A stretch of DNA of 64,000 bases from an uncultured Schlesneria sp. (GCA_903899985.1 CAIULL010000117.1:1-64000); one strand, 5' to 3'; positions 1 to 64,000 are shown, counted from the first letter of the stretch. Translations and numbers: made by a program. Notes: generated by a model from the letters alone, not told the origin.

Positions 1-432
1 AACCGAATCAATCCGCGAGTGATCAAACGCAAGATGTCGCACTGGCAAAAGTGCCGCCCTCATCACAGAAAGAAACCAACGCTCTCCAAAAGTTTTAAGC
101 AGTCGATTGTTATGATTCTTTGAACGGTATTGCGTTTAACCGCGCCTCGAAGAGAAGCGAGTCAGGCGGCATCACAGCGCTGAAGAGGGACTTCAAGACA
201 AACCTGATATCAGTCCTCATGTCAATTCAGGAAAGCTGCGTCGAGTTTGTTTTTTGTTCGGATCGTATCACTCAATTCCTCGTTACAACTCGAATCTCGC
301 TCGCAATCATTAGAACCGTCACACTCGGACCATCCGTTACGACGATCACTATTGAGTCCGTGAATTGTCCACCGCCGGAGTCGACCGGCAGAATCTGCGG
401 ATCAATAGCCGGATTGCTGTGAGGAGATGGTA
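1..432. other. Non-coding left edge and leader of the first gene
   Basis: No convincing gene is seen here. Short open frames exist on both strands but have no recognisable domain or ribosome-binding site. The end of the stretch carries a GAGGAG Shine-Dalgarno at 421-426 for the proline-rich protein. A gene lying mainly left of the window cannot be excluded. Confidence 0.4.
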
Positions 433-2412
433 ATGCGCAAAGATATGGGTGTCGGGCTGCGAACGTGGGTGCTGTGCGCAGCTTCGGCGGGACTGTTTTC
501 CCAGTCAATCACGGCAGGAGAACTGAAACCTGTTGTGTCGTCATCCGCCAAAAACACAGCCGCAAAACCAACTCCCTCCAAAAGCACCCAGCCGCCAAAA
601 CTGCTCGCAGTACCGGACGAGCCCGCCTCGACGGCCAAAACCATTATTCCCGCGTCACAAATCGAAATTGCCGGCACTGACAAGACCGAAGTCCAGCGCC
701 AGCTCGAATTGTTGTACGAGAAAGACGGGAAAGAAATGCCCGATATGCAACTGAAACTGACCCCACTGAACCCACCGGGAAAAACGCCTGCAGCGGCACC
801 TCAACCAGCACCTGCAACGGCACCGCGTCCGACGCAACCTCCCGTGACACAAAAGCCGGCAAAACCAGCAACCGGTTATACGAAATATCAGCCAGTCGCT
901 CCGGCACGACCTCAGACAACAAACTATCCGACTCCCGTGACCCCTGTGACGTCGCAGACGACGAAAAATTACGCTGCGGCGTTCGATGCTCAAGGTCCGC
1001 AGCCGGTCCAACCGCAACAGCAGGCTCAGGCTCAGGCACAACCACGCCAAAACCCAGTTTCGGGATTCTTTAAGAAACTGATCCCGGGGGCTCGTAAAAC
1101 AAATACGTCTCAGCCGCCGATTCCGCCTGATTACGCCAATAATCCTGTACCTGATATTCCTCCGGCGTCCCAGGCGACGCAATCCAATCAATATCTGGCC
1201 TCGCAGCCAAGAGGGTCTTTGCCACCAGCGGCAAACAATCTGCCGTTGGCCGCGAAGCCCGTGTTGCTGCCAGCCCCGCTGAATGCCGAACCAATCCCAC
1301 TGTCGCCAATTGCTCCCAAAGCCCCGATCGCTGTCGGGTACAGTTCCAATTCCGTTGATCTTCCACAACCAGAGGGTGGCTTACCGGCGCTCGCACAACA
1401 GCCGATGTCACTTCCAGACCATCCTGGCGACGCATTCATGCCTCCACTGATGAACGAAACACTGCCGCTTCCTGCAGTGGCGCTGAATACCAAACCCGAG
1501 GAATTGGTCTACGAACTTCCAAAACCTCAAGTCCAGAACGATTTTCCCAACCCGTTCCCGGAACTTCCCGAGAACCAGGCCGACCTGAAGGGGAAAGCAC
1601 TTCCTAATGTCGCACAAGTCCCCGCAGCACAGGCTCCAAAAGCACAGACCCCTGCCGTGCAGACTCCTGCTCTGCCAGTGCTGAACGCGCAAATCCCCAC
1701 CGAGCAGGTTCCTGCCCTGCCAGTTCCCTCCGCAGACGTCGCGTCGACGAAAGAGCCAGAGACCAGCGTCGCGACGCTTGACCCGCCAAAAACGGAAGAA
1801 GATCCGTATGCAGTCCGAGTCAAGGATTTTGCAGAACCAAGAATCGATGAGAAGGTCGAAGCAAACGCCCCTTCGCTCGCGTTAACTCCAAACAGTCCGG
1901 ATGTCATCGCACCTCCAGGACCACTGACCAGTCCGTCAGTGGCCGATACAAAAGCAGACGTCGGACCAGAACTTGATGTGGGTGCCTTATCCCAACAGCC
2001 AGCCGACGCTCTGACACCTGCCGACCCTTCCGATTCGTATCTGGAAAAGATGCAACGGATCCGTGACCGGTTCGGAATGAAAGGCTTGAAAGGCTTCTGT
2101 CCGGTCACACTGCGGGACGAACGAGAACTGTTGGACGCCAAACCCGAATTCCACTTTACGCACCGCAGTCAGAAGTTTCACTTCGCATCGCAAGAAGCCC
2201 GTGACCGGTTCGAGGCCGATCCATCAGTGTACGCTCCAGCGGCGTACGGAGCTGACGTGGTATCGTTAGGCCGGGATAAAGACGTGGTCGAAGGAACCCT
2301 CGACTTCGCCGCCTGGTACAAAGGCCGACTTTACCTGTTCAGCACGCAAGACAATTACAACGTCTTCGTCAAATCACCCGTCACCTACGCCAGCCCGGCC
2401 GGTGTCGAATAA
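433..2412 (+). CDS. Proline-rich secreted protein with tandem YHS-like C-terminal motifs
   Basis: The function is unknown. The N-terminus reads as a signal peptide (MRKDMG, then a hydrophobic stretch ending near SITAG). Residues of about 40-540 are low complexity, rich in Pro, Ala and Gln, with repeated QTPA/QVPA units, and look like an extended periplasmic linker. The last 110 residues hold two successive YHS-like units: one beginning FCPVTLRDERELLDA and containing FHFASQEARDRFEADPSVYAP, and a second in which YKGRLYLFSTQDNYNVFVKSP plays the same part. YHS domains are usually small metal-binding or metal-sensing modules, but the metal ligands cannot be assigned here. ATG 433 is preferred over ATG 427 because GAGGAG at 421-426 gives a 6-nt spacer only to the former. 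A terminator-like hairpin follows the gene. Confidence 0.75.
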   Translation: MRKDMGVGLRTWVLCAASAGLFSQSITAGELKPVVSSSAKNTAAKPTPSKSTQPPKLLAVPDEPASTAKTIIPASQIEIAGTDKTEVQRQLELLYEKDGKEMPDMQLKLTPLNPPGKTPAAAPQPAPATAPRPTQPPVTQKPAKPATGYTKYQPVAPARPQTTNYPTPVTPVTSQTTKNYAAAFDAQGPQPVQPQQQAQAQAQPRQNPVSGFFKKLIPGARKTNTSQPPIPPDYANNPVPDIPPASQATQSNQYLASQPRGSLPPAANNLPLAAKPVLLPAPLNAEPIPLSPIAPKAPIAVGYSSNSVDLPQPEGGLPALAQQPMSLPDHPGDAFMPPLMNETLPLPAVALNTKPEELVYELPKPQVQNDFPNPFPELPENQADLKGKALPNVAQVPAAQAPKAQTPAVQTPALPVLNAQIPTEQVPALPVPSADVASTKEPETSVATLDPPKTEEDPYAVRVKDFAEPRIDEKVEANAPSLALTPNSPDVIAPPGPLTSPSVADTKADVGPELDVGALSQQPADALTPADPSDSYLEKMQRIRDRFGMKGLKGFCPVTLRDERELLDAKPEFHFTHRSQKFHFASQEARDRFEADPSVYAPAAYGADVVSLGRDKDVVEGTLDFAAWYKGRLYLFSTQDNYNVFVKSPVTYASPAGVE

Positions 2413-2442
2413 TTTGAATCCGATAGACCTGATTGAACTTCG

Positions 2443-2469
2443 TACCCCGGTCCTCTTCAGGCCGGGGTA
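2443..2469 (+). terminator. Rho-independent terminator
   Basis: An 8-bp GC-rich stem, TACCCCGG at 2443-2450 and CCGGGGTA at 2462-2469, encloses an 11-nt loop and is followed by TTTTC. It lies 30 bases after the stop of the proline-rich protein, the expected place for its terminator. Confidence 0.7.
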
Positions 2470-2990
2470 TTTTCATTGGCCAGTATGAATTGGAAAATGC
2501 CAAAGGTCTTCCATCCGAACCCCTTCGCCTCCCTTACCGGTGGTCAACGGGCCTTTGCACCAGTGCGAATCACGTTGACCGATGCGATGCAGATTCATTT
2601 CTGGTAATTCAATCCGAAATCCGATGACGTGGATCGCACTGGTGTTTCGAACGGCACAGGAGTGGTTTTGTTTCCAAAAAACCAGTCGGCGAGGATTCTC
2701 ATGTCAAGAGCTTAAGCATTCGTCCACGAAGGTCGAATCGAACTGGTTGTTTCCAATGACTGGCACCAAAGGGGTCAACGCATCCCGGTCGCCGAACACC
2801 ATACCCTCAATCCGTTCGCATCCTTGCTCAAAACAGTCATGTCCTGCATTTTTTGGGAATCAAGCATGGTTGCCGGGAGAGAATAAGTGGGGTATGAAAG
2901 GTCAGTTCCGCAAAATACACGCATCTTTCGAATCGCTGCGTCACGCGTATTTCAAAAATCTCACCTCCTCTTTTTGATAACGGGAATTCG
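2470..2990. other. Intergenic region with no gene seen
   Basis: About 520 bases lie between the terminator and the aldehyde dehydrogenase gene. Open frames here have no domain, no ribosome-binding site and unusual residue composition. The region presumably carries the promoter of the downstream gene, but no clear -35/-10 pair was found. Confidence 0.4.
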
Positions 2991-4658
2991 GTGCCAGTCT
3001 CAGATTCCGTCTCGTCAGCCATCAACGATCTGAAATTACGATGGAAATCGACGCAACGAATTTCCATCGATGAACGTGTTCGACTCTGTCGACAATGCCT
3101 GGACGGACTTGCCGCTGTCATCGACGAATGGATCCAAGCCGGTGCACACGTCAAACAATGTCCCAATGATGTCTCGGTACTGGCGGAAGAGCTATTGAGT
3201 GGACCGGCCGTCATTGCTCGCCAACTGCGATTGACGATGCAGACTCTTCGTGCGATCGAAGCCGGAGCGAACCCTCGTTTGCCCGGCACGGTTCGCCGAT
3301 TAAAGCACGGGCAACTCGCCGTCCCCGTTTTTCCCACATCGGGTTTCTTCGACAGCCTGACGTTTTCCGGACTGCATGGAATCGTTCGAATGCAGATGGG
3401 AATTTCAGAAAACGAAATTCACGGTCGAAAAGTCGACATTGCTCGAGACGGTAACTTGTCGGGAATCACGGCGGTTCTGGGTGCGGGAAATGTCTCGTCC
3501 ATTCCTGTTACCGACTGCCTGAACAAGATCATGTTTGAGGGGCGTCAAGTCGTCTTAAAAGTGAGTCCCGTCAACCAGCATCTGGGTGATTTGATCGCTA
3601 CGGCGTTCGCTCCGATTCTGCAAGGGGGCCTGCTGCGGATTATCCAGGGGGGCGCGGATGTCGGGCACGAACTCATCCATCATTCTGGAATCGAAGATAT
3701 TCACGTCACCGGTTCGGTAGCCACGCACGATTCTCTCGTCTGGGGGACGAACCCCGAAGAACGACGCCAGCGAAAACAATCGCATGATCCATTTCTCAAA
3801 AAGCCCGTGACAAGTGAACTGGGGAACGTCACTCCCTGGATCATTTTTCCCGGTCGGTACTCGCCACGCGAACTGGACTCACAAGCCCGGCATCTCGTGG
3901 CATCCATCACAAACAACGCCTCATTCAACTGCCTGACGACACGCCTGCTCATTACCTGGGACCGTTGGGATCAACGGTCGTCGTTTCTGGAGTTGATCGA
4001 CAAATACCTTGCAGCGACCCCTCGTCGCCCTGCGTGGTATCCCGGTGCAGCCGATCGCTACCGAAGGTTTGCGGCCAATGGGATCGAACCCGATGACACG
4101 AATCGATTGCCGTGGACACTGCTGAAGAACCAGTCAATCGATGAGCGTCCCGAGTTATTTCAAGAAGAATCATTTGCCTGCGTCTGTGCAGAAACCTCGC
4201 TGGGTGGTAGGTCTCCTGGTGAGTTTCTCGGGCTGGCAACAGACTTCCTGAATGACCGTGTGTTCGGATCGCTGTGTGCCTCAGTCAGTTTCCCAAGTCA
4301 TTCTCGCCGCGAGCATTCGGCAGATGAGGATCGGTGCCTTGAGAAATTGCGTTATGGCACCGTCTGCGTCAACCAGTGGTCGGGTCTCGCCTATGGTTTG
4401 GTCAGCCCTCCGTGGGGAGCCTACCCTGGTGCGACACTTGATTGTGTGGACAGTGGAATCGGTCATGTTCACAACACGTACCTGTTAGACAGATACGAAA
4501 AGACGGTTCTTTACGGACCCCTGATCAACTTTCCGAAACCTGTCTGGTTCGCAGGCCACCGAACAGCGCTGGAAGTCGCAAAACGCCTTTTCGCTCTCTA
4601 CGATCAAACGTCAATTGTCAGACTCCCCGCGCTGTTTACCGCTGCGCTCAGAGGTTGA
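2991..4658 (+). CDS. Divergent aldehyde dehydrogenase family protein
   Basis: This is an aldehyde dehydrogenase superfamily protein, expected to oxidise an aldehyde (or reduce an acyl thioester) with NAD(P). Visible family marks include the Rossmann-fold stretch LGAGNVSSIPVTD followed by VLKVSP (the cofactor-binding Lys region), HVTGS (the FTGS nucleotide loop), SELGNVTPWII (the ELGG-type motif with its general-base Glu) and SFNCLTTRLL, where the Cys matches the catalytic nucleophile. It is longer (555 residues) and much more divergent than ordinary aldehyde dehydrogenases. The GAGNV motif is also reminiscent of acyl-CoA reductases of the LuxC type, so the substrate class is open. The GTG start at 2991 lacks a strong Shine-Dalgarno and could be wrong by some codons. 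No signal peptide is seen, so it is likely cytoplasmic. Confidence 0.75.
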   Translation: MPVSDSVSSAINDLKLRWKSTQRISIDERVRLCRQCLDGLAAVIDEWIQAGAHVKQCPNDVSVLAEELLSGPAVIARQLRLTMQTLRAIEAGANPRLPGTVRRLKHGQLAVPVFPTSGFFDSLTFSGLHGIVRMQMGISENEIHGRKVDIARDGNLSGITAVLGAGNVSSIPVTDCLNKIMFEGRQVVLKVSPVNQHLGDLIATAFAPILQGGLLRIIQGGADVGHELIHHSGIEDIHVTGSVATHDSLVWGTNPEERRQRKQSHDPFLKKPVTSELGNVTPWIIFPGRYSPRELDSQARHLVASITNNASFNCLTTRLLITWDRWDQRSSFLELIDKYLAATPRRPAWYPGAADRYRRFAANGIEPDDTNRLPWTLLKNQSIDERPELFQEESFACVCAETSLGGRSPGEFLGLATDFLNDRVFGSLCASVSFPSHSRREHSADEDRCLEKLRYGTVCVNQWSGLAYGLVSPPWGAYPGATLDCVDSGIGHVHNTYLLDRYEKTVLYGPLINFPKPVWFAGHRTALEVAKRLFALYDQTSIVRLPALFTAALRG

Positions 4659-4706
4659 ACCACAACTTCCATTCTTTCCCTCACCCTGATTTCGTTCTCA
4701 AGATTG

Positions 4707-7025
4707 ATGAAGAAAATGCAAAGTCAAAAACGTAACGATGGTCTTGTCGTTGCCTGCTGTCTGTTGATGCTTGCCATGTTCGGACTGGTATTGAATCGGG
4801 GCGCTGCTGATCATCCACAAAAGAAATCGGTCACCCGTATTTCGGCCGGTACTGATGCTCAATATCAGTTGCAGTCGGCGTTAATCGATTCTGTTCCGGG
4901 CGATGTGATCGAACTGGCTGCCGGTTTCTATGAATTCGATACCGAATTGAATGTCGTCTGTGACAACTTCACAATCCGTGGTGCCGGACCTCAAAAAACA
5001 ATCCTCTCGTTCAAAAATCAGAATTCCGGCAGCGGAGGACTCTCAGCAACCGGCAACGCATTTGTCATCGAAGACCTTGCCATTCAGGATACCGTGGGAA
5101 ATGGAATCAAAGTCCTGGGCGCCAAAGACGTGACGATCCGACGGGTTCGGGTCGAATGGACCGGCGGTGCAAAGTCTTCAAATGGAGCCTATGGAATCTA
5201 CCCAGTCGAATGTCGAAACGTCTTGCTTGAGGATTCAATCTCGATCGGTGCTTCGGACTCAGGGATCTATTGCGGACAATGCCAGGATGTTGTCGTCAGG
5301 AATTGCACAGCCCGTGGAAATGTGACGGGAATCGAGATTGAAAACACAAAAAACGCTGACGTTTATCACAACCTTGCGACTGAAAACACCGGTGGAATCC
5401 TGGTTTTTGATCTGCCGGGTTTAAATCAGACCAACGGCGGGGACGTTCGCGTATTTCAAAACATCGTCACCGCAAACAATCACGAAAACTTCGCGCCAAA
5501 GGGAACAATGGTCGCAGACGTTCCTCCCGGAACGGGGATCATGGTATTGGCCACGGACCGAGTGGAAATCTTTGACAATGACATTACCGATAATCAAACA
5601 AGCAACATTATGGTTGTCAGCTTTATCATCATGGACCGCAAGATCAGCGATGCTCATTACGATCCATTTCCAGAAGCATTTTCGATTCATGGTAATCGAA
5701 TGTCCGGCGGAGGGACAAAACCGTCAGGTCAACTCGGTCTGGCCCTGGCCCCCATCGTAGGTCTTCCCTTCCCCGACATTTTTTATGATGGAATCACTGA
5801 TCCGCGAAAGCTTGTCGACGGTAAATTGCCCGATCACCAGCGGTCAGAAATCCGTGATAACGGCAGCGCAACGTTTGCTAACGTCCACTTCGATCAGTTC
5901 TCGGTTGCGAATGTTGTGTCCGGCAAATACCAGATCGACCGCAATACCGATGCGTATGATTTTAATGTGCCGAGAATCCCTCCAGTCAATTTGAAGCCCC
6001 ATGCTCTTGCGACAGCGAGGAGCAACGACGCCGTCGCCGTTTATCGATCCGCTCCAAAGAAACTTTCGACCTGGAATCTGTTCGAGGAAGTTAACGGAGC
6101 ACTCGTCGCGGCACCTTCGTTGATTCCCTACGAATTAAATACAGCTCTGTTTTCGGACTATACGTCGAAGCATCGAACGATCCGATTGCCAGACGGAGGT
6201 CAAATTAAGTGGACCGCAGAAAACGCTTTGGAATTTCCTGTCGGAACCGTGATCGCCAAAACCTTCAGCTATCCCGACGACAAGCAGGACAAGACTCCCG
6301 GCGAACGACTGCTGGAAACTCGAATCGAACTGCGACAAGCCTCGGGATGGTACGGTTACTCGTACGTCTGGAATGAAGAACAAACCGATGCCGATCTTCG
6401 TCTTGGCGGCGCCGCTGTCGATGTCTCGTGGAAGGACTCAACAGGCGAATTGAAATCGAATCACTACCAGATTCCCAATGCGAATCAGTGCATTACGTGT
6501 CACAGTCAAGATGGCAAGTTCGTGCCACTGGGGCCGACTGCCAGAAACTTAAATCGACCGCATCAACCCGCGGATCACTTCGACCAGCTGACCGATTGGG
6601 CCAGGGATGGCCGATTGGTTGGTATGCCGTCGGAAAACCACGCAAAATTGGCCGAATTCGACAACCCAGAGTCTGGTTCCTTGAACGATCGAGCACGAGC
6701 ATGGCTGGACGTCAATTGTGCACACTGTCACAACCCGATCGGCTCGGCCCGGACATCAGGTCTCGATCTCCGCACGACCCAACTCGATCCTGCAAAGTTC
6801 GGCGTTTTTAAAACACCGGTGGCGGCAGGAAAAGGGTCTGGCGGACGACGGTACGATATTATCCCCGGCAAGCCGGACGAATCGATTTTGATGTATCGTC
6901 TCGAATCCGAAGAAGCAGGGTCTCGCATGCCAAGCCTCGCACGCAACATGACACATCATCAGGCGAACGAGGTCATCCGTGAATGGATTCGATCAATGCC
7001 GGTCGAGAACACCAAAAGAAATTGA
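4707..7025 (+). CDS. Parallel beta-helix protein fused to SO2930-type dihaem cytochrome c
   Basis: A two-part extracytoplasmic protein. After a hydrophobic N-terminal segment (about residues 10-30) come roughly 400 residues of right-handed beta-helix with NosD/pectate-lyase-like repeats, of the parallel beta-helix family usually encoded beside SO2930-type cytochromes. The C-terminal half resembles the SO2930 (HNE_0200) dihaem cytochrome family. Two haem c sites are visible, CITCH and CAHCH, and later Met residues could be axial ligands. The two halves are normally separate neighbouring genes, so this looks like a natural fusion. Their substrate is not known to me; an electron-transfer enzyme acting on a polymer is a guess. 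ATG 4707 is taken as the start; a TTG directly before it, at 4704, is in the same frame. Confidence 0.8.
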   Translation: MKKMQSQKRNDGLVVACCLLMLAMFGLVLNRGAADHPQKKSVTRISAGTDAQYQLQSALIDSVPGDVIELAAGFYEFDTELNVVCDNFTIRGAGPQKTILSFKNQNSGSGGLSATGNAFVIEDLAIQDTVGNGIKVLGAKDVTIRRVRVEWTGGAKSSNGAYGIYPVECRNVLLEDSISIGASDSGIYCGQCQDVVVRNCTARGNVTGIEIENTKNADVYHNLATENTGGILVFDLPGLNQTNGGDVRVFQNIVTANNHENFAPKGTMVADVPPGTGIMVLATDRVEIFDNDITDNQTSNIMVVSFIIMDRKISDAHYDPFPEAFSIHGNRMSGGGTKPSGQLGLALAPIVGLPFPDIFYDGITDPRKLVDGKLPDHQRSEIRDNGSATFANVHFDQFSVANVVSGKYQIDRNTDAYDFNVPRIPPVNLKPHALATARSNDAVAVYRSAPKKLSTWNLFEEVNGALVAAPSLIPYELNTALFSDYTSKHRTIRLPDGGQIKWTAENALEFPVGTVIAKTFSYPDDKQDKTPGERLLETRIELRQASGWYGYSYVWNEEQTDADLRLGGAAVDVSWKDSTGELKSNHYQIPNANQCITCHSQDGKFVPLGPTARNLNRPHQPADHFDQLTDWARDGRLVGMPSENHAKLAEFDNPESGSLNDRARAWLDVNCAHCHNPIGSARTSGLDLRTTQLDPAKFGVFKTPVAAGKGSGGRRYDIIPGKPDESILMYRLESEEAGSRMPSLARNMTHHQANEVIREWIRSMPVENTKRN

Positions 7026-7404
7026 CGAGGTGTACCACGACGTCAGCATTTTCGTCGACTCCGCGTCGTCGCTGCTTGATCTCGAGATTCAAAAACTCTC
7101 AGTGACCGAAGACCATCATTCAGCGTCGCAAGTGAGGATGAAGAACGGATTAATAATCAGGTTCATTGCCTTGACGTTGCTCTCGCCCGGCAATCAGAAT
7201 CCATCACTATCAAACTTCTGCGGACGTCATTCGGAAAACAGGTAGCGCTTACTGCGTCATTTATCCAATCCGAGTTTGTCAGTTTTGTAAATTGAAAATG
7301 TTGAAACACAAGCCTTCTCCGCGGCTTCCAGCCGCAGAAGTCAATAATGCATGGTGGCGGAAAGCTTCGATCACAAAAACTGACAGACACTCAGTGAAGA
7401 TTCC
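7026..7404. other. Intergenic region with a small hairpin
   Basis: No gene is seen in these 379 bases. At 7314-7340 an imperfect hairpin is visible: GCGGCT at 7321-7326 pairs with AGCCGC at 7330-7335, and CTTCT outside it pairs with AGAAG. It has no T-tract and resembles the short dispersed palindromes seen elsewhere in the window. Confidence 0.45.
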
Positions 7405-8571
7405 ATGATCAACATCTTTGAAGCCATCACGAAGCGTCTGATCGATGCATGGCGGACCGAGGAACCGTCGGGTCGTGGGTATAAGTACCGGTGTCAGTGC
7501 GGACGTCCGGTGTTCTTTCGAAACAGTCTTTGCCTCGGATGCAAAACTCCGTTGGGATATCATCCGGAAGTGGCTCAGGTCTGTGCGATACAACCAGGTC
7601 CCAAAAAGGGGACTTGGATCATGCACGGGCAGAATAAGAAAAAGGCACCATTGTGGCGCAGGTGCGAGAATTTCGATTCCCCGGCAGGATGTAACTGGCT
7701 GGTTTCGGCAGACGAAGAAGAGACCCTGTGCCTTTCTTGTCGTTTAAACCAGACCATCCCCAACCTGGATGATCCCGATAATTGTCGCTGGTGGCGATTG
7801 ATCGAAAACGCTAAGCGGCTGCTCGTGGCCCAACTGCTCAACCTGGGCCTGCCACTGAAGTCCAAGGTGAGCGAAGACCCTGAAAACGGAGTCATGTTTG
7901 ACTTTATGCGTTCTCCGGAAAAGGGACCGCGAGTTCTCACCGGCCATGCCAATGGTCTGATCACTCTCAATGTGGAAGAAGCAGACGACTCGAAGCGCGA
8001 GAAAATGCGGCACGAACTTCACGAACCGTACCGGACGCTTCTCGGCCATTTCCGCCACGAAATCGGCCACTATTACTGGGACCGACTCGTCGCGGGAACG
8101 CCCTGGCACGAGAAGTTTCGCGACCTGTTTGGAGACGAGCGACAAGACTACGCTGCAGCACTCAAGCGGAACTACGAACAGGGGCCGCCACCCGACTGGG
8201 CGGATCGGCACATCACCTCTTACGCCGCAGTCCATCCCTGGGAAGACTGGGCCGAATGTTGGGCTCATTACCTTCACGTCGTCGACAGTCTCGACACGGC
8301 GTTAGGTTTTGGTCTACGCGGCGAGGACGTCGAAGCTGCCGTGGAACCGTTCACGGTCGACGATCTCTACGATCCCACAGTCCCCGATGCAAATCATGTC
8401 ATCCTGCTGGTGAATTCGTGGGTGCAGTTAACAATGGTCCTCAATGAACTGGCACGCAGCATGGGCCAGCAGGACTTCTACCCCTTCGTCATGTCGCGTC
8501 AGGTCCTGCGGAAGCTGCATTTCATTCAACTGATCGTAAAAGAAACCCGAGGCGGGTATTCGATCATGTGA
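7405..8571 (+). CDS. Zinc-ribbon putative metallopeptidase (Peptidase_Mx type)
   Basis: A putative zinc-dependent peptidase. The N-terminus carries a zinc ribbon with CQCG and CLGC Cys pairs, followed by a second Cys-rich part (CENFDSPAGCNW, then CLSCR). Near residue 215 the motif FRHEIGHYYWD gives the HExxH signature of a metallopeptidase. A downstream acidic region, HPWEDWAECWAHYLH, has the conserved Glu and His residues that would complete a zinc site. Size and order (zinc ribbon, then catalytic domain) fit the putative zinc-binding metallopeptidase family common in Gram-negative bacteria. No signal peptide is seen, so it is probably cytoplasmic. Its substrate is unknown. It appears to be a single-gene unit. 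Confidence 0.85.
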   Translation: MINIFEAITKRLIDAWRTEEPSGRGYKYRCQCGRPVFFRNSLCLGCKTPLGYHPEVAQVCAIQPGPKKGTWIMHGQNKKKAPLWRRCENFDSPAGCNWLVSADEEETLCLSCRLNQTIPNLDDPDNCRWWRLIENAKRLLVAQLLNLGLPLKSKVSEDPENGVMFDFMRSPEKGPRVLTGHANGLITLNVEEADDSKREKMRHELHEPYRTLLGHFRHEIGHYYWDRLVAGTPWHEKFRDLFGDERQDYAAALKRNYEQGPPPDWADRHITSYAAVHPWEDWAECWAHYLHVVDSLDTALGFGLRGEDVEAAVEPFTVDDLYDPTVPDANHVILLVNSWVQLTMVLNELARSMGQQDFYPFVMSRQVLRKLHFIQLIVKETRGGYSIM

Positions 8572-9022
8572 TCGTAATCAGGAACCCTTTCAGGATGAAA
8601 TTCGGCAATTGCTAACGATCGAGGGTCTGGAACCGGGACGAACGACACGTCTGAGATTGAAGATGGCCGGCGCTGCTCCGCCGATGGCTCGCTGCTGCCA
8701 CACTCGTGTCCGGTCATCACGCCAAAACGCGTTTCATATTAAAGCCCAAGGTTGATCGATTGCGACCTACCTTAGTTTGAGATGGGCCATACCCCATCGG
8801 GGTTTCATCCTTCTTCATTCGACAAGGCGTAGACGAGAAAAATGCATGCGACAGAAACGGTGCAGTGTGCCTGTCTGCAGTGGATTCCCATTTTGATTGC
8901 GTTCATTCGCGTGGCGTGCTCAAATAACGCTCAGTCTGATCGGAGTGCTCCCCTTTGATGCTTGACTCATTGCTCTGACTTTTTTGCTCAGATTTGCGTT
9001 AATAACAGGGAGTGGACCGATC
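8572..9022. other. Intergenic region, no gene seen
   Basis: About 450 bases without a supported gene. A weak 5-bp hairpin (ACCCC at 8791-8795, GGGGT at 8799-8803) is present. Its text near 8580-8720 resembles the degenerate repeat material at 21.7-22.0 kb in style, but no exact copy was found. AGGGAG at 9007-9012 serves as the Shine-Dalgarno of the kinase that follows. Confidence 0.4.
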
Positions 9023-11797
9023 ATGTCACAACCGCAGGGGTCGGGGGGCGAGCCGGGCAAGTTCCTGGCAAACGAACAACTGCTTTTCGGTATCCTTGCA
9101 CTCCAAAACGATTTCGTCACGCGCGAACAGTTCATTGCCGCCTTCGACTCGTGGGTGCATGACAAGTCGCGGAAATTGGCGGAAATCTTGGAAAACCAGC
9201 GAGCCATCTCGCTCGACCAGCGTCAAGTTCTTGAATCCCTCGTCGGCCTGTTCCTGAAAAAACATGGTGGTAATGCTGAAAGAAGCCTGGCGTCATTAAG
9301 CACGGTTTCGCCAGTGAGATTTGACCTTCAGAAACTTAACGATGCCGATCTGCAGGCCAGCTTGGTGCACGTGGGACAATCGACACCACATGGTGCCGCA
9401 CAAGAAACAACAATGCCCTTCAAAGGACGCGCACCTCTGGGACGGTTCCGTGTTCTACGCCCCCATGCAAAAGGGGGATTGGGGCTGGTCTCTGTTGCCC
9501 TGGATCAGGAACTGAACCGGGAAGTTGCCATTAAAGAGATCCAGGCCCGGCACGCGGATGACCCTTTCAGCCGTGATCGTTTTCTGCTGGAAGCCGAAAT
9601 TACCGGCGGTCTGGAACATCCTGGAATCGTGCCGGTGTACGCACTGGGAAGTGGTCCCGACGGCAGACCCTATTACGCCATGCGATTCATCAGGGGCGAT
9701 AGCCTCAAGGAGGCAATTGAAGCGTTTCACCGGGCCGACAACACCAACCGAGTCGATCCAGGTTCAAAAGAACTGGCGTTCAGGCAATTGCTGGGACGGT
9801 TTATCGATGTCTGTAACGCGATCGAATACGCACACAGTCGAGGGGTCCTGCATCGAGACCTCAAACCCGGCAACATTATGATCGGAAAATATGGGGAAAC
9901 ACTGGTTGTCGACTGGGGTCTTGCAAAGACAGATTCCGTAGATCGAGGCGAGCTGCGTCAGTTGGCGAGTCTTCAAGATGAACGGACATTGCGCCCGTCG
10001 CTGGGAAGCGGTAGCGATCCGACGCTTGAGGGAACAATTGTGGGAACGCCGGCATTTATGAGTCCCGAACAGGCTGCGGGTCTGACAAATGTCGGCCCCG
10101 CATGCGACATCTATAGCCTGGGTTCGACATTATACGCGCTGCTGACTGGTGAAAAGCCATTTCAAGATCTCGATCGTGACGTGATTCTTGCTAAGGTCCG
10201 TCGAGGTGATTTTCCGCCGCCGAAAGAATTGAAGCCGGAAATTCCTCCCCCTCTGAACGCGATCTGCCTCAAGGCCATGGCACTCGAACCCAAGAATCGA
10301 TACACCACCGCGCTGGAACTGGCATCAGACATCGAGAACTGGCTCGCGGACGAGCCCGTGTCAGCCTACCCGGAAACCTGGCTCTCCCGGTGTGGACGCT
10401 GGTCGCGGCGTCATCGATCAACCGTTGTCAGCGCTGGAATCTTCCTGTTGTGCTCCGCGATTGGTCTTGGTATCAGCACGGCGTTGATTTTGGCTGCTCA
10501 GCGCAAAACGGAATACCAGCGGCGTATTGCGGTTAAGAACTACGATATCTCGCGAGCACAAAGTTTTCAGATCATTAAGTTGATTGAAACTTCCGAGCCA
10601 GAATTCGCCATGGAGCCGACATTACACAATCGGCGTGCCGAGTTGCTGACGACTGCCTCCAATGCCTGCCGGGCATTTCTAAAACAAGAGCCGGACGACG
10701 TCCAATTGGCCAGACGTGCATCGCAAATCTTTCGATTCACCGCGAATTTCCATCGACTGACATACGACACCGATCGCGCAGAGGGTTTTTACGAGGAATC
10801 AATTGCCCTCCGTGAAGCTCTGGTGTCGAAGTTTCCCGGTGAGAAATTCGAGAAACTGCAACTCGCGGCCTCACTGCGAGACTACGCTCATCTCCGAATC
10901 AGGCAGGGTCAACTACTCGACGCTCAGCAGAAGCTAAATCGATCGCTGGAATTTGCCGGAGAGCCAACTCAAGGCGAAAACAATCCCTCGTTGAAACGAA
11001 CCATTGCGCTGGCACGATTGAATCTCGGTCTGATCGATCATCAACTCGGTAATCATCTGAAATCCGGGGTGACGTTGAACGTTGCAGAAGCGGAAAAGTT
11101 GTTGAGCGGGTTGCTGTCGGGAAATCCCGACGGACGAATACCGTATGATCCTTTTCTCCTCGCTGCGGCAATCAATCTTTCGGCGATAATGAAACGTGAA
11201 TGCGGCGATCTGGATGGTGCCCTGCAGGATCACAGCGCCGCCATCGGAAAACTCACCGAACTTCTCAAAACGACATCAAGAACCGTTAATAACGCCGATA
11301 TCGTACACGCGGACGCCGCCTTTCGAATTCAACAAGCCATGACCTTGGCAAAGACAGGCCAGCCAGATAACGCGTTAAATGCGGAAACGCTTGTCGTTCA
11401 AGCAATACAAACAATGGAAACCCTGCAAGAAACGTATCCTCTCGTACCCCTCTATCAAGAGTCTGTCGCTGAAGCTCTTAATAACCTTGGAGAAATCCGA
11501 CTCGGACGTGCGACTGAATTAGAAATCAATCCGAGCAACGAATTATTGCGAAAAGCCCGGAAGGATTATGAGAAAGGGAAGGTCTTAAACACTGAACTGG
11601 TTACTAAATATCCAAAACTCCCTGATTTGCATTGGGAACTTGGCAGGTCCTATGCGGGTCTGAGTCAAATCGCCGCGAAGCTAAAAGACGAAGACCCGCA
11701 ATTGTTGTTTCAACAAGCTGAAACCGAACGAAAGACGGCTCTTGCAAAGTCACCCGACGACGTACGGTACCAAAGACAACCGAACATTTTTCAATAG
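9023..11797 (+). CDS. Membrane Ser/Thr protein kinase with C-terminal TPR-like region
   Basis: A Hanks-type kinase. An N-terminal helical region of about 110 residues, of a kind common before planctomycete kinases, is followed by a catalytic domain at about 140-415: VAIKEI carries the ATP-binding Lys, HRDLKPGN the catalytic loop, and GTPAFMSPEQA the activation segment. The metal-binding motif is DWG instead of DFG, and the glycine loop begins HAKGGLG. One transmembrane helix lies near 470-492, and about 430 residues of helical TPR-type repeats follow, presumably outside the cytoplasm. ATG 9023 is chosen because AGGGAG precedes it by 10 nt; an in-frame TTG at 8984 lacks support. The last repeat stops abruptly (sequence QPNIFQ), which may mean C-terminal truncation next to the low-GC region that follows. 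Confidence 0.85.
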   Translation: MSQPQGSGGEPGKFLANEQLLFGILALQNDFVTREQFIAAFDSWVHDKSRKLAEILENQRAISLDQRQVLESLVGLFLKKHGGNAERSLASLSTVSPVRFDLQKLNDADLQASLVHVGQSTPHGAAQETTMPFKGRAPLGRFRVLRPHAKGGLGLVSVALDQELNREVAIKEIQARHADDPFSRDRFLLEAEITGGLEHPGIVPVYALGSGPDGRPYYAMRFIRGDSLKEAIEAFHRADNTNRVDPGSKELAFRQLLGRFIDVCNAIEYAHSRGVLHRDLKPGNIMIGKYGETLVVDWGLAKTDSVDRGELRQLASLQDERTLRPSLGSGSDPTLEGTIVGTPAFMSPEQAAGLTNVGPACDIYSLGSTLYALLTGEKPFQDLDRDVILAKVRRGDFPPPKELKPEIPPPLNAICLKAMALEPKNRYTTALELASDIENWLADEPVSAYPETWLSRCGRWSRRHRSTVVSAGIFLLCSAIGLGISTALILAAQRKTEYQRRIAVKNYDISRAQSFQIIKLIETSEPEFAMEPTLHNRRAELLTTASNACRAFLKQEPDDVQLARRASQIFRFTANFHRLTYDTDRAEGFYEESIALREALVSKFPGEKFEKLQLAASLRDYAHLRIRQGQLLDAQQKLNRSLEFAGEPTQGENNPSLKRTIALARLNLGLIDHQLGNHLKSGVTLNVAEAEKLLSGLLSGNPDGRIPYDPFLLAAAINLSAIMKRECGDLDGALQDHSAAIGKLTELLKTTSRTVNNADIVHADAAFRIQQAMTLAKTGQPDNALNAETLVVQAIQTMETLQETYPLVPLYQESVAEALNNLGEIRLGRATELEINPSNELLRKARKDYEKGKVLNTELVTKYPKLPDLHWELGRSYAGLSQIAAKLKDEDPQLLFQQAETERKTALAKSPDDVRYQRQPNIFQ

Positions 11798-11822
11798 TAC
11801 AGATCAACTGAGCGCACAGTGT

Positions 11823-12212
11823 TCAGTTATTATCAGAATCGTCAACGTATGTTACAGGCAATTCACAGACTTCGAAATCAGCTGCGGTGTCCGTCAAAGT
11901 GATCGTGAGCAATCCATCCGTAGGAATCAGAGCCAACCGGGGGCCCGAAGTATCACTACTTGAACCTAATGCTTTGGGATTGACTGTGACTAACTTCAAC
12001 ACTGCCTGCGTCGCATGAGTCTTGCTCGCTACAACTGATGGCGTAAATTTCAGACCTTTATTTTCTTTATCTTCAATGCTTTTGACCGTAAGCTTATCAG
12101 GATTTACGAATGTATCACCGCCTCGCGGGATCACTTTAACTAAACAGGTTTTTCCATGGGTGGAGTTGATCGTCGCAGGACCGCTAGCAACAAGTTTACG
12201 TGTAATTGCCAT
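11823..12212 (-). CDS. Small protein of unknown family, paralogue of the upstream neighbour
   Basis: I do not recognise this 129-residue protein. It aligns over most of its length with the 126-residue product encoded just upstream: both contain RGGD-x-F-x-(N/D)P, a central segment with AT-Q-x-x-LKL, and the ending LTITL...PVTY(V/I)D. The pattern of alternating hydrophobic residues suggests a single beta-sandwich domain. No signal peptide, transmembrane segment or Cys cluster is seen. It is convergent with the TPR kinase, the two stops lying 25 bases apart. Base composition is more AT-rich than in the flanking genes. The Shine-Dalgarno is poor, so it may be translated from a shared message with its neighbour. 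Confidence 0.6.
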   Translation of the reverse strand: MAITRKLVASGPATINSTHGKTCLVKVIPRGGDTFVNPDKLTVKSIEDKENKGLKFTPSVVASKTHATQAVLKLVTVNPKALGSSSDTSGPRLALIPTDGLLTITLTDTAADFEVCELPVTYVDDSDNN

Positions 12213-12343
12213 CTCTGATTTGCCTTGTAATTTAGGAAATAAATATTACCGCACGATTCAGGTTGCAAACGACAACAGTCGACTGTTCGGTAGAAATAAT
12301 CGATTTCTCTCGCATCGAACGACACGTTGGCCAGCGTTTTCCG

Positions 12344-12724
12344 TTACGGGATTGGTGAAGTGTCGCTATCGATGTATGTGACCGGGAAATCAGCAACAAG
12401 GTACGAATTTGCCGAATCTTGCAGAGTGATGGTGAGTGTTCCATCCGTAATCGTAGGGATTGCGGCCACCTCCGCGGGTGCTGTGCGAGCGGGCGCCTGC
12501 AGCTTCAGCAGGACCTGAGTAGCCGAAGCAGTACCCGGTACGATCGCCGCCTTAAACGTCAAAGTGTCGTTTTCCGAATCCTGGACACTGTTACCACTAA
12601 CCACCAGCGTCGTCGGATCTTTGAAGACGTCTCCGCCGCGCGCGGTCACTGTGATGAAACTGATCGTACTAGCGGCTTTATTGATGCCAGCAACGGAAGG
12701 GGACGGCTTATGCTTATGACCCAT
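12344..12724 (-). CDS. Small protein of unknown family, first of a tandem pair
   Basis: An unrecognised 126-residue protein and the upstream member of a tandem paralogous pair. Shared features with the other copy are the ARGGDVFKDP segment, the SATQVLLKL strand and the C-terminal LTITL...FPVTYID. It is predicted to be mostly beta-strand, with a short His/Lys/Pro-rich N-terminus (GHKHKPSPS) that the second copy lacks. A good Shine-Dalgarno (AGGAG, complement of 12733-12737) stands 8 nt before the ATG, supporting this start. The 131-base gap to the second copy and the common strand suggest one operon. No function can be assigned. Confidence 0.65.
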   Translation of the reverse strand: MGHKHKPSPSVAGINKAASTISFITVTARGGDVFKDPTTLVVSGNSVQDSENDTLTFKAAIVPGTASATQVLLKLQAPARTAPAEVAAIPTITDGTLTITLQDSANSYLVADFPVTYIDSDTSPIP

Positions 12725-13552
12725 CTGTAAAGCTCCTGCCTATAAAGGACGTTTTTTCTCTCAAACCTCCGCCGGGAGTCTAAACGACAACCGTATCGTT
12801 TCCAATCGTCGCTGTTCACAAATAGGGAATTCGTGACTGTTCGCTTATTTCGTGTGTTTCGATACAGACGACGAGCGAAGGGATGATCGGACGTTGCTGG
12901 TATTGACAGTTTTCGGAAACAGCAACCATCCTGTCGAGACATCAACCCGCCTCTAACCTATTTATATAAAAGGATATAGCGTGATAACGCATAGCGTAAC
13001 GGAGGGCTCGGTCTGTTGCGAGGATTGAGGATCTCTTGTTAATAGGTTTTCAAAACCAGATCGCTCGATATCAGACGTGCGGAGCTCAATCTTCGTATTT
13101 CCGAAGTCCAACGAATATTAATGAATATTGTCAAATTGGTTGTGCTGAGGTTTACGCTGGCAGTAGATCAGTGTTACGTCGTTTTCATGTCAGCAGAGAC
13201 AATACAGACGGCTGGAACAGCAACTTAACCAAGCCAAAGTCGACCCGAAACGTGAACTGCCGTGTTCATAAGCGGATCCCACAGAAAAGGCGGCAGCTCA
13301 GTGACAATTGGAAAAGGCGAGAAATGTCCGCCGTGTCTCTCGTCGACCGGATCGCTGGCTTCATTCCAGTGTGAGGTAGTCTACGATTCGTGAGGCATCG
13401 CTTCGAACAGAGGCGTTGCCAAGCTGGAACTTGTCAACCTGAGAAAACGAGTGAACGGGACGAGATATCGACGAATTTTTGTTATTCTTCCCCGGATGCA
13501 ATCTCCCGACTTTTCTATTGAAATCGCCCAACACAAATCCTCCTTTTCCTGG
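12725..13552. other. Long AT-rich intergenic region
   Basis: This is the divergent promoter region between the small tandem paralogues (leftward) and the large PVC-type haem protein (rightward). No gene with domain support was found, and the short open frames on both strands have no ribosome-binding site. An AT-rich patch lies near 12955-12985. The part before 13553 may contain extra N-terminal codons of the large protein if an upstream GTG or ATG is used. Confidence 0.4.
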
Positions 13553-16500
13553 ATGGACGGAATGTTTTTTCACCACTTCACCATTCGAACCGTCGTCACT
13601 GTGATCTGCCTGTTGGCCATTCCTTCGTCGACGGTTCGTGCCCAACAACCCCACAACAAATTGCCGCTGTTCAACGGATCAAATCTCGACGGTTGGGAAG
13701 GAGATCCGAATCACTGGCGAGTCGACGCCGGCAATATTGTTGGAGTCATTCCAAAAGGTCAGACGCTGGGCAAGAACACCTGGCTCGTCTGGCGGGGTGG
13801 CGAGATCGCCGATTTTGATTTGTCACTGCAATTCAAGCTGACAGGTCTTCCCGCTGCCAATTCAGGAATTCAGTTTCGCTGTCAGGTCGAGAACGTCGAC
13901 CACGTTTCCGGCTACCAGGCTGACCTGGATATGGGAGCCACCTGGCTGGGGCGAATTTACGACGAACATGGTCGTGCCCTGCTCGTCGAACGGGGAAGCC
14001 GTGTCGAGATCGCACCGGATGGAACTCGCAAGGTCGAAACATTTGCACCGGCTAACCAGTATGCCGTTCTATTCCGTGAGAACGATTGGAACGATTATCG
14101 AATCGTGTCCATTGGTGACCGCACGTCCGTCTACATCAATGGAACACTCTTCAGTGAACTCCGCGATCAACAAACGAATGAGCGGGATCTCAAGGGGGCG
14201 CTGGCATTTCAACTCCACAGCGGACCGGAAACGCGCATCGAGTTTCGAAATATTTTGCTTGAACATCTGCAGTCGGACGACCAGCGACTACCTCTATTTC
14301 GAATCAAACCGCAACCGGTTCTCGACACGAAAAACGTCGGAATCATTCCGAAGGGGGCCGACGGAAAAGATCTGAACCTGGGGTTTGAAGCGGGCAATTT
14401 GAATGACTGGACGGCGACGGGTGATGCCTTCAAATCCCAACCCGTTAAAGTGGATGGAATCGCCCAGCGCTGGCAGGGACAAGTCAGCAATAAGAATGGC
14501 GATTTCTTCATTGGTGGTTATGAAATCGTCGGGGATACCGGGACCGGCATACTCACGTCTTCACCCTTTAAGGTGACTCATCCCTACGGCAGTTTCTTGA
14601 TCTCAGGGGGCGAAACCCCGGCGACACGCGTTGACGTGATTCTGGTCTCAGATGATGGCAAGGACCAGTCCGTGATCGCGACGGCAGTCGGTAAAAACCG
14701 GGAACAAATGCATCGGGTCGCAGTCGACCTGCGAAAAGTGCAGGGTCAATCAATCGCGATCAGACTGGTTGACGAAAACTCCGGCGGCTGGGGGCATTTG
14801 AATTTTGATGATTTTCGATTTCACGATGTCCCTCCCGTCACCTTGGAAAAAAGCTTCGCCTGGCGATCGACGTTCACCCCGCTGCTCCAGCATCTTGTCC
14901 CCAACGTCGTCGAACAGGATAAGGAACTGCCCGGCAACGAGACGGTGTCGAAGATGTTTGTTCCCGAGGGCTTTTCGGTCGACGTGATTGTCGCCGAACC
15001 CAAACTGCATCAGCCAATGGCTTTCACATTCGACGCGAAGGGGCGACTGTGGGTCGTGGAAGGACATTCGTATCCGCAAAAGCGACCCGAAGGGGAAGGA
15101 CTCGATCGTATCCTGATCTTCACCGATACCGATCACGACGGTTCCTTTGAAACACGAACCGTTTTTGCCGAGGGATTAAATCTTGTCAGCGGCATGGAAG
15201 TCGGTCATGGCGGTGTCTGGATCGGGGCCGCACCGCAGTTGCTGTTTATTCCCGATCGAGACGGTGACGACAAACCTGATTCCAAACCTGAAGTCCTGCT
15301 CGACGGATTCGGGTTCGCCGATACACACGAAACGATGAACAGCTTTCTCTGGGGCCCGGATGGATGGCTCTACGGCAATCAAGGAGTTTTTAACACGTCA
15401 AAAATCGGTCGTCCCGGCACACCAAACGACAAAAGGACGTCGCTGAGCGCCGGAGTCTGGCGGTATCATCCGACAAGGCATCAGTTCGAAGTGTTTGCTC
15501 ATGGAGGTAGCAATCAATGGGGTCTGGACTATGATGAAGCAGGCCAGCTCTTCATGACCTATTGTCGTAGTTACTTCGGTCGCGGTGATACGTCGCACGT
15601 CATGCAGGGGGGCCATTACTGGAACCAGGTCAATTCGGGATATGCTCCGTTCATCTCGACGCAGGCCATCCCCGGACGGCCCTGGATGGTGAATTATCTG
15701 CTAGCTTCGGCGCGCTACGGACACGGCGAAGGGGGCTCGGGCAAACCTGGTTCCAACGATGTTTACGGCGGTCACTCGCACGTCGGAACCATGATCTATC
15801 AGGGTGACAACTGGCCGACGGAGTATCGTAATCGGCTGTTCACTCACAATCTGCATGGGCATCAGATGAATCAGCAGATCAATCGTCGTGAGGCGGGTGG
15901 CTATAACACCATTCACGCCGGTTTCGACATGCTGTTCTGCAGTGATCAGCAATATATCGGAGTCGATCTGCAGTATGGCCCTGATGGAGCGGTCTATATC
16001 AGTGACTGGTACGACCCACGACACTGTCATAATCCCAACGCCGAGCAATGGGATCGTAGTAACGGGCGGATGTATCGCATGAAATACAACTCCACCTGGA
16101 AGCCGGCGCACGTGGACTACACCAAGGCAACCGATGACGAACTCGTCGCCGCACAACGTCATGCGAATGAGTGGCACGTTCGCATCGCTCGACTGGAATT
16201 GAGTGGTCGAGCCGCAAAACGAGAGATTGCAACGTCGGCCGTGGCAAAACTGGAACAGACTGCGTTAACAGATGATGATCCGGTGAATCGGTTGAAGGCG
16301 ATCTGGACCCTGCACGGCATCAATAAGCTTGGCTCGGCCATCATCAGGTCGGCTCTGGAACATCCGAGCGAGTACGTGCGGGCCTGGGGAATCCAGTTGT
16401 GGGTTGAACTCGAGGGTCAGTCGAAGGCCGATGGCCAGATCCGTCGATTGCACATCGGCGACCTTGTGCTGAGTGCGAAACTGGTCTCGATGGCCGAATC

Positions 16501-17851
16501 AGACAATTCGCTGTTTGTGCGTCGTTACCTGGCTTCGGCAGTCGGTCGAACGGGTGAAACGGGCTGGAAGATTGCCGCTGCCATCTGTGATCGTCCCGAC
16601 AGTTCAACCGACAGGGACTTGCCGCCCCTCTTGTGGCACTCAATGGCTCCGATGGTCCTCAGCGACATTGATCGAGCTTTTCAATTGGCCGAGACAACGA
16701 AAATCCCCGCGATTGCAGATGATATTTATTGGTATGCTGCCGCGAACTCCGACGCCGCTCGAGAAAAGCTGCTGACCATGCTTTCCCGCAAAGACAGCCC
16801 TGCAAGACTTCAACAACTGGCAACGCTGCAGTTCGCCCTGCGCGATGCTCGCAATCTCAAAGCTCCGGAGTCATGGAAAAACATTTCCACTTCGCTCTAC
16901 TCGTCCGAGGATCAGCAGGTTACCAATTCTGCAGAGGCCATCGGAGTCGCCTTTGGGGACGAAACCGTATTCCGCCGCGTCCGTGAGCGAGTCGCCAGTG
17001 GCACGCTGGGCAAAGAAGCTTTGTTGAAATCGCTGCAAATGCTTTCCAGCGATCCGTCGGCAGAAAATCTGCCAGTCTATTTGAAGCTCGTCTCCGATAA
17101 GGAAGCGGCCGCGCAGGTGATTCCGTTACTCGTTCGGTTTAATTCGCCAGGCGTTGCGGAAGAATTACTGAACCGATTGCCGCAGTTACAGGACGCCGCT
17201 TACTCTGCAGCCATGGAAGCCCTCTGCAGTCGGACCCCCTGGGCAAATCTGGTCCTTGATCGCATCACAGCGGGGACCCTGCCGAAATCACATCTGACGG
17301 CGTTTTATGCTCGCCAGATGGCAAGTCTGGGAGATCCGGCCCTGAAAGTCCGACTTGAAAAGGAATGGGGCCGACTCGGTCAATCGTCGACGGAGTTAAA
17401 GTCCGAGATCTCTAAACTCGCAACCGCGTACAAAACCGCACCGTTATGGGCCTACAGCGACGATGCCGGAGCTGTCCACTTCAAGAAGTTGTGTTCACAG
17501 TGCCATTTACCGACCGGTCAAACGTCGCCACTGGGACCCAAGCTAACGGGGTCTGGTGCGAAAGGAGTGGAATACGTCGTCGAAAACGTGCTCGATCCCA
17601 ACGCCGTTGTTGGCCGGGATTATCAAGCACGCATCATCCAGACGACAGGGGGTCGTGTCATTTCCGGATTGATTGAAAAAGAATCGGAAACTTCAGTGAC
17701 CATCCGCACTCTGAACGAGAGCGTCACAGTTGCGAAAAGTGAAATCGAAGAAACAAAGATCTCCGAGAACTCATTCATGCCCGAAGGACTGTTAAAAAAC
17801 TTAAGCGATCGCGAGAAGATCGAACTCCTGAAATATCTCATGCGGCAATGA
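13553..17851 (+). CDS. DUF1080 / PVC-type membrane dehydrogenase / HEAT / haem c fusion protein
   Basis: A very large secreted protein. A signal peptide (hydrophobic core TVVTVICLLAI, cleavage near VRAQQ) leads into a DUF1080 concanavalin-like domain (LFNGSNLDGWEGDP, about 20-260), now linked to 3-keto-disaccharide hydrolases. A second beta-rich region follows, then a PVC-type dehydrogenase-like beta-propeller starting near FVPEGFSVDVIVAEP, with HGGVWIGAAP and WGPDGWLYGNQG blade motifs. Next comes a HEAT-like helical region, then a C-terminal haem domain with CSQCH and the RVISGLIE end typical of Planctomycete/Verrucomicrobia cytochromes. It is expected to act on carbohydrate in the periplasm with electrons passed to the haem, but this is inferred. 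GTG 13451 and ATG 13496 are in-frame alternatives; 13553 or 13562 gives a normal-length signal peptide. Confidence 0.85.
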   Translation: MDGMFFHHFTIRTVVTVICLLAIPSSTVRAQQPHNKLPLFNGSNLDGWEGDPNHWRVDAGNIVGVIPKGQTLGKNTWLVWRGGEIADFDLSLQFKLTGLPAANSGIQFRCQVENVDHVSGYQADLDMGATWLGRIYDEHGRALLVERGSRVEIAPDGTRKVETFAPANQYAVLFRENDWNDYRIVSIGDRTSVYINGTLFSELRDQQTNERDLKGALAFQLHSGPETRIEFRNILLEHLQSDDQRLPLFRIKPQPVLDTKNVGIIPKGADGKDLNLGFEAGNLNDWTATGDAFKSQPVKVDGIAQRWQGQVSNKNGDFFIGGYEIVGDTGTGILTSSPFKVTHPYGSFLISGGETPATRVDVILVSDDGKDQSVIATAVGKNREQMHRVAVDLRKVQGQSIAIRLVDENSGGWGHLNFDDFRFHDVPPVTLEKSFAWRSTFTPLLQHLVPNVVEQDKELPGNETVSKMFVPEGFSVDVIVAEPKLHQPMAFTFDAKGRLWVVEGHSYPQKRPEGEGLDRILIFTDTDHDGSFETRTVFAEGLNLVSGMEVGHGGVWIGAAPQLLFIPDRDGDDKPDSKPEVLLDGFGFADTHETMNSFLWGPDGWLYGNQGVFNTSKIGRPGTPNDKRTSLSAGVWRYHPTRHQFEVFAHGGSNQWGLDYDEAGQLFMTYCRSYFGRGDTSHVMQGGHYWNQVNSGYAPFISTQAIPGRPWMVNYLLASARYGHGEGGSGKPGSNDVYGGHSHVGTMIYQGDNWPTEYRNRLFTHNLHGHQMNQQINRREAGGYNTIHAGFDMLFCSDQQYIGVDLQYGPDGAVYISDWYDPRHCHNPNAEQWDRSNGRMYRMKYNSTWKPAHVDYTKATDDELVAAQRHANEWHVRIARLELSGRAAKREIATSAVAKLEQTALTDDDPVNRLKAIWTLHGINKLGSAIIRSALEHPSEYVRAWGIQLWVELEGQSKADGQIRRLHIGDLVLSAKLVSMAESDNSLFVRRYLASAVGRTGETGWKIAAAICDRPDSSTDRDLPPLLWHSMAPMVLSDIDRAFQLAETTKIPAIADDIYWYAAANSDAAREKLLTMLSRKDSPARLQQLATLQFALRDARNLKAPESWKNISTSLYSSEDQQVTNSAEAIGVAFGDETVFRRVRERVASGTLGKEALLKSLQMLSSDPSAENLPVYLKLVSDKEAAAQVIPLLVRFNSPGVAEELLNRLPQLQDAAYSAAMEALCSRTPWANLVLDRITAGTLPKSHLTAFYARQMASLGDPALKVRLEKEWGRLGQSSTELKSEISKLATAYKTAPLWAYSDDAGAVHFKKLCSQCHLPTGQTSPLGPKLTGSGAKGVEYVVENVLDPNAVVGRDYQARIIQTTGGRVISGLIEKESETSVTIRTLNESVTVAKSEIEETKISENSFMPEGLLKNLSDREKIELLKYLMRQ

Positions 17852-18105
17852 AACAGGGCGAAACGAGTTGAGCCGTAAAGGATCTTAAAAGACGCCCACC
17901 CAACCGCACCCGCAGCGGTCGTTAACGGGTCTTTGCCCTGGGAAGTGTGAATATCGTGTGTGGGCAAAAGCAAAATCCCGGGGTTGATCGCCTTGCCCGA
18001 GCGCGAGTCGATCTTGACGTAACTGCCTGATCTGCCTACAGATCCCACGCAAAATACTCACGACGAGTGACCAGGCAGCATGCTGCGAGCCCCAAGGAAG
18101 AGGCG

Positions 18106-19500
18106 ATGATGCGCGCACAGGAAGTAATCAAACCTCGAAACTGGCTTACCGTGCCGCTTCGCCATCTTCTACTTCCGGCATTTTGCATGCTGCTGCTGGC
18201 TGAGTCCGGTTCTCGGATTCTGTCAGCCGAGGATATTCAGCAGGTGAGTGCGGTTTCCAGCTCACGAGATGACGTTGACTGGCCGCAGTTTCGAGGCCCG
18301 GATGGACAGGGACACGCAGGCCCGGTCGAGTTACCGTTAACCTGGTCCGAAACCGAAAACGTCCGCTGGAAAACACTGGTGATGGGGTTAGGTTATTCAT
18401 CCCCGGTCGTCCAGGGAAAACGGGTCTGGGTCACATCGACGACAGACGGACGTCGAAGTGTCCGCGCCTTGTGCTTTGACCGCGATACTGGCCGCCTGAT
18501 TGTGATGTCTGATGAGTTATTTGACGTGACGAAATCGGGACGCGTTTTAGCTCGATACGGGTACGCTTCGCCAACGCCGCTACTGGACGGTGATCGCCTC
18601 TTCGTTCATTTCGGTGCGGCTGGCACAGCCTGTTTGAAACTGGATGGAACCGTTGTCTGGCAACGAGTGATTCCATACTACCAGCATCACGGACCAGCAA
18701 CTTCGCCGGTCCTCGCTGACGGAACACTGGTGATTTTGTGCGATGGATTCACCCAGCCGTACTATGACGATCACGTTCAGGAAGGGGTCGACGCCCACCA
18801 GTTCGTGATGGGACTCGATCCAGACACCGGTGAAATTCGCTGGAAAACACCGCGCGACAGCCAGCATTCCTACAGTACGCCGCTGGTCGTTAAGGTCGGT
18901 GGCCGGACCCAGGTTGTCTGCGCGGGTGGTAATGGTGTGCGGGGGTATGACCCCAACGACGGCACCGAATTATGGTACTGCAAATACACGGGCTTCTCCG
19001 TTGTTCCGAAGCCGACCGCCGCACATGGAATGATTTTCGTCTGTACGGGATACGACACGGCATCGCTTTTCGCGATTCGAGACGGCGCGACGGGTGACTG
19101 CACGAAGACACATATTGCCTGGAGGGCGCAGCGAAACATACCTCACGTATCATCACCGATCGTCGTTGGTGATTACCTTTATCTGGTGAGTGATCAAGGC
19201 ATCGCGACCTGTTACAACGTCCACACAGGAAAATCGGTATGGTCAAAGCGAATTGAAGGGACGTTCGCGGCCTCCCCGATTTCTGCTGGTGACCGGATCT
19301 ATTTTCCTAGCGAAGAGGGAAACACTTACGTGCTGAGGGCCAGTCCGAACTTCGAAGAACTGGCATGTAATCACCTCGATGGCAAACTCGCCACATCACC
19401 CGCCGTCGCTGGAAATTGCCTTTTTCTGCGCAGCGAAAAGTACTTGTACTGCATTGGTGAATCAGAGGTTACGGCCGCGTCAGGTCGCAGTCCGAACTAA
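18106..19500 (+). CDS. Secreted PQQ-like beta-propeller protein
   Basis: A periplasmic or secreted beta-propeller of the PQQ-repeat class. The hydrophobic segment LLLPAFCMLLLAESG near the N-terminus is the signal peptide. The mature part opens with DWPQFRGPDGQGHA, the typical start of planctomycete PQQ-like proteins, and continues with repeated blades containing G-x-(L/V)W and (T/S)-G-x-x-x-W motifs. Residues that bind PQQ or a metal in true quinoprotein dehydrogenases are not evident, so it may be a binding or scaffold protein and not an enzyme. A purine-rich AAGGAAGAGG stretch just upstream supports ATG 18106 (or 18109) over the in-frame GTG at 18067. It follows the large haem protein on the same strand but 254 bases away, so co-transcription is uncertain. 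Confidence 0.8.
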   Translation: MMRAQEVIKPRNWLTVPLRHLLLPAFCMLLLAESGSRILSAEDIQQVSAVSSSRDDVDWPQFRGPDGQGHAGPVELPLTWSETENVRWKTLVMGLGYSSPVVQGKRVWVTSTTDGRRSVRALCFDRDTGRLIVMSDELFDVTKSGRVLARYGYASPTPLLDGDRLFVHFGAAGTACLKLDGTVVWQRVIPYYQHHGPATSPVLADGTLVILCDGFTQPYYDDHVQEGVDAHQFVMGLDPDTGEIRWKTPRDSQHSYSTPLVVKVGGRTQVVCAGGNGVRGYDPNDGTELWYCKYTGFSVVPKPTAAHGMIFVCTGYDTASLFAIRDGATGDCTKTHIAWRAQRNIPHVSSPIVVGDYLYLVSDQGIATCYNVHTGKSVWSKRIEGTFAASPISAGDRIYFPSEEGNTYVLRASPNFEELACNHLDGKLATSPAVAGNCLFLRSEKYLYCIGESEVTAASGRSPN

Positions 19501-19620
19501 TTAGTTGGCGATTGTCGCGTAAGTCGGCAACAGTCGATCCACGTCAACAAAGACGCCACGAAAATTGTCCGGGGATCTTGGGGCGAATGCCGTATCCCAT
19601 TTCGGGCAACTGGCCATTCA

Positions 19621-19670
19621 CGAAGCAGAGCTTCGAAGAGAGTCGCTACCAAGCGGGAGCTTGGTAGCGA
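19621..19670. repeat. Double palindrome, REP-like
   Basis: Two neighbouring hairpins: CGAAGC-AGA-GCTTCG at 19621-19635, and a perfect 12-bp stem TCGCTACCAAGC (19643-19654) with GCTTGGTAGCGA (19659-19670) around a GGGA loop. There is no T-tract after either. The second hairpin resembles short dispersed palindromes of other bacterial genomes. It sits between the convergent propeller gene and tRNA-Phe and may also affect transcript ends. Confidence 0.6.
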
Positions 19671-19694
19671 GAACATCTGAGGTCTCACAAAAAG

Positions 19695-19767
19695 TGGCTG
19701 GAGGCGGGATCGAACCGCCGACACCAGGATTTTCAGTCCTGTGCTCTACCAACTGAGCTATCCAGCC
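19695..19767 (-). tRNA. tRNA-Phe (anticodon GAA)
   Basis: A complete 73-nt cloverleaf on the minus strand. The acceptor stem GGCTGGA pairs with TCCAGCC, with discriminator A. The D arm is GCTC-AGTTGGTA-GAGC. The anticodon stem CAGGA/TCCTG encloses the loop CTGAAAA, giving anticodon GAA. The T arm is GGCGG-TTCGATC-CCGCC. The 3' CCA is not encoded. The gene stands alone, in an intergenic stretch, and has its own promoter-like sequence upstream. Confidence 0.97.
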
Positions 19768-19806
19768 GCCGATTTCTTCCTTGCGAAAGATTTCGGAGGG
19801 ATAAGG

Positions 19807-19834
19807 ATCATACCGGCTTGTCGCCATTTCGCAA
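19807..19834 (-). promoter_or_regulatory. Sigma-70-type promoter for tRNA-Phe
   Basis: On the minus strand, TTGCGA (complement of 19829-19834) is followed after 16 nt by TATGAT (complement of 19807-19812). This lies about 40 bases before the first base of the tRNA, a suitable place for a housekeeping promoter with a short leader. The -10 matches the consensus at five of six bases and the -35 at four of six. Confidence 0.5.
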
Positions 19835-20219
19835 CTGTTCGCACTTCATTCATCCTGAGAAGTGGCCGACAGGATTAGAAATTTCGAGACGTTCTTAGTG
19901 ATGCAAATGACTGCATATGCAGAAGAATCACTCGAATCGAAAAACTTCGTTTCGGTCACACGGTTCTCACAAAGCCTTGCTTCTGCGAGAGAATTCCGAA
20001 TTTAAAATCCGTTTCGACTAGTAAATACCGACGAATCCCCATCGAAACATTGCTTTTCGATGCGATTGCAGCCCAATCGCGTCGGTTGGCATGGGACTCG
20101 CTATCCCACTGTCATCCCGTCTGAACGGCGTCCCGCCGAAGGTGTGTCGAGAACGTCGATGTGACCCCATCTATTCATCCGTGATGATCATGCAAGAAAT
20201 AAGCCGATTGGAGTCATCA
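19835..20219. other. Divergent intergenic region
   Basis: No gene is seen between the tRNA promoter and the kinase start. The in-frame codons 20091-20219 before the chosen start have no kinase-like sequence. GGAG at 20210-20213 serves as the Shine-Dalgarno for the ATG at 20220. Confidence 0.4.
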
Positions 20220-21671
20220 ATGGAACCACGTTGGATCGGGCCGTTTGAGTTGCTGGAAAAAATCGGCGAAGGGGGAATGGGTGTCGTTTACCGGGCACGC
20301 TATATCGGAAACAACCGTCAAGTTGCTGTCAAATTGATCCCTAACGACATTACAGCCAATGCGACGACGCTGGCCCGGTTCGAGCGAGAACTTGAAGTTC
20401 TTAATCAGCTATCACATCCGAACATCGTGCATTGCTTCGGTGGCAGATGCGAAAGCAAACATCGGTATTACGCGATGGAATATATTCCAGGCGGAACTCT
20501 GGCCGACTACCTGGCGGAAAAGGGTCCATTGTCCTGGGAAAAAGTGGTCGACTTTGGCATCCAGATGTGTGATGCCCTGCAGTACGCACACGAACGGGGA
20601 GTGACTCATCGCGACGTCAAACCGGGCAACTTTCTGCTGACGAAATCCGGGCAGCTGAAGTTGAGTGATTTCGGTCTGGCTTCAATCGTCTCACAAAATC
20701 GATTAACCGCATCGGATCGAACGGTTGGTACGATTCTCTACATGTCACCGGAACAGATTCGGGGTGAGCAGGTAACGAATCGGGTTGATCTGTATGGGCT
20801 GGGATGCGTTCTGTTTGAGATGATGGTCGGATTCACCCCTTTTGTCGGATCGACAGCGGGGGAAGTCCTGCAACGGCACTTGAGAGATCCCATCCCTCAT
20901 GTGGCGAGTCTAGTTCTCGACTGTCCTCTGGAACTTGATCAATTACTTTACGAACTTCTTTCCAAGAATTCAGACGCCCGGCCCGCGTCGGCCGCTGATG
21001 TCGGAAGCCGGTTGCACGGTATTTTGTTACCAAGCCGGCAGACGAAGAGTTTTGACCTGAAACTGTTTTCAACTCTTAACAATCACGAAAATCCCGCAAT
21101 TCCTCTCAAACCAGTTAAAGCCAAGACTTCGCCAGTACTTGACCGACATGCTGCCCCGCAGAAGCAACGACTGAATCTCGCTCCCTGGATTTTGGCGGGA
21201 GTGCTGGCTCTAACTTGCACATGGATGTGGAATGGCTGGAACCAGACTGCCGAACAGCTTTATCAAGCCGAGAAAACGTGGACGGACCAGTTGGAAAGTA
21301 CCAACCCTGACAATCGCATACTCGCCGCGAACGCGCTAGGTAAGTTTCCAGCCCTCAGTGCATCCTCAATTGAAAAACTGGTTCGTTCGACGAAATCACC
21401 GATCTCAGAGGTCCGACTGGCATCTCTAAAAGCCTTGAAACGACATGCCGCTGCGTCTCGGTCGATGTCGACCGAATTGATTCGAATTCGGAATTCTGAC
21501 GAAAACACGTTGGTTCGCACCGAAGCGGGATTAACGGTCGCAGCGATTTTGACGGCACCCCGCCCCTTCTCGTTGACCCTGATTTTGATACAGGCATTGG
21601 CACTCATGATCCCTGTCACCACAATCTTCAGCGGCTGGTGGATCTGGAAAAAACTGAAACCCTATGCGTAG
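20220..21671 (+). CDS. Ser/Thr protein kinase with two transmembrane helices
   Basis: A Hanks-type kinase of about 483 residues. The catalytic domain starts almost at once: IGEGGMGVVYRA (glycine loop), VAVKLIP (ATP Lys), THRDVKPGNFLLT (catalytic loop), LSDFGLAS and GTILYMSPEQI (activation segment). A first transmembrane helix lies near 318-338 (LAPWILAGVLALTCTW). A short region of about 110 residues with HEAT-like character follows (NRILAANALGKFP, then EVRLASLKALKRHA). A second helix lies near 450-475, leaving a short basic tail. The HEAT-like part would sit between two membrane crossings, outside the cytoplasm, as a possible sensor. ATG 20220 is preferred over upstream in-frame ATGs (20091, 20184, 20190) because GGAG precedes it by 6 nt and the extra residues are not kinase-like. 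Confidence 0.85.
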   Translation: MEPRWIGPFELLEKIGEGGMGVVYRARYIGNNRQVAVKLIPNDITANATTLARFERELEVLNQLSHPNIVHCFGGRCESKHRYYAMEYIPGGTLADYLAEKGPLSWEKVVDFGIQMCDALQYAHERGVTHRDVKPGNFLLTKSGQLKLSDFGLASIVSQNRLTASDRTVGTILYMSPEQIRGEQVTNRVDLYGLGCVLFEMMVGFTPFVGSTAGEVLQRHLRDPIPHVASLVLDCPLELDQLLYELLSKNSDARPASAADVGSRLHGILLPSRQTKSFDLKLFSTLNNHENPAIPLKPVKAKTSPVLDRHAAPQKQRLNLAPWILAGVLALTCTWMWNGWNQTAEQLYQAEKTWTDQLESTNPDNRILAANALGKFPALSASSIEKLVRSTKSPISEVRLASLKALKRHAAASRSMSTELIRIRNSDENTLVRTEAGLTVAAILTAPRPFSLTLILIQALALMIPVTTIFSGWWIWKKLKPYA

Positions 21672-21800
21672 GTATCGACAGGAAAGTCCTGTCGTTGGTT
21701 TCATCGGGCCTCGGTCTTTGTACCGGAAAGGCGGCCGCAACTAGCCGGCCATCGGTTGCACCGAGTGACGGCACCGGATATCGGAACCGAAAATGTTTTG

Positions 21801-21970
21801 AATCCTGAAAGGATTCCAGAAAAACGACGCTGCTCAGTGATACGCGGACGAAGAGTTAGCGATCTGACCAATGCTCCTGGCATCCTTCCAGGATGCAAAT
21901 TCGAAATTCGTTTTTAACTCGGTGGCGTCGCTTCGCTCAAACAGGGCGAATCGCTTCAGTCCTTCCAGGA
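21801..21970. repeat. Cluster of small CCT-nnn-AGG hairpins in degenerate repeat material
   Basis: Three related small palindromes lie in 170 bases: AATCCT-GAA-AGGATT (21801-21815), GCATCCT-TCC-AGGATGC (21880-21896) and TCCT-TCC-AGGA (21960-21970). All share a stem ending CCT/AGG with a 3-nt loop, and the last is followed by a run of A. The surrounding 21672-22033 holds no gene and reads like a degenerate dispersed repeat. Confidence 0.5.
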
Positions 21971-22033
21971 CGCAAAAAAAGGACAGACAGACGCATGATT
22001 TTCCCTGATCCATGATTGATATGGCTCGGATTG

Positions 22034-22062
22034 TTGACCTGACACGAGTACTCTACAAGAAT
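22034..22062 (+). promoter_or_regulatory. Possible promoter of the FHA kinase operon
   Basis: TTGACC at 22034-22039 and AAGAAT at 22057-22062 are separated by 17 nt, about 45 bases before the ATG at 22109. The -35 matches five of six consensus bases and the -10 four of six. This is the only reasonable pair in the leader. Confidence 0.35.
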
Positions 22063-22108
22063 ACTTTTGTGTAAAGGATCGATAGGTTCCTGGCAAAGCG
22101 TGCGCATT

Positions 22109-23860
22109 ATGGCGACATCACAGGCGATCGAATCCTTCTGGACACAACTTGCCGATAGTCGGTTGGTGCCTGAGGCACAAATCAAAATCATCTCGCGCGA
22201 ACTGGAATCGGCGGGTGTGGTCTCGGATGCGGTCGCCGCAAAAAACCTGGTCCAGAGAGGTTTGATTACTCGATATCAGGCAGATCGACTGCTCGAAGGC
22301 CGATCCCGGGGTTTCTTTTTCGATGACTATAAGCTGCTTGACCTGTTGGGGGTCGGCGGCATGGGTTGGGTTTATCGGGCCGAGAACACAAAAACGCACC
22401 AAGTCTTTGCCTTGAAAGTGCTGCTCGATCAACTGAAGCACGATCGTGGCTTGCTGGCTCGCTTCGAACAGGAGGCCCGCGCGGGACAACGGTTCAATCA
22501 TGAAAATATCGTGCGAACTTTTGGTTGCGGGGCTGCGGGCGGACTTCCGTACGTGATTATGGAATATGTCGAAGGACCAAGCCTGCTGGAGCTACTTCGG
22601 TTTCGCGATCACAGTCGACTTCCCTGGGAACAGGCCTGCGATATCGCCAGACAGGCGGCTCGCGGGTTACATCACGTGCACCTTGCGGGATTCGTTCACC
22701 GGGATATGAAGCCGCAGAATCTGTTGATCGATCGCAAAGGGTTGGTCAAGATTCTGGATTTCGGCCTGTCCATGTTGAAGGATGGCGAAGAAGGGGATGA
22801 GTTTTCGATGGCCATGATTTTTGGCCACGAATGCGTCGGAACGGCAGCTTACACCGCGCCGGAACAGGCGCTCGACAGCCTGACAGCTGACGCTCGATCT
22901 GATGTTTACAGTCTTGGGTGTACTCTGTTTGCCTCGCTGACCGGCGACACGCCGTTCCCTTATGCAAAAACATCAGAAGTTCTTAAGGCGCATCAGACTC
23001 AATTGGCGCGAAACGTCAGCGACATCGTTCCGACGATTCCGCGCGCTGTGGGTAACATCGTCGCGAAGATGCTGGCCAAAAAGCCCGAGGATCGATTTGC
23101 GACCGCCGCCGAAGTCGTTGATGCACTTTCGGTATGGTCACAAACCGCGCCGGTCGAATTTGATTTCCGTCGAATTCTGGCCGAACGGAATAAAGGAGCA
23201 CAAGAAAAGCTGAAAGAGTATCAGAAGCAGCAACGTGCCAAGGCGGGGGCGACAAATTCGACGGCACGGCTCACTTCGACCAGTTCCGTCGCCAGTAACG
23301 CATCGGGTTCACTCCCTTCCCTCAGTATTCCCTCATCAGCCTCATCAGTGGCAAGACGCGGTCCATTTGGATTCGAAAATCAGCCGGCAATTCTTGTGCG
23401 GCAACAAACAAACCCTGAAGCGCCCAAAGATTCCCAGTCCACAAACGTGCGGAAGTCGACGATGGCACTTGTGCCACTGGCCGGTGGCGAACCCATTCCG
23501 CTGCTGAAAGATCCCTTCGTCATTGGCCGTCGCGTTGATTGTGATCTGCAGGTTCAGGATGCATCCGTTTCAAGCCGACACTGTGAACTGCGGTTTGACG
23601 GGCAGCACTGGACCATTGTCGATCTGAACAGCCGAAATGGCATTCGGGTCAATGGCGAACCCGTTCAGAAGCAGCGACTTCAATCCGGGGACACAATCAT
23701 CATCGGCCCTTCGCTTCGTCTTCGCTTTGGAAATCCGCGTGGGGAAGCGAAGGCGAGAATGTCGCATCGTGTTCGCCGCGTGTTGTTGGCTATAATGGTT
23801 TTGACAGTCATTGCGACAACTGTCGGCGCGGGATATTGGTATTGGCATTTCGGCCACTAA
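22109..23860 (+). CDS. Ser/Thr protein kinase with FHA domain and C-terminal transmembrane helix
   Basis: A kinase-FHA-membrane protein of about 583 residues. An N-terminal helical module (residues 1-65; RLVPEAQIKII, RGLITRYQADRLLEG) is one often found before planctomycete kinases. The catalytic domain (about 72-345) shows LGVGGMGWVYRA, FALKVLL, HRDMKPQNLLID, ILDFGLS and GTAAYTAPEQA. A Ser- and Ala-rich linker leads to an FHA domain near 466-545, with VIGRR, SSRHCELRF and LNSRNGIRVNG, which are the phosphothreonine-binding motifs. A transmembrane helix closes the protein (VLLAIMVLTVIATTVGAGYWYW), so both domains face the cytoplasm. It could read its own or a partner's phosphorylation. The next kinase begins 19 bases downstream. 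The in-frame TTG at 22067 is a less likely start. Confidence 0.88.
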   Translation: MATSQAIESFWTQLADSRLVPEAQIKIISRELESAGVVSDAVAAKNLVQRGLITRYQADRLLEGRSRGFFFDDYKLLDLLGVGGMGWVYRAENTKTHQVFALKVLLDQLKHDRGLLARFEQEARAGQRFNHENIVRTFGCGAAGGLPYVIMEYVEGPSLLELLRFRDHSRLPWEQACDIARQAARGLHHVHLAGFVHRDMKPQNLLIDRKGLVKILDFGLSMLKDGEEGDEFSMAMIFGHECVGTAAYTAPEQALDSLTADARSDVYSLGCTLFASLTGDTPFPYAKTSEVLKAHQTQLARNVSDIVPTIPRAVGNIVAKMLAKKPEDRFATAAEVVDALSVWSQTAPVEFDFRRILAERNKGAQEKLKEYQKQQRAKAGATNSTARLTSTSSVASNASGSLPSLSIPSSASSVARRGPFGFENQPAILVRQQTNPEAPKDSQSTNVRKSTMALVPLAGGEPIPLLKDPFVIGRRVDCDLQVQDASVSSRHCELRFDGQHWTIVDLNSRNGIRVNGEPVQKQRLQSGDTIIIGPSLRLRFGNPRGEAKARMSHRVRRVLLAIMVLTVIATTVGAGYWYWHFGH

Positions 23861-23879
23861 AAGATGAAAGCAGATTTCG

Positions 23880-24998
23880 ATGTCGGTCTCGGTTGATGGG
23901 TTCCTCAAGCATCTCAGTGACAGCGGTGTGCTGTCGTCTGAAGAAATGCGGGAATTAGAGGCTCAGATTCCATCGGCAAAGCGATCAAACGATGCAATCT
24001 CGCTCGCGCGCGAACTGGTTCGACTGAAGAAACTGACCGTCTTTCAGGCGAATACGCTTTACGCGGAAAAGCCGGCTCCGTTGATCCTCGGTAACTACGT
24101 GCTGCAGGATAAGATCGGAACGGGTGGCATGGGGATGGTTTACAAAGCCCAGCATCGGCGAATGAAACGAGTCGTCGCAGTTAAGGTCCTTTCGCCAACC
24201 GCGCTCAAGGCCGCGAATGTCGTCAAACGATTTCTTCGCGAAGCGGAAGCGGCCGCAAAACTGAGTCATCCCAATATCGTGGCCGCGTTTGATGCTGATG
24301 AAATCGACGGCGTTCCGTTTCTGGCGATGGAGTTCGTCGACGGTAAAGACCTTGCCGTCCATGTCAAAGAACACGGCCCCATGTCCACAGAAAGGGGGCT
24401 CGACTGTTGCCTTCAGGCAGCCAAAGGTCTTGAGCACGCTCATCTTCAAGGGATCGTTCACCGGGACATTAAGCCTGCCAACTTGCTGCTCGATGTGAAT
24501 GGAACGGTCAAGATTCTGGACATGGGTCTGGCTCGGTTTCAAGAGACAGGAACCGGTGCAGTTCCTGTGGCAGAAGCGGGGGGGATTACTCAGGCAGGCA
24601 GTCTCGTCGGAACCGTCGACTTCATGTCACCCGAACAGGCAGTCGACTCACGACAGGCGGACCACACATCCGACATTTATAGTCTCGGTGCGACGCTCTA
24701 CTTTCTGCTGACCGGTCGACCAATGTACGAATCAGAGACATTGATGAGTCGCCTGCTCGAACATCGTGACGCTCCCCTTCCATCAATCTGCTCGTCGCGG
24801 CGCGATGTCCCGCCTCAGGTCGATACCCTCTTTCATCGGATGGTGGCCAAGAAAAAAGAAGACCGGTATCAATCGATGACCGATTTGATTCGCGACCTGG
24901 GTGACTGGCAGAATCTCTCTTCAGAAGCTTCGCCGAAATCGACTGGCAGTTCGTCTGTACCAAGTAACGTCATCAATGCGATCTTTGACGATGATTAA
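23880..24998 (+). CDS. Soluble Ser/Thr protein kinase with DMG in place of DFG
   Basis: A Hanks-type kinase of 372 residues without transmembrane segment, probably cytoplasmic. It begins with the same N-terminal helical module as its operon neighbour (LSDSGVLSSEEMREL, RLKKLTVFQANTLYA), then the catalytic domain (about 70-340): IGTGGMGMVYKA, VAVKVLSP, HRDIKPANLLLD, GTVDFMSPEQA. The metal-binding motif reads ILDMGLARF, DMG instead of DFG; the Asp that binds magnesium is kept, so activity is likely. The gene starts 19 bases after the FHA kinase stop, so the two form an operon. The FHA domain of the first protein is a plausible reader of this kinase's products. Confidence 0.88.
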   Translation: MSVSVDGFLKHLSDSGVLSSEEMRELEAQIPSAKRSNDAISLARELVRLKKLTVFQANTLYAEKPAPLILGNYVLQDKIGTGGMGMVYKAQHRRMKRVVAVKVLSPTALKAANVVKRFLREAEAAAKLSHPNIVAAFDADEIDGVPFLAMEFVDGKDLAVHVKEHGPMSTERGLDCCLQAAKGLEHAHLQGIVHRDIKPANLLLDVNGTVKILDMGLARFQETGTGAVPVAEAGGITQAGSLVGTVDFMSPEQAVDSRQADHTSDIYSLGATLYFLLTGRPMYESETLMSRLLEHRDAPLPSICSSRRDVPPQVDTLFHRMVAKKKEDRYQSMTDLIRDLGDWQNLSSEASPKSTGSSSVPSNVINAIFDDD

Positions 24999-25091
24999 TT
25001 GATGGTTCACTTCGAATGACGCGATGAATCATTGCCCGGATACGCAACGCCAGGAGTTTTCTTCGAGAAAATTCTGGTTCTTCCGAATTCC

Positions 25092-25340
25092 GTGCCACTG
25101 CTTGACGGTCGTACGTCAAGCAGTACTCTTCGCAACGCGGAGCCGCAACTAAGGCGAAGACACTGCTTCTCCGGAAGACCTGAGAAGCAGTGGCACATTA
25201 AGAGTCCCTGTCGGTGATCGGTAACATCCTGTGCCACTGCTTGACGGTCCTACGTCAAGCAGTGCTCTTCGCAACGCGGAGCCGCAACTAAGGCGAAGAC
25301 ACTGCTTCTCCGGAAGCCTCCGAAGCAGTGGCACATTAAG
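25092..25340. repeat. Two tandem copies of a 110-bp palindromic element
   Basis: Copy one is at 25092-25202 and copy two at 25231-25340, with 28 bases between them and only a handful of differences. Each copy begins GTGCCACTGCTT and ends with its exact inverse AAGCAGTGGCAC plus ATTAAG. Inside are further hairpins: TTGACG/CGTCAA near the left end, and ACTGCTTC/GAAGCAGT in the right half. No protein is encoded. Terminal inverted repeats with nested hairpins suggest a small non-autonomous mobile element or a REP-type structure. It lies between convergent genes. Confidence 0.75.
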
Positions 25341-25389
25341 GCGAAGGCTAATGGCAAATCCAGGCGTTGCTGACACGGTGCTATGAACC

Positions 25390-26514
25390 CTATTGTTCTG
25401 ACGCACGCACGATCAGTTGCTGATCTTCTATTTTCAGTTCCGCGATCCGCCGCTTCAGATTGTCCTTTAAGTCTTCCACGTCCTGGACATCGCGTGCATA
25501 GTCCTGCATGCGACGGTAGATCTTCTGGTAGTACTCTTCATCGACAGGCTTGGCTTCCTGAAACATCATTCCGTGCGTGTAACAAAAATCGAGAAATTCT
25601 TCGATGTTTCCCCCGTCAAAATTCCGGACCTTGTAGTCGCTGGGAGCTCGGCGGAATCGGTCGGCGGTCGCACGAAGGGATTCGACATATCGATTTGCCT
25701 CGTTTAATTCGCCGTGCAATCGCATTCTTTTACCCGCGTCGAGAATGGCTGTGTTGCCTGGCATCGACCGTTTCTTTTGCAGGATTTTGGCCTGCAATAA
25801 CTCGAGATGATTGTCGAGCAACTCGGCACACTCGAGGAATTTTTCTTCGGTATTGCCGGAACTCAGTAATTCGACAAAAGCATCCCGCGATTTTTCGATG
25901 TTTCTGCGATCTTCTCCCCAATTCTGTTTCACGACTTCAGGCCATTCGAAAGTTAATGGCAATTGATTGAGCCGGACGACAACTTTCCCGCCGCCCGATG
26001 TTGCCGGGTTCAATCGATAATGCTCGACTTCCGCTTTTTCGATCCGTTCAGCAAGAGCTTGGAAGTTATTGTTTGCATTGGCTCCATTCAGCCGAGTCCT
26101 TCGAAAATGCGCAATTGGACCGAGAACCTTGAGTAGAATATTCAGACCCTCACCTCGGAAAACTGCAATCCGCAGCGCGGGGTTATTGTTCTGGGCCATG
26201 TTGTTGAAACCGATTTTGTCACGTTGTCGTTCTTCGATAAGCGCCCGACCTTGCACTCGATTTCTCTCGTCTGGAACGACACCCCTGAGTACGTCCAGCT
26301 CCGAGCCATATTGTTGCATCTCCACACGAATTCGGTCTCGCTCTTGTGAAATCCACTCCAAGCGAACCCTTTTCGCCTCTGCTGATTCCTTTTCGACAAT
26401 GATGATGTCGCCGAACAAACCTCGATATCGCGGCTGTGCCATTGCGGACATCGGTATGAAACAGCCCAAACCTAAAGTCATGAAAAAGAACAAGCGAATG
26501 CCCATCGGTTTCAT
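25390..26514 (-). CDS. Secreted coiled-coil protein of unknown function
   Basis: I do not recognise a family. The N-terminus (MKPMGIRLFFFMTLGLGCF, cleavage near AMAQP) is a signal peptide. The mature part is rich in Glu, Arg and Lys, with predicted coiled coil near residues 40-75 (EKESAEAKRVRLEWISQERD) and again at the C-terminus (DLKDNLKRRIAELKIEDQQ). The middle is a mixed helical region with NLAL-like and KVVVRLNQLP strands. It is the last gene of the minus-strand signalling island and starts 14 bases after the FHA/pseudo-protease gene, which implies co-transcription. In that setting it could be a periplasmic partner of the membrane-anchored FHA or kinase proteins, but this is inference only. 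Confidence 0.7.
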   Translation of the reverse strand: MKPMGIRLFFFMTLGLGCFIPMSAMAQPRYRGLFGDIIIVEKESAEAKRVRLEWISQERDRIRVEMQQYGSELDVLRGVVPDERNRVQGRALIEERQRDKIGFNNMAQNNNPALRIAVFRGEGLNILLKVLGPIAHFRRTRLNGANANNNFQALAERIEKAEVEHYRLNPATSGGGKVVVRLNQLPLTFEWPEVVKQNWGEDRRNIEKSRDAFVELLSSGNTEEKFLECAELLDNHLELLQAKILQKKRSMPGNTAILDAGKRMRLHGELNEANRYVESLRATADRFRRAPSDYKVRNFDGGNIEEFLDFCYTHGMMFQEAKPVDEEYYQKIYRRMQDYARDVQDVEDLKDNLKRRIAELKIEDQQLIVRASEQ

Positions 26515-26528
26515 TCCCGCTAATTGAA

Positions 26529-27833
26529 TTATCGAGCGTCAAGTGCCCGTTCCAATGTTTCTGTCCAGATGATTGAGGAATCCCTCAACGTCATCATTCC
26601 CAGGATTTTTTGGTTGTCATCAAAAATCAAACCACCTGGCTCAAGCCGAGATTCGGCGTCATTCGGCTTAAGAAAATGCTTTCCCGTTTCGAACAGGAAT
26701 TGAGCTTTTCGATCCTTGATCTGGCATTCGTCAATATCGTACTCGCAAAGCGGGAACGGGTGGTTTCCCTTAACACCCGTCGGCCGGGTCAGCTTCCCAT
26801 ACGAAACGTAGGTGAAAGCTTTTTTCAAATGCAATTGACGTTGAATCTTTTCTGAATTCACCAGCGAAATCTGTTGACGTGCGGGAAGTCCTGTCGAGTC
26901 TTTCAACTTCAATAGGGAAATCTCGGGGCAAGCATTCGAAAAACGGACCTCGGCAACTTCGAATGGCACCCCTTGAATAACGCACCCCTGACGCGGAGTT
27001 CCTGCATTTCGTGATTCTTCGATGACCTCATTAATCGCGTCGCCGACTTCACGTGAAGTCACCGCCGTGCGGTCATCCCATAGCCAGCCAACACCCAGGA
27101 CATGCGGGCGAGGACGGTCTTCACTTTTCATGTCACCGATCCCGACCAGGACCAGAAACTCTGCGGGTTCGGGTGCCTGAACGGCTGGTACAGGCAATGT
27201 CACAGTCGGTTCAGGCTGGGCCGAAATCGTTGATTGGGATTGGATATCAACCGGAGCATTCTGTTCGACAGCGACGGACTTCGAACGTGGTGGCCAGAAC
27301 ATGAAACCTGCAGCCGCAAGCATCAGAAACGAAATGGCACCAATCGCCACCATCGCAAACAGTTTGCTTCGCGGCTGATTCTCCACCGTCATCGGTGGTT
27401 TCAGAACAGGCTGAACGCCAGAGCCGGCAGGATTCGATCTGGTTTTATTCCCGGACAGATCCGGAATAAACGGGATATGCGGAGGCGATACAAATGTGGG
27501 TCCCGTCGTCGGCACCGGTTTCAAAGGAACGGGAGCGCCCGATTCCTGCGATGCAGGTTCAAACACGAGTTGTGGACCAGACTCGGTCAGATGAATCACG
27601 TCGCCCGGATTGAGCCAGGCAAACTGAGTCGGTCGGCCATTTCCAACGCGGATTGGCCCGCCATCTCGTGACTCAACAATCCACCGACCGTTCACGTGGC
27701 GAAGTACTGCGTGCAGCGGAGCCAGTCGAGCATCGTTCGGCAGGGCGACTTGATTGTCCGGATCTCGACCGATTCCGATCGCATCGGTCTCAAAACTGAG
27801 CGTTTGACGTTCAACGATGAGTTTAACGGGCAT
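26529..27833 (-). CDS. FHA domain protein with degenerate trypsin-like domain
   Basis: A single-pass membrane protein of 434 residues. Residues 1-95 form an FHA domain (IGIGRDPDNQVALP, then LHAVLRHVNGRWIVESRDGG), which normally binds phosphothreonine. A Pro-rich linker and a transmembrane helix near 168-190 (LFAMVAIGAISFLMLAAAGF) follow. The outer part (about 230-434) resembles an HtrA/trypsin fold: GVGWLWDDRTAVTSREV stands where active enzymes have G-x-G-F...VTNAHVV, CPEISLLKL where the catalytic Asp (D-x-A-x-L-x-x) would be, and EPGGLIFDDNQKILGM where GNSGGPLxxxxGxxxGI would be. All three catalytic residues appear replaced, so it is probably a pseudo-protease used for binding. It lies 76 bases after the TPR/zinc kinase and 14 before the coiled-coil gene. 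Confidence 0.75.
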   Translation of the reverse strand: MPVKLIVERQTLSFETDAIGIGRDPDNQVALPNDARLAPLHAVLRHVNGRWIVESRDGGPIRVGNGRPTQFAWLNPGDVIHLTESGPQLVFEPASQESGAPVPLKPVPTTGPTFVSPPHIPFIPDLSGNKTRSNPAGSGVQPVLKPPMTVENQPRSKLFAMVAIGAISFLMLAAAGFMFWPPRSKSVAVEQNAPVDIQSQSTISAQPEPTVTLPVPAVQAPEPAEFLVLVGIGDMKSEDRPRPHVLGVGWLWDDRTAVTSREVGDAINEVIEESRNAGTPRQGCVIQGVPFEVAEVRFSNACPEISLLKLKDSTGLPARQQISLVNSEKIQRQLHLKKAFTYVSYGKLTRPTGVKGNHPFPLCEYDIDECQIKDRKAQFLFETGKHFLKPNDAESRLEPGGLIFDDNQKILGMMTLRDSSIIWTETLERALDAR

Positions 27834-27909
27834 CGGCGGTTTCCGAAAAGTTCGTGCGACTCATGTAGATGCGAAATCGAGCCGCGTTCCCGACAGGCAA
27901 AATCGAAAA

Positions 27910-30333
27910 TTAACGCCGAAGGTTTGGATCGCGCCCGTCGACGCAGCCGCCGCAGTCGATTCTGCCGAAACCACCGCACATTCCGCAAGGAACCAGATTC
28001 GATGTCGGTACGGTCGACCCAACGATGACTCCAAACCCGGCATCCCGTTTTTCACTGGCGACCCCGGTCTGCAAATGCTTGCCTCGACCACCGCATTTTT
28101 TGCAAATGAGTTTTGCGCAGCCATTACAAAGGCTGCACGAGATGTCTTCCAAACTACCTGTGGGACAAAACACACGGCATTCGGCGATTGTTTTTTGAGA
28201 CTGGTCAAGAGGCATGAACATCCAGCCCGACCGAGGTCGGAAGAGGGCCGGTTCCGTATTCAAACTGGTGATTCTCTTCAGCTCGTCCGCCTTGATTTCG
28301 AAGTTTTTGGTCAGACTGAGAAATCGACCAATGTTTTGATTGACTTCAAATGGTCTCGGATTCTGTTTGGCGGCAATCGTGAGATAATTTCGGACGGGTG
28401 CGAATTTTTTCAATTTGATTTCGACCAGCGCCAGATTATTTGAGGCGGCCACATGTCCGGGCGATCGTTCAACGACGCGTCGGAAATGGGTCTCGGAATT
28501 TTCAAGAATCTCTTTAGCGTCTTTTGGCTCTTTGGCACCTACGCCCAGATAAAGCAGGCCCAGATAAAAATCAGCGCGGACCTCTTTCGGTGCGACATTA
28601 CTGGCTCGCTTCAGTGGCGTAATCGCTTGCTTCCGCTGATTGGCCTGCACCAGCGAGATCCCTTTAGCGATCAAGTCATCGATATTCGCTGACGTGTCTT
28701 CTTTGGAATTCAGATCGGTAGCCGCCACATCGTCATTGGACATTGCGGGGTCGTCCCCGACAGCGTCGGTCCGTGGTGCCGGGTCGTCGGAGGCGGCCAT
28801 TTCAGCGTCGGACGATGGTTTCGCCTCGACACTTTCCGAGTTCGATTCTGATCCCGCCGCTACGGCATCTTTCGATTCCTGCTGTGGTTCCGTTTGACCC
28901 GCTGTCGAAGCGATTTCTATGTTTGGCTGTTGCGGTAATTCTTCGCTACGGCCATTCTCTGCCACATTCTTTGCTGCGGGTAATGACGCCAACGTGGCAA
29001 TCGAATCGAGTCCAGGTTTCGCCTCAGCCAACTCAGCAGTGGAATTGCTTGTCGGTAATGACTTCTTTGACGTGCCTGGAATGAAAGAGAGGGCAGCGAT
29101 CGCGATTAATGCAACGGCAGAACCCCCGATCAGGGACCAGCGAGCGGCTGATGGGAGGGAGTTCCAATGGTCCTGGATCGACGGCGACACTGGGGAAGCC
29201 GCTTTGGAGACCGGTTTTTTGCTCGTGGCTGACTTCGCTGGCTTTTTGGAAACAGGAAATCGACGGGCTGGCAATTGAGCAGGAATCGGAGGGGGTTCGA
29301 AACTCAAATGGAGATCGGTTTCTGACTCATCCTCGGCGAATGAAAGGTCTTCGAACGGATCTGCATTGAGATTGATCCCTTCCAGCGCCGTAATCGCTTC
29401 GGCACAGTTCTCAAAGCGGTCCTCCTTTCGCTTCGCAATCATTTTTTGGCAGACTGCCGCCAGGCTTGATGAGAGTTCGGGGTTGAGACTTAACGGAGAC
29501 GGGGCATCGAGGACGCATTTCTTCCCCATGACCTCAACGGCACCGCCGGTGAAGGGCCATTCACCAGTCAGCATTTCGAACAACATCACACCAACGGCAT
29601 AAAGGTCACTGCGCTGATCAATATCCTCCGCTTTTCCCGTCGCCTGTTCGGGTGACATATAAGCGGCAGTACCGACAACCATTCCCTGCGTCAGACCTGC
29701 GTCAGAAGAACCGATCGCACGGCGAGCCAGGCCGAAATCCATGATGACAGGCTCGTTCTTCTTGTTCAGCATCACGTTCTCGGGCTTTAAATCCCGATGA
29801 ATCACGTCCTTATCATGAGCGGCTTCCAAGGCTCGAAGTATCTCCACGACAAGTCGAACCGCTTCCGTTGGCTCACGCCGCCGCCCCAGCCGTGTCAAAT
29901 ACTTCTTAAGGTCCTCACCTTCGACGTATTGTAATGCGATGAAGCGGATGCCATCGATTTCGCCGGTGTCATACACTTTGCAGATCTGAGGATGGTCCAC
30001 CTTGGCGGCCGATTTGGCTTCGATCTCCATCCGTTTGAGCAGCTTCGCCGAACCCGATGCTGAAACGCGAGCCACCTTTAGCGCCACAGGCCGATCGAGT
30101 TCCGTATCGTGAGCCAGATAGACCGCTCCCATTTGCCCCCGACCCAGTTCCCGTTCGACCCGATACCGTCCAAACTTCTTGGGGATCAAAGAGCCGGACG
30201 TCGCCATGACAGGGACAGAGTCCGCTGCACGATTTGTGTCACTCGATTTGGAAACCGGAACACTCATCGGTTTGATTTCGCGCGACGAATCTGCGGCAGA
30301 AGCTTCAGGTCGGCGTTTTGGTGATTCAGCCAT
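27910..30333 (-). CDS. Ser/Thr protein kinase with TPR and DnaJ-like zinc ribbon
   Basis: A membrane kinase of 807 residues. The catalytic domain (about 55-320) carries ELGRGQMGAVYLA, VALKVARV, HRDLKPENVMLN, IMDFGLARR and GTAAYMSPEQA. A transmembrane helix lies near 396-420. An acidic, Ser/Ala/Glu-rich linker follows, then TPR-like helices (about 560-690; KAITPLKRASNVAP, EVRADFYLGLLYLG). The C-terminus has Cys pairs typical of a DnaJ-type zinc ribbon: CNGC, CKKCGGRGK, CGMCGGFG, CGGC. Kinase, TPR and zinc ribbon in one chain is unusual. It is one of three tandem kinases with very similar catalytic domains. It is 377 bases downstream of the previous one and probably heads a sub-operon with the FHA and coiled-coil genes. 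AGGG upstream of ATG 30333 supports this start. Confidence 0.88.
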   Translation of the reverse strand: MAESPKRRPEASAADSSREIKPMSVPVSKSSDTNRAADSVPVMATSGSLIPKKFGRYRVERELGRGQMGAVYLAHDTELDRPVALKVARVSASGSAKLLKRMEIEAKSAAKVDHPQICKVYDTGEIDGIRFIALQYVEGEDLKKYLTRLGRRREPTEAVRLVVEILRALEAAHDKDVIHRDLKPENVMLNKKNEPVIMDFGLARRAIGSSDAGLTQGMVVGTAAYMSPEQATGKAEDIDQRSDLYAVGVMLFEMLTGEWPFTGGAVEVMGKKCVLDAPSPLSLNPELSSSLAAVCQKMIAKRKEDRFENCAEAITALEGINLNADPFEDLSFAEDESETDLHLSFEPPPIPAQLPARRFPVSKKPAKSATSKKPVSKAASPVSPSIQDHWNSLPSAARWSLIGGSAVALIAIAALSFIPGTSKKSLPTSNSTAELAEAKPGLDSIATLASLPAAKNVAENGRSEELPQQPNIEIASTAGQTEPQQESKDAVAAGSESNSESVEAKPSSDAEMAASDDPAPRTDAVGDDPAMSNDDVAATDLNSKEDTSANIDDLIAKGISLVQANQRKQAITPLKRASNVAPKEVRADFYLGLLYLGVGAKEPKDAKEILENSETHFRRVVERSPGHVAASNNLALVEIKLKKFAPVRNYLTIAAKQNPRPFEVNQNIGRFLSLTKNFEIKADELKRITSLNTEPALFRPRSGWMFMPLDQSQKTIAECRVFCPTGSLEDISCSLCNGCAKLICKKCGGRGKHLQTGVASEKRDAGFGVIVGSTVPTSNLVPCGMCGGFGRIDCGGCVDGRDPNLRR

Positions 30334-30710
30334 AATCGTGCCCTGTGAGTTCCGATTCTGAAGAGTTTCTTCGAAACCTTAACCGCATTATTTTTCCGCG
30401 GTTTGCCAACAACTACTGTTACGAAAAAAGCGATTTGACTCGTTTGTTAGCATTTCTGAGCATTGGACTTGGTCGAATTGTACACAGCTTGATTTCCTTT
30501 TGTCACGTACGCAGGTGTCCCTCTCATTCAGTAAGGAGGATCGCCGAAATGCGAAGACCTTGGAAACGACGAGAGAATCAATTCATCAGCAGTCAGATTA
30601 CATTTCGGCTCACATCTCAGTGGAGCGACGGGGCAACTTTATTGGAGTTGCAAAGCGATGCACGAAGTCACTGTCGCCGATTGAGTGGTCTCCCACTGCG
30701 ATGAATCTGT
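30334..30710. other. Gap inside the kinase cluster, no gene seen
   Basis: These 377 bases separate the second and third duplicated kinase genes. Small plus-strand open frames run through but have no domain or ribosome-binding site and run against the local gene direction. A separate promoter for the TPR/zinc kinase, FHA and coiled-coil genes could lie here; no clear box pair was found. Confidence 0.4.
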
Positions 30711-33128
30711 TTATTTATTGGTTACGGATCTCGCGATCCTGAAACCTGTAATATCCGTCTTGGAACGGCGATTGAATCCGGAACGATGAGCCGATCTGGC
30801 TTGTTGCGGATCGCTGAACCAGGAACCGCCTCGAACGACTCGACTGTCCCAATTGCTCGTATAGATCGGGTTTTCGGTCGTTCCCGAACGCGAGGCATAC
30901 GTGGACCACTCGTAACTATCTTCGCACCACTCCGAGACGTTTCCGTGCATGTCAAACAAGCCAAAGGGGTTCTTTGGATAGGAACCGACCTTCGTTGTTC
31001 GTTGAAGTTGTGGACCTGGCTTGGCACCGCCGTACGAAAATCGTCCGTCCACATTGGCCTGCTCGCCATTCAATGAATTTCCAAATTCGAACGTCGTAGT
31101 CGTACCGGCACGACAGGCATATTCCCATTCCGCCTCCGTCGGTAATCGATATCCAGTGCCACCGGAAATCGTCACGGTTGCAGAATCAACGACACCATTT
31201 TTTCGTATGATGTCTGACCATTTGTAATAGGCAGGACGACCTTCACTTTCACTGAGCCTGTTACAAAACTCAATCGCCTCGTACCAGGATACACGTTCTA
31301 CCGGGAGGCGGCTGGTATCCAGGTCAACGACCTTGCTTTTGCCACCTCCATCCGTCGAAAAGAAGCTTGGAACCCAACCCGTGATCTTCTGGTACTCCCC
31401 CTGCGTGACTTCATAGACTCCCAGATAAAACGGTTGTGTGATACGAACGCGATGTCGCGGGCATTCATCGCCACTGTGACCGACCTCTGAATCAGGTGCC
31501 CCCATCTCGAATTCTCCAGCGGGAATCAGTGCCAGCTCCATCCCCGTCGACTTGGAAACGATGCGTGGCAAATATCCGATTCGAGGTGACTCGTCCGACG
31601 TTTTCCTTTTCGAAGAATGATCAGTGACAACGACCTCCTGGCCGTCAACCAGTGAGACCTTAATGCGTCGCCTCTCACCTGCTGTGAGCTTCAGTTCTGT
31701 CGTCGCCGACTCGACAGGAACGGCGTTTTGAAGGACCTCCAGCTTGTGCTTAGTCGAGGTCGAGACTCGGATCGGCTGACTGTCATTTTCCTCCGTGATC
31801 GAAGCCCCTCTGAATCGGACCGAAAGTGTCGGGTCGTCGATCACGACCTGGACAATACCGCTCGGTGACAATAACCACCAAATGAATAGAGGCAGGGCCA
31901 CGAGAAGTGAGGCCGCACCGGCGATCAGCCAACGAAACGAAACTGGAGTCTCTTCAAACCATTTTGCAAAGCCCGCAGTCGGACCATGGGGAGGGGTGAC
32001 CGGCTGCTTTTTCTTTTTGACGCTCGCACGATTTTCTGCAACAGACGCCAGGGGAAGCGACGCCAGCTCGATTGCTGCAAAAGGGCTGGGTTGGGGTTTC
32101 TCGTTCATTTCACGAGCTACGGATGATTGAAGCGATCGGGTCGGGTCCAGGTCTTCCAGTGCTTCAACGACTTCAGCACACGTGATGTACCGGTCACCCT
32201 TCTGTTTCGCGATCATTTTATGACAGACCGCTGCCAACTGTGGGTTTAGATTTGGAATGAGGGTCAGGGGCGATGGGGGTTCTTGAACGACCTTCTTTCC
32301 CATCACCTCAATGGCACCACCGGTAAACGGCCACTCGCCCGTCAGCATCTCGTACAGAATAACTCCCACCGCATAAATGTCGCTGCGGTGATCGATCCCC
32401 TCCGCTTTGCCGGTTGCTTGCTCGGGAGACATATACGCAGCGGTCCCGACGATCATCCCTTGAGTCAGACCTGCATCTGACGACGCGATCGTCTTGCGAG
32501 CCAGTCCGAAATCCATGATCACGGGCTGGTTCTTCTTATTCAGCATGATGTTTTCAGGCTTCAGATCCCGATGGATCACGCCCTGATCGTGCGCGGCCTC
32601 TAATGCACGCAGAATTTGCAGAACAAGTCGAACAGCCTCTTCTGGCTCCCGTTTCCTTCCAGTTCGTTTCATGAATTGTTTGAGGTCTTCCCCTTCGATG
32701 TATTGAAGGGCGATAAAACGGATACCATCGATCTCACCTGCATCGTAAACCTTGCAGATCTGAGGATGGTCCACCTTCGCTGCAGACTTGGCTTCGATCT
32801 CCATCCTCTTGATGAGCTTGGCCGAGCCCGAAGCGGACGACCTCGCCACCTTCAGGGCAACAAGTCGATCCAATTCACCATCGTAGGCAAGGTAAACTGC
32901 CCCCATTTGCCCCCGGCCAAGTTCTTTCCGAATCTCATAACGGCCAAACTGCATCGGCAATGTTGCGAATGGACCAACGGGTGCCGGGACCGAATCGGCC
33001 GCGCGCGCCGTTTCGCCCGACGGCGTACCGGTGGGACGAGATGGCTTGGCCTGGTGGGAAGCACCTGCTTGCAAACGAGCCGCATCGGCTTGTGATTGAT
33101 CCGCACGACGTTTTGGGGGTTCGGCCAT
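30711..33128 (-). CDS. Ser/Thr protein kinase fused to a formylglycine-generating-enzyme domain
   Basis: A membrane kinase of 805 residues. The kinase domain (about 64-330) shows ELGRGQMGAVYLA, VALKVARS, HRDLKPENIMLN, IMDFGLARK and GTAAYMSPEQATG. A transmembrane helix lies near 393-417 (IAGAASLLVALPLFIWWLL). The outer part has a small beta region, then a complete SUMF1/formylglycine-generating-enzyme fold (about 522-800): IPAGEFEMGAPDSE, FYLGVYEVTQGEY, RLPTEAEWEYACRAGT, DMHGNVSEWCED, VVRGGSWF. Such domains either oxidise a sulfatase Cys to formylglycine or serve as ligand-binding folds; in kinases the latter is more usual. The catalytic Cys pair of true enzymes is not clearly present. The catalytic domain is nearly the same as in the flanking kinases. 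Confidence 0.9.
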   Translation of the reverse strand: MAEPPKRRADQSQADAARLQAGASHQAKPSRPTGTPSGETARAADSVPAPVGPFATLPMQFGRYEIRKELGRGQMGAVYLAYDGELDRLVALKVARSSASGSAKLIKRMEIEAKSAAKVDHPQICKVYDAGEIDGIRFIALQYIEGEDLKQFMKRTGRKREPEEAVRLVLQILRALEAAHDQGVIHRDLKPENIMLNKKNQPVIMDFGLARKTIASSDAGLTQGMIVGTAAYMSPEQATGKAEGIDHRSDIYAVGVILYEMLTGEWPFTGGAIEVMGKKVVQEPPSPLTLIPNLNPQLAAVCHKMIAKQKGDRYITCAEVVEALEDLDPTRSLQSSVAREMNEKPQPSPFAAIELASLPLASVAENRASVKKKKQPVTPPHGPTAGFAKWFEETPVSFRWLIAGAASLLVALPLFIWWLLSPSGIVQVVIDDPTLSVRFRGASITEENDSQPIRVSTSTKHKLEVLQNAVPVESATTELKLTAGERRRIKVSLVDGQEVVVTDHSSKRKTSDESPRIGYLPRIVSKSTGMELALIPAGEFEMGAPDSEVGHSGDECPRHRVRITQPFYLGVYEVTQGEYQKITGWVPSFFSTDGGGKSKVVDLDTSRLPVERVSWYEAIEFCNRLSESEGRPAYYKWSDIIRKNGVVDSATVTISGGTGYRLPTEAEWEYACRAGTTTTFEFGNSLNGEQANVDGRFSYGGAKPGPQLQRTTKVGSYPKNPFGLFDMHGNVSEWCEDSYEWSTYASRSGTTENPIYTSNWDSRVVRGGSWFSDPQQARSAHRSGFNRRSKTDITGFRIARSVTNK

Positions 33129-33196
33129 GATTCTCGTGTCTAATTTCTTGATGAACTTGAATCACCTTTTGATGTCGATCGTGCATCAAAAACAAA

Positions 33197-34912
33197 TCAC
33201 TGTCGCGTGCCGGTCACGATGTGTGTTCTCCCTCCAGGATCATTCCATTCACCCCGAAACGTTGTCAGATCTTCGTTGAAATAAAAGGGAATACCCGTCC
33301 AGCAGTCGTCTTGCGAGCGGTCATAATGAATTCGCATTTCCCTGGGACCAACGACCCAGTATTTCCAATTCCAGCGATGAAACATTCCGTTTTCGTGGAA
33401 CTGGCAGATGTCGCCCGGAGGAAAAAGATGGTCGTGATAGTGCCAATTGTGTGTTCGCAGGATCATTTCCAGTCGCGATATTTCCTCCTGGATCGTTGGC
33501 CCAGGGGTTGGTTCCTGGTTTACTGGGGCAACATCGATTGCAGGTGGCTGTTCGTTGTCGGCGTTTTGGGTAACGACCGGCTTGCCGTCAATCGAAACTT
33601 TACCGTCTGTCCGCGAACTGACACCATATTTCTCAGGTAGACACAGAACCACGGCGAGGCAAACGAGACAAGCACCTGCACCGCCGAGAATCGTCCAGCG
33701 CACCGATGGCATTTGTGCAGACCACCACGTCACCAGCGGTCCAAAACTGCGCGACGGCGACTTCTGCGGGAGATTCTTCTTTCTTTCACTCGAATTTATC
33801 GCCTCCACATTCGGCGAAGATTTTCGTATCTTCGATTTCATCGCACCGGGTGATTCGCGGCGAAAATCGAACTTGGAGGATTCGCCATCCCTTGGAATAA
33901 CGGGTGTAGCGGCCTCGGGTAAAAGTGGGGGCTGAGCATTGGCGTTCAGATCGATCGCTTCCAGAGCATCAACGACATCAGCACACGTGACGTACCGATC
34001 CCCCCTTTGTTTCGCGATCATCTTGTGACAGACTGTTGCCAATTTTGGACTCAACGCGGGATTGAGAGTCAGTGGCGAAGAAGGCTCCAATACACACTTC
34101 TTTCCCATCACTTCAATCGCGCCGCCGGTAAACGGCCACTCGCCCGTCAGCATTTCAAACAGCATCACACCGACTGCATAAATATCGCTGCGGTGATCGA
34201 TCTCCTCAGCCCTTCCGGTGGCTTGTTCGGGAGACATATAGGCCGCCGTTCCGACGATCATTCCCTGAGTCAGGCCCGCATCCGAAGAGGCGATCGTCTT
34301 GCGAGCCAACCCGAAATCCATGATCACCGGCTGATTCTTCTTGTTCAGCATTACGTTTTCAGGCTTCAGATCCCGATGGATCACACCCTGTTCGTGAGCC
34401 GCCTCCAAGGCGCGAAGAATCTGTAGGACCAGTCGCACCGCCTCTTCGGGTTCGCGCTTCCGCCCGAGGCGTTTCATGTATTGTTTGAGGTCTTCTCCAT
34501 CGATGTACTGTAAAGCGATGAACCGAATCCCGTCGATTTCCCCCGCGTCATAAACTTTGCAGATCAGCGGATGATCGATCTTTGCGGCGGCTCTGGCTTC
34601 AATTTCCATCCGCTTCAAAATCTTGGCTGAACCAGATGCTGAAACCCGAGCGACTTTGAGCGCGACCAACCGATCGAGCTCTACATCTTTTGCGAGATAG
34701 ACAGATCCCATCTGCCCCCGGCCAAGTTCTTTCCGAACCTCATACCGGCCGAACCGCATTGGCAAGTGTGCAAACGGGCCATCGGGTGCTGGAACCGAAT
34801 CCGCCGCACGCGCGGTTTCACCTGAAGGTGAACTTGCGGAACGAATTGGCTTGGCGATTCGAGAAGTGTCTGCGGGTGCGACATTTTTTGGTGGTTTCGA
34901 TGAATCGGCCAT
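33197..34912 (-). CDS. Ser/Thr protein kinase with Trp-rich C-terminal domain
   Basis: A membrane kinase of about 571 residues and the first of the three tandem duplicates. The catalytic domain (about 50-315) has ELGRGQMGSVYLA, VALKVARV, HRDLKPENVMLN, IMDFGLARK and GTAAYMSPEQATG. A basic linker leads to a transmembrane helix near 399-425. The outer C-terminal 90 residues are aromatic-rich (NWHYHDHLFPPGD, HRWNWKYWVVG, FRGEWNDPGG) and look like one small beta-barrel, possibly lipocalin-like. I know of no named family for it. ATG 34912 is chosen over GTG 34927 because it aligns with the MAE start of the two other copies. The next kinase starts 68 bases downstream. Confidence 0.87.
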   Translation of the reverse strand: MADSSKPPKNVAPADTSRIAKPIRSASSPSGETARAADSVPAPDGPFAHLPMRFGRYEVRKELGRGQMGSVYLAKDVELDRLVALKVARVSASGSAKILKRMEIEARAAAKIDHPLICKVYDAGEIDGIRFIALQYIDGEDLKQYMKRLGRKREPEEAVRLVLQILRALEAAHEQGVIHRDLKPENVMLNKKNQPVIMDFGLARKTIASSDAGLTQGMIVGTAAYMSPEQATGRAEEIDHRSDIYAVGVMLFEMLTGEWPFTGGAIEVMGKKCVLEPSSPLTLNPALSPKLATVCHKMIAKQRGDRYVTCADVVDALEAIDLNANAQPPLLPEAATPVIPRDGESSKFDFRRESPGAMKSKIRKSSPNVEAINSSERKKNLPQKSPSRSFGPLVTWWSAQMPSVRWTILGGAGACLVCLAVVLCLPEKYGVSSRTDGKVSIDGKPVVTQNADNEQPPAIDVAPVNQEPTPGPTIQEEISRLEMILRTHNWHYHDHLFPPGDICQFHENGMFHRWNWKYWVVGPREMRIHYDRSQDDCWTGIPFYFNEDLTTFRGEWNDPGGRTHIVTGTRQ

Positions 34913-35053
34913 TCGTCGCGCACCCACTTCATGCCATCAACTGACGAGTTAACGTTTGGAAACTGAAATACCGTCTTTCGATCTCCACGGTAAACCTCAA
35001 TGATCTTATATCGAGCAAATTTCGCGTTGGCCAACTGTTACTGTCAAACCGGG

Positions 35054-35824
35054 CTATTTCTTACCAACGCTCGCAAAGTCTTTGGCTGGTTTTCCGTTGA
35101 CGATCGCCGTAAAGACCAGGCGACGACCGATCACGAAGCCGCGGAATTCCATCGTGCGAGGATTCCCATGCAGCATTTTTGTGGTCTTTAAAACGATCGC
35201 GTTTCCTTCCATCATTCCTTCATAAACCCAGCCCGACTTCCCACCCGTGAAAACATCCTGCCACAAATGACCTTCGAACGAGTTGTTCTGGACATTAAAA
35301 ACATGCACATGGAAGTCGACAGTGGTCCCGTTTTCGAAAGTTCGATTGCCATGCCATTCCGTATTTTTTCCAAACTCATACCGGCTCGGTAAATCCGCCT
35401 GCCATGCGTCCTTAGCCGTTGATATTCGGTTGAATTCCGGTTGATTGCCAATCGCTTTTGACAAAGCCTCGTCAAACGTCTTCTGGACTTTCAGCCGCTT
35501 GTCGTGGAGTTCGTTCAGGTACGAGACCGTGGCGGGGAGCATGTCGTCCGATTCCGGAAGTACGTTTGATTTTGTGAAGCGTTCTTTTTCCGCTTGAATC
35601 TGCATGAAGTGCCGATTTCGAGTTTCCGGCGGGAAGGCTTTATTGTTTCGAATCTGAGCAGCGATTCTGTCGAAGGCTTTGCCCATCTTCGTGTCGGCAT
35701 CCTTTTTATCCTTCTGGTAAGCCTTCAAGTCTTTCTCAAATGACTTGCCACTCTCAGTGGAAGCATTAACTGCTGAAATCAAAAGCCAGAACGCCAATTG
35801 AACAACGAAAAGCCGGTATTTCAT
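35054..35824 (-). CDS. Secreted protein with helical N-part and beta C-part, unknown function
   Basis: A 256-residue protein with a clear signal peptide (MKYRLFVVQLAFWLLISAVNA). The mature N-terminal half is Lys- and Asp-rich and helical, probably a coiled coil (SFEKDLKAYQKDKKDADTK). The C-terminal 110 residues are beta-rich, with WHGNRTFENGTTVDFHV and FRGFVIGRRLVF, in the style of the beta domain on the adjacent kinase but not clearly homologous. A strong AAGGA Shine-Dalgarno stands 6 nt before the ATG. It is the first gene of the minus-strand cluster, 141 bases before the Trp-rich kinase, and may encode a periplasmic ligand or partner of that kinase. Confidence 0.7.
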   Translation of the reverse strand: MKYRLFVVQLAFWLLISAVNASTESGKSFEKDLKAYQKDKKDADTKMGKAFDRIAAQIRNNKAFPPETRNRHFMQIQAEKERFTKSNVLPESDDMLPATVSYLNELHDKRLKVQKTFDEALSKAIGNQPEFNRISTAKDAWQADLPSRYEFGKNTEWHGNRTFENGTTVDFHVHVFNVQNNSFEGHLWQDVFTGGKSGWVYEGMMEGNAIVLKTTKMLHGNPRTMEFRGFVIGRRLVFTAIVNGKPAKDFASVGKK

Positions 35825-36366
35825 GAGCTATCCTTCCTCAACAACTGATTATCCGGTGAACTGGATTTTCAGTTGCACCTCGAGACAAGTCTGTTTCCTA
35901 ACCATTACCCGCCAGACGATTCAGATTGGGCTACGAAGGTAAATGCGGAAGGGTGCCGATTTCCCGACAGAAAAAATCCAGTTTTCAGAAGAATTACTGG
36001 CTCGGGCCAACGGACACCGAAACAAACGCGGCAAATTGCGTGTGCCTGCCGCAAAAGAAGAAAACGCGATGAAACGTTAGCCCGACGCGCAAGCGAGGGA
36101 TCTTCTCTTCGTTTCAACGGAAATAAGATCCCTCGCTTACGCGTGATCCAAGTTCGTGAAAAGCAACTTTCTCATGAGCACGTTCCAATCGTTAAGAAAG
36201 TCGCAAAGTAAACGGTTTGGACACTGCGCCCGTTGGGAAGCCAGCTGATTTCCACCCACGGCATTCAGCCGTTATTCCGTCAATTGGACCGCACTCGCGT
36301 GAGATTGTATATTCAAAGGAACGACAGTGAATCTTCTAAATTGCGATTTTTCGCCAGGACGGTGAG
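35825..36366. other. Divergent region between the signalling island and the sigma factor gene
   Basis: About 540 bases with no gene. It must hold the promoters for both the leftward secreted-protein gene and the rightward ECF sigma gene, and contains a long inverted repeat at 36085-36144. No -35/-10 pair could be assigned with confidence. Confidence 0.45.
36085..36144. repeat. Long inverted repeat, 20-bp arms
   Basis: The left arm 36085-36104 and right arm 36125-36144 are inverse copies with a single mismatch, around a 20-nt spacer. The arms contain AAGCGAGGGATC and GATCCCTCGCTT. No coding sequence and no T-tract follow. It looks like a dispersed intergenic palindrome of the kind common in planctomycete genomes. 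Confidence 0.7.
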
Positions 36367-36960
36367 ATGAACCAACCTCAATTGCCGCTTGACGATGCAT
36401 CTGGCTCCATCACCATTCTTTACCAGCAGTGGCGTCAGGGCGATTCGGATTCATTGAACCAGTTGATATCACGATTCTGGCCGCGACTTCTCGCGCTCGC
36501 ACATTCGACTCTGCGTGGCCGCGTTCAACGTGTGGCCGATGCCGAGGATGCACTTCAGAGTGCGATGATCAGTTTCTGGGGTCGAGTCGATAATGGCGGG
36601 TTCGAGCATGAGATGGACCGCGAGGACTTATGGAATATCCTCGGGCTGTTTACCGTCCGAAAAGCGATCAAACTGCAAGAACGTGAAAGAGCGAAAAAGC
36701 GTGGGGGCGGTAAAGTTGTGAGCGGAGTTCCATTGGAAAACGCACCTCAGATCGGATCGGAAGCGGGGTTGGATCTGGTCTGTGCCGAATTACTGGAAAT
36801 GCTCGATCCGGATTTACGTGCCTTTGCTCTGCTTCGGCTGATGGGACATAAAAACCGTGAGATTGCCGATCAGTTTCAATGTACCGAACGAAAGGTCGAG
36901 CGCAAGTTGCAGTTAGTTCGTGCCGTTTGGGAACAGGAAGTCAAACTTTGGGAATCGTAA
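36367..36960 (+). CDS. ECF-type RNA polymerase sigma factor
   Basis: A 197-residue sigma factor of the ECF type. Region 2 is in ITILYQQWRQGDSDSLNQL and DAEDALQSAMISFW (the core-binding and -10-recognising part). Region 4 is near residues 140-190, with DLRAFALLRLMGHKNREIAD as the helix-turn-helix for -35 recognition. There is no anti-sigma gene beside it. A kinase gene with FHA domain follows 168 bases downstream, the arrangement typical of planctomycete sigma factors thought to be controlled by phosphorylation. GGTGAG just before the ATG may serve as ribosome-binding site. It is divergent from the kinase island and could drive it. Confidence 0.85.
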   Translation: MNQPQLPLDDASGSITILYQQWRQGDSDSLNQLISRFWPRLLALAHSTLRGRVQRVADAEDALQSAMISFWGRVDNGGFEHEMDREDLWNILGLFTVRKAIKLQERERAKKRGGGKVVSGVPLENAPQIGSEAGLDLVCAELLEMLDPDLRAFALLRLMGHKNREIADQFQCTERKVERKLQLVRAVWEQEVKLWES

Positions 36961-37128
36961 GAAATCTTTGTCGGGAACGGATACCGGATCCGCATTTACT
37001 AGAGATTCCAGACAATGTTTGGCAGACGACAGATTCAGAAATGATCCAACAGGTCACCTGCGATACCGTTTTTTTGACGACTTTTCAATCTTACGCCGTC
37101 CCCTTGTTGATCATGAGTTCGAACGACG

Positions 37129-38736
37129 ATGAATGATCTTAATCCTGACCTTTCTGTTGATCTGCTGAGGCGAATCGATGCCGCCTGTGATCGTTTCGAA
37201 GAATCATGGCGTGGTGGTTTAGTTCCGAAAATCGAAGATTATCTGGCACTGTTCAGGTCCGACGAAAAATCTTCTCTTTTGGATGCGCTGCAAAGCCTTC
37301 AGCAAGAACTGACGCTTCGAAACCCGATCAATTCGGAAACAGGTCCGAAGACGCTTGAGTTTATCGCCGTGGAAAGCTCAGACGATCCACCGGCTCCTCA
37401 GACGCGCGAGTTTTTGGAGGAATCGCAGAATGAAAAGATCAATGACAACAAAACAGCTCGCGTGACATTTCGCGTGATCGCCGGCCCTCATGAGGGACTC
37501 GGTTTTACATTTCACGAACATAACACGTTATTCGCGGGCCGGCTTCCGAGAGCTCAGCTTCGACTGGAAAAAGACCTCCACTTCTCTCGTCATCATTTCC
37601 GACTGGAAGTGAATCCACCAACCTGTTTCCTGATGGACCTCAACAGTCGCAATGGGACATTTGTAAACGGTGAACGGGTCAAAGATCGGTTTCTTCTCGA
37701 CGGCGACATTGTCTCCGGCGGCCGAACGAAGATGGTTGTGTCGATCTTCGATCCGCAGGAAGTGAAATCAAAACCTGCGACGACCTCGCCCAAGGCTGCT
37801 GAAGTACGGCAAGGTCCCGCTCCGATTCCCACGAAACGGCCGCCGTCAATTCCGCCAAAGTCTGAAGCCGCTCGTAAGATTCCTGAAGAGCATGCGGGCG
37901 ATTCACCTGTCTCCATTCCTGGATACGAAATTCATGAACAGATCGGGGCCGGCGACCTCGGAGTCGTTTATCGTGCTCGAAAGCTCTCTTCGAACGAATT
38001 GTGTGCGCTCAAGGTTCTTTCACCCGCGGCACACACCGATGAAGCTTCGATTCAAGCATTTCTCAGGCAAGCGTCGGTCCTCAATCAACTGCAACATCCT
38101 CATATCATCCGCCTGCTTGAGCTGGGAGCAGCCGGTCAAAATATCTTTCTCGCCACAGAATACGTTGGTTCGTACAACTGGGACGATTTCGTTTCGCGTT
38201 ATACTCCTGAAAAGCGGGTTCGAATCGCCTGTGGCGTTATGTCTCAGATCCTCAGCGCTCTCGGTTATGCACATGACCGATCGCTCGTGCATCGCGACGT
38301 GAAACCAGGGAACATACTGATCACCAGGAAAGACGAAAAACTGGTGGCGAAGCTGGCCGATTTCGGGATTGCAAAACAATATACGACGGCGGGAATGAGT
38401 CAGGTGACTCGGGACGGAGATGTTCTGGGATCGCTCCCATTCATGTCACCCGACCAGTTTCTGAATTCGCGTGATGCTCGCCCGACCTGTGATCTTTACT
38501 CGGCCGGGGCAACGCTTTACTGGATGTTGACGGGTTACGAACCGATTCCACTGGATGGACATCCATGCAAATTCCTTGCAATTCTGGAAGCTCCACCAAC
38601 CCCGATTCAGCAGCATAACCCTTCCGTCCCAGACGCCTTGGCCCGGATCGTGCATTGCGCGCTCGAGAAAACACCCGAAAAACGATTTTCATCGGCGGCG
38701 GAGATGAGACATCAAATCAAAGCGTTTTTGAAATGA
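37129..38736 (+). CDS. Soluble Ser/Thr protein kinase with N-terminal FHA domain
   Basis: A 535-residue kinase without a membrane helix. An N-terminal helical module (1-70; LLRRIDAACDRFEESWRGG, a start seen on many planctomycete kinases) is followed by an FHA domain near 110-205 (LFAGRLPRAQLRL, FSRHHFRL, LNSRNGTFVNGERV), which contains the Arg, Ser-Arg-His and Asn residues for phosphothreonine binding. A Pro-rich linker leads to the kinase domain at about 265-530: IGAGDLGVVYRA, CALKVLSP, HRDVKPGNILIT, LADFGIAKQ and GSLPFMSPDQF. It shares the strand with the ECF sigma gene 168 bases upstream. A likely role is phosphorylating the sigma factor or its partners, an inference from the pairing. Confidence 0.88.
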   Translation: MNDLNPDLSVDLLRRIDAACDRFEESWRGGLVPKIEDYLALFRSDEKSSLLDALQSLQQELTLRNPINSETGPKTLEFIAVESSDDPPAPQTREFLEESQNEKINDNKTARVTFRVIAGPHEGLGFTFHEHNTLFAGRLPRAQLRLEKDLHFSRHHFRLEVNPPTCFLMDLNSRNGTFVNGERVKDRFLLDGDIVSGGRTKMVVSIFDPQEVKSKPATTSPKAAEVRQGPAPIPTKRPPSIPPKSEAARKIPEEHAGDSPVSIPGYEIHEQIGAGDLGVVYRARKLSSNELCALKVLSPAAHTDEASIQAFLRQASVLNQLQHPHIIRLLELGAAGQNIFLATEYVGSYNWDDFVSRYTPEKRVRIACGVMSQILSALGYAHDRSLVHRDVKPGNILITRKDEKLVAKLADFGIAKQYTTAGMSQVTRDGDVLGSLPFMSPDQFLNSRDARPTCDLYSAGATLYWMLTGYEPIPLDGHPCKFLAILEAPPTPIQQHNPSVPDALARIVHCALEKTPEKRFSSAAEMRHQIKAFLK

Positions 38737-38838
38737 TCATGGATGCCAGCTGAGTAAATTATGGGTCGATTACAAGGCGGTCACGATCCATTCGGATAAC
38801 TCAAACTGATACCGCCAAATTCAGATCGAGAAAATCCA

Positions 38839-41511
38839 TCACCTGAATTGTTCGACGTTTCTGTCGTCCTGAGCTGTCGACGGTGTCTGCTTCAGTCGTT
38901 CGATGACGGCACGGGAGGTCAGCTTTCGCAGATTGACATCACCCGGTTGTCGACTGCTACACCACTGCAAGTGCTCCGATGCCTCGGGAATTCGATCCGC
39001 CGTCATCAAGTCCAGGCCAAGCATGTAATGAATCGAGTAATTATGCGGAAGTCGCTCAACAGCATACGACAGCGTATTCACTGCGGAATCGATGTCCCCG
39101 AGTTCAACGCAAGCGTTGCGAACGGAGATCAGCGTTGCTTCCAGTTCATCCTCAGAGACAAGCGATTTGGCGTGTCGTAACCCCTCATTGATAAACAGGC
39201 GTTGAGTCTGTTCAGCTTCTTCAAGTCGACCCGCTTTTTTAAACGCCTGGGCAATGACTTCAAGCCCCTTGGCATTCGGCTGAAATTCTTTCTGAAATTG
39301 CTCCAGCGACATTTGATTCACAAGAATCCCGGCAATCCGATCTTGCATTCGCGGACTGCGTTGAAACGCCGGACGCAAATAATTGAGAGATTGTTCGACC
39401 CTGGCATTCTGCAATTCCGAGATGCCCACCAGGTACATGGTATCGGGATCACGGGGACGCAATCGGAGTGATTGATTGAGACAGCGTTGATTGAAGTCGT
39501 CGCTATCGGAACTGCCGAGAAAATTCAAATCCGACAACAACACGTACGCTTTTGATCGCAGCGGGCAGTTTGCCAGCGACCGACTGAGCGATCGTCTGGC
39601 CAGTCGCAGAAGCTTGAGATTTGCTCCGATCGCTCGATCGAGCCATTCCGTTTTTGCTTTTGCCGTTTCGAACTGGGATTCAGACGCTTTTACCGCATCG
39701 CGCACCATTGCCAGTGACATCGTGTTGTCGGAATGTTGCTGCCGAATTTCGAAAAGCTGCATATATGCATTACACGCGTGTTCCTGCAATTTGGCATCGC
39801 GCGGATTCACTTTCGCCGCGAGGACAACTTCTTTCAGTCGTTGTTGAAGCCCGGCTTCTTTCTCTTCGTCGGTGAAATCGCTGACGTCGGTATTGGCCAG
39901 CCGGACTTCCTGGATCCGATGCATTTCCGCGAGTAGCGCCGGATGTTTGAGATCGAACATCCACACCGCGAGAACGATCAGGCCACACATCGCGGTGGCC
40001 GTCACGAAACGGGGGATCCGGAACGATAACGGACTTCGGCCGGCTGCTTGTTTTGTAAGGCGATAAAGCCGAGCGGCACACGCGAGCTGCATTGCCAAAA
40101 GCAACATGCACGATGGCGTATACCAGAAGAAATCCCCAACCGCATGCGAAACGTTTGCAATCAAGCTGGCCAGGACCACCGCTGCTGCCGAACTCGCTTT
40201 CGTATCCGCGTTCCTCAAGGAACCCAGACACCACCAGAAACTCGTCACAATGAAAAGTGCCGCCACCGTCAATCCGAACAAGCCAGATTCAGACGCCACT
40301 TGCAGATAGCCACACTCGGCGTGCGTGTACTCATAACCGTCTTCAGTGTTGCTATCGATATGTAATTGATATGCGTCGTTATGCGTGCCAACCCCGGTCC
40401 CCAGGATGGGAAAATCTTTTGCAACCTGAATATTTGCCTGCCAGATCTCGCTTCGTCCTGAATCCTGTTTGAGCCGACCGGCCAGAACGGATTCATACTT
40501 ACTCAACGAAAATAATCCGCTTGTTGCGATCCCGACAATGAGGAGAGCCACGGCGAATTTGACCGATGCCAGACCTATTCGGCACAAGAGACCAATCGAA
40601 ATGCATGCGGTCAAGGCCACTGCCAGTAGACCCCCGCGTGACAGTGTCATTAAAACCGTTAATGCAATCCCCGCTAACGATGTCAGCAACAGGACAACGG
40701 AAATTGTGTGCAAGCCTGTTGGCAAACCACGTCGAGAAGCCTGGTCCAGTTGCTGTTGTTGAAGTCGACGCAACAACCACCACAGTAAAGGAGCAGTTCC
40801 CAGCGCCAGAAATTGTGCGAGATGATTTCGGTTCGTGAAGCAACCGAGCGGATAGGTATCGGTCTTCATGAACGGATGATCGTAAAACCAGAAGAATTTC
40901 CCGTTGCTGGCGAGGAATTGCATTTGAGCAAACGCCATCATGGCCGCCGCCGCGAGTGCGACGTAACACAACGTCTGTTCTATATCCCGAATCGTGCGAA
41001 TTCGCTGACAGGCCACGGCAAACAACAAAGCGTACGACGTAAATGTCGCGAGGCCCGACGAGGTTTCCCAAGGGGCGAGTGAGAGCTGATGCCAGCCAGC
41101 TGGAAACAAACTCGCGGCTTCTTTGTCAAACCAAAGCGGGAGAATCTCTTTGATCTGCGGAGAAATTGTGAGTAACAAATCGGTCGGAAGAAAGACGATC
41201 TGGGAGAGTCCGACAAGAATACCAGAAACCCACAACCATTCGCTTCCCGTCCATGAGTACCGCGATTCGGCGGATGTGAATTGATACAACATCCAGCAGA
41301 ATGCGGTCACCGAAGCCCCAATGACCAGCGCGAGCTGGCCGCTGGCCATTCGACCCCCGAAACCGAAGGCAACGGAAAACATCGTCAACCACAAACAAAC
41401 GTCGGTGGCTGTCACCAGCAGCGGTTGCGTTGAAACGGCAGCCTTGCCGCCAAACTCGACGACGGAGCTGTGAGGACGCGACGTCTTCGTTCGTTTCGAC
41501 CCATGCGACAT
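38839..41511 (-). CDS. O-antigen ligase family membrane protein with TPR region
   Basis: A polytopic membrane protein of about 890 residues. The first 480 hold around a dozen hydrophobic helices and the Wzy_C-type loop with GTGVGTHNDAYQL and YTHAECGYLQVASESG, in which conserved His and Glu residues are visible; NRNHLAQFLALG precedes it. These are marks of the O-antigen ligase/polymerase superfamily, which moves or polymerises lipid-linked glycans at the outer face of the inner membrane. The remaining 350 residues are helical TPR-like repeats (about residues 560-860), probably periplasmic. The glycan is unknown. ATG 41511 is chosen; the frame extends to TTG 41601, which lacks a Shine-Dalgarno. 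It faces the FHA kinase gene convergently. Confidence 0.82.
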   Translation of the reverse strand: MSHGSKRTKTSRPHSSVVEFGGKAAVSTQPLLVTATDVCLWLTMFSVAFGFGGRMASGQLALVIGASVTAFCWMLYQFTSAESRYSWTGSEWLWVSGILVGLSQIVFLPTDLLLTISPQIKEILPLWFDKEAASLFPAGWHQLSLAPWETSSGLATFTSYALLFAVACQRIRTIRDIEQTLCYVALAAAAMMAFAQMQFLASNGKFFWFYDHPFMKTDTYPLGCFTNRNHLAQFLALGTAPLLWWLLRRLQQQQLDQASRRGLPTGLHTISVVLLLTSLAGIALTVLMTLSRGGLLAVALTACISIGLLCRIGLASVKFAVALLIVGIATSGLFSLSKYESVLAGRLKQDSGRSEIWQANIQVAKDFPILGTGVGTHNDAYQLHIDSNTEDGYEYTHAECGYLQVASESGLFGLTVAALFIVTSFWWCLGSLRNADTKASSAAAVVLASLIANVSHAVGDFFWYTPSCMLLLAMQLACAARLYRLTKQAAGRSPLSFRIPRFVTATAMCGLIVLAVWMFDLKHPALLAEMHRIQEVRLANTDVSDFTDEEKEAGLQQRLKEVVLAAKVNPRDAKLQEHACNAYMQLFEIRQQHSDNTMSLAMVRDAVKASESQFETAKAKTEWLDRAIGANLKLLRLARRSLSRSLANCPLRSKAYVLLSDLNFLGSSDSDDFNQRCLNQSLRLRPRDPDTMYLVGISELQNARVEQSLNYLRPAFQRSPRMQDRIAGILVNQMSLEQFQKEFQPNAKGLEVIAQAFKKAGRLEEAEQTQRLFINEGLRHAKSLVSEDELEATLISVRNACVELGDIDSAVNTLSYAVERLPHNYSIHYMLGLDLMTADRIPEASEHLQWCSSRQPGDVNLRKLTSRAVIERLKQTPSTAQDDRNVEQFR

Positions 41512-41672
41512 GGTGATGGACGCTCGACGTAGTGGCTGGAAACAGGAAATGACAATACCAGCGCGTAGAATCGCAACATCTGGCAAGTCTGCAAAGACCA
41601 ATTTTGAAACCCGGAAACAGCCACATCCATTAAACGCAACAGCCTGAGCAGTAAGCCTTTACACCTGACGAC

Positions 41673-42611
41673 TTAAGGCGTTTTCTTCCGCAGAGCGACC
41701 AGCGAAAGGAACTCAAACACAAGATTCGCTGCGAGAATCGCCGTGATATTGGACGAGTCAAACGGGGGTGAAACTTCGACCAGATCGAATCCGACCAGAT
41801 TCGTTACGTGAAGTCCCCTGACGAGCTGCAACATTTCATAACTTGAAAACCCGCCAACTTCCGGAGTCCCGGTCCCTGGTGCAAAGGCAGGATCCACTGC
41901 ATCAATATCGAGAGTGACATACGTCGGTTTGTGTCCAACACATGACGTCACTTCGTTCAAGATGGCTCCGATACCGACCCGGCGAAATTCATCGAAAGTC
42001 ACCACTCTGGCACCCAGGCGTTTTGCGTCGAGATAATCCTCGGGTCCATTCGTCGGCCCCCGGATGCCAATCTGGAAATAGGCAGCGGTATCAATCAGCG
42101 ATTCTTCAATCGCTCTGCGAAAGGGTGTCCCGTGGCTGAATCGTTGTCCGGGATATTCAGAATCCCAAGTGTCAGGATGGGCGTCGAAGTGCACGACCGC
42201 AAGTGGTCCATACTTTTTGGCGTGGGCTCGCAACAACGGAAGCGAGATGGAATGGTCGCCACCGAGTGATATCAGCTTTGATCCTGACGCAATAATTCGA
42301 CTGGCCGCCCGTTCGATCTCGTGATGGGTCGCGACGATATCGGGGGGAATGACATCGATATCACCGAGATCCGCGACCTTGAGCGACTTGAAAGGGGCGA
42401 TATGTTGAGCGTTATTATATCCCCAGAGCAACAGCGACTGTTCGCGAATCGCCCGTGGGCCGAACCGCGTGCCGCTACGGTAGGACACCGAGCCGTCATA
42501 GGGGACTCCCACGATCGAAACATCGTAGCCATGCGGGTCGCTGACAATCGGGCATCGTCCAAACGATGCAATGCCCGAATAAGGCTGAGCTGCAAACACC
42601 GGGGAATTCAT
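41673..42611 (-). CDS. speB: Agmatinase (ureohydrolase family)
   Basis: A ureohydrolase of about 312 residues that probably splits agmatine into putrescine and urea. The manganese-binding motifs are complete: GGDHSISLPLL, VHFDAHPDTWD, and DIDAVDPAFAPGTGTPE, together with SHGTPFRRA, which shapes the substrate pocket. A very good Shine-Dalgarno (AGGAGG) stands before ATG 42611; the long in-frame extension upstream would overlap mtnA and is not used. It starts 14 bases after the mtnA stop, so both are in one operon. Both gene products touch polyamine metabolism: agmatine to putrescine here, and methylthioadenosine (by-product of spermidine synthesis) recycling by mtnA. Related guanidino hydrolases cannot be fully excluded. 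Confidence 0.88.
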   Translation of the reverse strand: MNSPVFAAQPYSGIASFGRCPIVSDPHGYDVSIVGVPYDGSVSYRSGTRFGPRAIREQSLLLWGYNNAQHIAPFKSLKVADLGDIDVIPPDIVATHHEIERAASRIIASGSKLISLGGDHSISLPLLRAHAKKYGPLAVVHFDAHPDTWDSEYPGQRFSHGTPFRRAIEESLIDTAAYFQIGIRGPTNGPEDYLDAKRLGARVVTFDEFRRVGIGAILNEVTSCVGHKPTYVTLDIDAVDPAFAPGTGTPEVGGFSSYEMLQLVRGLHVTNLVGFDLVEVSPPFDSSNITAILAANLVFEFLSLVALRKKTP

Positions 42612-42625
42612 GAGACCTCCTGAAT

Positions 42626-43684
42626 TCACGACTTCAGCATGGCTTGGATGTTTTCTTTCGTAACCGGCTGGATCACTCCCTTTTCCGTGATCAATGCCGT
42701 GATATGTGTTGCCGGTGCAACGTCGAACGCCGGATTGTACGTACGACATCCGTCGGGCGCCGTTTGCCGGCCAAAAGCGTTAGTAATCTCAGCCGAAGCA
42801 CGTTCTTCAATCGGGATTTCTTTGCCGCTCTGGATGGTCAAATCAAACGTGCTGGATGGAGCCGCGACATAGAACGGAATGTTGTGGGCTTTGGCAAGAA
42901 TGGAAAGGGAGTAGGTTCCAATCTTGTTTGCCGAATCGCCGTTGGCGGCGATCCGGTCGGCACCGACAATCACCGCCTGAACACGACCTTCGTGCATCAC
43001 CCAGCCCGCCATCGAATCACAAATCAACGTGGCAGGGATGCCTCGCTGCATCAATTCCCAGGCCGTAAGCCTGGCTCCTTGCAGTAACGGACGCGTTTCG
43101 TCGGCGTAAACCTGCAGCGAGGGATTCCGGGCCGCTGCGGCGAAGATCACGGCAAGTGCCGTTCCGTCTCCCGCCGTGGCAAGTCCCCCCGTATTACAGT
43201 GAGTCAGAACTCCCTTACAATCACTCAACAACGGAAGTCCGTGACGAGCCATCGCCAGGCACATCTCGCGATCTTCATGCTCAATAGCTTTAGCCTCGAC
43301 CAACAGGTGCTCAAGCAGTTCTGACGAAGTCAGATCGGGAACGGCGTTGGCCGTTCGTTGCATCCGATCGAGTGCCCAGAAAAGATTCACTGCCGTCGGC
43401 CGACTTCCAGCCAGGTACGTTACGACATGCTGTAATCGAGTATTGAACTGGTCTCGAGTCGAAGTGACCTCAGGCTGACATCCGACGACAACACCGTAAG
43501 CCGCCGCAACGCCGATTGCCGGCGCGCCGCGAACTCGAAGCATCTTGATGGCGTCCCACACGACTTCGACAGTCGTACAGGCGAGCTCACAATATTCGAC
43601 CGGCAATAATGTCTGATCGATCAATTGGAGATGCCCTGACCGGGCATCTCCAATCCAGGAAACGGCAGGACGTGGGTTAGACAT
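42626..43684 (-). CDS. mtnA: S-methyl-5-thioribose-1-phosphate isomerase
   Basis: Converts 5-methylthioribose-1-phosphate to methylthioribulose-1-phosphate in methionine salvage. Length (352 residues) and signatures fit the family: RGAPAIGVAAAYG, CNTGGLAT (with the catalytic Cys), DETRPLLQGARLTAWEL, and GADRIAANGDSANKIGTY (with the catalytic Asp). It belongs to the eIF2B-alpha/MtnA fold and is cytoplasmic. The gene sits between a NIPSNAP-family gene 22 bases upstream and agmatinase 14 bases downstream. No mtnP, mtnK or other salvage gene is inside the window. Confidence 0.93.
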   Translation of the reverse strand: MSNPRPAVSWIGDARSGHLQLIDQTLLPVEYCELACTTVEVVWDAIKMLRVRGAPAIGVAAAYGVVVGCQPEVTSTRDQFNTRLQHVVTYLAGSRPTAVNLFWALDRMQRTANAVPDLTSSELLEHLLVEAKAIEHEDREMCLAMARHGLPLLSDCKGVLTHCNTGGLATAGDGTALAVIFAAAARNPSLQVYADETRPLLQGARLTAWELMQRGIPATLICDSMAGWVMHEGRVQAVIVGADRIAANGDSANKIGTYSLSILAKAHNIPFYVAAPSSTFDLTIQSGKEIPIEERASAEITNAFGRQTAPDGCRTYNPAFDVAPATHITALITEKGVIQPVTKENIQAMLKS

Positions 43685-43706
43685 GATAGGCTCGATAACC
43701 CGACTC

Positions 43707-44150
43707 TCACTTCATCGGCGAGTAATCGGTTGGAACATAGAACTGAGATTCAGGACGAATGGCGAGTATCTTGCCATCCTTTTCGGATGCTTCTCGTGCG
43801 GCTTTCCAATCGGGGTCCTGACCGAACGATTCAAACGAGGCTTTCGCCGCTGCCTGACTCTTATGAGCAAGTAAATAGACGAGTTTGTTATCGACAGGTT
43901 TGCCTTCGGCGTCGACTGGCGTGAGATACACCACGTTCTTCATCCCGTGTTTCTCGAATAACTTGACCGTATGGTCTCTGAAGCGGGCATGCAGGGCGGG
44001 AAGGCGGCCTGGTTCCGTCGTGTAAGTTCGAAGTTCATAAACGAAGTTCGGCTTTTCCGGTTGAGCAAGAATCGGTTTCACGGACCAGCCGAGACCCATT
44101 CCCAAACCGACCAAAGCCAATGATCCAAGCATTAATTTGACGGAATTCAT
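43707..44150 (-). CDS. NIPSNAP family protein with signal anchor
   Basis: A 147-residue NIPSNAP-domain protein. After an N-terminal hydrophobic segment (LMLGSLALVGLGMGLGW, possible cleavage near ILAQP) comes the ferredoxin-like NIPSNAP fold beginning FVYELRTYTTEPGRLPAL and including VYLLAHKSQAAAKASFESF. The biochemical role of the family is not established. It is the first gene of a probable three-gene unit with mtnA and agmatinase (22 and 14 bases between genes), although it may only share the transcript. Confidence 0.82.
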   Translation of the reverse strand: MNSVKLMLGSLALVGLGMGLGWSVKPILAQPEKPNFVYELRTYTTEPGRLPALHARFRDHTVKLFEKHGMKNVVYLTPVDAEGKPVDNKLVYLLAHKSQAAAKASFESFGQDPDWKAAREASEKDGKILAIRPESQFYVPTDYSPMK

Positions 44151-44334
44151 CGAGATCCTTTCGCAACGCCACGCAAGAAACCAAACAACGGACAGTGATT
44201 TTTAACGAATCTGAAATCAGTCATCGGAACACATCTCTACAGCACTTCGTTGACTTCCGCCAGCCAGTTGCCGGATGAAATTTTTTTCCCGTAACCGCCC
44301 GCAGTAGAAAACCGTCGAATTTCTGTTGAAGTGA

Positions 44335-45975
44335 CTACTTCGGTTCGACTTCGGCATTCTGTAACGCGTCCATTTCCTCGGTGAGTAAACGGACTTTTTC
44401 TTCGCCCAGATGAGCTTTGATCAAGACAACCGCTTCGTCACACATTCGGTTGATGCGTATTTCAGCCGCCTTGTCTCGATTTGCCTTCGCCGCAGCAACC
44501 CCGGCGACCCGGACGGCAATCAACCGGTCAACAAGTGAACTCGAACTTGCCTGCTGCTTGAGTAGCGTCAGCTTCTGGTTCACGGTAGGCCAGTCCTCTT
44601 TTTTTGCTGCCGCTCGAATCGTTGAGATCGCTGTGTTACGAAGTGCAACGGCATCAATCACTTCTCCCTGCAGCATCTGCAAATCTGCTTCTGCTGCCAG
44701 TCGTGTTGCGTCGTCAGGAACCTCGAACCGAACCTCGGCGGCAGCACCGGGAACAAACGGGACCCGCGCCAGCAAATGTTGGCCGCTATATGCGAATAAC
44801 CAGACAAGCGGGTGATCTGGCTCAACTGAGATCGAGGAAAGACCTCGCCGATCTGTCAGCTTTTCATTCAGCAACGTTGAAGCGGGATCGATATCGGGGT
44901 TCTCTTCCGTGACCCGTGGAATCATGGCTTCCGAGCGAACTTCTAACCGATGTGCGACGAGTGGCAATTGTGGTTTTGACTGTGTCACCAGTTGAATCCT
45001 GGTGGCATCGAACTGTGGCCGCAAGGCGACGACAAGCGTGTCGATTCGACCTCGCTTCTTGCCCCCCAGCGCAAGTTTCAGACCGCTTTGCACGGTCCCG
45101 ACGACTCGTGAACCATCGACTTCGTCAACCGTCAGATACGTCCACGGGATCGTCTGAAGCTTCTCGATCACATGATCTTTGTTCCGATAGGCCAGCATGG
45201 GGATCAAGATTTCGTCGGGTGAAAGTTGCGAAAATGTCGGATCAGGAGTGACAAGCTCACCCCCTTTCAGTCGCATCTGTACCGACCGGTCGTTGACTTG
45301 TACGACGATTCCCATCGGTCGAAAAAGGTCGCGACAAAGCCGGATCAGGGCAATCGGCACATCACGCTCATCACGTACGACGGTCGATTTGACAATGGAT
45401 TCTGTTTGAACTTCCGGCTGCCAGGATCGAACGCCGACCCTCACACCGACCGGCAGGGTTTCAACGGACGCGACGAACCAGACATCGGCCGATTCCCCCG
45501 GTCGGTGTTTCTCGAGCGAAGTATGATCAAGTCGAACGAGTCCCCGTTCGCTGACAGGTTTCAGCCAGGACACTTCTGTGACTTCAAATTCCCAAAGATC
45601 GCCGACACAACGTCGAGTGGTCTGTTGAATGTCCCTAAGGGTCATCTGTCGGGCTGCCGAGTCAAACGAAGAGCCGTCGAAGGCAACAAGCAATCGAACC
45701 TGGTACGGTCGACGCTCGGCGGGAAGATCCAACAAGTTAACGTGATCGGCGGCGGCAACTGAACCAGTGACGTAACCTGCAAAGCTCAGGAACATTATCG
45801 AGAAACACAAAAGTTTCGGGCGAAACTCGCGCCAGGTCTTTGTCGGAACACGGAAACCTGGTCGACTCGTGAGCGGACGCACAAACTCAACGACGAATCC
45901 CAGCCAAAACGGGCCTGAACGGGCATGGGGTCTGGCTGATTCCAGTAACATCGAATGTGAATGAGATTTTCGCAT
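44335..45975 (-). CDS. Periplasmic protein of unknown function, coupled to the solute-binding protein
   Basis: I do not recognise the family. The N-terminus has a basic region and a hydrophobic stretch (LLCFSIMFLSFAGYVTGSVAAA), so it is probably exported. The rest has beta-rich parts (VRLLVAFDGSSFD, then VTEVSWLKPVSERG) and a helical C-terminal third with Ala-rich repeats (AISTIRAAAKKEDWPTVNQ). The start at 45975 overlaps the stop of the upstream solute-binding protein gene by one base (TGATG), a strong sign of translational coupling and of a stable functional pair. The in-frame upstream start at 45999 is not needed. Its role may be to accompany or modulate the binding protein, but there is no direct evidence. 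Confidence 0.72.
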   Translation of the reverse strand: MRKSHSHSMLLESARPHARSGPFWLGFVVEFVRPLTSRPGFRVPTKTWREFRPKLLCFSIMFLSFAGYVTGSVAAADHVNLLDLPAERRPYQVRLLVAFDGSSFDSAARQMTLRDIQQTTRRCVGDLWEFEVTEVSWLKPVSERGLVRLDHTSLEKHRPGESADVWFVASVETLPVGVRVGVRSWQPEVQTESIVKSTVVRDERDVPIALIRLCRDLFRPMGIVVQVNDRSVQMRLKGGELVTPDPTFSQLSPDEILIPMLAYRNKDHVIEKLQTIPWTYLTVDEVDGSRVVGTVQSGLKLALGGKKRGRIDTLVVALRPQFDATRIQLVTQSKPQLPLVAHRLEVRSEAMIPRVTEENPDIDPASTLLNEKLTDRRGLSSISVEPDHPLVWLFAYSGQHLLARVPFVPGAAAEVRFEVPDDATRLAAEADLQMLQGEVIDAVALRNTAISTIRAAAKKEDWPTVNQKLTLLKQQASSSSLVDRLIAVRVAGVAAAKANRDKAAEIRINRMCDEAVVLIKAHLGEEKVRLLTEEMDALQNAEVEPK

Positions 45976-48689
45976 CACGGACTTTCCTGCGGATACCACG
46001 ACTGTAACGTCCAGCGTTCAACGTCGTGAAAGGGATGCATCAGCCGTGCGGGCAGGCCAATTAAATGCCGGCGAGTCACAAAGAATTCGTCGACTTCCCA
46101 AAGCGGGATATATCGCGTTTCGATCAGCAGTTCTGACTCGATGCGATGAAGCAGTTTCGTCGCCGAGGTCCAATCATTTGTTCGCTCCAGATCTAACAGC
46201 TGTCGGCGAACCCGGTCAGGAAGCGGTGTTAACGTCTCAACCCGAGTGTCTGAATTCAATGTCATTAAAGGCCATAGTTCCGTGACCGGCTCAATAATTC
46301 GCGTCGTGCGATATGCCAAATCCCAGTCAGTGTCTGTTGAGTCAGGAGAATCGTCATTGAGCCGAACAGAAATTCCCACACGCTTCCAATGGTCAATCAT
46401 TGAGGCGGCTGTTTTTCGAATCTCAGCATCGGGGGGACACGCGAGACGAAGTTCGGTTAACTTCCCCCCCAATTGCTTTTTGGCAGTCATAGCGAGCGTC
46501 GCAGATCGCTGAGCGTCATAGGGCGTTGGCTCAAGGATACGATTATGACCATAACTGACCGTCGGGAATGGAGTGGCCGTCACGCGTGCATATCGGCCAT
46601 TGAACTCGGATGTGATCGATTTTTCGATGAGCTCGCTACGCGGTAATGCGAGCGATAATGCTCGCCGCAACTGACCGTCTTTAAGCTGTGCTGAGTTCGG
46701 GTTGAAGACAATCATGTGTGATGTCGGCAGTGCATAAGGCAAGACAAAAAACCGAGGATCGTCCTGGAGATTTTTCAGATCCTGAAAATTAGCGTGAGGT
46801 ATCCCGACGATTTCACCTCGTAACAGAGCCTGCAGCGCACGTTCCCACGAGTCATATCGGACCTCAACCACTTCCTCGATATTGCGGGCTTTGGTTGTCG
46901 TCGGCTGGGATCGTACGCGACGGTAAACAACTTGTTTCTCATTTCGTTCATGCAAATAGAACCGTTGTCTTCCAGCGGCAGGAATTGCACGCGCGGGAAT
47001 TTCTGGGTTGAGCGCACTCCAATCGACAAGTGAAACCGGGAACTGAAACAAGGCTTCGAGTCGCAAGGGAAGCCGCCGGAAATGAATCGTGAACTGGGAA
47101 GGTGATTGAACTTCAACGTTTTCGATGATTCCAGCCAATCGTTCGTCGGACGAAGAAGAATTCGGATCGATCTTCGCTGCCAGCTCTCCCAGAATATCCG
47201 CCGAGGTAATCAAGGGCCGTGCTTCCCAGTCCTGACGATTCAATCGCAGGGTAAACTGAACCTGACGACCAAGGTCCATCGGCTCCCATGATTCCAGAAT
47301 TGTCGAACGGTATCGCACACCGCGTTCATCAACACGAATCGGCTCAAACAATGGTTGAAGGGTCAGATTCTTCGCAGCGGATTCGGCCGACGTATCGAAA
47401 GGATATTTCGTTGCTTCTCCAGGCAATCGAAGCACCCCCAGCCGAACGATTTGATGACGATCGTTTAATTCGCGATGTGCATCCTTCAACCCAGGTGTAT
47501 CTGGCCAGACTCTCGCTGCAAAATCGATAAGACGTGCCCCTTTTGCCGCATCTCCCTGCAACGTCGCGTTCCTCGCCTGGGTGATCAAGGTTGTTGTCCG
47601 CGCAATGAGTTCGGTCCGCCATTTCAAACCGACCGGATGCTGTGCATCGCGTGTCGCTAATCGACCGAGAAAGAAGCGAGCCTGCCGAAAATCAGTTCGT
47701 TCAACCAGTTCAGTGATCACGTTGTCGATCACTTTGCCATAGAATTCCGACAGACCCTGATAGGCGGAATTACGGTCCCATAAATCTTCTAACAAACGGA
47801 GTGCCCCCTCGTGATCGCCGCGAGTTGAACGCTGGCCTGCGTCGGTGAAGAGCAGCCTTTGATAGGTTTCGTCGAACTTTGGCCATGTCCTGGCAAGTTT
47901 CAGCGGCAATGGATCAGAGACGATATATCGAGCTTGTTCATCTTCAGCGGTCGCTGCCGCAGCTTCTTCTCGGCGTAAAGCCTGATAAGCATCGGTCAAG
48001 CGGACGTTGTTCTCACGGTGCCGACGATCAATAAACATCAGCAGATCGTAGGCGAGAGAAGTCATCCCTTCGTCGATTAACAAGTTCGTTCGGCGCAGTG
48101 CAAGATCTTCGAAATACTCGATTTTCTGAACCATCTTTGTTTCGAGAAGGTAGTCAGGATCCTGGTCCTGTCCGGGGTCGATCAGCGTGATCGGAATTCG
48201 AAGAAACTGTTGGCGACGTTCTTTCAGCCGTTCGTCTCCGCCGAGAAAGCCCGCTTTACCTTTCAAAAGATAACGTTCGTATTCGCTCGTCAATCTGGCG
48301 AGCGTATCGGGCCGGGGACCGACAGGCTCGACGATCAAGACTTCCTGGGTCTTGAGAACAATCCAATCGAACGGCTTGGCTCGTAAGAAATCTTCCGCCG
48401 ACGGCAATTCCATGTCTGAATACTTCGGCAATCCAGATTCGCCATCCTTTTCAGGATCTTTGACTTCTTTGTTGGGTCGGACGAGGCCTAGTTTTCTGGG
48501 GTCCTCAGCAGCACGTATCGATAACGGCAGGCCGGCAAGAAATAACGCAAATAACAAAATGAGCCGAACGCAGACGTGCCATCGAAAGCAAATTTGATTC
48601 GCCACGCGATGGTTATACAAGTCATGTTTGCCGGACCCGTCGAACCCGGCCTCGGTACAAAATGTCGTTCGTTCAAGGAATTCGCACAT
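45975..48689 (-). CDS. Family 5 extracellular solute-binding protein, orphan
   Basis: A 904-residue periplasmic protein whose C-terminal 500 residues match the oligopeptide/dipeptide-binding (SBP_bac_5) fold: TSADILGELAAKID, MIVFNPNSAQLKDGQLRRALSLALPRSELIEK, and LTELRLACPPDAEIRKTAASMIDHWKR are typical. The first 400 residues are an extra helical region with TPR-like spacing. The signal segment (VRLILLFALFLAGLPLSIRAA) lies after about 38 residues; a start farther inside, such as the GTG near VANQICFRW, would give a more normal signal peptide, so the N-terminus is uncertain. No ABC permease or ATPase gene is adjacent, so it may not be a transporter component. Its stop overlaps the start of the next gene by one base. 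Confidence 0.78.
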   Translation of the reverse strand: MCEFLERTTFCTEAGFDGSGKHDLYNHRVANQICFRWHVCVRLILLFALFLAGLPLSIRAAEDPRKLGLVRPNKEVKDPEKDGESGLPKYSDMELPSAEDFLRAKPFDWIVLKTQEVLIVEPVGPRPDTLARLTSEYERYLLKGKAGFLGGDERLKERRQQFLRIPITLIDPGQDQDPDYLLETKMVQKIEYFEDLALRRTNLLIDEGMTSLAYDLLMFIDRRHRENNVRLTDAYQALRREEAAAATAEDEQARYIVSDPLPLKLARTWPKFDETYQRLLFTDAGQRSTRGDHEGALRLLEDLWDRNSAYQGLSEFYGKVIDNVITELVERTDFRQARFFLGRLATRDAQHPVGLKWRTELIARTTTLITQARNATLQGDAAKGARLIDFAARVWPDTPGLKDAHRELNDRHQIVRLGVLRLPGEATKYPFDTSAESAAKNLTLQPLFEPIRVDERGVRYRSTILESWEPMDLGRQVQFTLRLNRQDWEARPLITSADILGELAAKIDPNSSSSDERLAGIIENVEVQSPSQFTIHFRRLPLRLEALFQFPVSLVDWSALNPEIPARAIPAAGRQRFYLHERNEKQVVYRRVRSQPTTTKARNIEEVVEVRYDSWERALQALLRGEIVGIPHANFQDLKNLQDDPRFFVLPYALPTSHMIVFNPNSAQLKDGQLRRALSLALPRSELIEKSITSEFNGRYARVTATPFPTVSYGHNRILEPTPYDAQRSATLAMTAKKQLGGKLTELRLACPPDAEIRKTAASMIDHWKRVGISVRLNDDSPDSTDTDWDLAYRTTRIIEPVTELWPLMTLNSDTRVETLTPLPDRVRRQLLDLERTNDWTSATKLLHRIESELLIETRYIPLWEVDEFFVTRRHLIGLPARLMHPFHDVERWTLQSWYPQESP

Positions 48690-48987
48690 GGAATTTTTTC
48701 AATGACAACGTTACTCGAACGGCGAAGCAGAAGGGCTGAATTTGCTGGATAAACTATAACACCGACAAGACTACAGTACCACGTGCAAGAATCGGATTCG
48801 TAGATCTCAAATCAAGTCCACCTCAATTACGGTGAATCTATTAAAGTTCGTCGAGTTTCAGTCATGTGCTTGATAGGCTGTCTTGAGAGAGACCAGTGAC
48901 TTTCAGCCAAACTCGTGGGCCCAAGACTGGACTCGGCGACGATGGCTGTTGATTCAAATATCAACGGATTTTGGAAAGAGGTTGTTG

Positions 48988-50982
48988 ATGAAGAACCCGT
49001 CGCTTTGTAGCCTGATGACTGTTCTCGCCGGTTTGTGCTTTCTTACTTGGGGATCCGGGCTTGTCCGGGCTGAAACCGACCCGCGTAAACCCGCTGCCAT
49101 CGAGACGCAGGAAGTCCCGCAAGTTCCGACAGAACTGTTTGTAAAGCTGGCTCAGTATCAAAGCGTGCGCGGAGCCACTTTCCGAGGATGGGCACCCGAT
49201 CGATCAGGCATCCTGATCAGCACTCGTTTCGGCAATTCGTCTCAATTGCATCGTGTTTTTGAACCGGCGGGTCGACGCGAACAAATTACGTTTTTCGACG
49301 AACCGGTCTCGGGAAGGTTTGTGCCGAAAGCGACTGACGGGTCGATCCTTTTAATGATGGACGCCGGTGGAAACGAAAATGACCAGATCCACCTGCTCGA
49401 TCGGCGGAACTTCAATAGCAAACTGCTGACGGACGGCAAGTCCCGCAACAAGCTGGGAGCCATTCGATCTGATGGCCTTCAGGCGATCGTCTCCAGTAAC
49501 ACAAGAAATGGCCGTGACTCTGATCTGTTTCTCTTAGACATTCAACGACCTGATTCCATGAAATTATTGATGCAGGTCGAAAAACAAACTTGGAACACTC
49601 ATGATTGGGCGCCTGATGGCAAAACAATTCTGATCTCTCGCTTTGTTTCGGCGAATGAATCATATCCCGCGTTGCTCGATTCAAAGACGGGACAACGCAC
49701 GGATCTGCCATTGCCCTCATCCGGATTGTCCGCAATTGGTCCGATGGCGTTCGCTGCTGACGGAAAATCGATTCTGATCGCAATCGACGCCGAAAGTGAA
49801 TTCCGTCGTCTCGCACGATTTGATCTGACCACAAGAAAATACACCTGGCTGACAGACGATATCCCTTGGGATGTCACCGACATTGCCGTCGAAAACGAAT
49901 CAGGGATGATCGCGTTCACTGTTAATGAAGACGGAGCGACTCGTTTGTTCCTGGTCGGCGCGAACGATGTGCGAAGCGAATTAAAGATTCCACTCGGCAT
50001 TGTTTCGGGGATCGAGTTCTCGCCAGATGGAACGCAACTTGGTTTTACGCTGGCGAGACCCGATGCGCCACCTGATGTTTATTCGATCCTGATCAAGACT
50101 GGTGACTTGACCCGATGGACATTCAGTGAAGTCGGAGGACTGAATCCAGATTCATTCGTCACACCGACGCGAATCAAGTTCAAATCATTCGATGGCCGAA
50201 TGATTCCTGCATATTACTTCAAGCCGAAAACAAGTCGTGACTTATCCGACCCTTCAACAAACACAAGCGGAGTCGACACCCGACCGAAGACTCCCGTCTA
50301 TATCAGCATTCATGGTGGACCAGAATCACAGTATCAACCATTCTTCTCACCAATCATTCAATTCTATCTGAACGAATTGAAAATCGCTGTGATTTGTCCG
50401 AACGTCCGGGGTTCAAGCGGATATGGAAAGACGTATTTGAAGCTCGATAACGCGGAAAAACGCGAAGACAGTGTTAAAGATATTGGCGCTTTGCTCGACT
50501 GGATCGGCCAACAACCAGAACTCGATTCATCTCGGATTGCTGTCGCGGGGGGGTCCTATGGCGGCTATATGACCCTGGCGTCGCTCACACATTTTGGCGA
50601 TCGAATCAAAGCGGGGATCGATGTCGTGGGAATCGCCAATTTCATCACGTTCCTGGAGAGGACTGCGGGATATCGAGTCGACTTGCGTCGAGCCGAATAC
50701 GGCGACGAGCGAGATCCAAAAATGAAAGAAATCTTTGACAAAATCAGCCCTCTCAATAACGCTGATAAAATCAAAGCCGCTCTGCTGGTGATTCACGGTC
50801 GAAACGACCCTCGCGTTCCCTTTTATGAGGCGGAACAAATCGCATCCAAAGTAAGGTCAAATGGTCGTCATGCCTGGACGGTTTTTGCCAATAACGAAGG
50901 CCATGGATTCAGCAAAAAGGATAACAGTGATTACCAACGGGCTGTCGAGGTACTGTTTTTACAGAAGCACTTGCAACCATGA
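48988..50982 (+). CDS. S9 family prolyl oligopeptidase-like peptidase
   Basis: A secreted serine peptidase of about 664 residues. The signal peptide ends near LVRAE. A seven-bladed beta-propeller of WD40-like repeats (FRGWAPDRSGILIS, HDWAPDGKTILIS, EFSPDGTQLGFT) covers most of residues 40-390. The alpha/beta-hydrolase domain carries YISIHGGPESQY (oxyanion region), GGSYGGYMT (nucleophile Ser), NDPRVPF (Asp) and NNEGHGF (His), so the catalytic triad is complete. Family members cleave short peptides after Pro or Ala; the substrate here is unknown. ATG 48988 is chosen because GGAAAGAGG stands before it, while the in-frame TTG 48883 adds non-conserved residues. Confidence 0.88.
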   Translation: MKNPSLCSLMTVLAGLCFLTWGSGLVRAETDPRKPAAIETQEVPQVPTELFVKLAQYQSVRGATFRGWAPDRSGILISTRFGNSSQLHRVFEPAGRREQITFFDEPVSGRFVPKATDGSILLMMDAGGNENDQIHLLDRRNFNSKLLTDGKSRNKLGAIRSDGLQAIVSSNTRNGRDSDLFLLDIQRPDSMKLLMQVEKQTWNTHDWAPDGKTILISRFVSANESYPALLDSKTGQRTDLPLPSSGLSAIGPMAFAADGKSILIAIDAESEFRRLARFDLTTRKYTWLTDDIPWDVTDIAVENESGMIAFTVNEDGATRLFLVGANDVRSELKIPLGIVSGIEFSPDGTQLGFTLARPDAPPDVYSILIKTGDLTRWTFSEVGGLNPDSFVTPTRIKFKSFDGRMIPAYYFKPKTSRDLSDPSTNTSGVDTRPKTPVYISIHGGPESQYQPFFSPIIQFYLNELKIAVICPNVRGSSGYGKTYLKLDNAEKREDSVKDIGALLDWIGQQPELDSSRIAVAGGSYGGYMTLASLTHFGDRIKAGIDVVGIANFITFLERTAGYRVDLRRAEYGDERDPKMKEIFDKISPLNNADKIKAALLVIHGRNDPRVPFYEAEQIASKVRSNGRHAWTVFANNEGHGFSKKDNSDYQRAVEVLFLQKHLQP

Positions 50983-51347
50983 GACTTAAGTATTTTTTTG
51001 GAATCTTGTCGCCGACGCCGTCGAGAATATAAAACGAATACGACGAGTTTCGGGGTGAGACTGAATCCCGAGAAAAGAGACACGCACAAATCAGCCTGTT
51101 TCGATGCGACAGTCTCGGTCGATACAAAAGTCGTCGGTTTCGCATTTGCTGATTAGGAATGTTTCCGTCGCCCGTTCGACGACGCGCAGAAAAACAGAGG
51201 CTTGACCGTCCTGAACGCTGTTTGTTAGTCTGTAACGCATCAGTAGCTACTGAAATATAAAGTTTTTTCCTCCCCCGCACGGCAGAGTTGCTGGCTGCGC
51301 GGTCATCCCACCTTTGAAAAAGCGACGTTGCAAAAGGAAAGTCCACC
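50983..51347. other. Intergenic region upstream of the DUF1501 gene
   Basis: No gene is seen in 365 bases. It contains a possible promoter at 51202-51231 and ends with an AAGGAAAG ribosome-binding site for the DUF1501 protein. Confidence 0.4.
51202..51231 (+). promoter_or_regulatory. Possible promoter of the DUF1501 gene
   Basis: TTGACC (51202-51207) and TAGTCT (51226-51231) are separated by 18 nt, with about 116 nt of leader to the ATG. The -35 is good (five of six); the -10 is poor (three of six), so the assignment is weak. Confidence 0.3.
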
Positions 51348-52697
51348 ATGCTGACACTTTTCGGACAACCTTCCAGATATTGTGATGGGATCAGTCGTCG
51401 TGGTTTTCTGAAGATTGGTGGCTTTGCCTTCGGTTCTGCAGCATCCTTATCGCTGGCAGATGTCCTTCGGGCGGAACAATCATCTGGAACTCATTCACCT
51501 CATAAAGCCGTCATCAACATTTTCCTGGGTGGCGGTCCACCGCACCAGGACATGTGGGATATTAAAGTTGACGCTCCGAGAGAGATTCGCGGCGAGTTCG
51601 ATCCCATTCGGACCAACGTCCCCGGAATCGAGATTGGCGAGTGTTTCCCTCAGATCGCGTCGATGATGGATAAGTTTGTGGCGATTCGATCTGTCGTCGG
51701 CAACGATGGTGCCCATGACGCGTTTCAGTGCTATACGGGATGGCCGCGAAACAGCATTGCCTCAGTCGGCGGACGGCCAAGCATTGGTGCGGTGGCTGGT
51801 AAGCTATTTGGACCTAAAGACCCTGGTGTTCCGTCAGCCGTTGCACTGGCCGAAAAGACCCAACATGTCCCCTGGTCCGATCCAGGAACCGCTGGATACC
51901 TCGGTGCGGCGTTCCAGGCGTTCAAACCGCAGGGTGAAGGGACATCAGACATGCGATTGAATGGCATGTCGATGGATCGGCTGCAAGATCGTAAATCATT
52001 ACTGAAGGGTCTCGATCTCTTAAAAAGAGAAGTCGATGGGTCAGGGATGCTTCGTGGAATGGACGCATTTTCTGAGGCGGCGTTCGGGGTTCTGACATCC
52101 AGCAAACTGGTCGATGCGCTTGATCTCAGTAAAGAAGATCCGAAGTTGCGCGCACGATATGGAGACGGAAAGCCCTACAAATATCAGTACGACGGTGCCC
52201 CAACCTGTAATGAACACTTGCTGATCGCCCGTCGTCTGGTTGAAGTCGGCGTTCGCTGTGTGACATTGTCATACGGTCGGTGGGACAGCCATGGTGCGAA
52301 TTTTGACCTGGTTCGCGATCACGGTTCCAAGTTGGATCAATGTGTCAGCGCACTGGTACAGGACCTCGATGACCGTGGCATGCTTAATGACGTCACCGTC
52401 GCCGTTTGGGGCGAATTCGGCCGTACACCACGAATTAACCCGGGTGCCGGACGTGACCACTGGCCACAAGTCAGTTGTGCGCTGCTGGCAGGTGGCGGCA
52501 TGCGGACAGGTCAAGTCATCGGGTCGACGAACCGTCTTGGTGAATATGCCAAGGACCGCCCAGTCCATGTGCAGGAAGTGGTGGGGACAATCTATCGGAA
52601 CCTGGGAATCGACCCGATGAATACAACGTTGAAGGATCCCACGGGACGTCCTCAGTTCCTTGTTGATCATCGCGAACCGATCGCAGAACTGAGCTGA
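51348..52697 (+). CDS. DUF1501 domain-containing protein with twin-arginine-like signal
   Basis: A 449-residue member of the DUF1501 family, abundant in planctomycetes and related to the alkaline phosphatase/sulfatase fold in structure. Its role is not settled. The N-terminus has SRRGFLKIGG followed by a hydrophobic stretch (FAFGSAASLSLADVL), the form of a twin-arginine export signal. Family marks are FLGGGPPHQDMWD near the start of the mature part, GNDGAHDAFQCYTGW, RWDSHGANFDLVRDHG and WGEFGRTPRINPGAGRDHW, with His and Asp residues that could bind metal. In many planctomycetes such genes are paired with a DUF1549/1553 cytochrome gene; no such partner is seen here. A perfect palindrome terminator follows. 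Confidence 0.88.
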   Translation: MLTLFGQPSRYCDGISRRGFLKIGGFAFGSAASLSLADVLRAEQSSGTHSPHKAVINIFLGGGPPHQDMWDIKVDAPREIRGEFDPIRTNVPGIEIGECFPQIASMMDKFVAIRSVVGNDGAHDAFQCYTGWPRNSIASVGGRPSIGAVAGKLFGPKDPGVPSAVALAEKTQHVPWSDPGTAGYLGAAFQAFKPQGEGTSDMRLNGMSMDRLQDRKSLLKGLDLLKREVDGSGMLRGMDAFSEAAFGVLTSSKLVDALDLSKEDPKLRARYGDGKPYKYQYDGAPTCNEHLLIARRLVEVGVRCVTLSYGRWDSHGANFDLVRDHGSKLDQCVSALVQDLDDRGMLNDVTVAVWGEFGRTPRINPGAGRDHWPQVSCALLAGGGMRTGQVIGSTNRLGEYAKDRPVHVQEVVGTIYRNLGIDPMNTTLKDPTGRPQFLVDHREPIAELS

Positions 52698-52727
52698 TCT
52701 CCCTTCGAGACAAAATTTGAAATTCTC

Positions 52728-52763
52728 AAAGAGGGCGTTCCAACATGTTGGAACGCCCTCTTT
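52728..52763. terminator. Bidirectional terminator, perfect 36-bp palindrome
   Basis: The 18-base arm ending in AACA at 52745 is mirrored exactly by the following 18 bases. The core is GAGGGCGTTCC / GGAACGCCCTC, flanked by AAA on the left and TTT on the right, so each strand has a T-stretch after the stem. It lies between the convergent DUF1501 (+) and HtrA (-) genes. Confidence 0.85.
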
Positions 52764-52783
52764 ATTCTCAAATCAATCGATGT

Positions 52784-54280
52784 TCAATCAACTTTAAGGA
52801 CGACGAAGAACCGGCGACCATTTGTTGAGCGGACATTGAGCACCAGACCGTCCCCTCCGGCAAATTCGGTCTTCGCCTTTTCAAAATCTTCGACGGAATT
52901 CATGGCCATGCCGCCAGCTTTCTCGATCATATCGCCGGCTTTGATACCGCTTTGCTCGGCGACACTTCCTTCCTGAACTCCAGTGACGACCAGACCACTT
53001 GTCGCTTTCAGTCCAAATTGCTTTGCCAGATCTTTCGTCAAGGCGCGCAGCTCGAGCCCAAATTTGTCGAACTTTGAACCTTGAGGGTCGTCGCCCGGCT
53101 CAACCGCATTCGCGACGGTAAGATCCCTTGGTAATTGTTCGATCGTCACGTTCAATTTCTGTCGTTTTCCGTCACGAACAATTTCCATCGGATAACCCTT
53201 TCCAATCGATAATTGTTCGACAACACCTTGCAGGGCCGTCGGCGAATCAATTTTCTGGCCGTTCAGGTTCAGAATGACGTCACCCGGTTCGAGACCCGCC
53301 TTTTCGGCCGGCGAACCAGGAAGGACCGAATGAACGATCGCTCCTTCATTGATTTTAACATTGAACTGCTTGGCAGTTTTCGCATCGACAGCTTGTATCT
53401 GCGTTCCAATATATCCGCGACGAACTTCGCCGGTGCTCACCAGTTGCTCGCTGACCCAGCCAGCGATATGGGTCGGAATTGCAAATCCAATTCCATCGTA
53501 TCCGCCGCTTTCCGTCGCGATTGCCGTATTGATCCCGATGACTTCTCCACGCATACTGATCAGCGGGCCACCACTATTTCCCGGGTTGATCGCGGCATCG
53601 GTTTGTAAGAAGTCCGACCGCTCGGTAATTCGATGTCGGCCTTTCGCACTGATAATGCCCGCGGTGACAGACATGTCCAATCCAAACGGACTGCCGATTG
53701 CCAGGACCCAGTCCCCCACTTCGACTGCACGACTGTCACCTAACCGAATCGGCTTGAGGTCGGATGCTTCAATTCGGACAATCGCGACGTCAGTACGTGG
53801 GTCAGATTTCACTTCTTTTGCGATAAATTCTCGTCCATCATGCAGCCGGACTTTGACTTCATCGGCGTCTTTGACGACGTGGCTGTTCGTCAGAATGATG
53901 CCTTTCGCATCGATAATAAATCCCGAGCCCATCGACTGACGCGGTGGTACGGCCATTCCGCGTGGAATCCGATTCTTGAACAACTCTTCCAACTGTGGGT
54001 CATTGCGGAAGAACTGACGAAAAGGTGAACCTTCATCGAAGGGTGAGCCTTGCGGTACCGCTTGAACTCGCTTCCCTTTGGTCAGACTCTCAATCGAAAC
54101 AATGCTTGGAATTGCGTCCGAAGCGATTTGCCGAAACGCGGCAGACAAATCGTCGGCTTTGGGCAGCGGAGGGACCGCGACCGCAGTCGGTCGATACGAA
54201 ATGGCCATTCCAGATAATACCAAAGCCCCGCCGGTTAACATGTACAAGAGTCTCTGGCCAATCTTAGAACATTTGAGCAT
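52784..54280 (-). CDS. HtrA/DegP-type periplasmic serine protease
   Basis: A Do-family protease of about 498 residues for quality control of envelope proteins. After an N-terminal hydrophobic segment (LLYMLTGGALVLSGMAIS) comes the trypsin-like domain with the full catalytic triad: TNSHVV (His), TDVAIVRI (Asp) and GNSGGPL (Ser). Two PDZ domains follow, one with RRGYIGTQIQAV and GDVILNLNGQKI, the other with LVVTGVQEGSVAEQSGIKAGD. ATG 54280 is chosen because GAGGAG lies 7 nt before it; ATG 54307 is in the same frame but has no ribosome-binding site. This is an active protease, in contrast to the degenerate trypsin-like domain on the FHA protein at 26.5-27.8 kb. Confidence 0.92.
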   Translation of the reverse strand: MLKCSKIGQRLLYMLTGGALVLSGMAISYRPTAVAVPPLPKADDLSAAFRQIASDAIPSIVSIESLTKGKRVQAVPQGSPFDEGSPFRQFFRNDPQLEELFKNRIPRGMAVPPRQSMGSGFIIDAKGIILTNSHVVKDADEVKVRLHDGREFIAKEVKSDPRTDVAIVRIEASDLKPIRLGDSRAVEVGDWVLAIGSPFGLDMSVTAGIISAKGRHRITERSDFLQTDAAINPGNSGGPLISMRGEVIGINTAIATESGGYDGIGFAIPTHIAGWVSEQLVSTGEVRRGYIGTQIQAVDAKTAKQFNVKINEGAIVHSVLPGSPAEKAGLEPGDVILNLNGQKIDSPTALQGVVEQLSIGKGYPMEIVRDGKRQKLNVTIEQLPRDLTVANAVEPGDDPQGSKFDKFGLELRALTKDLAKQFGLKATSGLVVTGVQEGSVAEQSGIKAGDMIEKAGGMAMNSVEDFEKAKTEFAGGDGLVLNVRSTNGRRFFVVLKVD

Positions 54281-54595
54281 CGATAAACTCCTCGCAAAAA
54301 AAGACATCAGAACGGCAAAAAGTTCCGAACACCAATTTCGTTACTACCGTTCCGACACTCAATTTTATGATCCATGCCGAATCTACCAAATCTCTTTCCT
54401 TCCCAAACGACATAGGCCCTTTTTTCGAAGTTAACCAACCATGCATTTTTCGCTGATTTCAGCGAACCGAATCATCCTTCGACTTTGAATAAAAAGGTCC
54501 ATTTTCACTACGCAACGTCACACTTTCGTGTTGGAAATTTGCAGGTCAAAGTCGTTGATGACACACTGGCGGGACTCTGTTGCAAATTCTTCGGA
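54281..54595. other. Divergent intergenic region, htrA-type gene / rnc
   Basis: No gene is seen. A perfect small palindrome TTCGCTGA-TT-TCAGCGAA lies at 54449-54466. It could be an operator or structural element, but nothing links it to a regulator. A strong-looking promoter for rnc follows at 54596. Confidence 0.45.
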
Positions 54596-54624
54596 TTGAC
54601 AGCCGTTCCTGAGCGAAATATAGA
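54596..54624 (+). promoter_or_regulatory. Sigma-70-type promoter of rnc
   Basis: A perfect -35 TTGACA at 54596-54601 and TATAGA at 54619-54624 (four of six consensus bases) are separated by the ideal 17 nt. The rnc ATG lies about 105 bases downstream. This is the best -35/-10 pair noticed in the window. Confidence 0.6.
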
Positions 54625-54728
54625 AGTGTGATCAGCTTGAGATCAGGGGTACGTATCAGAAGTGATTCTGTTCCATCTCAGATCCCGCGCTGGGCGTTAT
54701 CGTCCACACCTGTGCGTCGGGGAAATCT

Positions 54729-55478
54729 ATGTCCGTCGTTACGAACGTTTTCTCGCTCGAAGAAAATCTGTCGGCTTGCGAAAAGGCACTCGACTATCAG
54801 TTTCAAGACCGGTCGCTGTTGCTGAGATGCCTGACCCACTCGTCAATTGCGCGGACTCGACTCGATTCGAACGAGCGACTTGAGTTCCTGGGTGATGCGA
54901 TTTTGGGAACGGTTGTTTGTGAACTTTTATTTCATCGCTTTCCTGAAAAGACTGAAGGTGAGCTGACCCGAATTAAGTCTGTGGTTGTCAGCCGAACCAC
55001 GTGTGCAAAACTCAGTGCCGATCTGCGACTCGGTGAATTCCTGCGACTCGGCAAAGGCTTGTCTGACTTTGATAAAATTCCACTTTCCGTCCAGGCGGCG
55101 GTCTTCGAATCGATTGTGGCGGGTCTTTATTTGGATGGGGGGATGCACGTCGTCAAACCGTTTTTGATCCGACTCATCGAACCAGAGATCGATCGCACCG
55201 TCGAATCTTCGCACGGCAGAAATTACAAAAGCCTGCTTCAACAGCTCGTGCAAAAGAACCAACGCGGAACGCCCCTCTATCAATTGCTCGACGAATCCGG
55301 ACCTGACCATTTGAAGTGCTTCAAGATCGCTGCCGTTGTTGGTACAGATTCCTATCCTCCCGCATGGGGTCCGAATAAGAAAGAAGCTGAGCAACGTGCC
55401 GCAGAAAACGCATGGTGCCTGCTTCAGGGTGAAGAACCCCCGTTCGTAGCTGACGATGGCCCGTCCGAGAATGCCTGA
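54729..55478 (+). CDS. rnc: Ribonuclease III
   Basis: Double-strand-specific endoribonuclease for rRNA and mRNA processing. The RNase III signature NERLEFLGDAIL carries the catalytic Glu and Asp residues, and the second acidic cluster near FESIVAGLYLDGG includes the second metal-binding Glu. The C-terminal double-stranded-RNA-binding domain is present (about residues 165-238), with NYKSLLQQLVQKN and the final GPNKKEAEQRAAENAW helix. Length (249 residues) is normal. The Shine-Dalgarno region GGGGAAA precedes ATG 54729. A small secreted protein gene follows 126 bases downstream on the same strand; there is no era gene next to it. Confidence 0.95.
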   Translation: MSVVTNVFSLEENLSACEKALDYQFQDRSLLLRCLTHSSIARTRLDSNERLEFLGDAILGTVVCELLFHRFPEKTEGELTRIKSVVVSRTTCAKLSADLRLGEFLRLGKGLSDFDKIPLSVQAAVFESIVAGLYLDGGMHVVKPFLIRLIEPEIDRTVESSHGRNYKSLLQQLVQKNQRGTPLYQLLDESGPDHLKCFKIAAVVGTDSYPPAWGPNKKEAEQRAAENAWCLLQGEEPPFVADDGPSENA

Positions 55479-55604
55479 CCTCATTTAAACGACCCTTTCC
55501 ATGCTCGGACGGATCGTTCTCAAGGCAGAAATCGGATATCCTTCCACGGGATCGTTTCAACCTGAGAATTGGTTTTCACTGGCACCTGTTCTGGAGACTT
55601 TGCG

Positions 55605-55991
55605 ATGCGGCTTTCTGGTCTTTCTATCGCCCTCTGTTTGTTTCCTCTTTTCGTTTCTGCAGCGGCCGAAACCCCGCCCCTGACCCCGGCGGAAGCAGCC
55701 AAGCGAGCCAACGAAAAAGTCGTGATGCAAATGGAGGTCAAGTCGACTGGTGGTGACAACAATCGCTATTTGAATTCCGAAGAAGACTTCAAAGATGCGA
55801 AGAACTTCACGATCTTTATTTCGAAAAACGACTTGGCGAAGTTCAAAAAAGCCGGAATTGAAAAGCCGGAAGTTCATTTCAAAGGGAAGCTGATCGAAGT
55901 GACCGGAACGGTGGTTCTTCAAAAAGAAAAACCACAGATCAAAGTGGAGGAACCTGATCAGATCAAGATCGTGACAAAAGAAAAGAACTGA
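55605..55991 (+). CDS. Small secreted protein with OB-fold-like domain
   Basis: A 128-residue protein with a signal peptide (LSGLSIALCLFPLFVSAAA). The mature part fits an OB-fold-like beta-barrel: MQMEVKSTGG, LNSEEDFKDAKNFTIFIS, and HFKGKLIEVTGTVVLQKEKPQIKV have the strand pattern of small periplasmic OB-fold proteins. No catalytic residues are apparent and the function is unknown. GGAG at 55592-55595 stands 9 nt before ATG 55605, which gives a normal signal peptide; the frame extends upstream to 55569 without support. A hairpin follows the stop. Confidence 0.72.
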   Translation: MRLSGLSIALCLFPLFVSAAAETPPLTPAEAAKRANEKVVMQMEVKSTGGDNNRYLNSEEDFKDAKNFTIFISKNDLAKFKKAGIEKPEVHFKGKLIEVTGTVVLQKEKPQIKVEEPDQIKIVTKEKN

Positions 55992-56009
55992 CGGATTTTT
56001 GTATTGGAA

Positions 56010-56048
56010 CCCGCCATCGAACGAAGCCGGTATTCGTTCGATGGCGGG
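56010..56048 (+). terminator. Strong hairpin after the OB-fold gene
   Basis: A perfect 16-bp stem, CCCGCCATCGAACGAA (56010-56025) with TTCGTTCGATGGCGGG (56033-56048), and a 7-nt loop. It lies 18 bases after the stop of the OB-fold-like protein gene and before the glycosyltransferase start. It lacks a T-tract, so it may be a weak terminator or a stabilising 3' structure. Confidence 0.5.
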
Positions 56049-56068
56049 CTCAAGATTGAGCCGCATTC

Positions 56069-57355
56069 ATGCACGCGTCCGGTAAACACTCAAGAGTTGA
56101 CGCGATCGGAATGATGGCATGTCTGACGATTGCGCTGGGACTGAGACTGGCGGTCATTCTCATTCGCCCCAATGAATTGACTCTTGATCGAGACGCCTAT
56201 CTGGGTATCGCTGCCGGCATTGCCGATGGGCGGGGTTTCAGCAGCCCTGGCAGCTCGGTACCCACCGCCTATCGCCCTCCATTGTATCCGATCTGTCTTG
56301 GCGCAGGTCTGACTTGTTTTCAGACATCTGTCGTGGTTGGTGGAATCAACATCATCGCCGGCCTGTTGGCCGTGTGGCTTACGGCACGGGCGGGAAGCCG
56401 CCTCAATTTCGGCCCAAAACGATTTCTCGCAGCCTTGATCGTGGCAATCGATCCATTACTGGTCTGGTACACATGCCAGCCAATGACGGAATCGCTTTGC
56501 ACATTTTTAGCGACATTCTGGCTCTGTTCGATGATTTCGTCCCCAACGGGAAATCATCGTGAAGTCGCAATAAGGCAACTTCTCATTGGTCTTTCGTTTG
56601 GACTACTGGTGTTGTGCAGACCAACCTTCTGGCTGATCGCCGCTCTTTATGCTCTGGCATGGATTGCCATGCTGCGACGAAATGACGTTGAGAATCCGAC
56701 ATCCAGATCCATCCCTGTTTTATCGGGATGGATCTGGTCCTCAATCACCGCACTTTGCGTAGTTGCTCCGTGGTTGATACGGAACTGGTTTGTGTTCGGC
56801 GTTCCGATTCTCACGACCACCCATGGCGGTTACACATTATTACTGGGAAATAACCCTGTCTTTTATCAAGAAGTCGTCCAGCAGCGGTGGGGAGCAGTCT
56901 GGAAGCAAGAAAGCCTTTCGAACTGGCAGGCAGAACTTGAATCAAACATAGAAAAAGACCTGGGACATCAATCGTCAGAAGTGCAACGAGATCGCTGGTA
57001 TTCGGGACAAGCCAAGCAGCACATACTTGCCACACCTCGGCTGTTCGCAGCTGCCGTCGTCCATCGTATCCGCAGCCTTTGGAACATCGTTCCTCAAGGA
57101 GATGCGACTGATCAAGTCGGCGGATGGGGAATTTCAATCGTCGGGTGGTTTTATTCTCTGATACTGACGGCGGGATTGATTGGACTTGTTACGATCTCGT
57201 TCAGCTCTGACCGCCATCGGTGGCTGCCATTATTCGTCCTGATTGCTTCTGTCCAGTTGACTCATCTTATCTATTGGACGAACACCCGCATGCGAGCGCC
57301 GCTGACACCTGCGATCGCCCTGTTTGCGATTGTGGCGATTCCTCGAAAATTGTGA
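56069..57355 (+). CDS. GT39/ArnT-like membrane glycosyltransferase
   Basis: A polytopic membrane protein of 428 residues of the dolichyl-phosphate-mannose/ArnT (PMT_2-like) superfamily. About ten hydrophobic helices are visible. The first outer loop carries LTLDRDAYLGIAAGIADGRGFSSPG, with the acidic residues that act in catalysis in the family, followed by TAYRPPLYPICLG, also typical. The donor is probably a polyprenyl-linked sugar; the acceptor is unknown. The distance from the hairpin to the ATG is 20 bases, and the gene ends 26 bases before the convergent CvpA-like gene. Confidence 0.8.
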   Translation: MHASGKHSRVDAIGMMACLTIALGLRLAVILIRPNELTLDRDAYLGIAAGIADGRGFSSPGSSVPTAYRPPLYPICLGAGLTCFQTSVVVGGINIIAGLLAVWLTARAGSRLNFGPKRFLAALIVAIDPLLVWYTCQPMTESLCTFLATFWLCSMISSPTGNHREVAIRQLLIGLSFGLLVLCRPTFWLIAALYALAWIAMLRRNDVENPTSRSIPVLSGWIWSSITALCVVAPWLIRNWFVFGVPILTTTHGGYTLLLGNNPVFYQEVVQQRWGAVWKQESLSNWQAELESNIEKDLGHQSSEVQRDRWYSGQAKQHILATPRLFAAAVVHRIRSLWNIVPQGDATDQVGGWGISIVGWFYSLILTAGLIGLVTISFSSDRHRWLPLFVLIASVQLTHLIYWTNTRMRAPLTPAIALFAIVAIPRKL

Positions 57356-57381
57356 CGATACGGGGTCGACGAATGGCTTCT

Positions 57382-58122
57382 TCAAAAGCCAACGTTTGGT
57401 CCACCCTGTCCTGGAATTGTTGGCGTTGACGGCGGAGGGGGAACCACTTGTTGTACGGGTGTTGACGCTGAACCAGCCGACTGATTCGAGTCCAGTCGTT
57501 CTCGCCGCATTGCGTAACGAATCGGGAACGAGGGCCAGATTCCATTCGGGTAGGGTTTGGATGGATCGCCAACCTTCTCGTACTTACCATCAAAAGCGTG
57601 GACAAGGACAATGTCCTGGTTCCCAAAACGGTCCTTGAAAATTGCTTTCGAAAGCGGCTTTTCTGACACATACTGTGTGAAACCGAGCCACTGCCTGTCA
57701 GGAGCACTTCCGAAAAAGTTGTTTTTTTCGGGCTTGAACCCGAGGAACTCGCGGGGCAAGGGAGCGGTATGCAAGGCCGTCAGCAAAATCGCCATCGTCA
57801 AGTACCCCGTCACCGCTCCAAAGGCCCAGCGACCGGCAGTGTCCAGCATCGGGATGACTTGGATATAACTCGGAGCAAGCTGTTCAGTCCCCATTCGCAG
57901 GGCAAAACAGAACGCCGTGAACAGTCCCAGCAATGCAACGATATCTGCGTAATTGTCACCAACTAGACCACGAATCGAATTGGCCAAGGGTTCGAAGAAA
58001 TTCATCGCCATTAAACCGGCGAGCAACGTACAAAGGAATGTCTGAGCCGCGCCCCAGATCCCTTCGCTGGCGACTAACCACGTCACAACCGCGACAACGG
58101 CCAGACAGATGATTTCAATCAT
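57382..58122 (-). CDS. CvpA-like membrane protein
   Basis: A 246-residue inner-membrane protein with about four helices in its first 150 residues (IICLAVVAVVTWLVAS, ADIVALLGLFTAFCFAL, GAVTGYLTMAILLTAL) and a long Pro/Ser-rich hydrophilic tail. The pattern G-x-W-G-x-x-Q at the first loop and the overall layout resemble the CvpA (colicin V production) family, whose role is tied to envelope stress or secretion but is not firmly known. It lies on the same strand as the GspE-like ATPase gene, 100 bases downstream of its stop. Confidence 0.68.
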   Translation of the reverse strand: MIEIICLAVVAVVTWLVASEGIWGAAQTFLCTLLAGLMAMNFFEPLANSIRGLVGDNYADIVALLGLFTAFCFALRMGTEQLAPSYIQVIPMLDTAGRWAFGAVTGYLTMAILLTALHTAPLPREFLGFKPEKNNFFGSAPDRQWLGFTQYVSEKPLSKAIFKDRFGNQDIVLVHAFDGKYEKVGDPSKPYPNGIWPSFPIRYAMRRERLDSNQSAGSASTPVQQVVPPPPSTPTIPGQGGPNVGF

Positions 58123-58222
58123 AATGCTTCATACTCGACAAAACGAAGTGACGTAAACTCTGCCGCTGGATCTCTTTTGACAATCGATATTGATCAAGCC
58201 ATTTATCCCGTTGCCGACCGGA

Positions 58223-60055
58223 TTACTTCACGACCCGCAACAGTTCATCAATCGATGTGGTCCCTTTAACGACCAATCTCAGGCCTTCTTCTTTCATGTA
58301 CAACATACCGTTCTTTCGAGCTTCTGCCTTAATGGCGGTCATGTTCGGCGTTTCGCGAATCAAATCGCGCAGACGATCATTGATGACCAGCAATTCAAAC
58401 ACACCGATACGTCCCGTGTATCCCAGTCCGTTACAGGCAGGACATGTTCCTTCAGGCTTTGATGGCGGACGATAGAACTTATCGACCTTGTCGGCAGGAA
58501 GACCAATCTTCTGCAGCAGGTCGGCTGAGGGCTTATAGGCTTCCTTGCAATCCGTACAAAGTTTGCGAACCAGTCGCTGTCCGAGGATTGCCGAAATGGA
58601 ACTTGCCAGCAGGAACGGCTCGACTTCCAGATCGATCAAGCGGAACAAGGCCGCGATCGTGTCGTTCGCATGGATGGTCGAAAACACCATATGCCCCGTA
58701 TTCGCTGCCTGGCAGGAGATCTTCGCCGTTTCACCGTCACGAATTTCCCCGATCATTACGACGTCCGGGTCTTGTCGCAGAATACTTCTCAGTGCCGTCG
58801 CGAAGGTCTGCCCCGCCTTGGAATTGATTTCGATCTGAGTCACGTTCGGCATCTTGTATTCAACAGGATCTTCGACCGTGATGATGTTGTTTTCGTATGC
58901 GTTGATCTCTTGCAATGCGGCATAGAGCGTCGTCGATTTACCAGCACCGGTGGGACCGCAGGTGAGAAACATCCCGTGTGGTTGGCTGACGATGGCCTGC
59001 ATCTGCTCGACAAGTTGTTTCCGCATCCCGAGATCGGAAAGAGTTTTGGCGGTCGCCCCCTTGTCGAGAATACGAATCACCATTTTTTCGCCACCGTGAA
59101 GACCCTGGGTGGCAACACGGAAATCGATTGTCCTCCCTTCCATCTCGGCACGGAAACTACCGTCTTGTGCTTTTCGCCGTTCGGTGATGTCCATAGCAGA
59201 CAGCACTTTGAAAATATTGACGAGAGCGTCACCAGTACTGCGATCAAACGCTTCCGCAGGATACATCACCCCGTCGATACGTAACCGGACTGACATCTCA
59301 CCTTCTTTGGGTTCGAGATGGATATCCGTCGTACGGCGAAGAATCGCGTCATAGACCAATTCTCGAGCGGCGATATAGCCTGTCGAGCTTTCGACCTGTC
59401 GAGAGCGGTCAACTTCGCCGGCCCCCTTACCCGACTTTCCAATCAGGCGAATCGGCGGGCCGCCAGCGTGGCTTCGCTGCTCTTTCGTTCCGACGTTCAT
59501 TCCGAGCCTCGACATCAGCCGCAAGGCGACCGATCTGAGGTGCCGGGGGGTGAGAACCTTGCCTGATTCGGGAACCCGCTTATTTCGTTCGGCAACGTAA
59601 ATTCCCATGGGAATCGCATAACCGGCCGTCATCGACAAAAAACTGAGAAACCATTGAGGAGCACAAAGTGATCCGACGAATCCCGCGACACCAGTCAGTA
59701 AAACGATCGAATTCCATAACTGCGGTTGAACTTTCAGTTCGTTCGCGTCGGTATCGATCCAGTTCGCCGTCCAGACCCAGAGCACAAACAGCCCCAGCAG
59801 ATACACCAACATGAACGAGTGGAAGTAGAAACCGACGAGATCGCGACGTGTCGGATGACTTCCGCGATAAAAGGGAATCGGCAGAGGTGGATAACTGTTC
59901 GAATCTTTGCCAACGGTGCCGGAAGATGCGACAGTGGTCGTTACGGGCGCGTTGGCAGGTGGACCTTGTTGCGCCCAGAGGTCGTCGCTGAAACCGATTC
60001 CAGACAACAACACAAGAAGCCACAAGCGGCGGAATACGGAAGGGGTATTCATCAT
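58223..60055 (-). CDS. GspE/PilB-type secretion ATPase with membrane N-terminus
   Basis: A 610-residue ATPase of the type II secretion/type IV pilus family. The ATPase part (about 225-600) has GPTGAGKSTT (Walker A), EDPVEYKMPNVTQIEI (Asp box), DPDVVMIGEIRDGETA (Walker B) and the zinc-binding Cys pairs CTDC and CPAC. The N-terminus is unusual: instead of the normal soluble GspE N-domain there is a signal-like hydrophobic segment followed by about three transmembrane helices (near 73-99 and 112-155). The protein would thus be anchored in the membrane by itself. No other secretion or pilus gene is close by. No strong Shine-Dalgarno was found before the two adjoining ATGs at 60055 and 60052. Confidence 0.88.
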   Translation of the reverse strand: MMNTPSVFRRLWLLVLLSGIGFSDDLWAQQGPPANAPVTTTVASSGTVGKDSNSYPPLPIPFYRGSHPTRRDLVGFYFHSFMLVYLLGLFVLWVWTANWIDTDANELKVQPQLWNSIVLLTGVAGFVGSLCAPQWFLSFLSMTAGYAIPMGIYVAERNKRVPESGKVLTPRHLRSVALRLMSRLGMNVGTKEQRSHAGGPPIRLIGKSGKGAGEVDRSRQVESSTGYIAARELVYDAILRRTTDIHLEPKEGEMSVRLRIDGVMYPAEAFDRSTGDALVNIFKVLSAMDITERRKAQDGSFRAEMEGRTIDFRVATQGLHGGEKMVIRILDKGATAKTLSDLGMRKQLVEQMQAIVSQPHGMFLTCGPTGAGKSTTLYAALQEINAYENNIITVEDPVEYKMPNVTQIEINSKAGQTFATALRSILRQDPDVVMIGEIRDGETAKISCQAANTGHMVFSTIHANDTIAALFRLIDLEVEPFLLASSISAILGQRLVRKLCTDCKEAYKPSADLLQKIGLPADKVDKFYRPPSKPEGTCPACNGLGYTGRIGVFELLVINDRLRDLIRETPNMTAIKAEARKNGMLYMKEEGLRLVVKGTTSIDELLRVVK

Positions 60056-60254
60056 AGATCGCTGCTCATACAGTTTTCATTGAAAAGCGAAATTCCATCA
60101 CACCGAACGTCGACAGGCATTCCTCGAATACCATTGATCCCGGTTACCGCACGCCGAAGATTTAAAATCAAACACGATTTGATATGAATCGAATACGGAA
60201 GTTGCAACAAAGATGCAACCCGGTCGCGAAAAGTTCGAAATTTTTCTGCTGCAG

Positions 60255-60641
60255 TCACTCTTCGTTCTGATGGAATTCTGCCCAGCGATCCCATGCATAG
60301 GACCATTCCATCCACATTCGCATCAGTGACCAAAGCAGTCTCATTTTTGCCAGGTGTTCTGTGGGAATTCGTCCATTGAGCTCGACGGCGCTCTTGGCCG
60401 CGTCTTTCAATCCCCAGCGCGAACCGAGCGTACGGCATAAGCCGTTCGCCGACAGGTCAGGCTCGGTGTCCTCATTGGTGTAACCGGCACCGTTCGCGGT
60501 CACGAACAATTCAAACAGCTCGCCCCGCAGGGGGTCCAGTTCCAAAGGCTTTGTTTCGCGTTCGGCTGTCAGGACCAGTTCTTCCACTCGATCCAGAATA
60601 CGCGCAGCCAATGTAGATGTTTCATCGACGGAAGTTGACAT
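60255..60641 (-). CDS. Small protein of unknown function downstream of ilvB
   Basis: A 128-residue soluble, mostly helical protein without signal peptide or recognised domain. Notable are the N-terminal TLAARILDRVEELVL helix and the C-terminal aromatic stretch MRMWMEWSYAWDRWAEF. The gene begins 9 bases after the ilvB stop, with a TAGGA Shine-Dalgarno overlapping that stop, so it is almost certainly translated from the ilvB message. It does not look like the regulatory subunit IlvN: no ACT-domain pattern is visible. Role unknown. Confidence 0.7.
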   Translation of the reverse strand: MSTSVDETSTLAARILDRVEELVLTAERETKPLELDPLRGELFELFVTANGAGYTNEDTEPDLSANGLCRTLGSRWGLKDAAKSAVELNGRIPTEHLAKMRLLWSLMRMWMEWSYAWDRWAEFHQNEE

Positions 60642-60650
60642 GAATTGATC

Positions 60651-62441
60651 CTATTCGATGATGATGTCTTTGACCGTTTTTCCGCCAGGAATCATCGGCA
60701 ACACGTGTTCCTGGTAAGGACAGATCACATCCAGCAGATACGGGCCGTCATAATCCAACATCGCTTTGAGGGCGGCTGGAAATTCCTTCTTGCTGCGGAC
60801 CTGGGCTGCGCCTAAACCAAAGCCCTTGGCAATCTGCACGAAATTGGGATACGTCTCTTCGTAATGTCCACCCGATCCGGCACCGACCGCTTCAGGATGT
60901 TCGATCGGACCAAGGTATGTATGAGCACGATTTCCTTCGAGGAAACGATCTTCCCACTGCATCACCATCCCCAGGTGCTGGTTGTTCAGCAGCAGCGTCT
61001 TGACCGGCAGATTCTCGCACTTGAGCGTGGCGAGTTCCTGAAGGTTCATCAGCATGCATCCGTCACCGTCAATATCAACCACCAGCGATTCAGGATGGAC
61101 TGCCTGCACGCCCATCGCGGCCGGCAGACCAAAGCCCATCGTTCCCAAACCAGAACTGCTCAGCCATCGTCGCGGACGATCAAACTTGTAGAACTGAGCC
61201 GCCCACATCTGGTGCTGGCCCACACCAACAGTGATATACGTGTCGAGTTTTTTCGTCTGACGCCACAATTCTTCAATGGCGTATTGAGGAATAATGAAAT
61301 CACCACTGTCTTTGACTTTCAGCGGGAATTGCTTCTTCCAGGCGTTGACTGTTTCCCACCATGCGTCGATTTGCGGAACATCTTCCTCCGCGATCATGGC
61401 ATTCAATCCCTGAAGAACTTCCTTGATGTTCGCCACGACCGGAATGTCGGCGATCTTGTTCTTATGAAGTTCCGAAGGATCGATATCCACGTGCACGATC
61501 TTGCCGTGTTTCGCAAATTCGCTCAGCTTTCCGGTCACGCGATCGTCAAAACGAACACCAAACGCCAACAACAGATCGGCTTCGTTGATCGCGTAATTCG
61601 AATAGACCGTCCCGTGCATGCCCAGCATGTGCAGTGACTGTTCGTCATCGCCAGGAAAACAACCAATCCCCATCACTGTCGTCGCGACCGGGATACCGGT
61701 CTTGCGAGCGAACTTGGTGAATTCTTCACTGGCGTTGGCCTGAATGATCCCGCCACCCGCATAGAAAATCGGCTTCTTCGATTCCCGGATCATCTTCAAG
61801 ATCGCTCGAATCTGATTCGGATGAACGCGGCGAACTTCCGGGTGATAACCAGGCAGATTCATCTCAGGATCATAATCAACGTCCCAAGTGACCAGATTCA
61901 ACTGGACATCCTTTGGAACATCGATCAACACAGGTCCCGGTCGTCCGGTACGAGCAATATGGAAGGCTTCCTTGATGATGCGAGGAATATCTTCTGTCTT
62001 CGTGACCAGATAATGATGCTTGGTGATGGCACGACAGATTTCGACCATTGGCGTTTCTTGAAACGCGTCACTGCCGATCAAAGTTGTCGGCACCTGGGCG
62101 GAAATCGCGATCATGGGGATGCTGTCCATCTTCGCATCGGCAATCGCCGTCACGAGGTTCGTCGCGCCGGGACCACTTGTCCCCATGCAAACGCCAACGC
62201 GGTCGGTCGTCCGGGACACACCTTGGGCTGCGAATGCTCCCCCTTGTTCATGCCGTGGAAGGATTGTCCGAATTTCTGCACTTCGAGTCGTTAAAGACTG
62301 GTGCAGAGGCATGCTGCAGCCGCCCGGATATGCGAAAATGACGTCGGTTCCCTGTCGGATGAGGCATTCGACAAAGACATCGGCACCGTTCAGCGTTCGC
62401 GTTTCGGTTGACAAAGGCTGGCTGGCGGAGATAGTCGACAC
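60651..62441 (-). CDS. ilvB: Acetolactate synthase large subunit
   Basis: Thiamine-diphosphate enzyme that makes acetolactate or acetohydroxybutyrate, the first common step of valine, leucine and isoleucine synthesis. Signatures: [12 protein letters not shown] with the catalytic Glu, GGGIIQANA and [11 protein letters not shown] in the central FAD/cofactor domain, and [12 protein letters not shown], the GDG...N thiamine-binding motif. The size (596 residues) fits the biosynthetic type. The start is a GTG at 62441 with GAGG about 9 nt upstream. No small regulatory subunit is adjacent; instead an unrecognised 128-residue protein gene follows at 9 bases. Confidence 0.95.
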
Positions 62442-62716
62442 GATCAGATTCCCTCAAACAAACAGTAGTACCGAAGGAATTTACCTTCAGTCACAGAATT
62501 GGCGAGCGCAGTCGCCTTAAACGTACGCATTAGTCTATCCATGCCATTGCCGAGATTCGAGTCTTCTTTGCGTTTTCGATCATTTTTGCAAAGATCTCTT
62601 TCCGGAATGTCATACCTGGCCTGACTTTACCGAACGAACGCAATAACCCGACTTCGCAAACTTCCTGCGGCAAAATACTGTGAAAAGAGTTCCCATTCAG
62701 GCCACCCACTGTCGAC

Positions 62717-63820
62717 CTACTTGAATAGAATCAGTTCACCATCTTTGGAAACGACGCCGGCAACTCCAGTTCCGCTGCTCGCGGTTGACCCGGGGACTCC
62801 TGCTGGTTGGCCACGTTCATCATACAATTGCCAGCCAAGCTGGTTCTCTTTTTTCCATGCGATGACGGTGTGACCATCCGGCGTTGCGATTGGAATCACT
62901 CCTGATCTCATTCCACTCGATCCCGGCGTTTTGATTTCTTTTGGGGTTGTTGGTGACCCGTTTGCATCCAGTTTTGCGAAATAAATCTCCCCCTTTGTTG
63001 GCCAGGCGGCAAGATAGCCGTTACCGCTACGCACAACCGAATAGTAAGTCATCGGGCAGGTGTCGATTTTCCATGGAGTTGTACTGACACGAGTCTTCGT
63101 CACCTGGTTCGGTTTCTGGTCCCAGAGTGCCAGGTACATATCGCGATTGTTGTCAGTTTCTTCTCGATAAAGAATTGCCAGCTTTCCGTCAGCGCCGTAG
63201 ACCGAACTCGTCGTACAACAATTACAGGGATTTAGCGTCGGATCGATCTCAACGGTCGAGGAAAACGTGTTCCCCCCGTCGTGCGAAACGTTCGCGAAAA
63301 GCTTATCTGCCATCCAGACGGCTGTAACAGTCCCCGTATCACTGACGGCCAGCGAAAACCCTTCACTCGGTTTATGGTTAATGTTTTTCAATGGCAAAAA
63401 TGCCGTCTCATCCGGCAATCGACGAGTATAAAAAAATCCCCATTCGTCCTTGGGAAGTTTTAATTTCCAGGCGTTGTTCCCCAGAACGACATGAACCGCC
63501 CCTTCGGACGTCACCGCCATATCCCACGTAATGAACTCAAGGCCTGGCTTACGCGACGCTTGATCTAAAAGCGCCATGGGGGCACTGAACGTCTTGCCGT
63601 TATCCACAGATCGAAAGTATTGGGGTCCATCGGATGAGTCACACACCAGATGGATCACTCCGTTCGCATCAATCTTTGCCGACATCGCGTGACCACCCGA
63701 CGGAACAGACACCGTCGTGACTTTTGTGCCCGCCGCGTTGACGAGTTGACTGCCGGTCGCCATCAAAATTATGCCGACCCAAACTCTAAACAGCGTCACG
63801 GTTCTCATTTGCGATTTCAT
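62717..63820 (-). CDS. Secreted BNR-repeat (sialidase-like) protein
   Basis: A 367-residue secreted beta-propeller. The signal peptide (VWVGIILMATGSQLVNAA) precedes blades with Asp-box motifs: SVDNGKTFSA and SHDGGNTFSS, as in sialidases and related exo-glycosidases. A Cys cluster, NPCNCCTTSSVYGADG, lies in the middle and recurs in some planctomycete relatives of this class; it may form disulfides or bind metal. The arginine triad and nucleophilic Tyr of true sialidases were not identified, so enzymatic activity is uncertain. The gene seems to be a single unit with its upstream region at the window edge. Confidence 0.78.
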   Translation of the reverse strand: MKSQMRTVTLFRVWVGIILMATGSQLVNAAGTKVTTVSVPSGGHAMSAKIDANGVIHLVCDSSDGPQYFRSVDNGKTFSAPMALLDQASRKPGLEFITWDMAVTSEGAVHVVLGNNAWKLKLPKDEWGFFYTRRLPDETAFLPLKNINHKPSEGFSLAVSDTGTVTAVWMADKLFANVSHDGGNTFSSTVEIDPTLNPCNCCTTSSVYGADGKLAILYREETDNNRDMYLALWDQKPNQVTKTRVSTTPWKIDTCPMTYYSVVRSGNGYLAAWPTKGEIYFAKLDANGSPTTPKEIKTPGSSGMRSGVIPIATPDGHTVIAWKKENQLGWQLYDERGQPAGVPGSTASSGTGVAGVVSKDGELILFK

Positions 63821-64000
63821 TAATCTATTCCGTGAGGGTCAACGATAAATTGTCGCGATCTCGTCACATCCTCGGGATTTAACCCAAGTCGCTTTGACGG
63901 ACCGATCAGACCAACTCCAAAGAGGAACCGCAAGTCGGCTCAGGGCGTTCGAGAAAAAACATCAAATGCATTACCGATTTCTCATCACTTCGTTACCTTC
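63821..64000. other. Right edge, no gene seen
   Basis: These 180 bases hold the leader of the BNR-repeat gene and no supported gene or clear promoter. Confidence 0.4.

Follow-up and report, generated by a model that had tools for sequence, protein, structure and literature searches.

Computation shows that eight genes in the 64 kb window (the whole stretch of DNA that was analysed, contig C117 of the 8.0 Mb genome G000) belong to a conserved module, and that one ECF-type promoter motif precedes the units of this module as well as dispersed kinases of the same family. To judge by its named relatives, the genome is that of a lake planctomycete close to uncultured Schlesneria (Planctomycetota). 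We consider the module to be, probably, a circuit with positive feedback in which several sensor kinases feed one sigma factor. As the same motif precedes the island operons and, in relatives, dispersed kinases of the same family, the sigma factor (SIG) most likely controls the expression of its sensors, its relay kinase and its adaptor.

Layout of the island

The first-pass annotation had described a minus-strand run of a secreted protein, three kinases, an FHA/pseudo-protease and a coiled-coil protein, with an ECF sigma factor and an FHA-kinase divergent from it. Pfam matches and a check against the window sequence, in which all eight genes are open reading frames, confirm this arrangement:

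CC, 25390..26514, minus strand: predicted exported helical protein, constant partner of FHApp (CC profile, neighbourhood maps)
FHApp, 26529..27833, minus strand: degenerate FHA domain, membrane helix (159-177) and S1/HtrA-fold pseudo-protease lacking the triad (Pfam, alignment, AlphaFold2)
Predicted SIG promoter before FHApp-CC, 27865..27895, minus strand: TGTCGGGAACGCGGCTCGATTTCGCATCTAC, 35.0 bits
KA, 27910..30333, minus strand: membrane kinase, C-terminal part TPR-like and Cys-rich, with CxxC pairs read off the sequence (PF00069 162.6 bits, weak TPR)
KB, 30711..33128, minus strand: membrane kinase, FGE-sulfatase-type ectodomain (PF00069 167.2 bits, PF03781 176.5 bits)
KC, 33197..34912, minus strand: membrane kinase, small C-terminal ectodomain with no recognised family (PF00069 164.9 bits, family alignment); it probably starts at ATG 34912 rather than GTG 34927
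SEC, 35054..35824, minus strand: putatively exported protein with no recognised family, also present in G006 (49%)
Predicted SIG promoter before SEC-KC-KB, 35939..35969, minus strand: TGTCGGGAAATCGGCACCCTTCCGCATTTAC, 35.8 bits
Housekeeping-like SIG promoter, 36284..36313, plus strand: TTGGAC-N18-TATATT, conserved in G000, G001, G004 and G005a by upstream comparison
SIG, 36367..36960, plus strand: ECF sigma factor, DAED at residues 58-61 (PF07638, Sigma70_ECF, 75.9 bits)
Predicted SIG promoter before FHAkin, 36969..36999, plus strand: TGTCGGGAACGGATACCGGATCCGCATTTAC, 33.6 bits
FHAkin, 37129..38736, plus strand: soluble kinase with N-terminal domain, canonical FHA and Pkinase (PF00069 150.7 bits, PF00498 48.7 bits)

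The clustering of kinases is not a matter of chance, since 8 of the genome's 72 Pkinase matches sit in this one window. Three more plus-strand kinases, one with an FHA domain and one with HEAT repeats, lie just beyond the island at 20091-24998 and still adjoin CC in G004 and G005:C32; they have no detected TGTCGG site upstream, and for this reason we leave them out of the system. Elsewhere in the window, a large plus-strand protein (13451-17851) combines DUF7133 with a 3-keto-disaccharide hydrolase-type domain, a domain that is also the ectodomain of some island-family kinases. Two minus-strand reading frames (41673-43684) resemble, as read from their sequence, an agmatinase-type enzyme and an MtnA-type isomerase; as listed they overlap by ~120 bp, and the start of 41673-42749 is probably placed too early.

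The kinases and the sigma factor

All four island kinases match the Pkinase profile (150.7-167.2 bits) and carry the Lys, HRD and DFG residues of Hanks-type Ser/Thr kinases, as read in the sequence. KA, KB and KC, at 72-82% over the N-terminal 330 residues, are close paralogues that have the cytoplasmic half in common and swapped ectodomains. Such swapping runs through their family, which has 24 matches at E<1e-100 in 7 genomes; the ectodomains of kinases in the wider module include FGE, C-type lectin, 3-keto-disaccharide-hydrolase-type, laminin G-like, LRR and WD40 domains. The C-terminal part of KC, like SEC, has no Pfam match. Such membrane-spanning kinases fit the outside sensor side that had been proposed for the island. 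Directly before the kinase domain KA, KB and KC carry the segment '[ED]T...DSxP...FGRY', and its Thr and DSxP are kept in 23/23 readable kinases of the family, with A for E/D before the Thr in one member and E or A for V in others.

FHAkin has a different N-terminal domain ('IDxxCDxFE..W..GxxPxIEDYL'), absent from KA, KB and KC and found also on the sigma-adjacent kinases of ordinary pairs (L060, L061, L091, L110 and L114). Its FHA domain keeps the canonical GR / SRxH / NGT residues (AGRLPR...FSRHH...NSRNGT), including the Arg of GR, the Ser of SRxH and the Asn of NG that mark phosphothreonine-binding FHA domains, and to judge by these residues FHAkin looks to be the only FHA protein of the island resembling an intact reader.

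SIG scores well above the Pfam Sigma70_ECF cut-off of 21.1 bits, and at 44.5 bits it falls under the cut-off of 126 for the TIGR02999 subfamily profile. In the alignment DAED is kept in all close SIG orthologues, and distant relatives carry acidic variants of it. ECF43 sigma factors lack DAED (PMC13147305, PMC8999054, PMC8103513), the criterion for the group being its replacement in sigma2.2 by uncharged residues together with a phosphorylatable Thr (PMC13147305, PMC8103513). The ECF43 (EcfP/PknT) switch was thus ruled out for SIG, which, with DAED intact, has no need of a charge switch in sigma2.2. A direct phospho-switch of the EcfP/PknT kind, in which SIG itself is the substrate of a membrane kinase and the FHA proteins have accessory roles, has a precedent in sigma-kinase gene pairs (PMC13147305, PMC8999054), and Ser65 and Ser69, directly past DAED, are invariant in the SIG alignment. 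However, the acidic motif of SIG and its relatives makes a charge switch superfluous, though another site in SIG such as the linker may be phosphorylated, and the constant neighbour of SIG is the soluble FHAkin rather than a membrane kinase, so that we regard this alternative as rather unlikely.

A conserved TATAAT-like element upstream of KA is of housekeeping type in look, as is the element before SIG, and together they suggest basal production of SIG with control exerted once it has been synthesised. The consensus scan flagged a TGGACC/TATATT variant of the SIG element, and such matches are not commoner than in shuffles. The same holds for sigma70-type sites and terminators across the region, and we therefore do not draw operon ends from them.

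FHApp, CC and SEC

The FHA domain of FHApp is matched weakly by Pfam (24.7 bits, cut-off 20.7). In this lineage its SRxH reads APLH, so that Ser and Arg are gone and most phosphothreonine-binding residues have been lost; Arg is additionally lost in G010 and G015. Of the inside, phosphothreonine-reading side claimed by the first-pass annotation, the part of FHAkin is supported by its residues and that of FHApp is not. The AlphaFold2 model (mean pLDDT 69; 80-90 in the well-predicted domains, low in the linkers) consists of the FHA domain, a membrane helix and an S1/HtrA chymotrypsin fold at residues ~220-434, and this fold reaches a Z of about 14-15 to AlgW, DegS, RsgI9 and protein Z. Protein Z is a pseudo-protease. 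Trypsin_2 is above its cut-off in an FHApp homologue (L063). The triad is changed at His, Asp and Ser in FHApp, and the His and Ser positions are changed throughout the 20-sequence alignment, in which no His-Asp-Ser catalytic triad was found; fold and residues together bear out the pseudo-protease reading. The N-termini of CC and SEC are signal-peptide-like when read by eye, and CC itself is predicted to be exported. CC yields a weak, helical model (pLDDT 62) that resembles no solved structure at E<=0.001.

With such an architecture FHApp could be an anti-sigma-like anchor whose cytoplasmic part keeps SIG at the membrane and lets it go, in the manner of RsgI or DegS, when a ligand binds to the pseudo-protease with CC or when FHApp is phosphorylated. 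Negative regulators are often under the control of their own sigma factor, and FHApp, which spans the membrane and has an ectodomain fold like those of the RsgI9 S1C domain and DegS, is often encoded near SIG and under the same motif. The S1C domain of RsgI9 is reported to bind polysaccharide (PMC12203970). Yet Pfam finds neither RsgI_N nor any other anti-sigma domain in FHApp, where an FHA domain stands in its place, the SIG loci of G001 and G008 have no FHApp, and FHApp-CC also occurs where SIG is not nearby (see below), all of which makes an anchor unlikely.

Conservation of gene order

The claim that the island is one regulatory circuit invited a comparison of related genomes, and SIG, FHAkin, FHApp, CC and membrane kinases do stay together in relatives. 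SIG is followed by FHAkin in 9/9 loci from this genome and seven relatives (G000, G001, G004, G005 with two copies, G006, G008, G010 and G015), which gives each the adjacent Ser/Thr kinase gene that defines planctomycete STK-associated ECF factors. SIG orthologues are 73-98% identical in eight of these loci and the G008 homologue is 60% identical. FHApp is divergent from SIG, and the number of membrane kinases that separate the two ranges from 0 to 4: 3 here and in G015, 4 in G004, 1 in G005:C269, and none in G006 (SEC only) or G010 (a kinase follows CC). One G005 copy is spread over two contigs (KA-FHApp-CC-K3-K2-K1 and KC-SIG-FHAkin), and G001 has only SIG-FHAkin at this place. A decayed second copy of the island in G010:C1 (L101 6317-7474) retains fragments of CC and SIG beside a 1450-aa kinase.

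Across the 170 family genomes the CC profile matches in 20, from 13 of 58 genera. At the 23 mapped CC places FHApp adjoins CC, the exceptions being the remnant in G010:C1 and G075, where CC is partial; most of the places have a kinase close by, and a SIG-family gene lies in the mapped neighbourhood at 15/23 places, a count that includes G071 and G097, whose sigma genes are distant homologues. The order varies, being SIG, kinase, FHA protein, FHApp, CC and FHAkin-like in one direction throughout in L089 and L093, and FHApp<CC<HSP70< / >SIG>kinase in L090-L092. FHApp-CC is without a nearby SIG in G006:C70, G026, G080 and G184, where short contigs restrict the view. An HSP70 gene (PF00012, DnaK-like) stands beside FHApp or CC in several genera (L090-L092, L094, L064, L063 and L065), and in these FHApp/CC loci it is split in G006:C70 and short in G026.

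That the island is merely an ordinary STK-ECF pair (SIG and FHAkin) beside unrelated, recently amplified kinases at a duplication hotspot would agree with the close paralogy of KA, KB and KC, with a kinase number that runs from 0 to 4 across genomes and with the three further kinases that adjoin. Against this stand the recurrence of FHApp-CC with sigma factor and kinase in distant genera and the single motif that precedes SEC-KC-KB, FHAkin, FHApp and unlinked family kinases, and we hold a hotspot without a system to be quite improbable.

A promoter motif shared by the island and dispersed kinases

The proposed feedback rests on this motif, an ECF-type consensus (TGTCGGgaa-N10-TTyCGCATnTAC) first seen upstream of the divergent operon as the block TGTCGG-N16-CGCATTTA, which is kept even in the diverged G006. 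Its upstream distance is about 145 bp for SEC, 160 bp for FHAkin and 62 bp for FHApp. The window contains three matches to TGTCGG-N16-CGCAT where 0.05 are expected, a number that 0/100 shuffles reached, and all three occurrences of TGTCGG-N16-CGNATNTA in the 8.0 Mb genome are in the island (reversed control, 0). Both genomic occurrences of a strict form with a spacing of 15-17 bases are likewise inside it. The island sites score 33.6-35.8 bits against 11.4 for the next site in the window, using a matrix that was built from the sites themselves and is circular for them. Independent support comes from the GAA, TT and TAC positions, which were left free in the search and are nonetheless conserved at linked sites. 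Among weaker matches in G000, those on C30, C238 and C187 were rejected, being inside genes or facing away from a start and lacking the flanking consensus, which C39 and C248 lack as well.

Sites occupy equivalent places in G004, G005, G006, G010, G015 and G141 (before CC, 30.9 bits); those in G008 (25.1 bits, at the start of FHAkin) and G107 (21.6 bits, before CC) are weaker. In more distant sigma clades the motif was not seen at this strength and a related TGTCGG-N16 layout is present. Layouts of this kind (TGTCGG-N16-CGGAAT, CGGAT or GGGAAT; L090 12624 (+) and 11823 (-), L114 10605 (+)) lie between sigma factor and kinase and, in L090, also before the HSP70 operon. It may be general that kinase genes are under their own sigma factor.

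Some KA/KB/KC-family kinases are encoded outside the island, and the motif is found upstream of their aligned starts in G001 (C21, 268 bp), G006 (C38, 176 bp; C109, 180 bp) and G010 (C88, 62 bp; C14, 65 bp; C42, 113 bp, heading a three-kinase run). By manual count, 21/25 matches to TGTCGG-N16-CGNATNTA in six genomes precede genes of the system, and members that have moved apart mostly keep the same promoter motif, which, with the conserved gene order, makes the island very probably one circuit. In a blind scan of 170 genomes, 7/7 with close SIG orthologues had sites (24 in all) vs 14/163 of the others, a co-occurrence with a nominal Fisher p of 1.6e-7 that is overstated, the species being related. 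Among the others, full-consensus sites in G013:C1291 and G120:C211 precede KA/KB/KC-family kinases. Among the matches to TGTCGG-N16-CGNATNTA that do not precede genes of the system, one in G006:C79 (L167 8791-9881) lies 68 bp upstream of a Peptidase_A4 family protein, which may be a SIG output in a relative, and one in G005 precedes a protein with a weak G8 match. In this genome the motif led to no output gene outside the system.

From the co-occurrence and from the site directly after SIG we infer that SIG reads the motif. That the shared promoters respond to a different sigma factor or regulator is very doubtful: binding of SIG to the motif is a prediction from sequence and a few genomes have a single match and no close SIG, but the motif is present in every genome with a close SIG orthologue, a site lies 9 bp past the SIG stop codon here, with the equivalent position occupied in G001 and G004, and G120, with its blind match before a family kinase, has a good SIG homologue. 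It is then the promoter motif, and not gene proximity, that would tie dispersed kinases to one sigma factor, which offers a way to place orphan kinases.

The proposed circuit

Taking SIG as the probable reader of its own sensors' promoters, we infer as follows how kinases control SIG, how the FHA relay works, what kind of ligands are sensed and what FHApp-CC does. KA, KB and KC would sense extracytoplasmic ligands through their swapped ectodomains, with the FHApp pseudo-protease, CC and SEC as putative ligand-binding or scaffold parts outside the cytoplasm. Activated kinases would autophosphorylate, possibly at the Thr conserved in '[ED]T...DSxP' next to the kinase domain. FHAkin could dock on the phosphorylated segment with its intact FHA domain, whereupon it would become active and, with the N-terminal domain typical of sigma-adjacent kinases, would activate SIG. 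Basal SIG from the housekeeping-like promoter would then transcribe the TGTCGG promoters, yielding more sensors and relay kinases. It counts against a one-regulon view that KA seems to be under a housekeeping-type promoter, so that the motif is not before every part. The lone SIG-FHAkin of G001, the lower strength of the motif in distant sigma clades and the failure to find an outside output gene here also weigh against the circuit.

A more specific version is put forward tentatively, namely a two-tier Ser/Thr cascade in which sensors with swappable ectodomains, some of them dispersed, would signal through the FHA domain of FHAkin to a DAED-bearing SIG, as a self-amplifying array with a non-ECF43 mode of activation. 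On this two-tier reading, the detectable SIG regulon in this genome consists of sensors, relay kinase and FHA/pseudo-protease adaptor. Planctomycetes have many kinases and kinase-linked ECF sigma factors, and those that keep DAED may be controlled by a mechanism other than that of EcfP (PMC8999054). With a bounded set of parts, a predicted motif, ectodomain swaps that are readable and a candidate Thr for docking, the island makes the control of such sigma factors by kinases directly testable.

Comparison with known systems

The first-pass annotation knew of no named system of this composition. This agrees with the open literature searched, where we found no description of the FHApp-CC pair, the multi-kinase input, the FHA relay kinase or the motif-linked dispersed sensors, and no pseudoprotease combined with an FHA domain, with the qualification that the core of sigma factor and kinase is of an already known kind, the STK-associated ECF groups (PMC8999054). 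ECF59, ECF61, ECF62 and ECF217 resemble the island in having a kinase-adjacent ECF gene, no anti-sigma gene and DAED or a similar acidic motif (PMC8999054), whereas the island joins one sigma factor to a soluble FHA-kinase, several membrane kinases, FHApp, CC and a shared motif. ECF43 (EcfP/PknT in Vibrio, EcfK/PknS in Xanthomonas) likewise pairs a sigma factor with a kinase, a membrane kinase with a variable ectodomain, but gains by phosphorylation the charge that SIG already has in DAED, and the constant partner of SIG is soluble. FHApp recalls RsgI9 (Clostridium thermocellum) and further RsgI anti-sigma factors as a membrane protein of a sigma pathway, with a protease-like ectodomain (S1C in RsgI9), and differs from RsgI9 in its cytoplasmic FHA domain, in the lack of a detected anti-sigma domain and in a sigma factor of another type. 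Finally, GarA/OdhI, EmbR and Rv1747 share with the island the FHA fold and the logic of reading kinase phosphorylation; in the island, in contrast, the intact FHA domain is part of a second kinase, encoded next to an ECF sigma factor, and its counterpart in FHApp is degenerate and membrane-bound.
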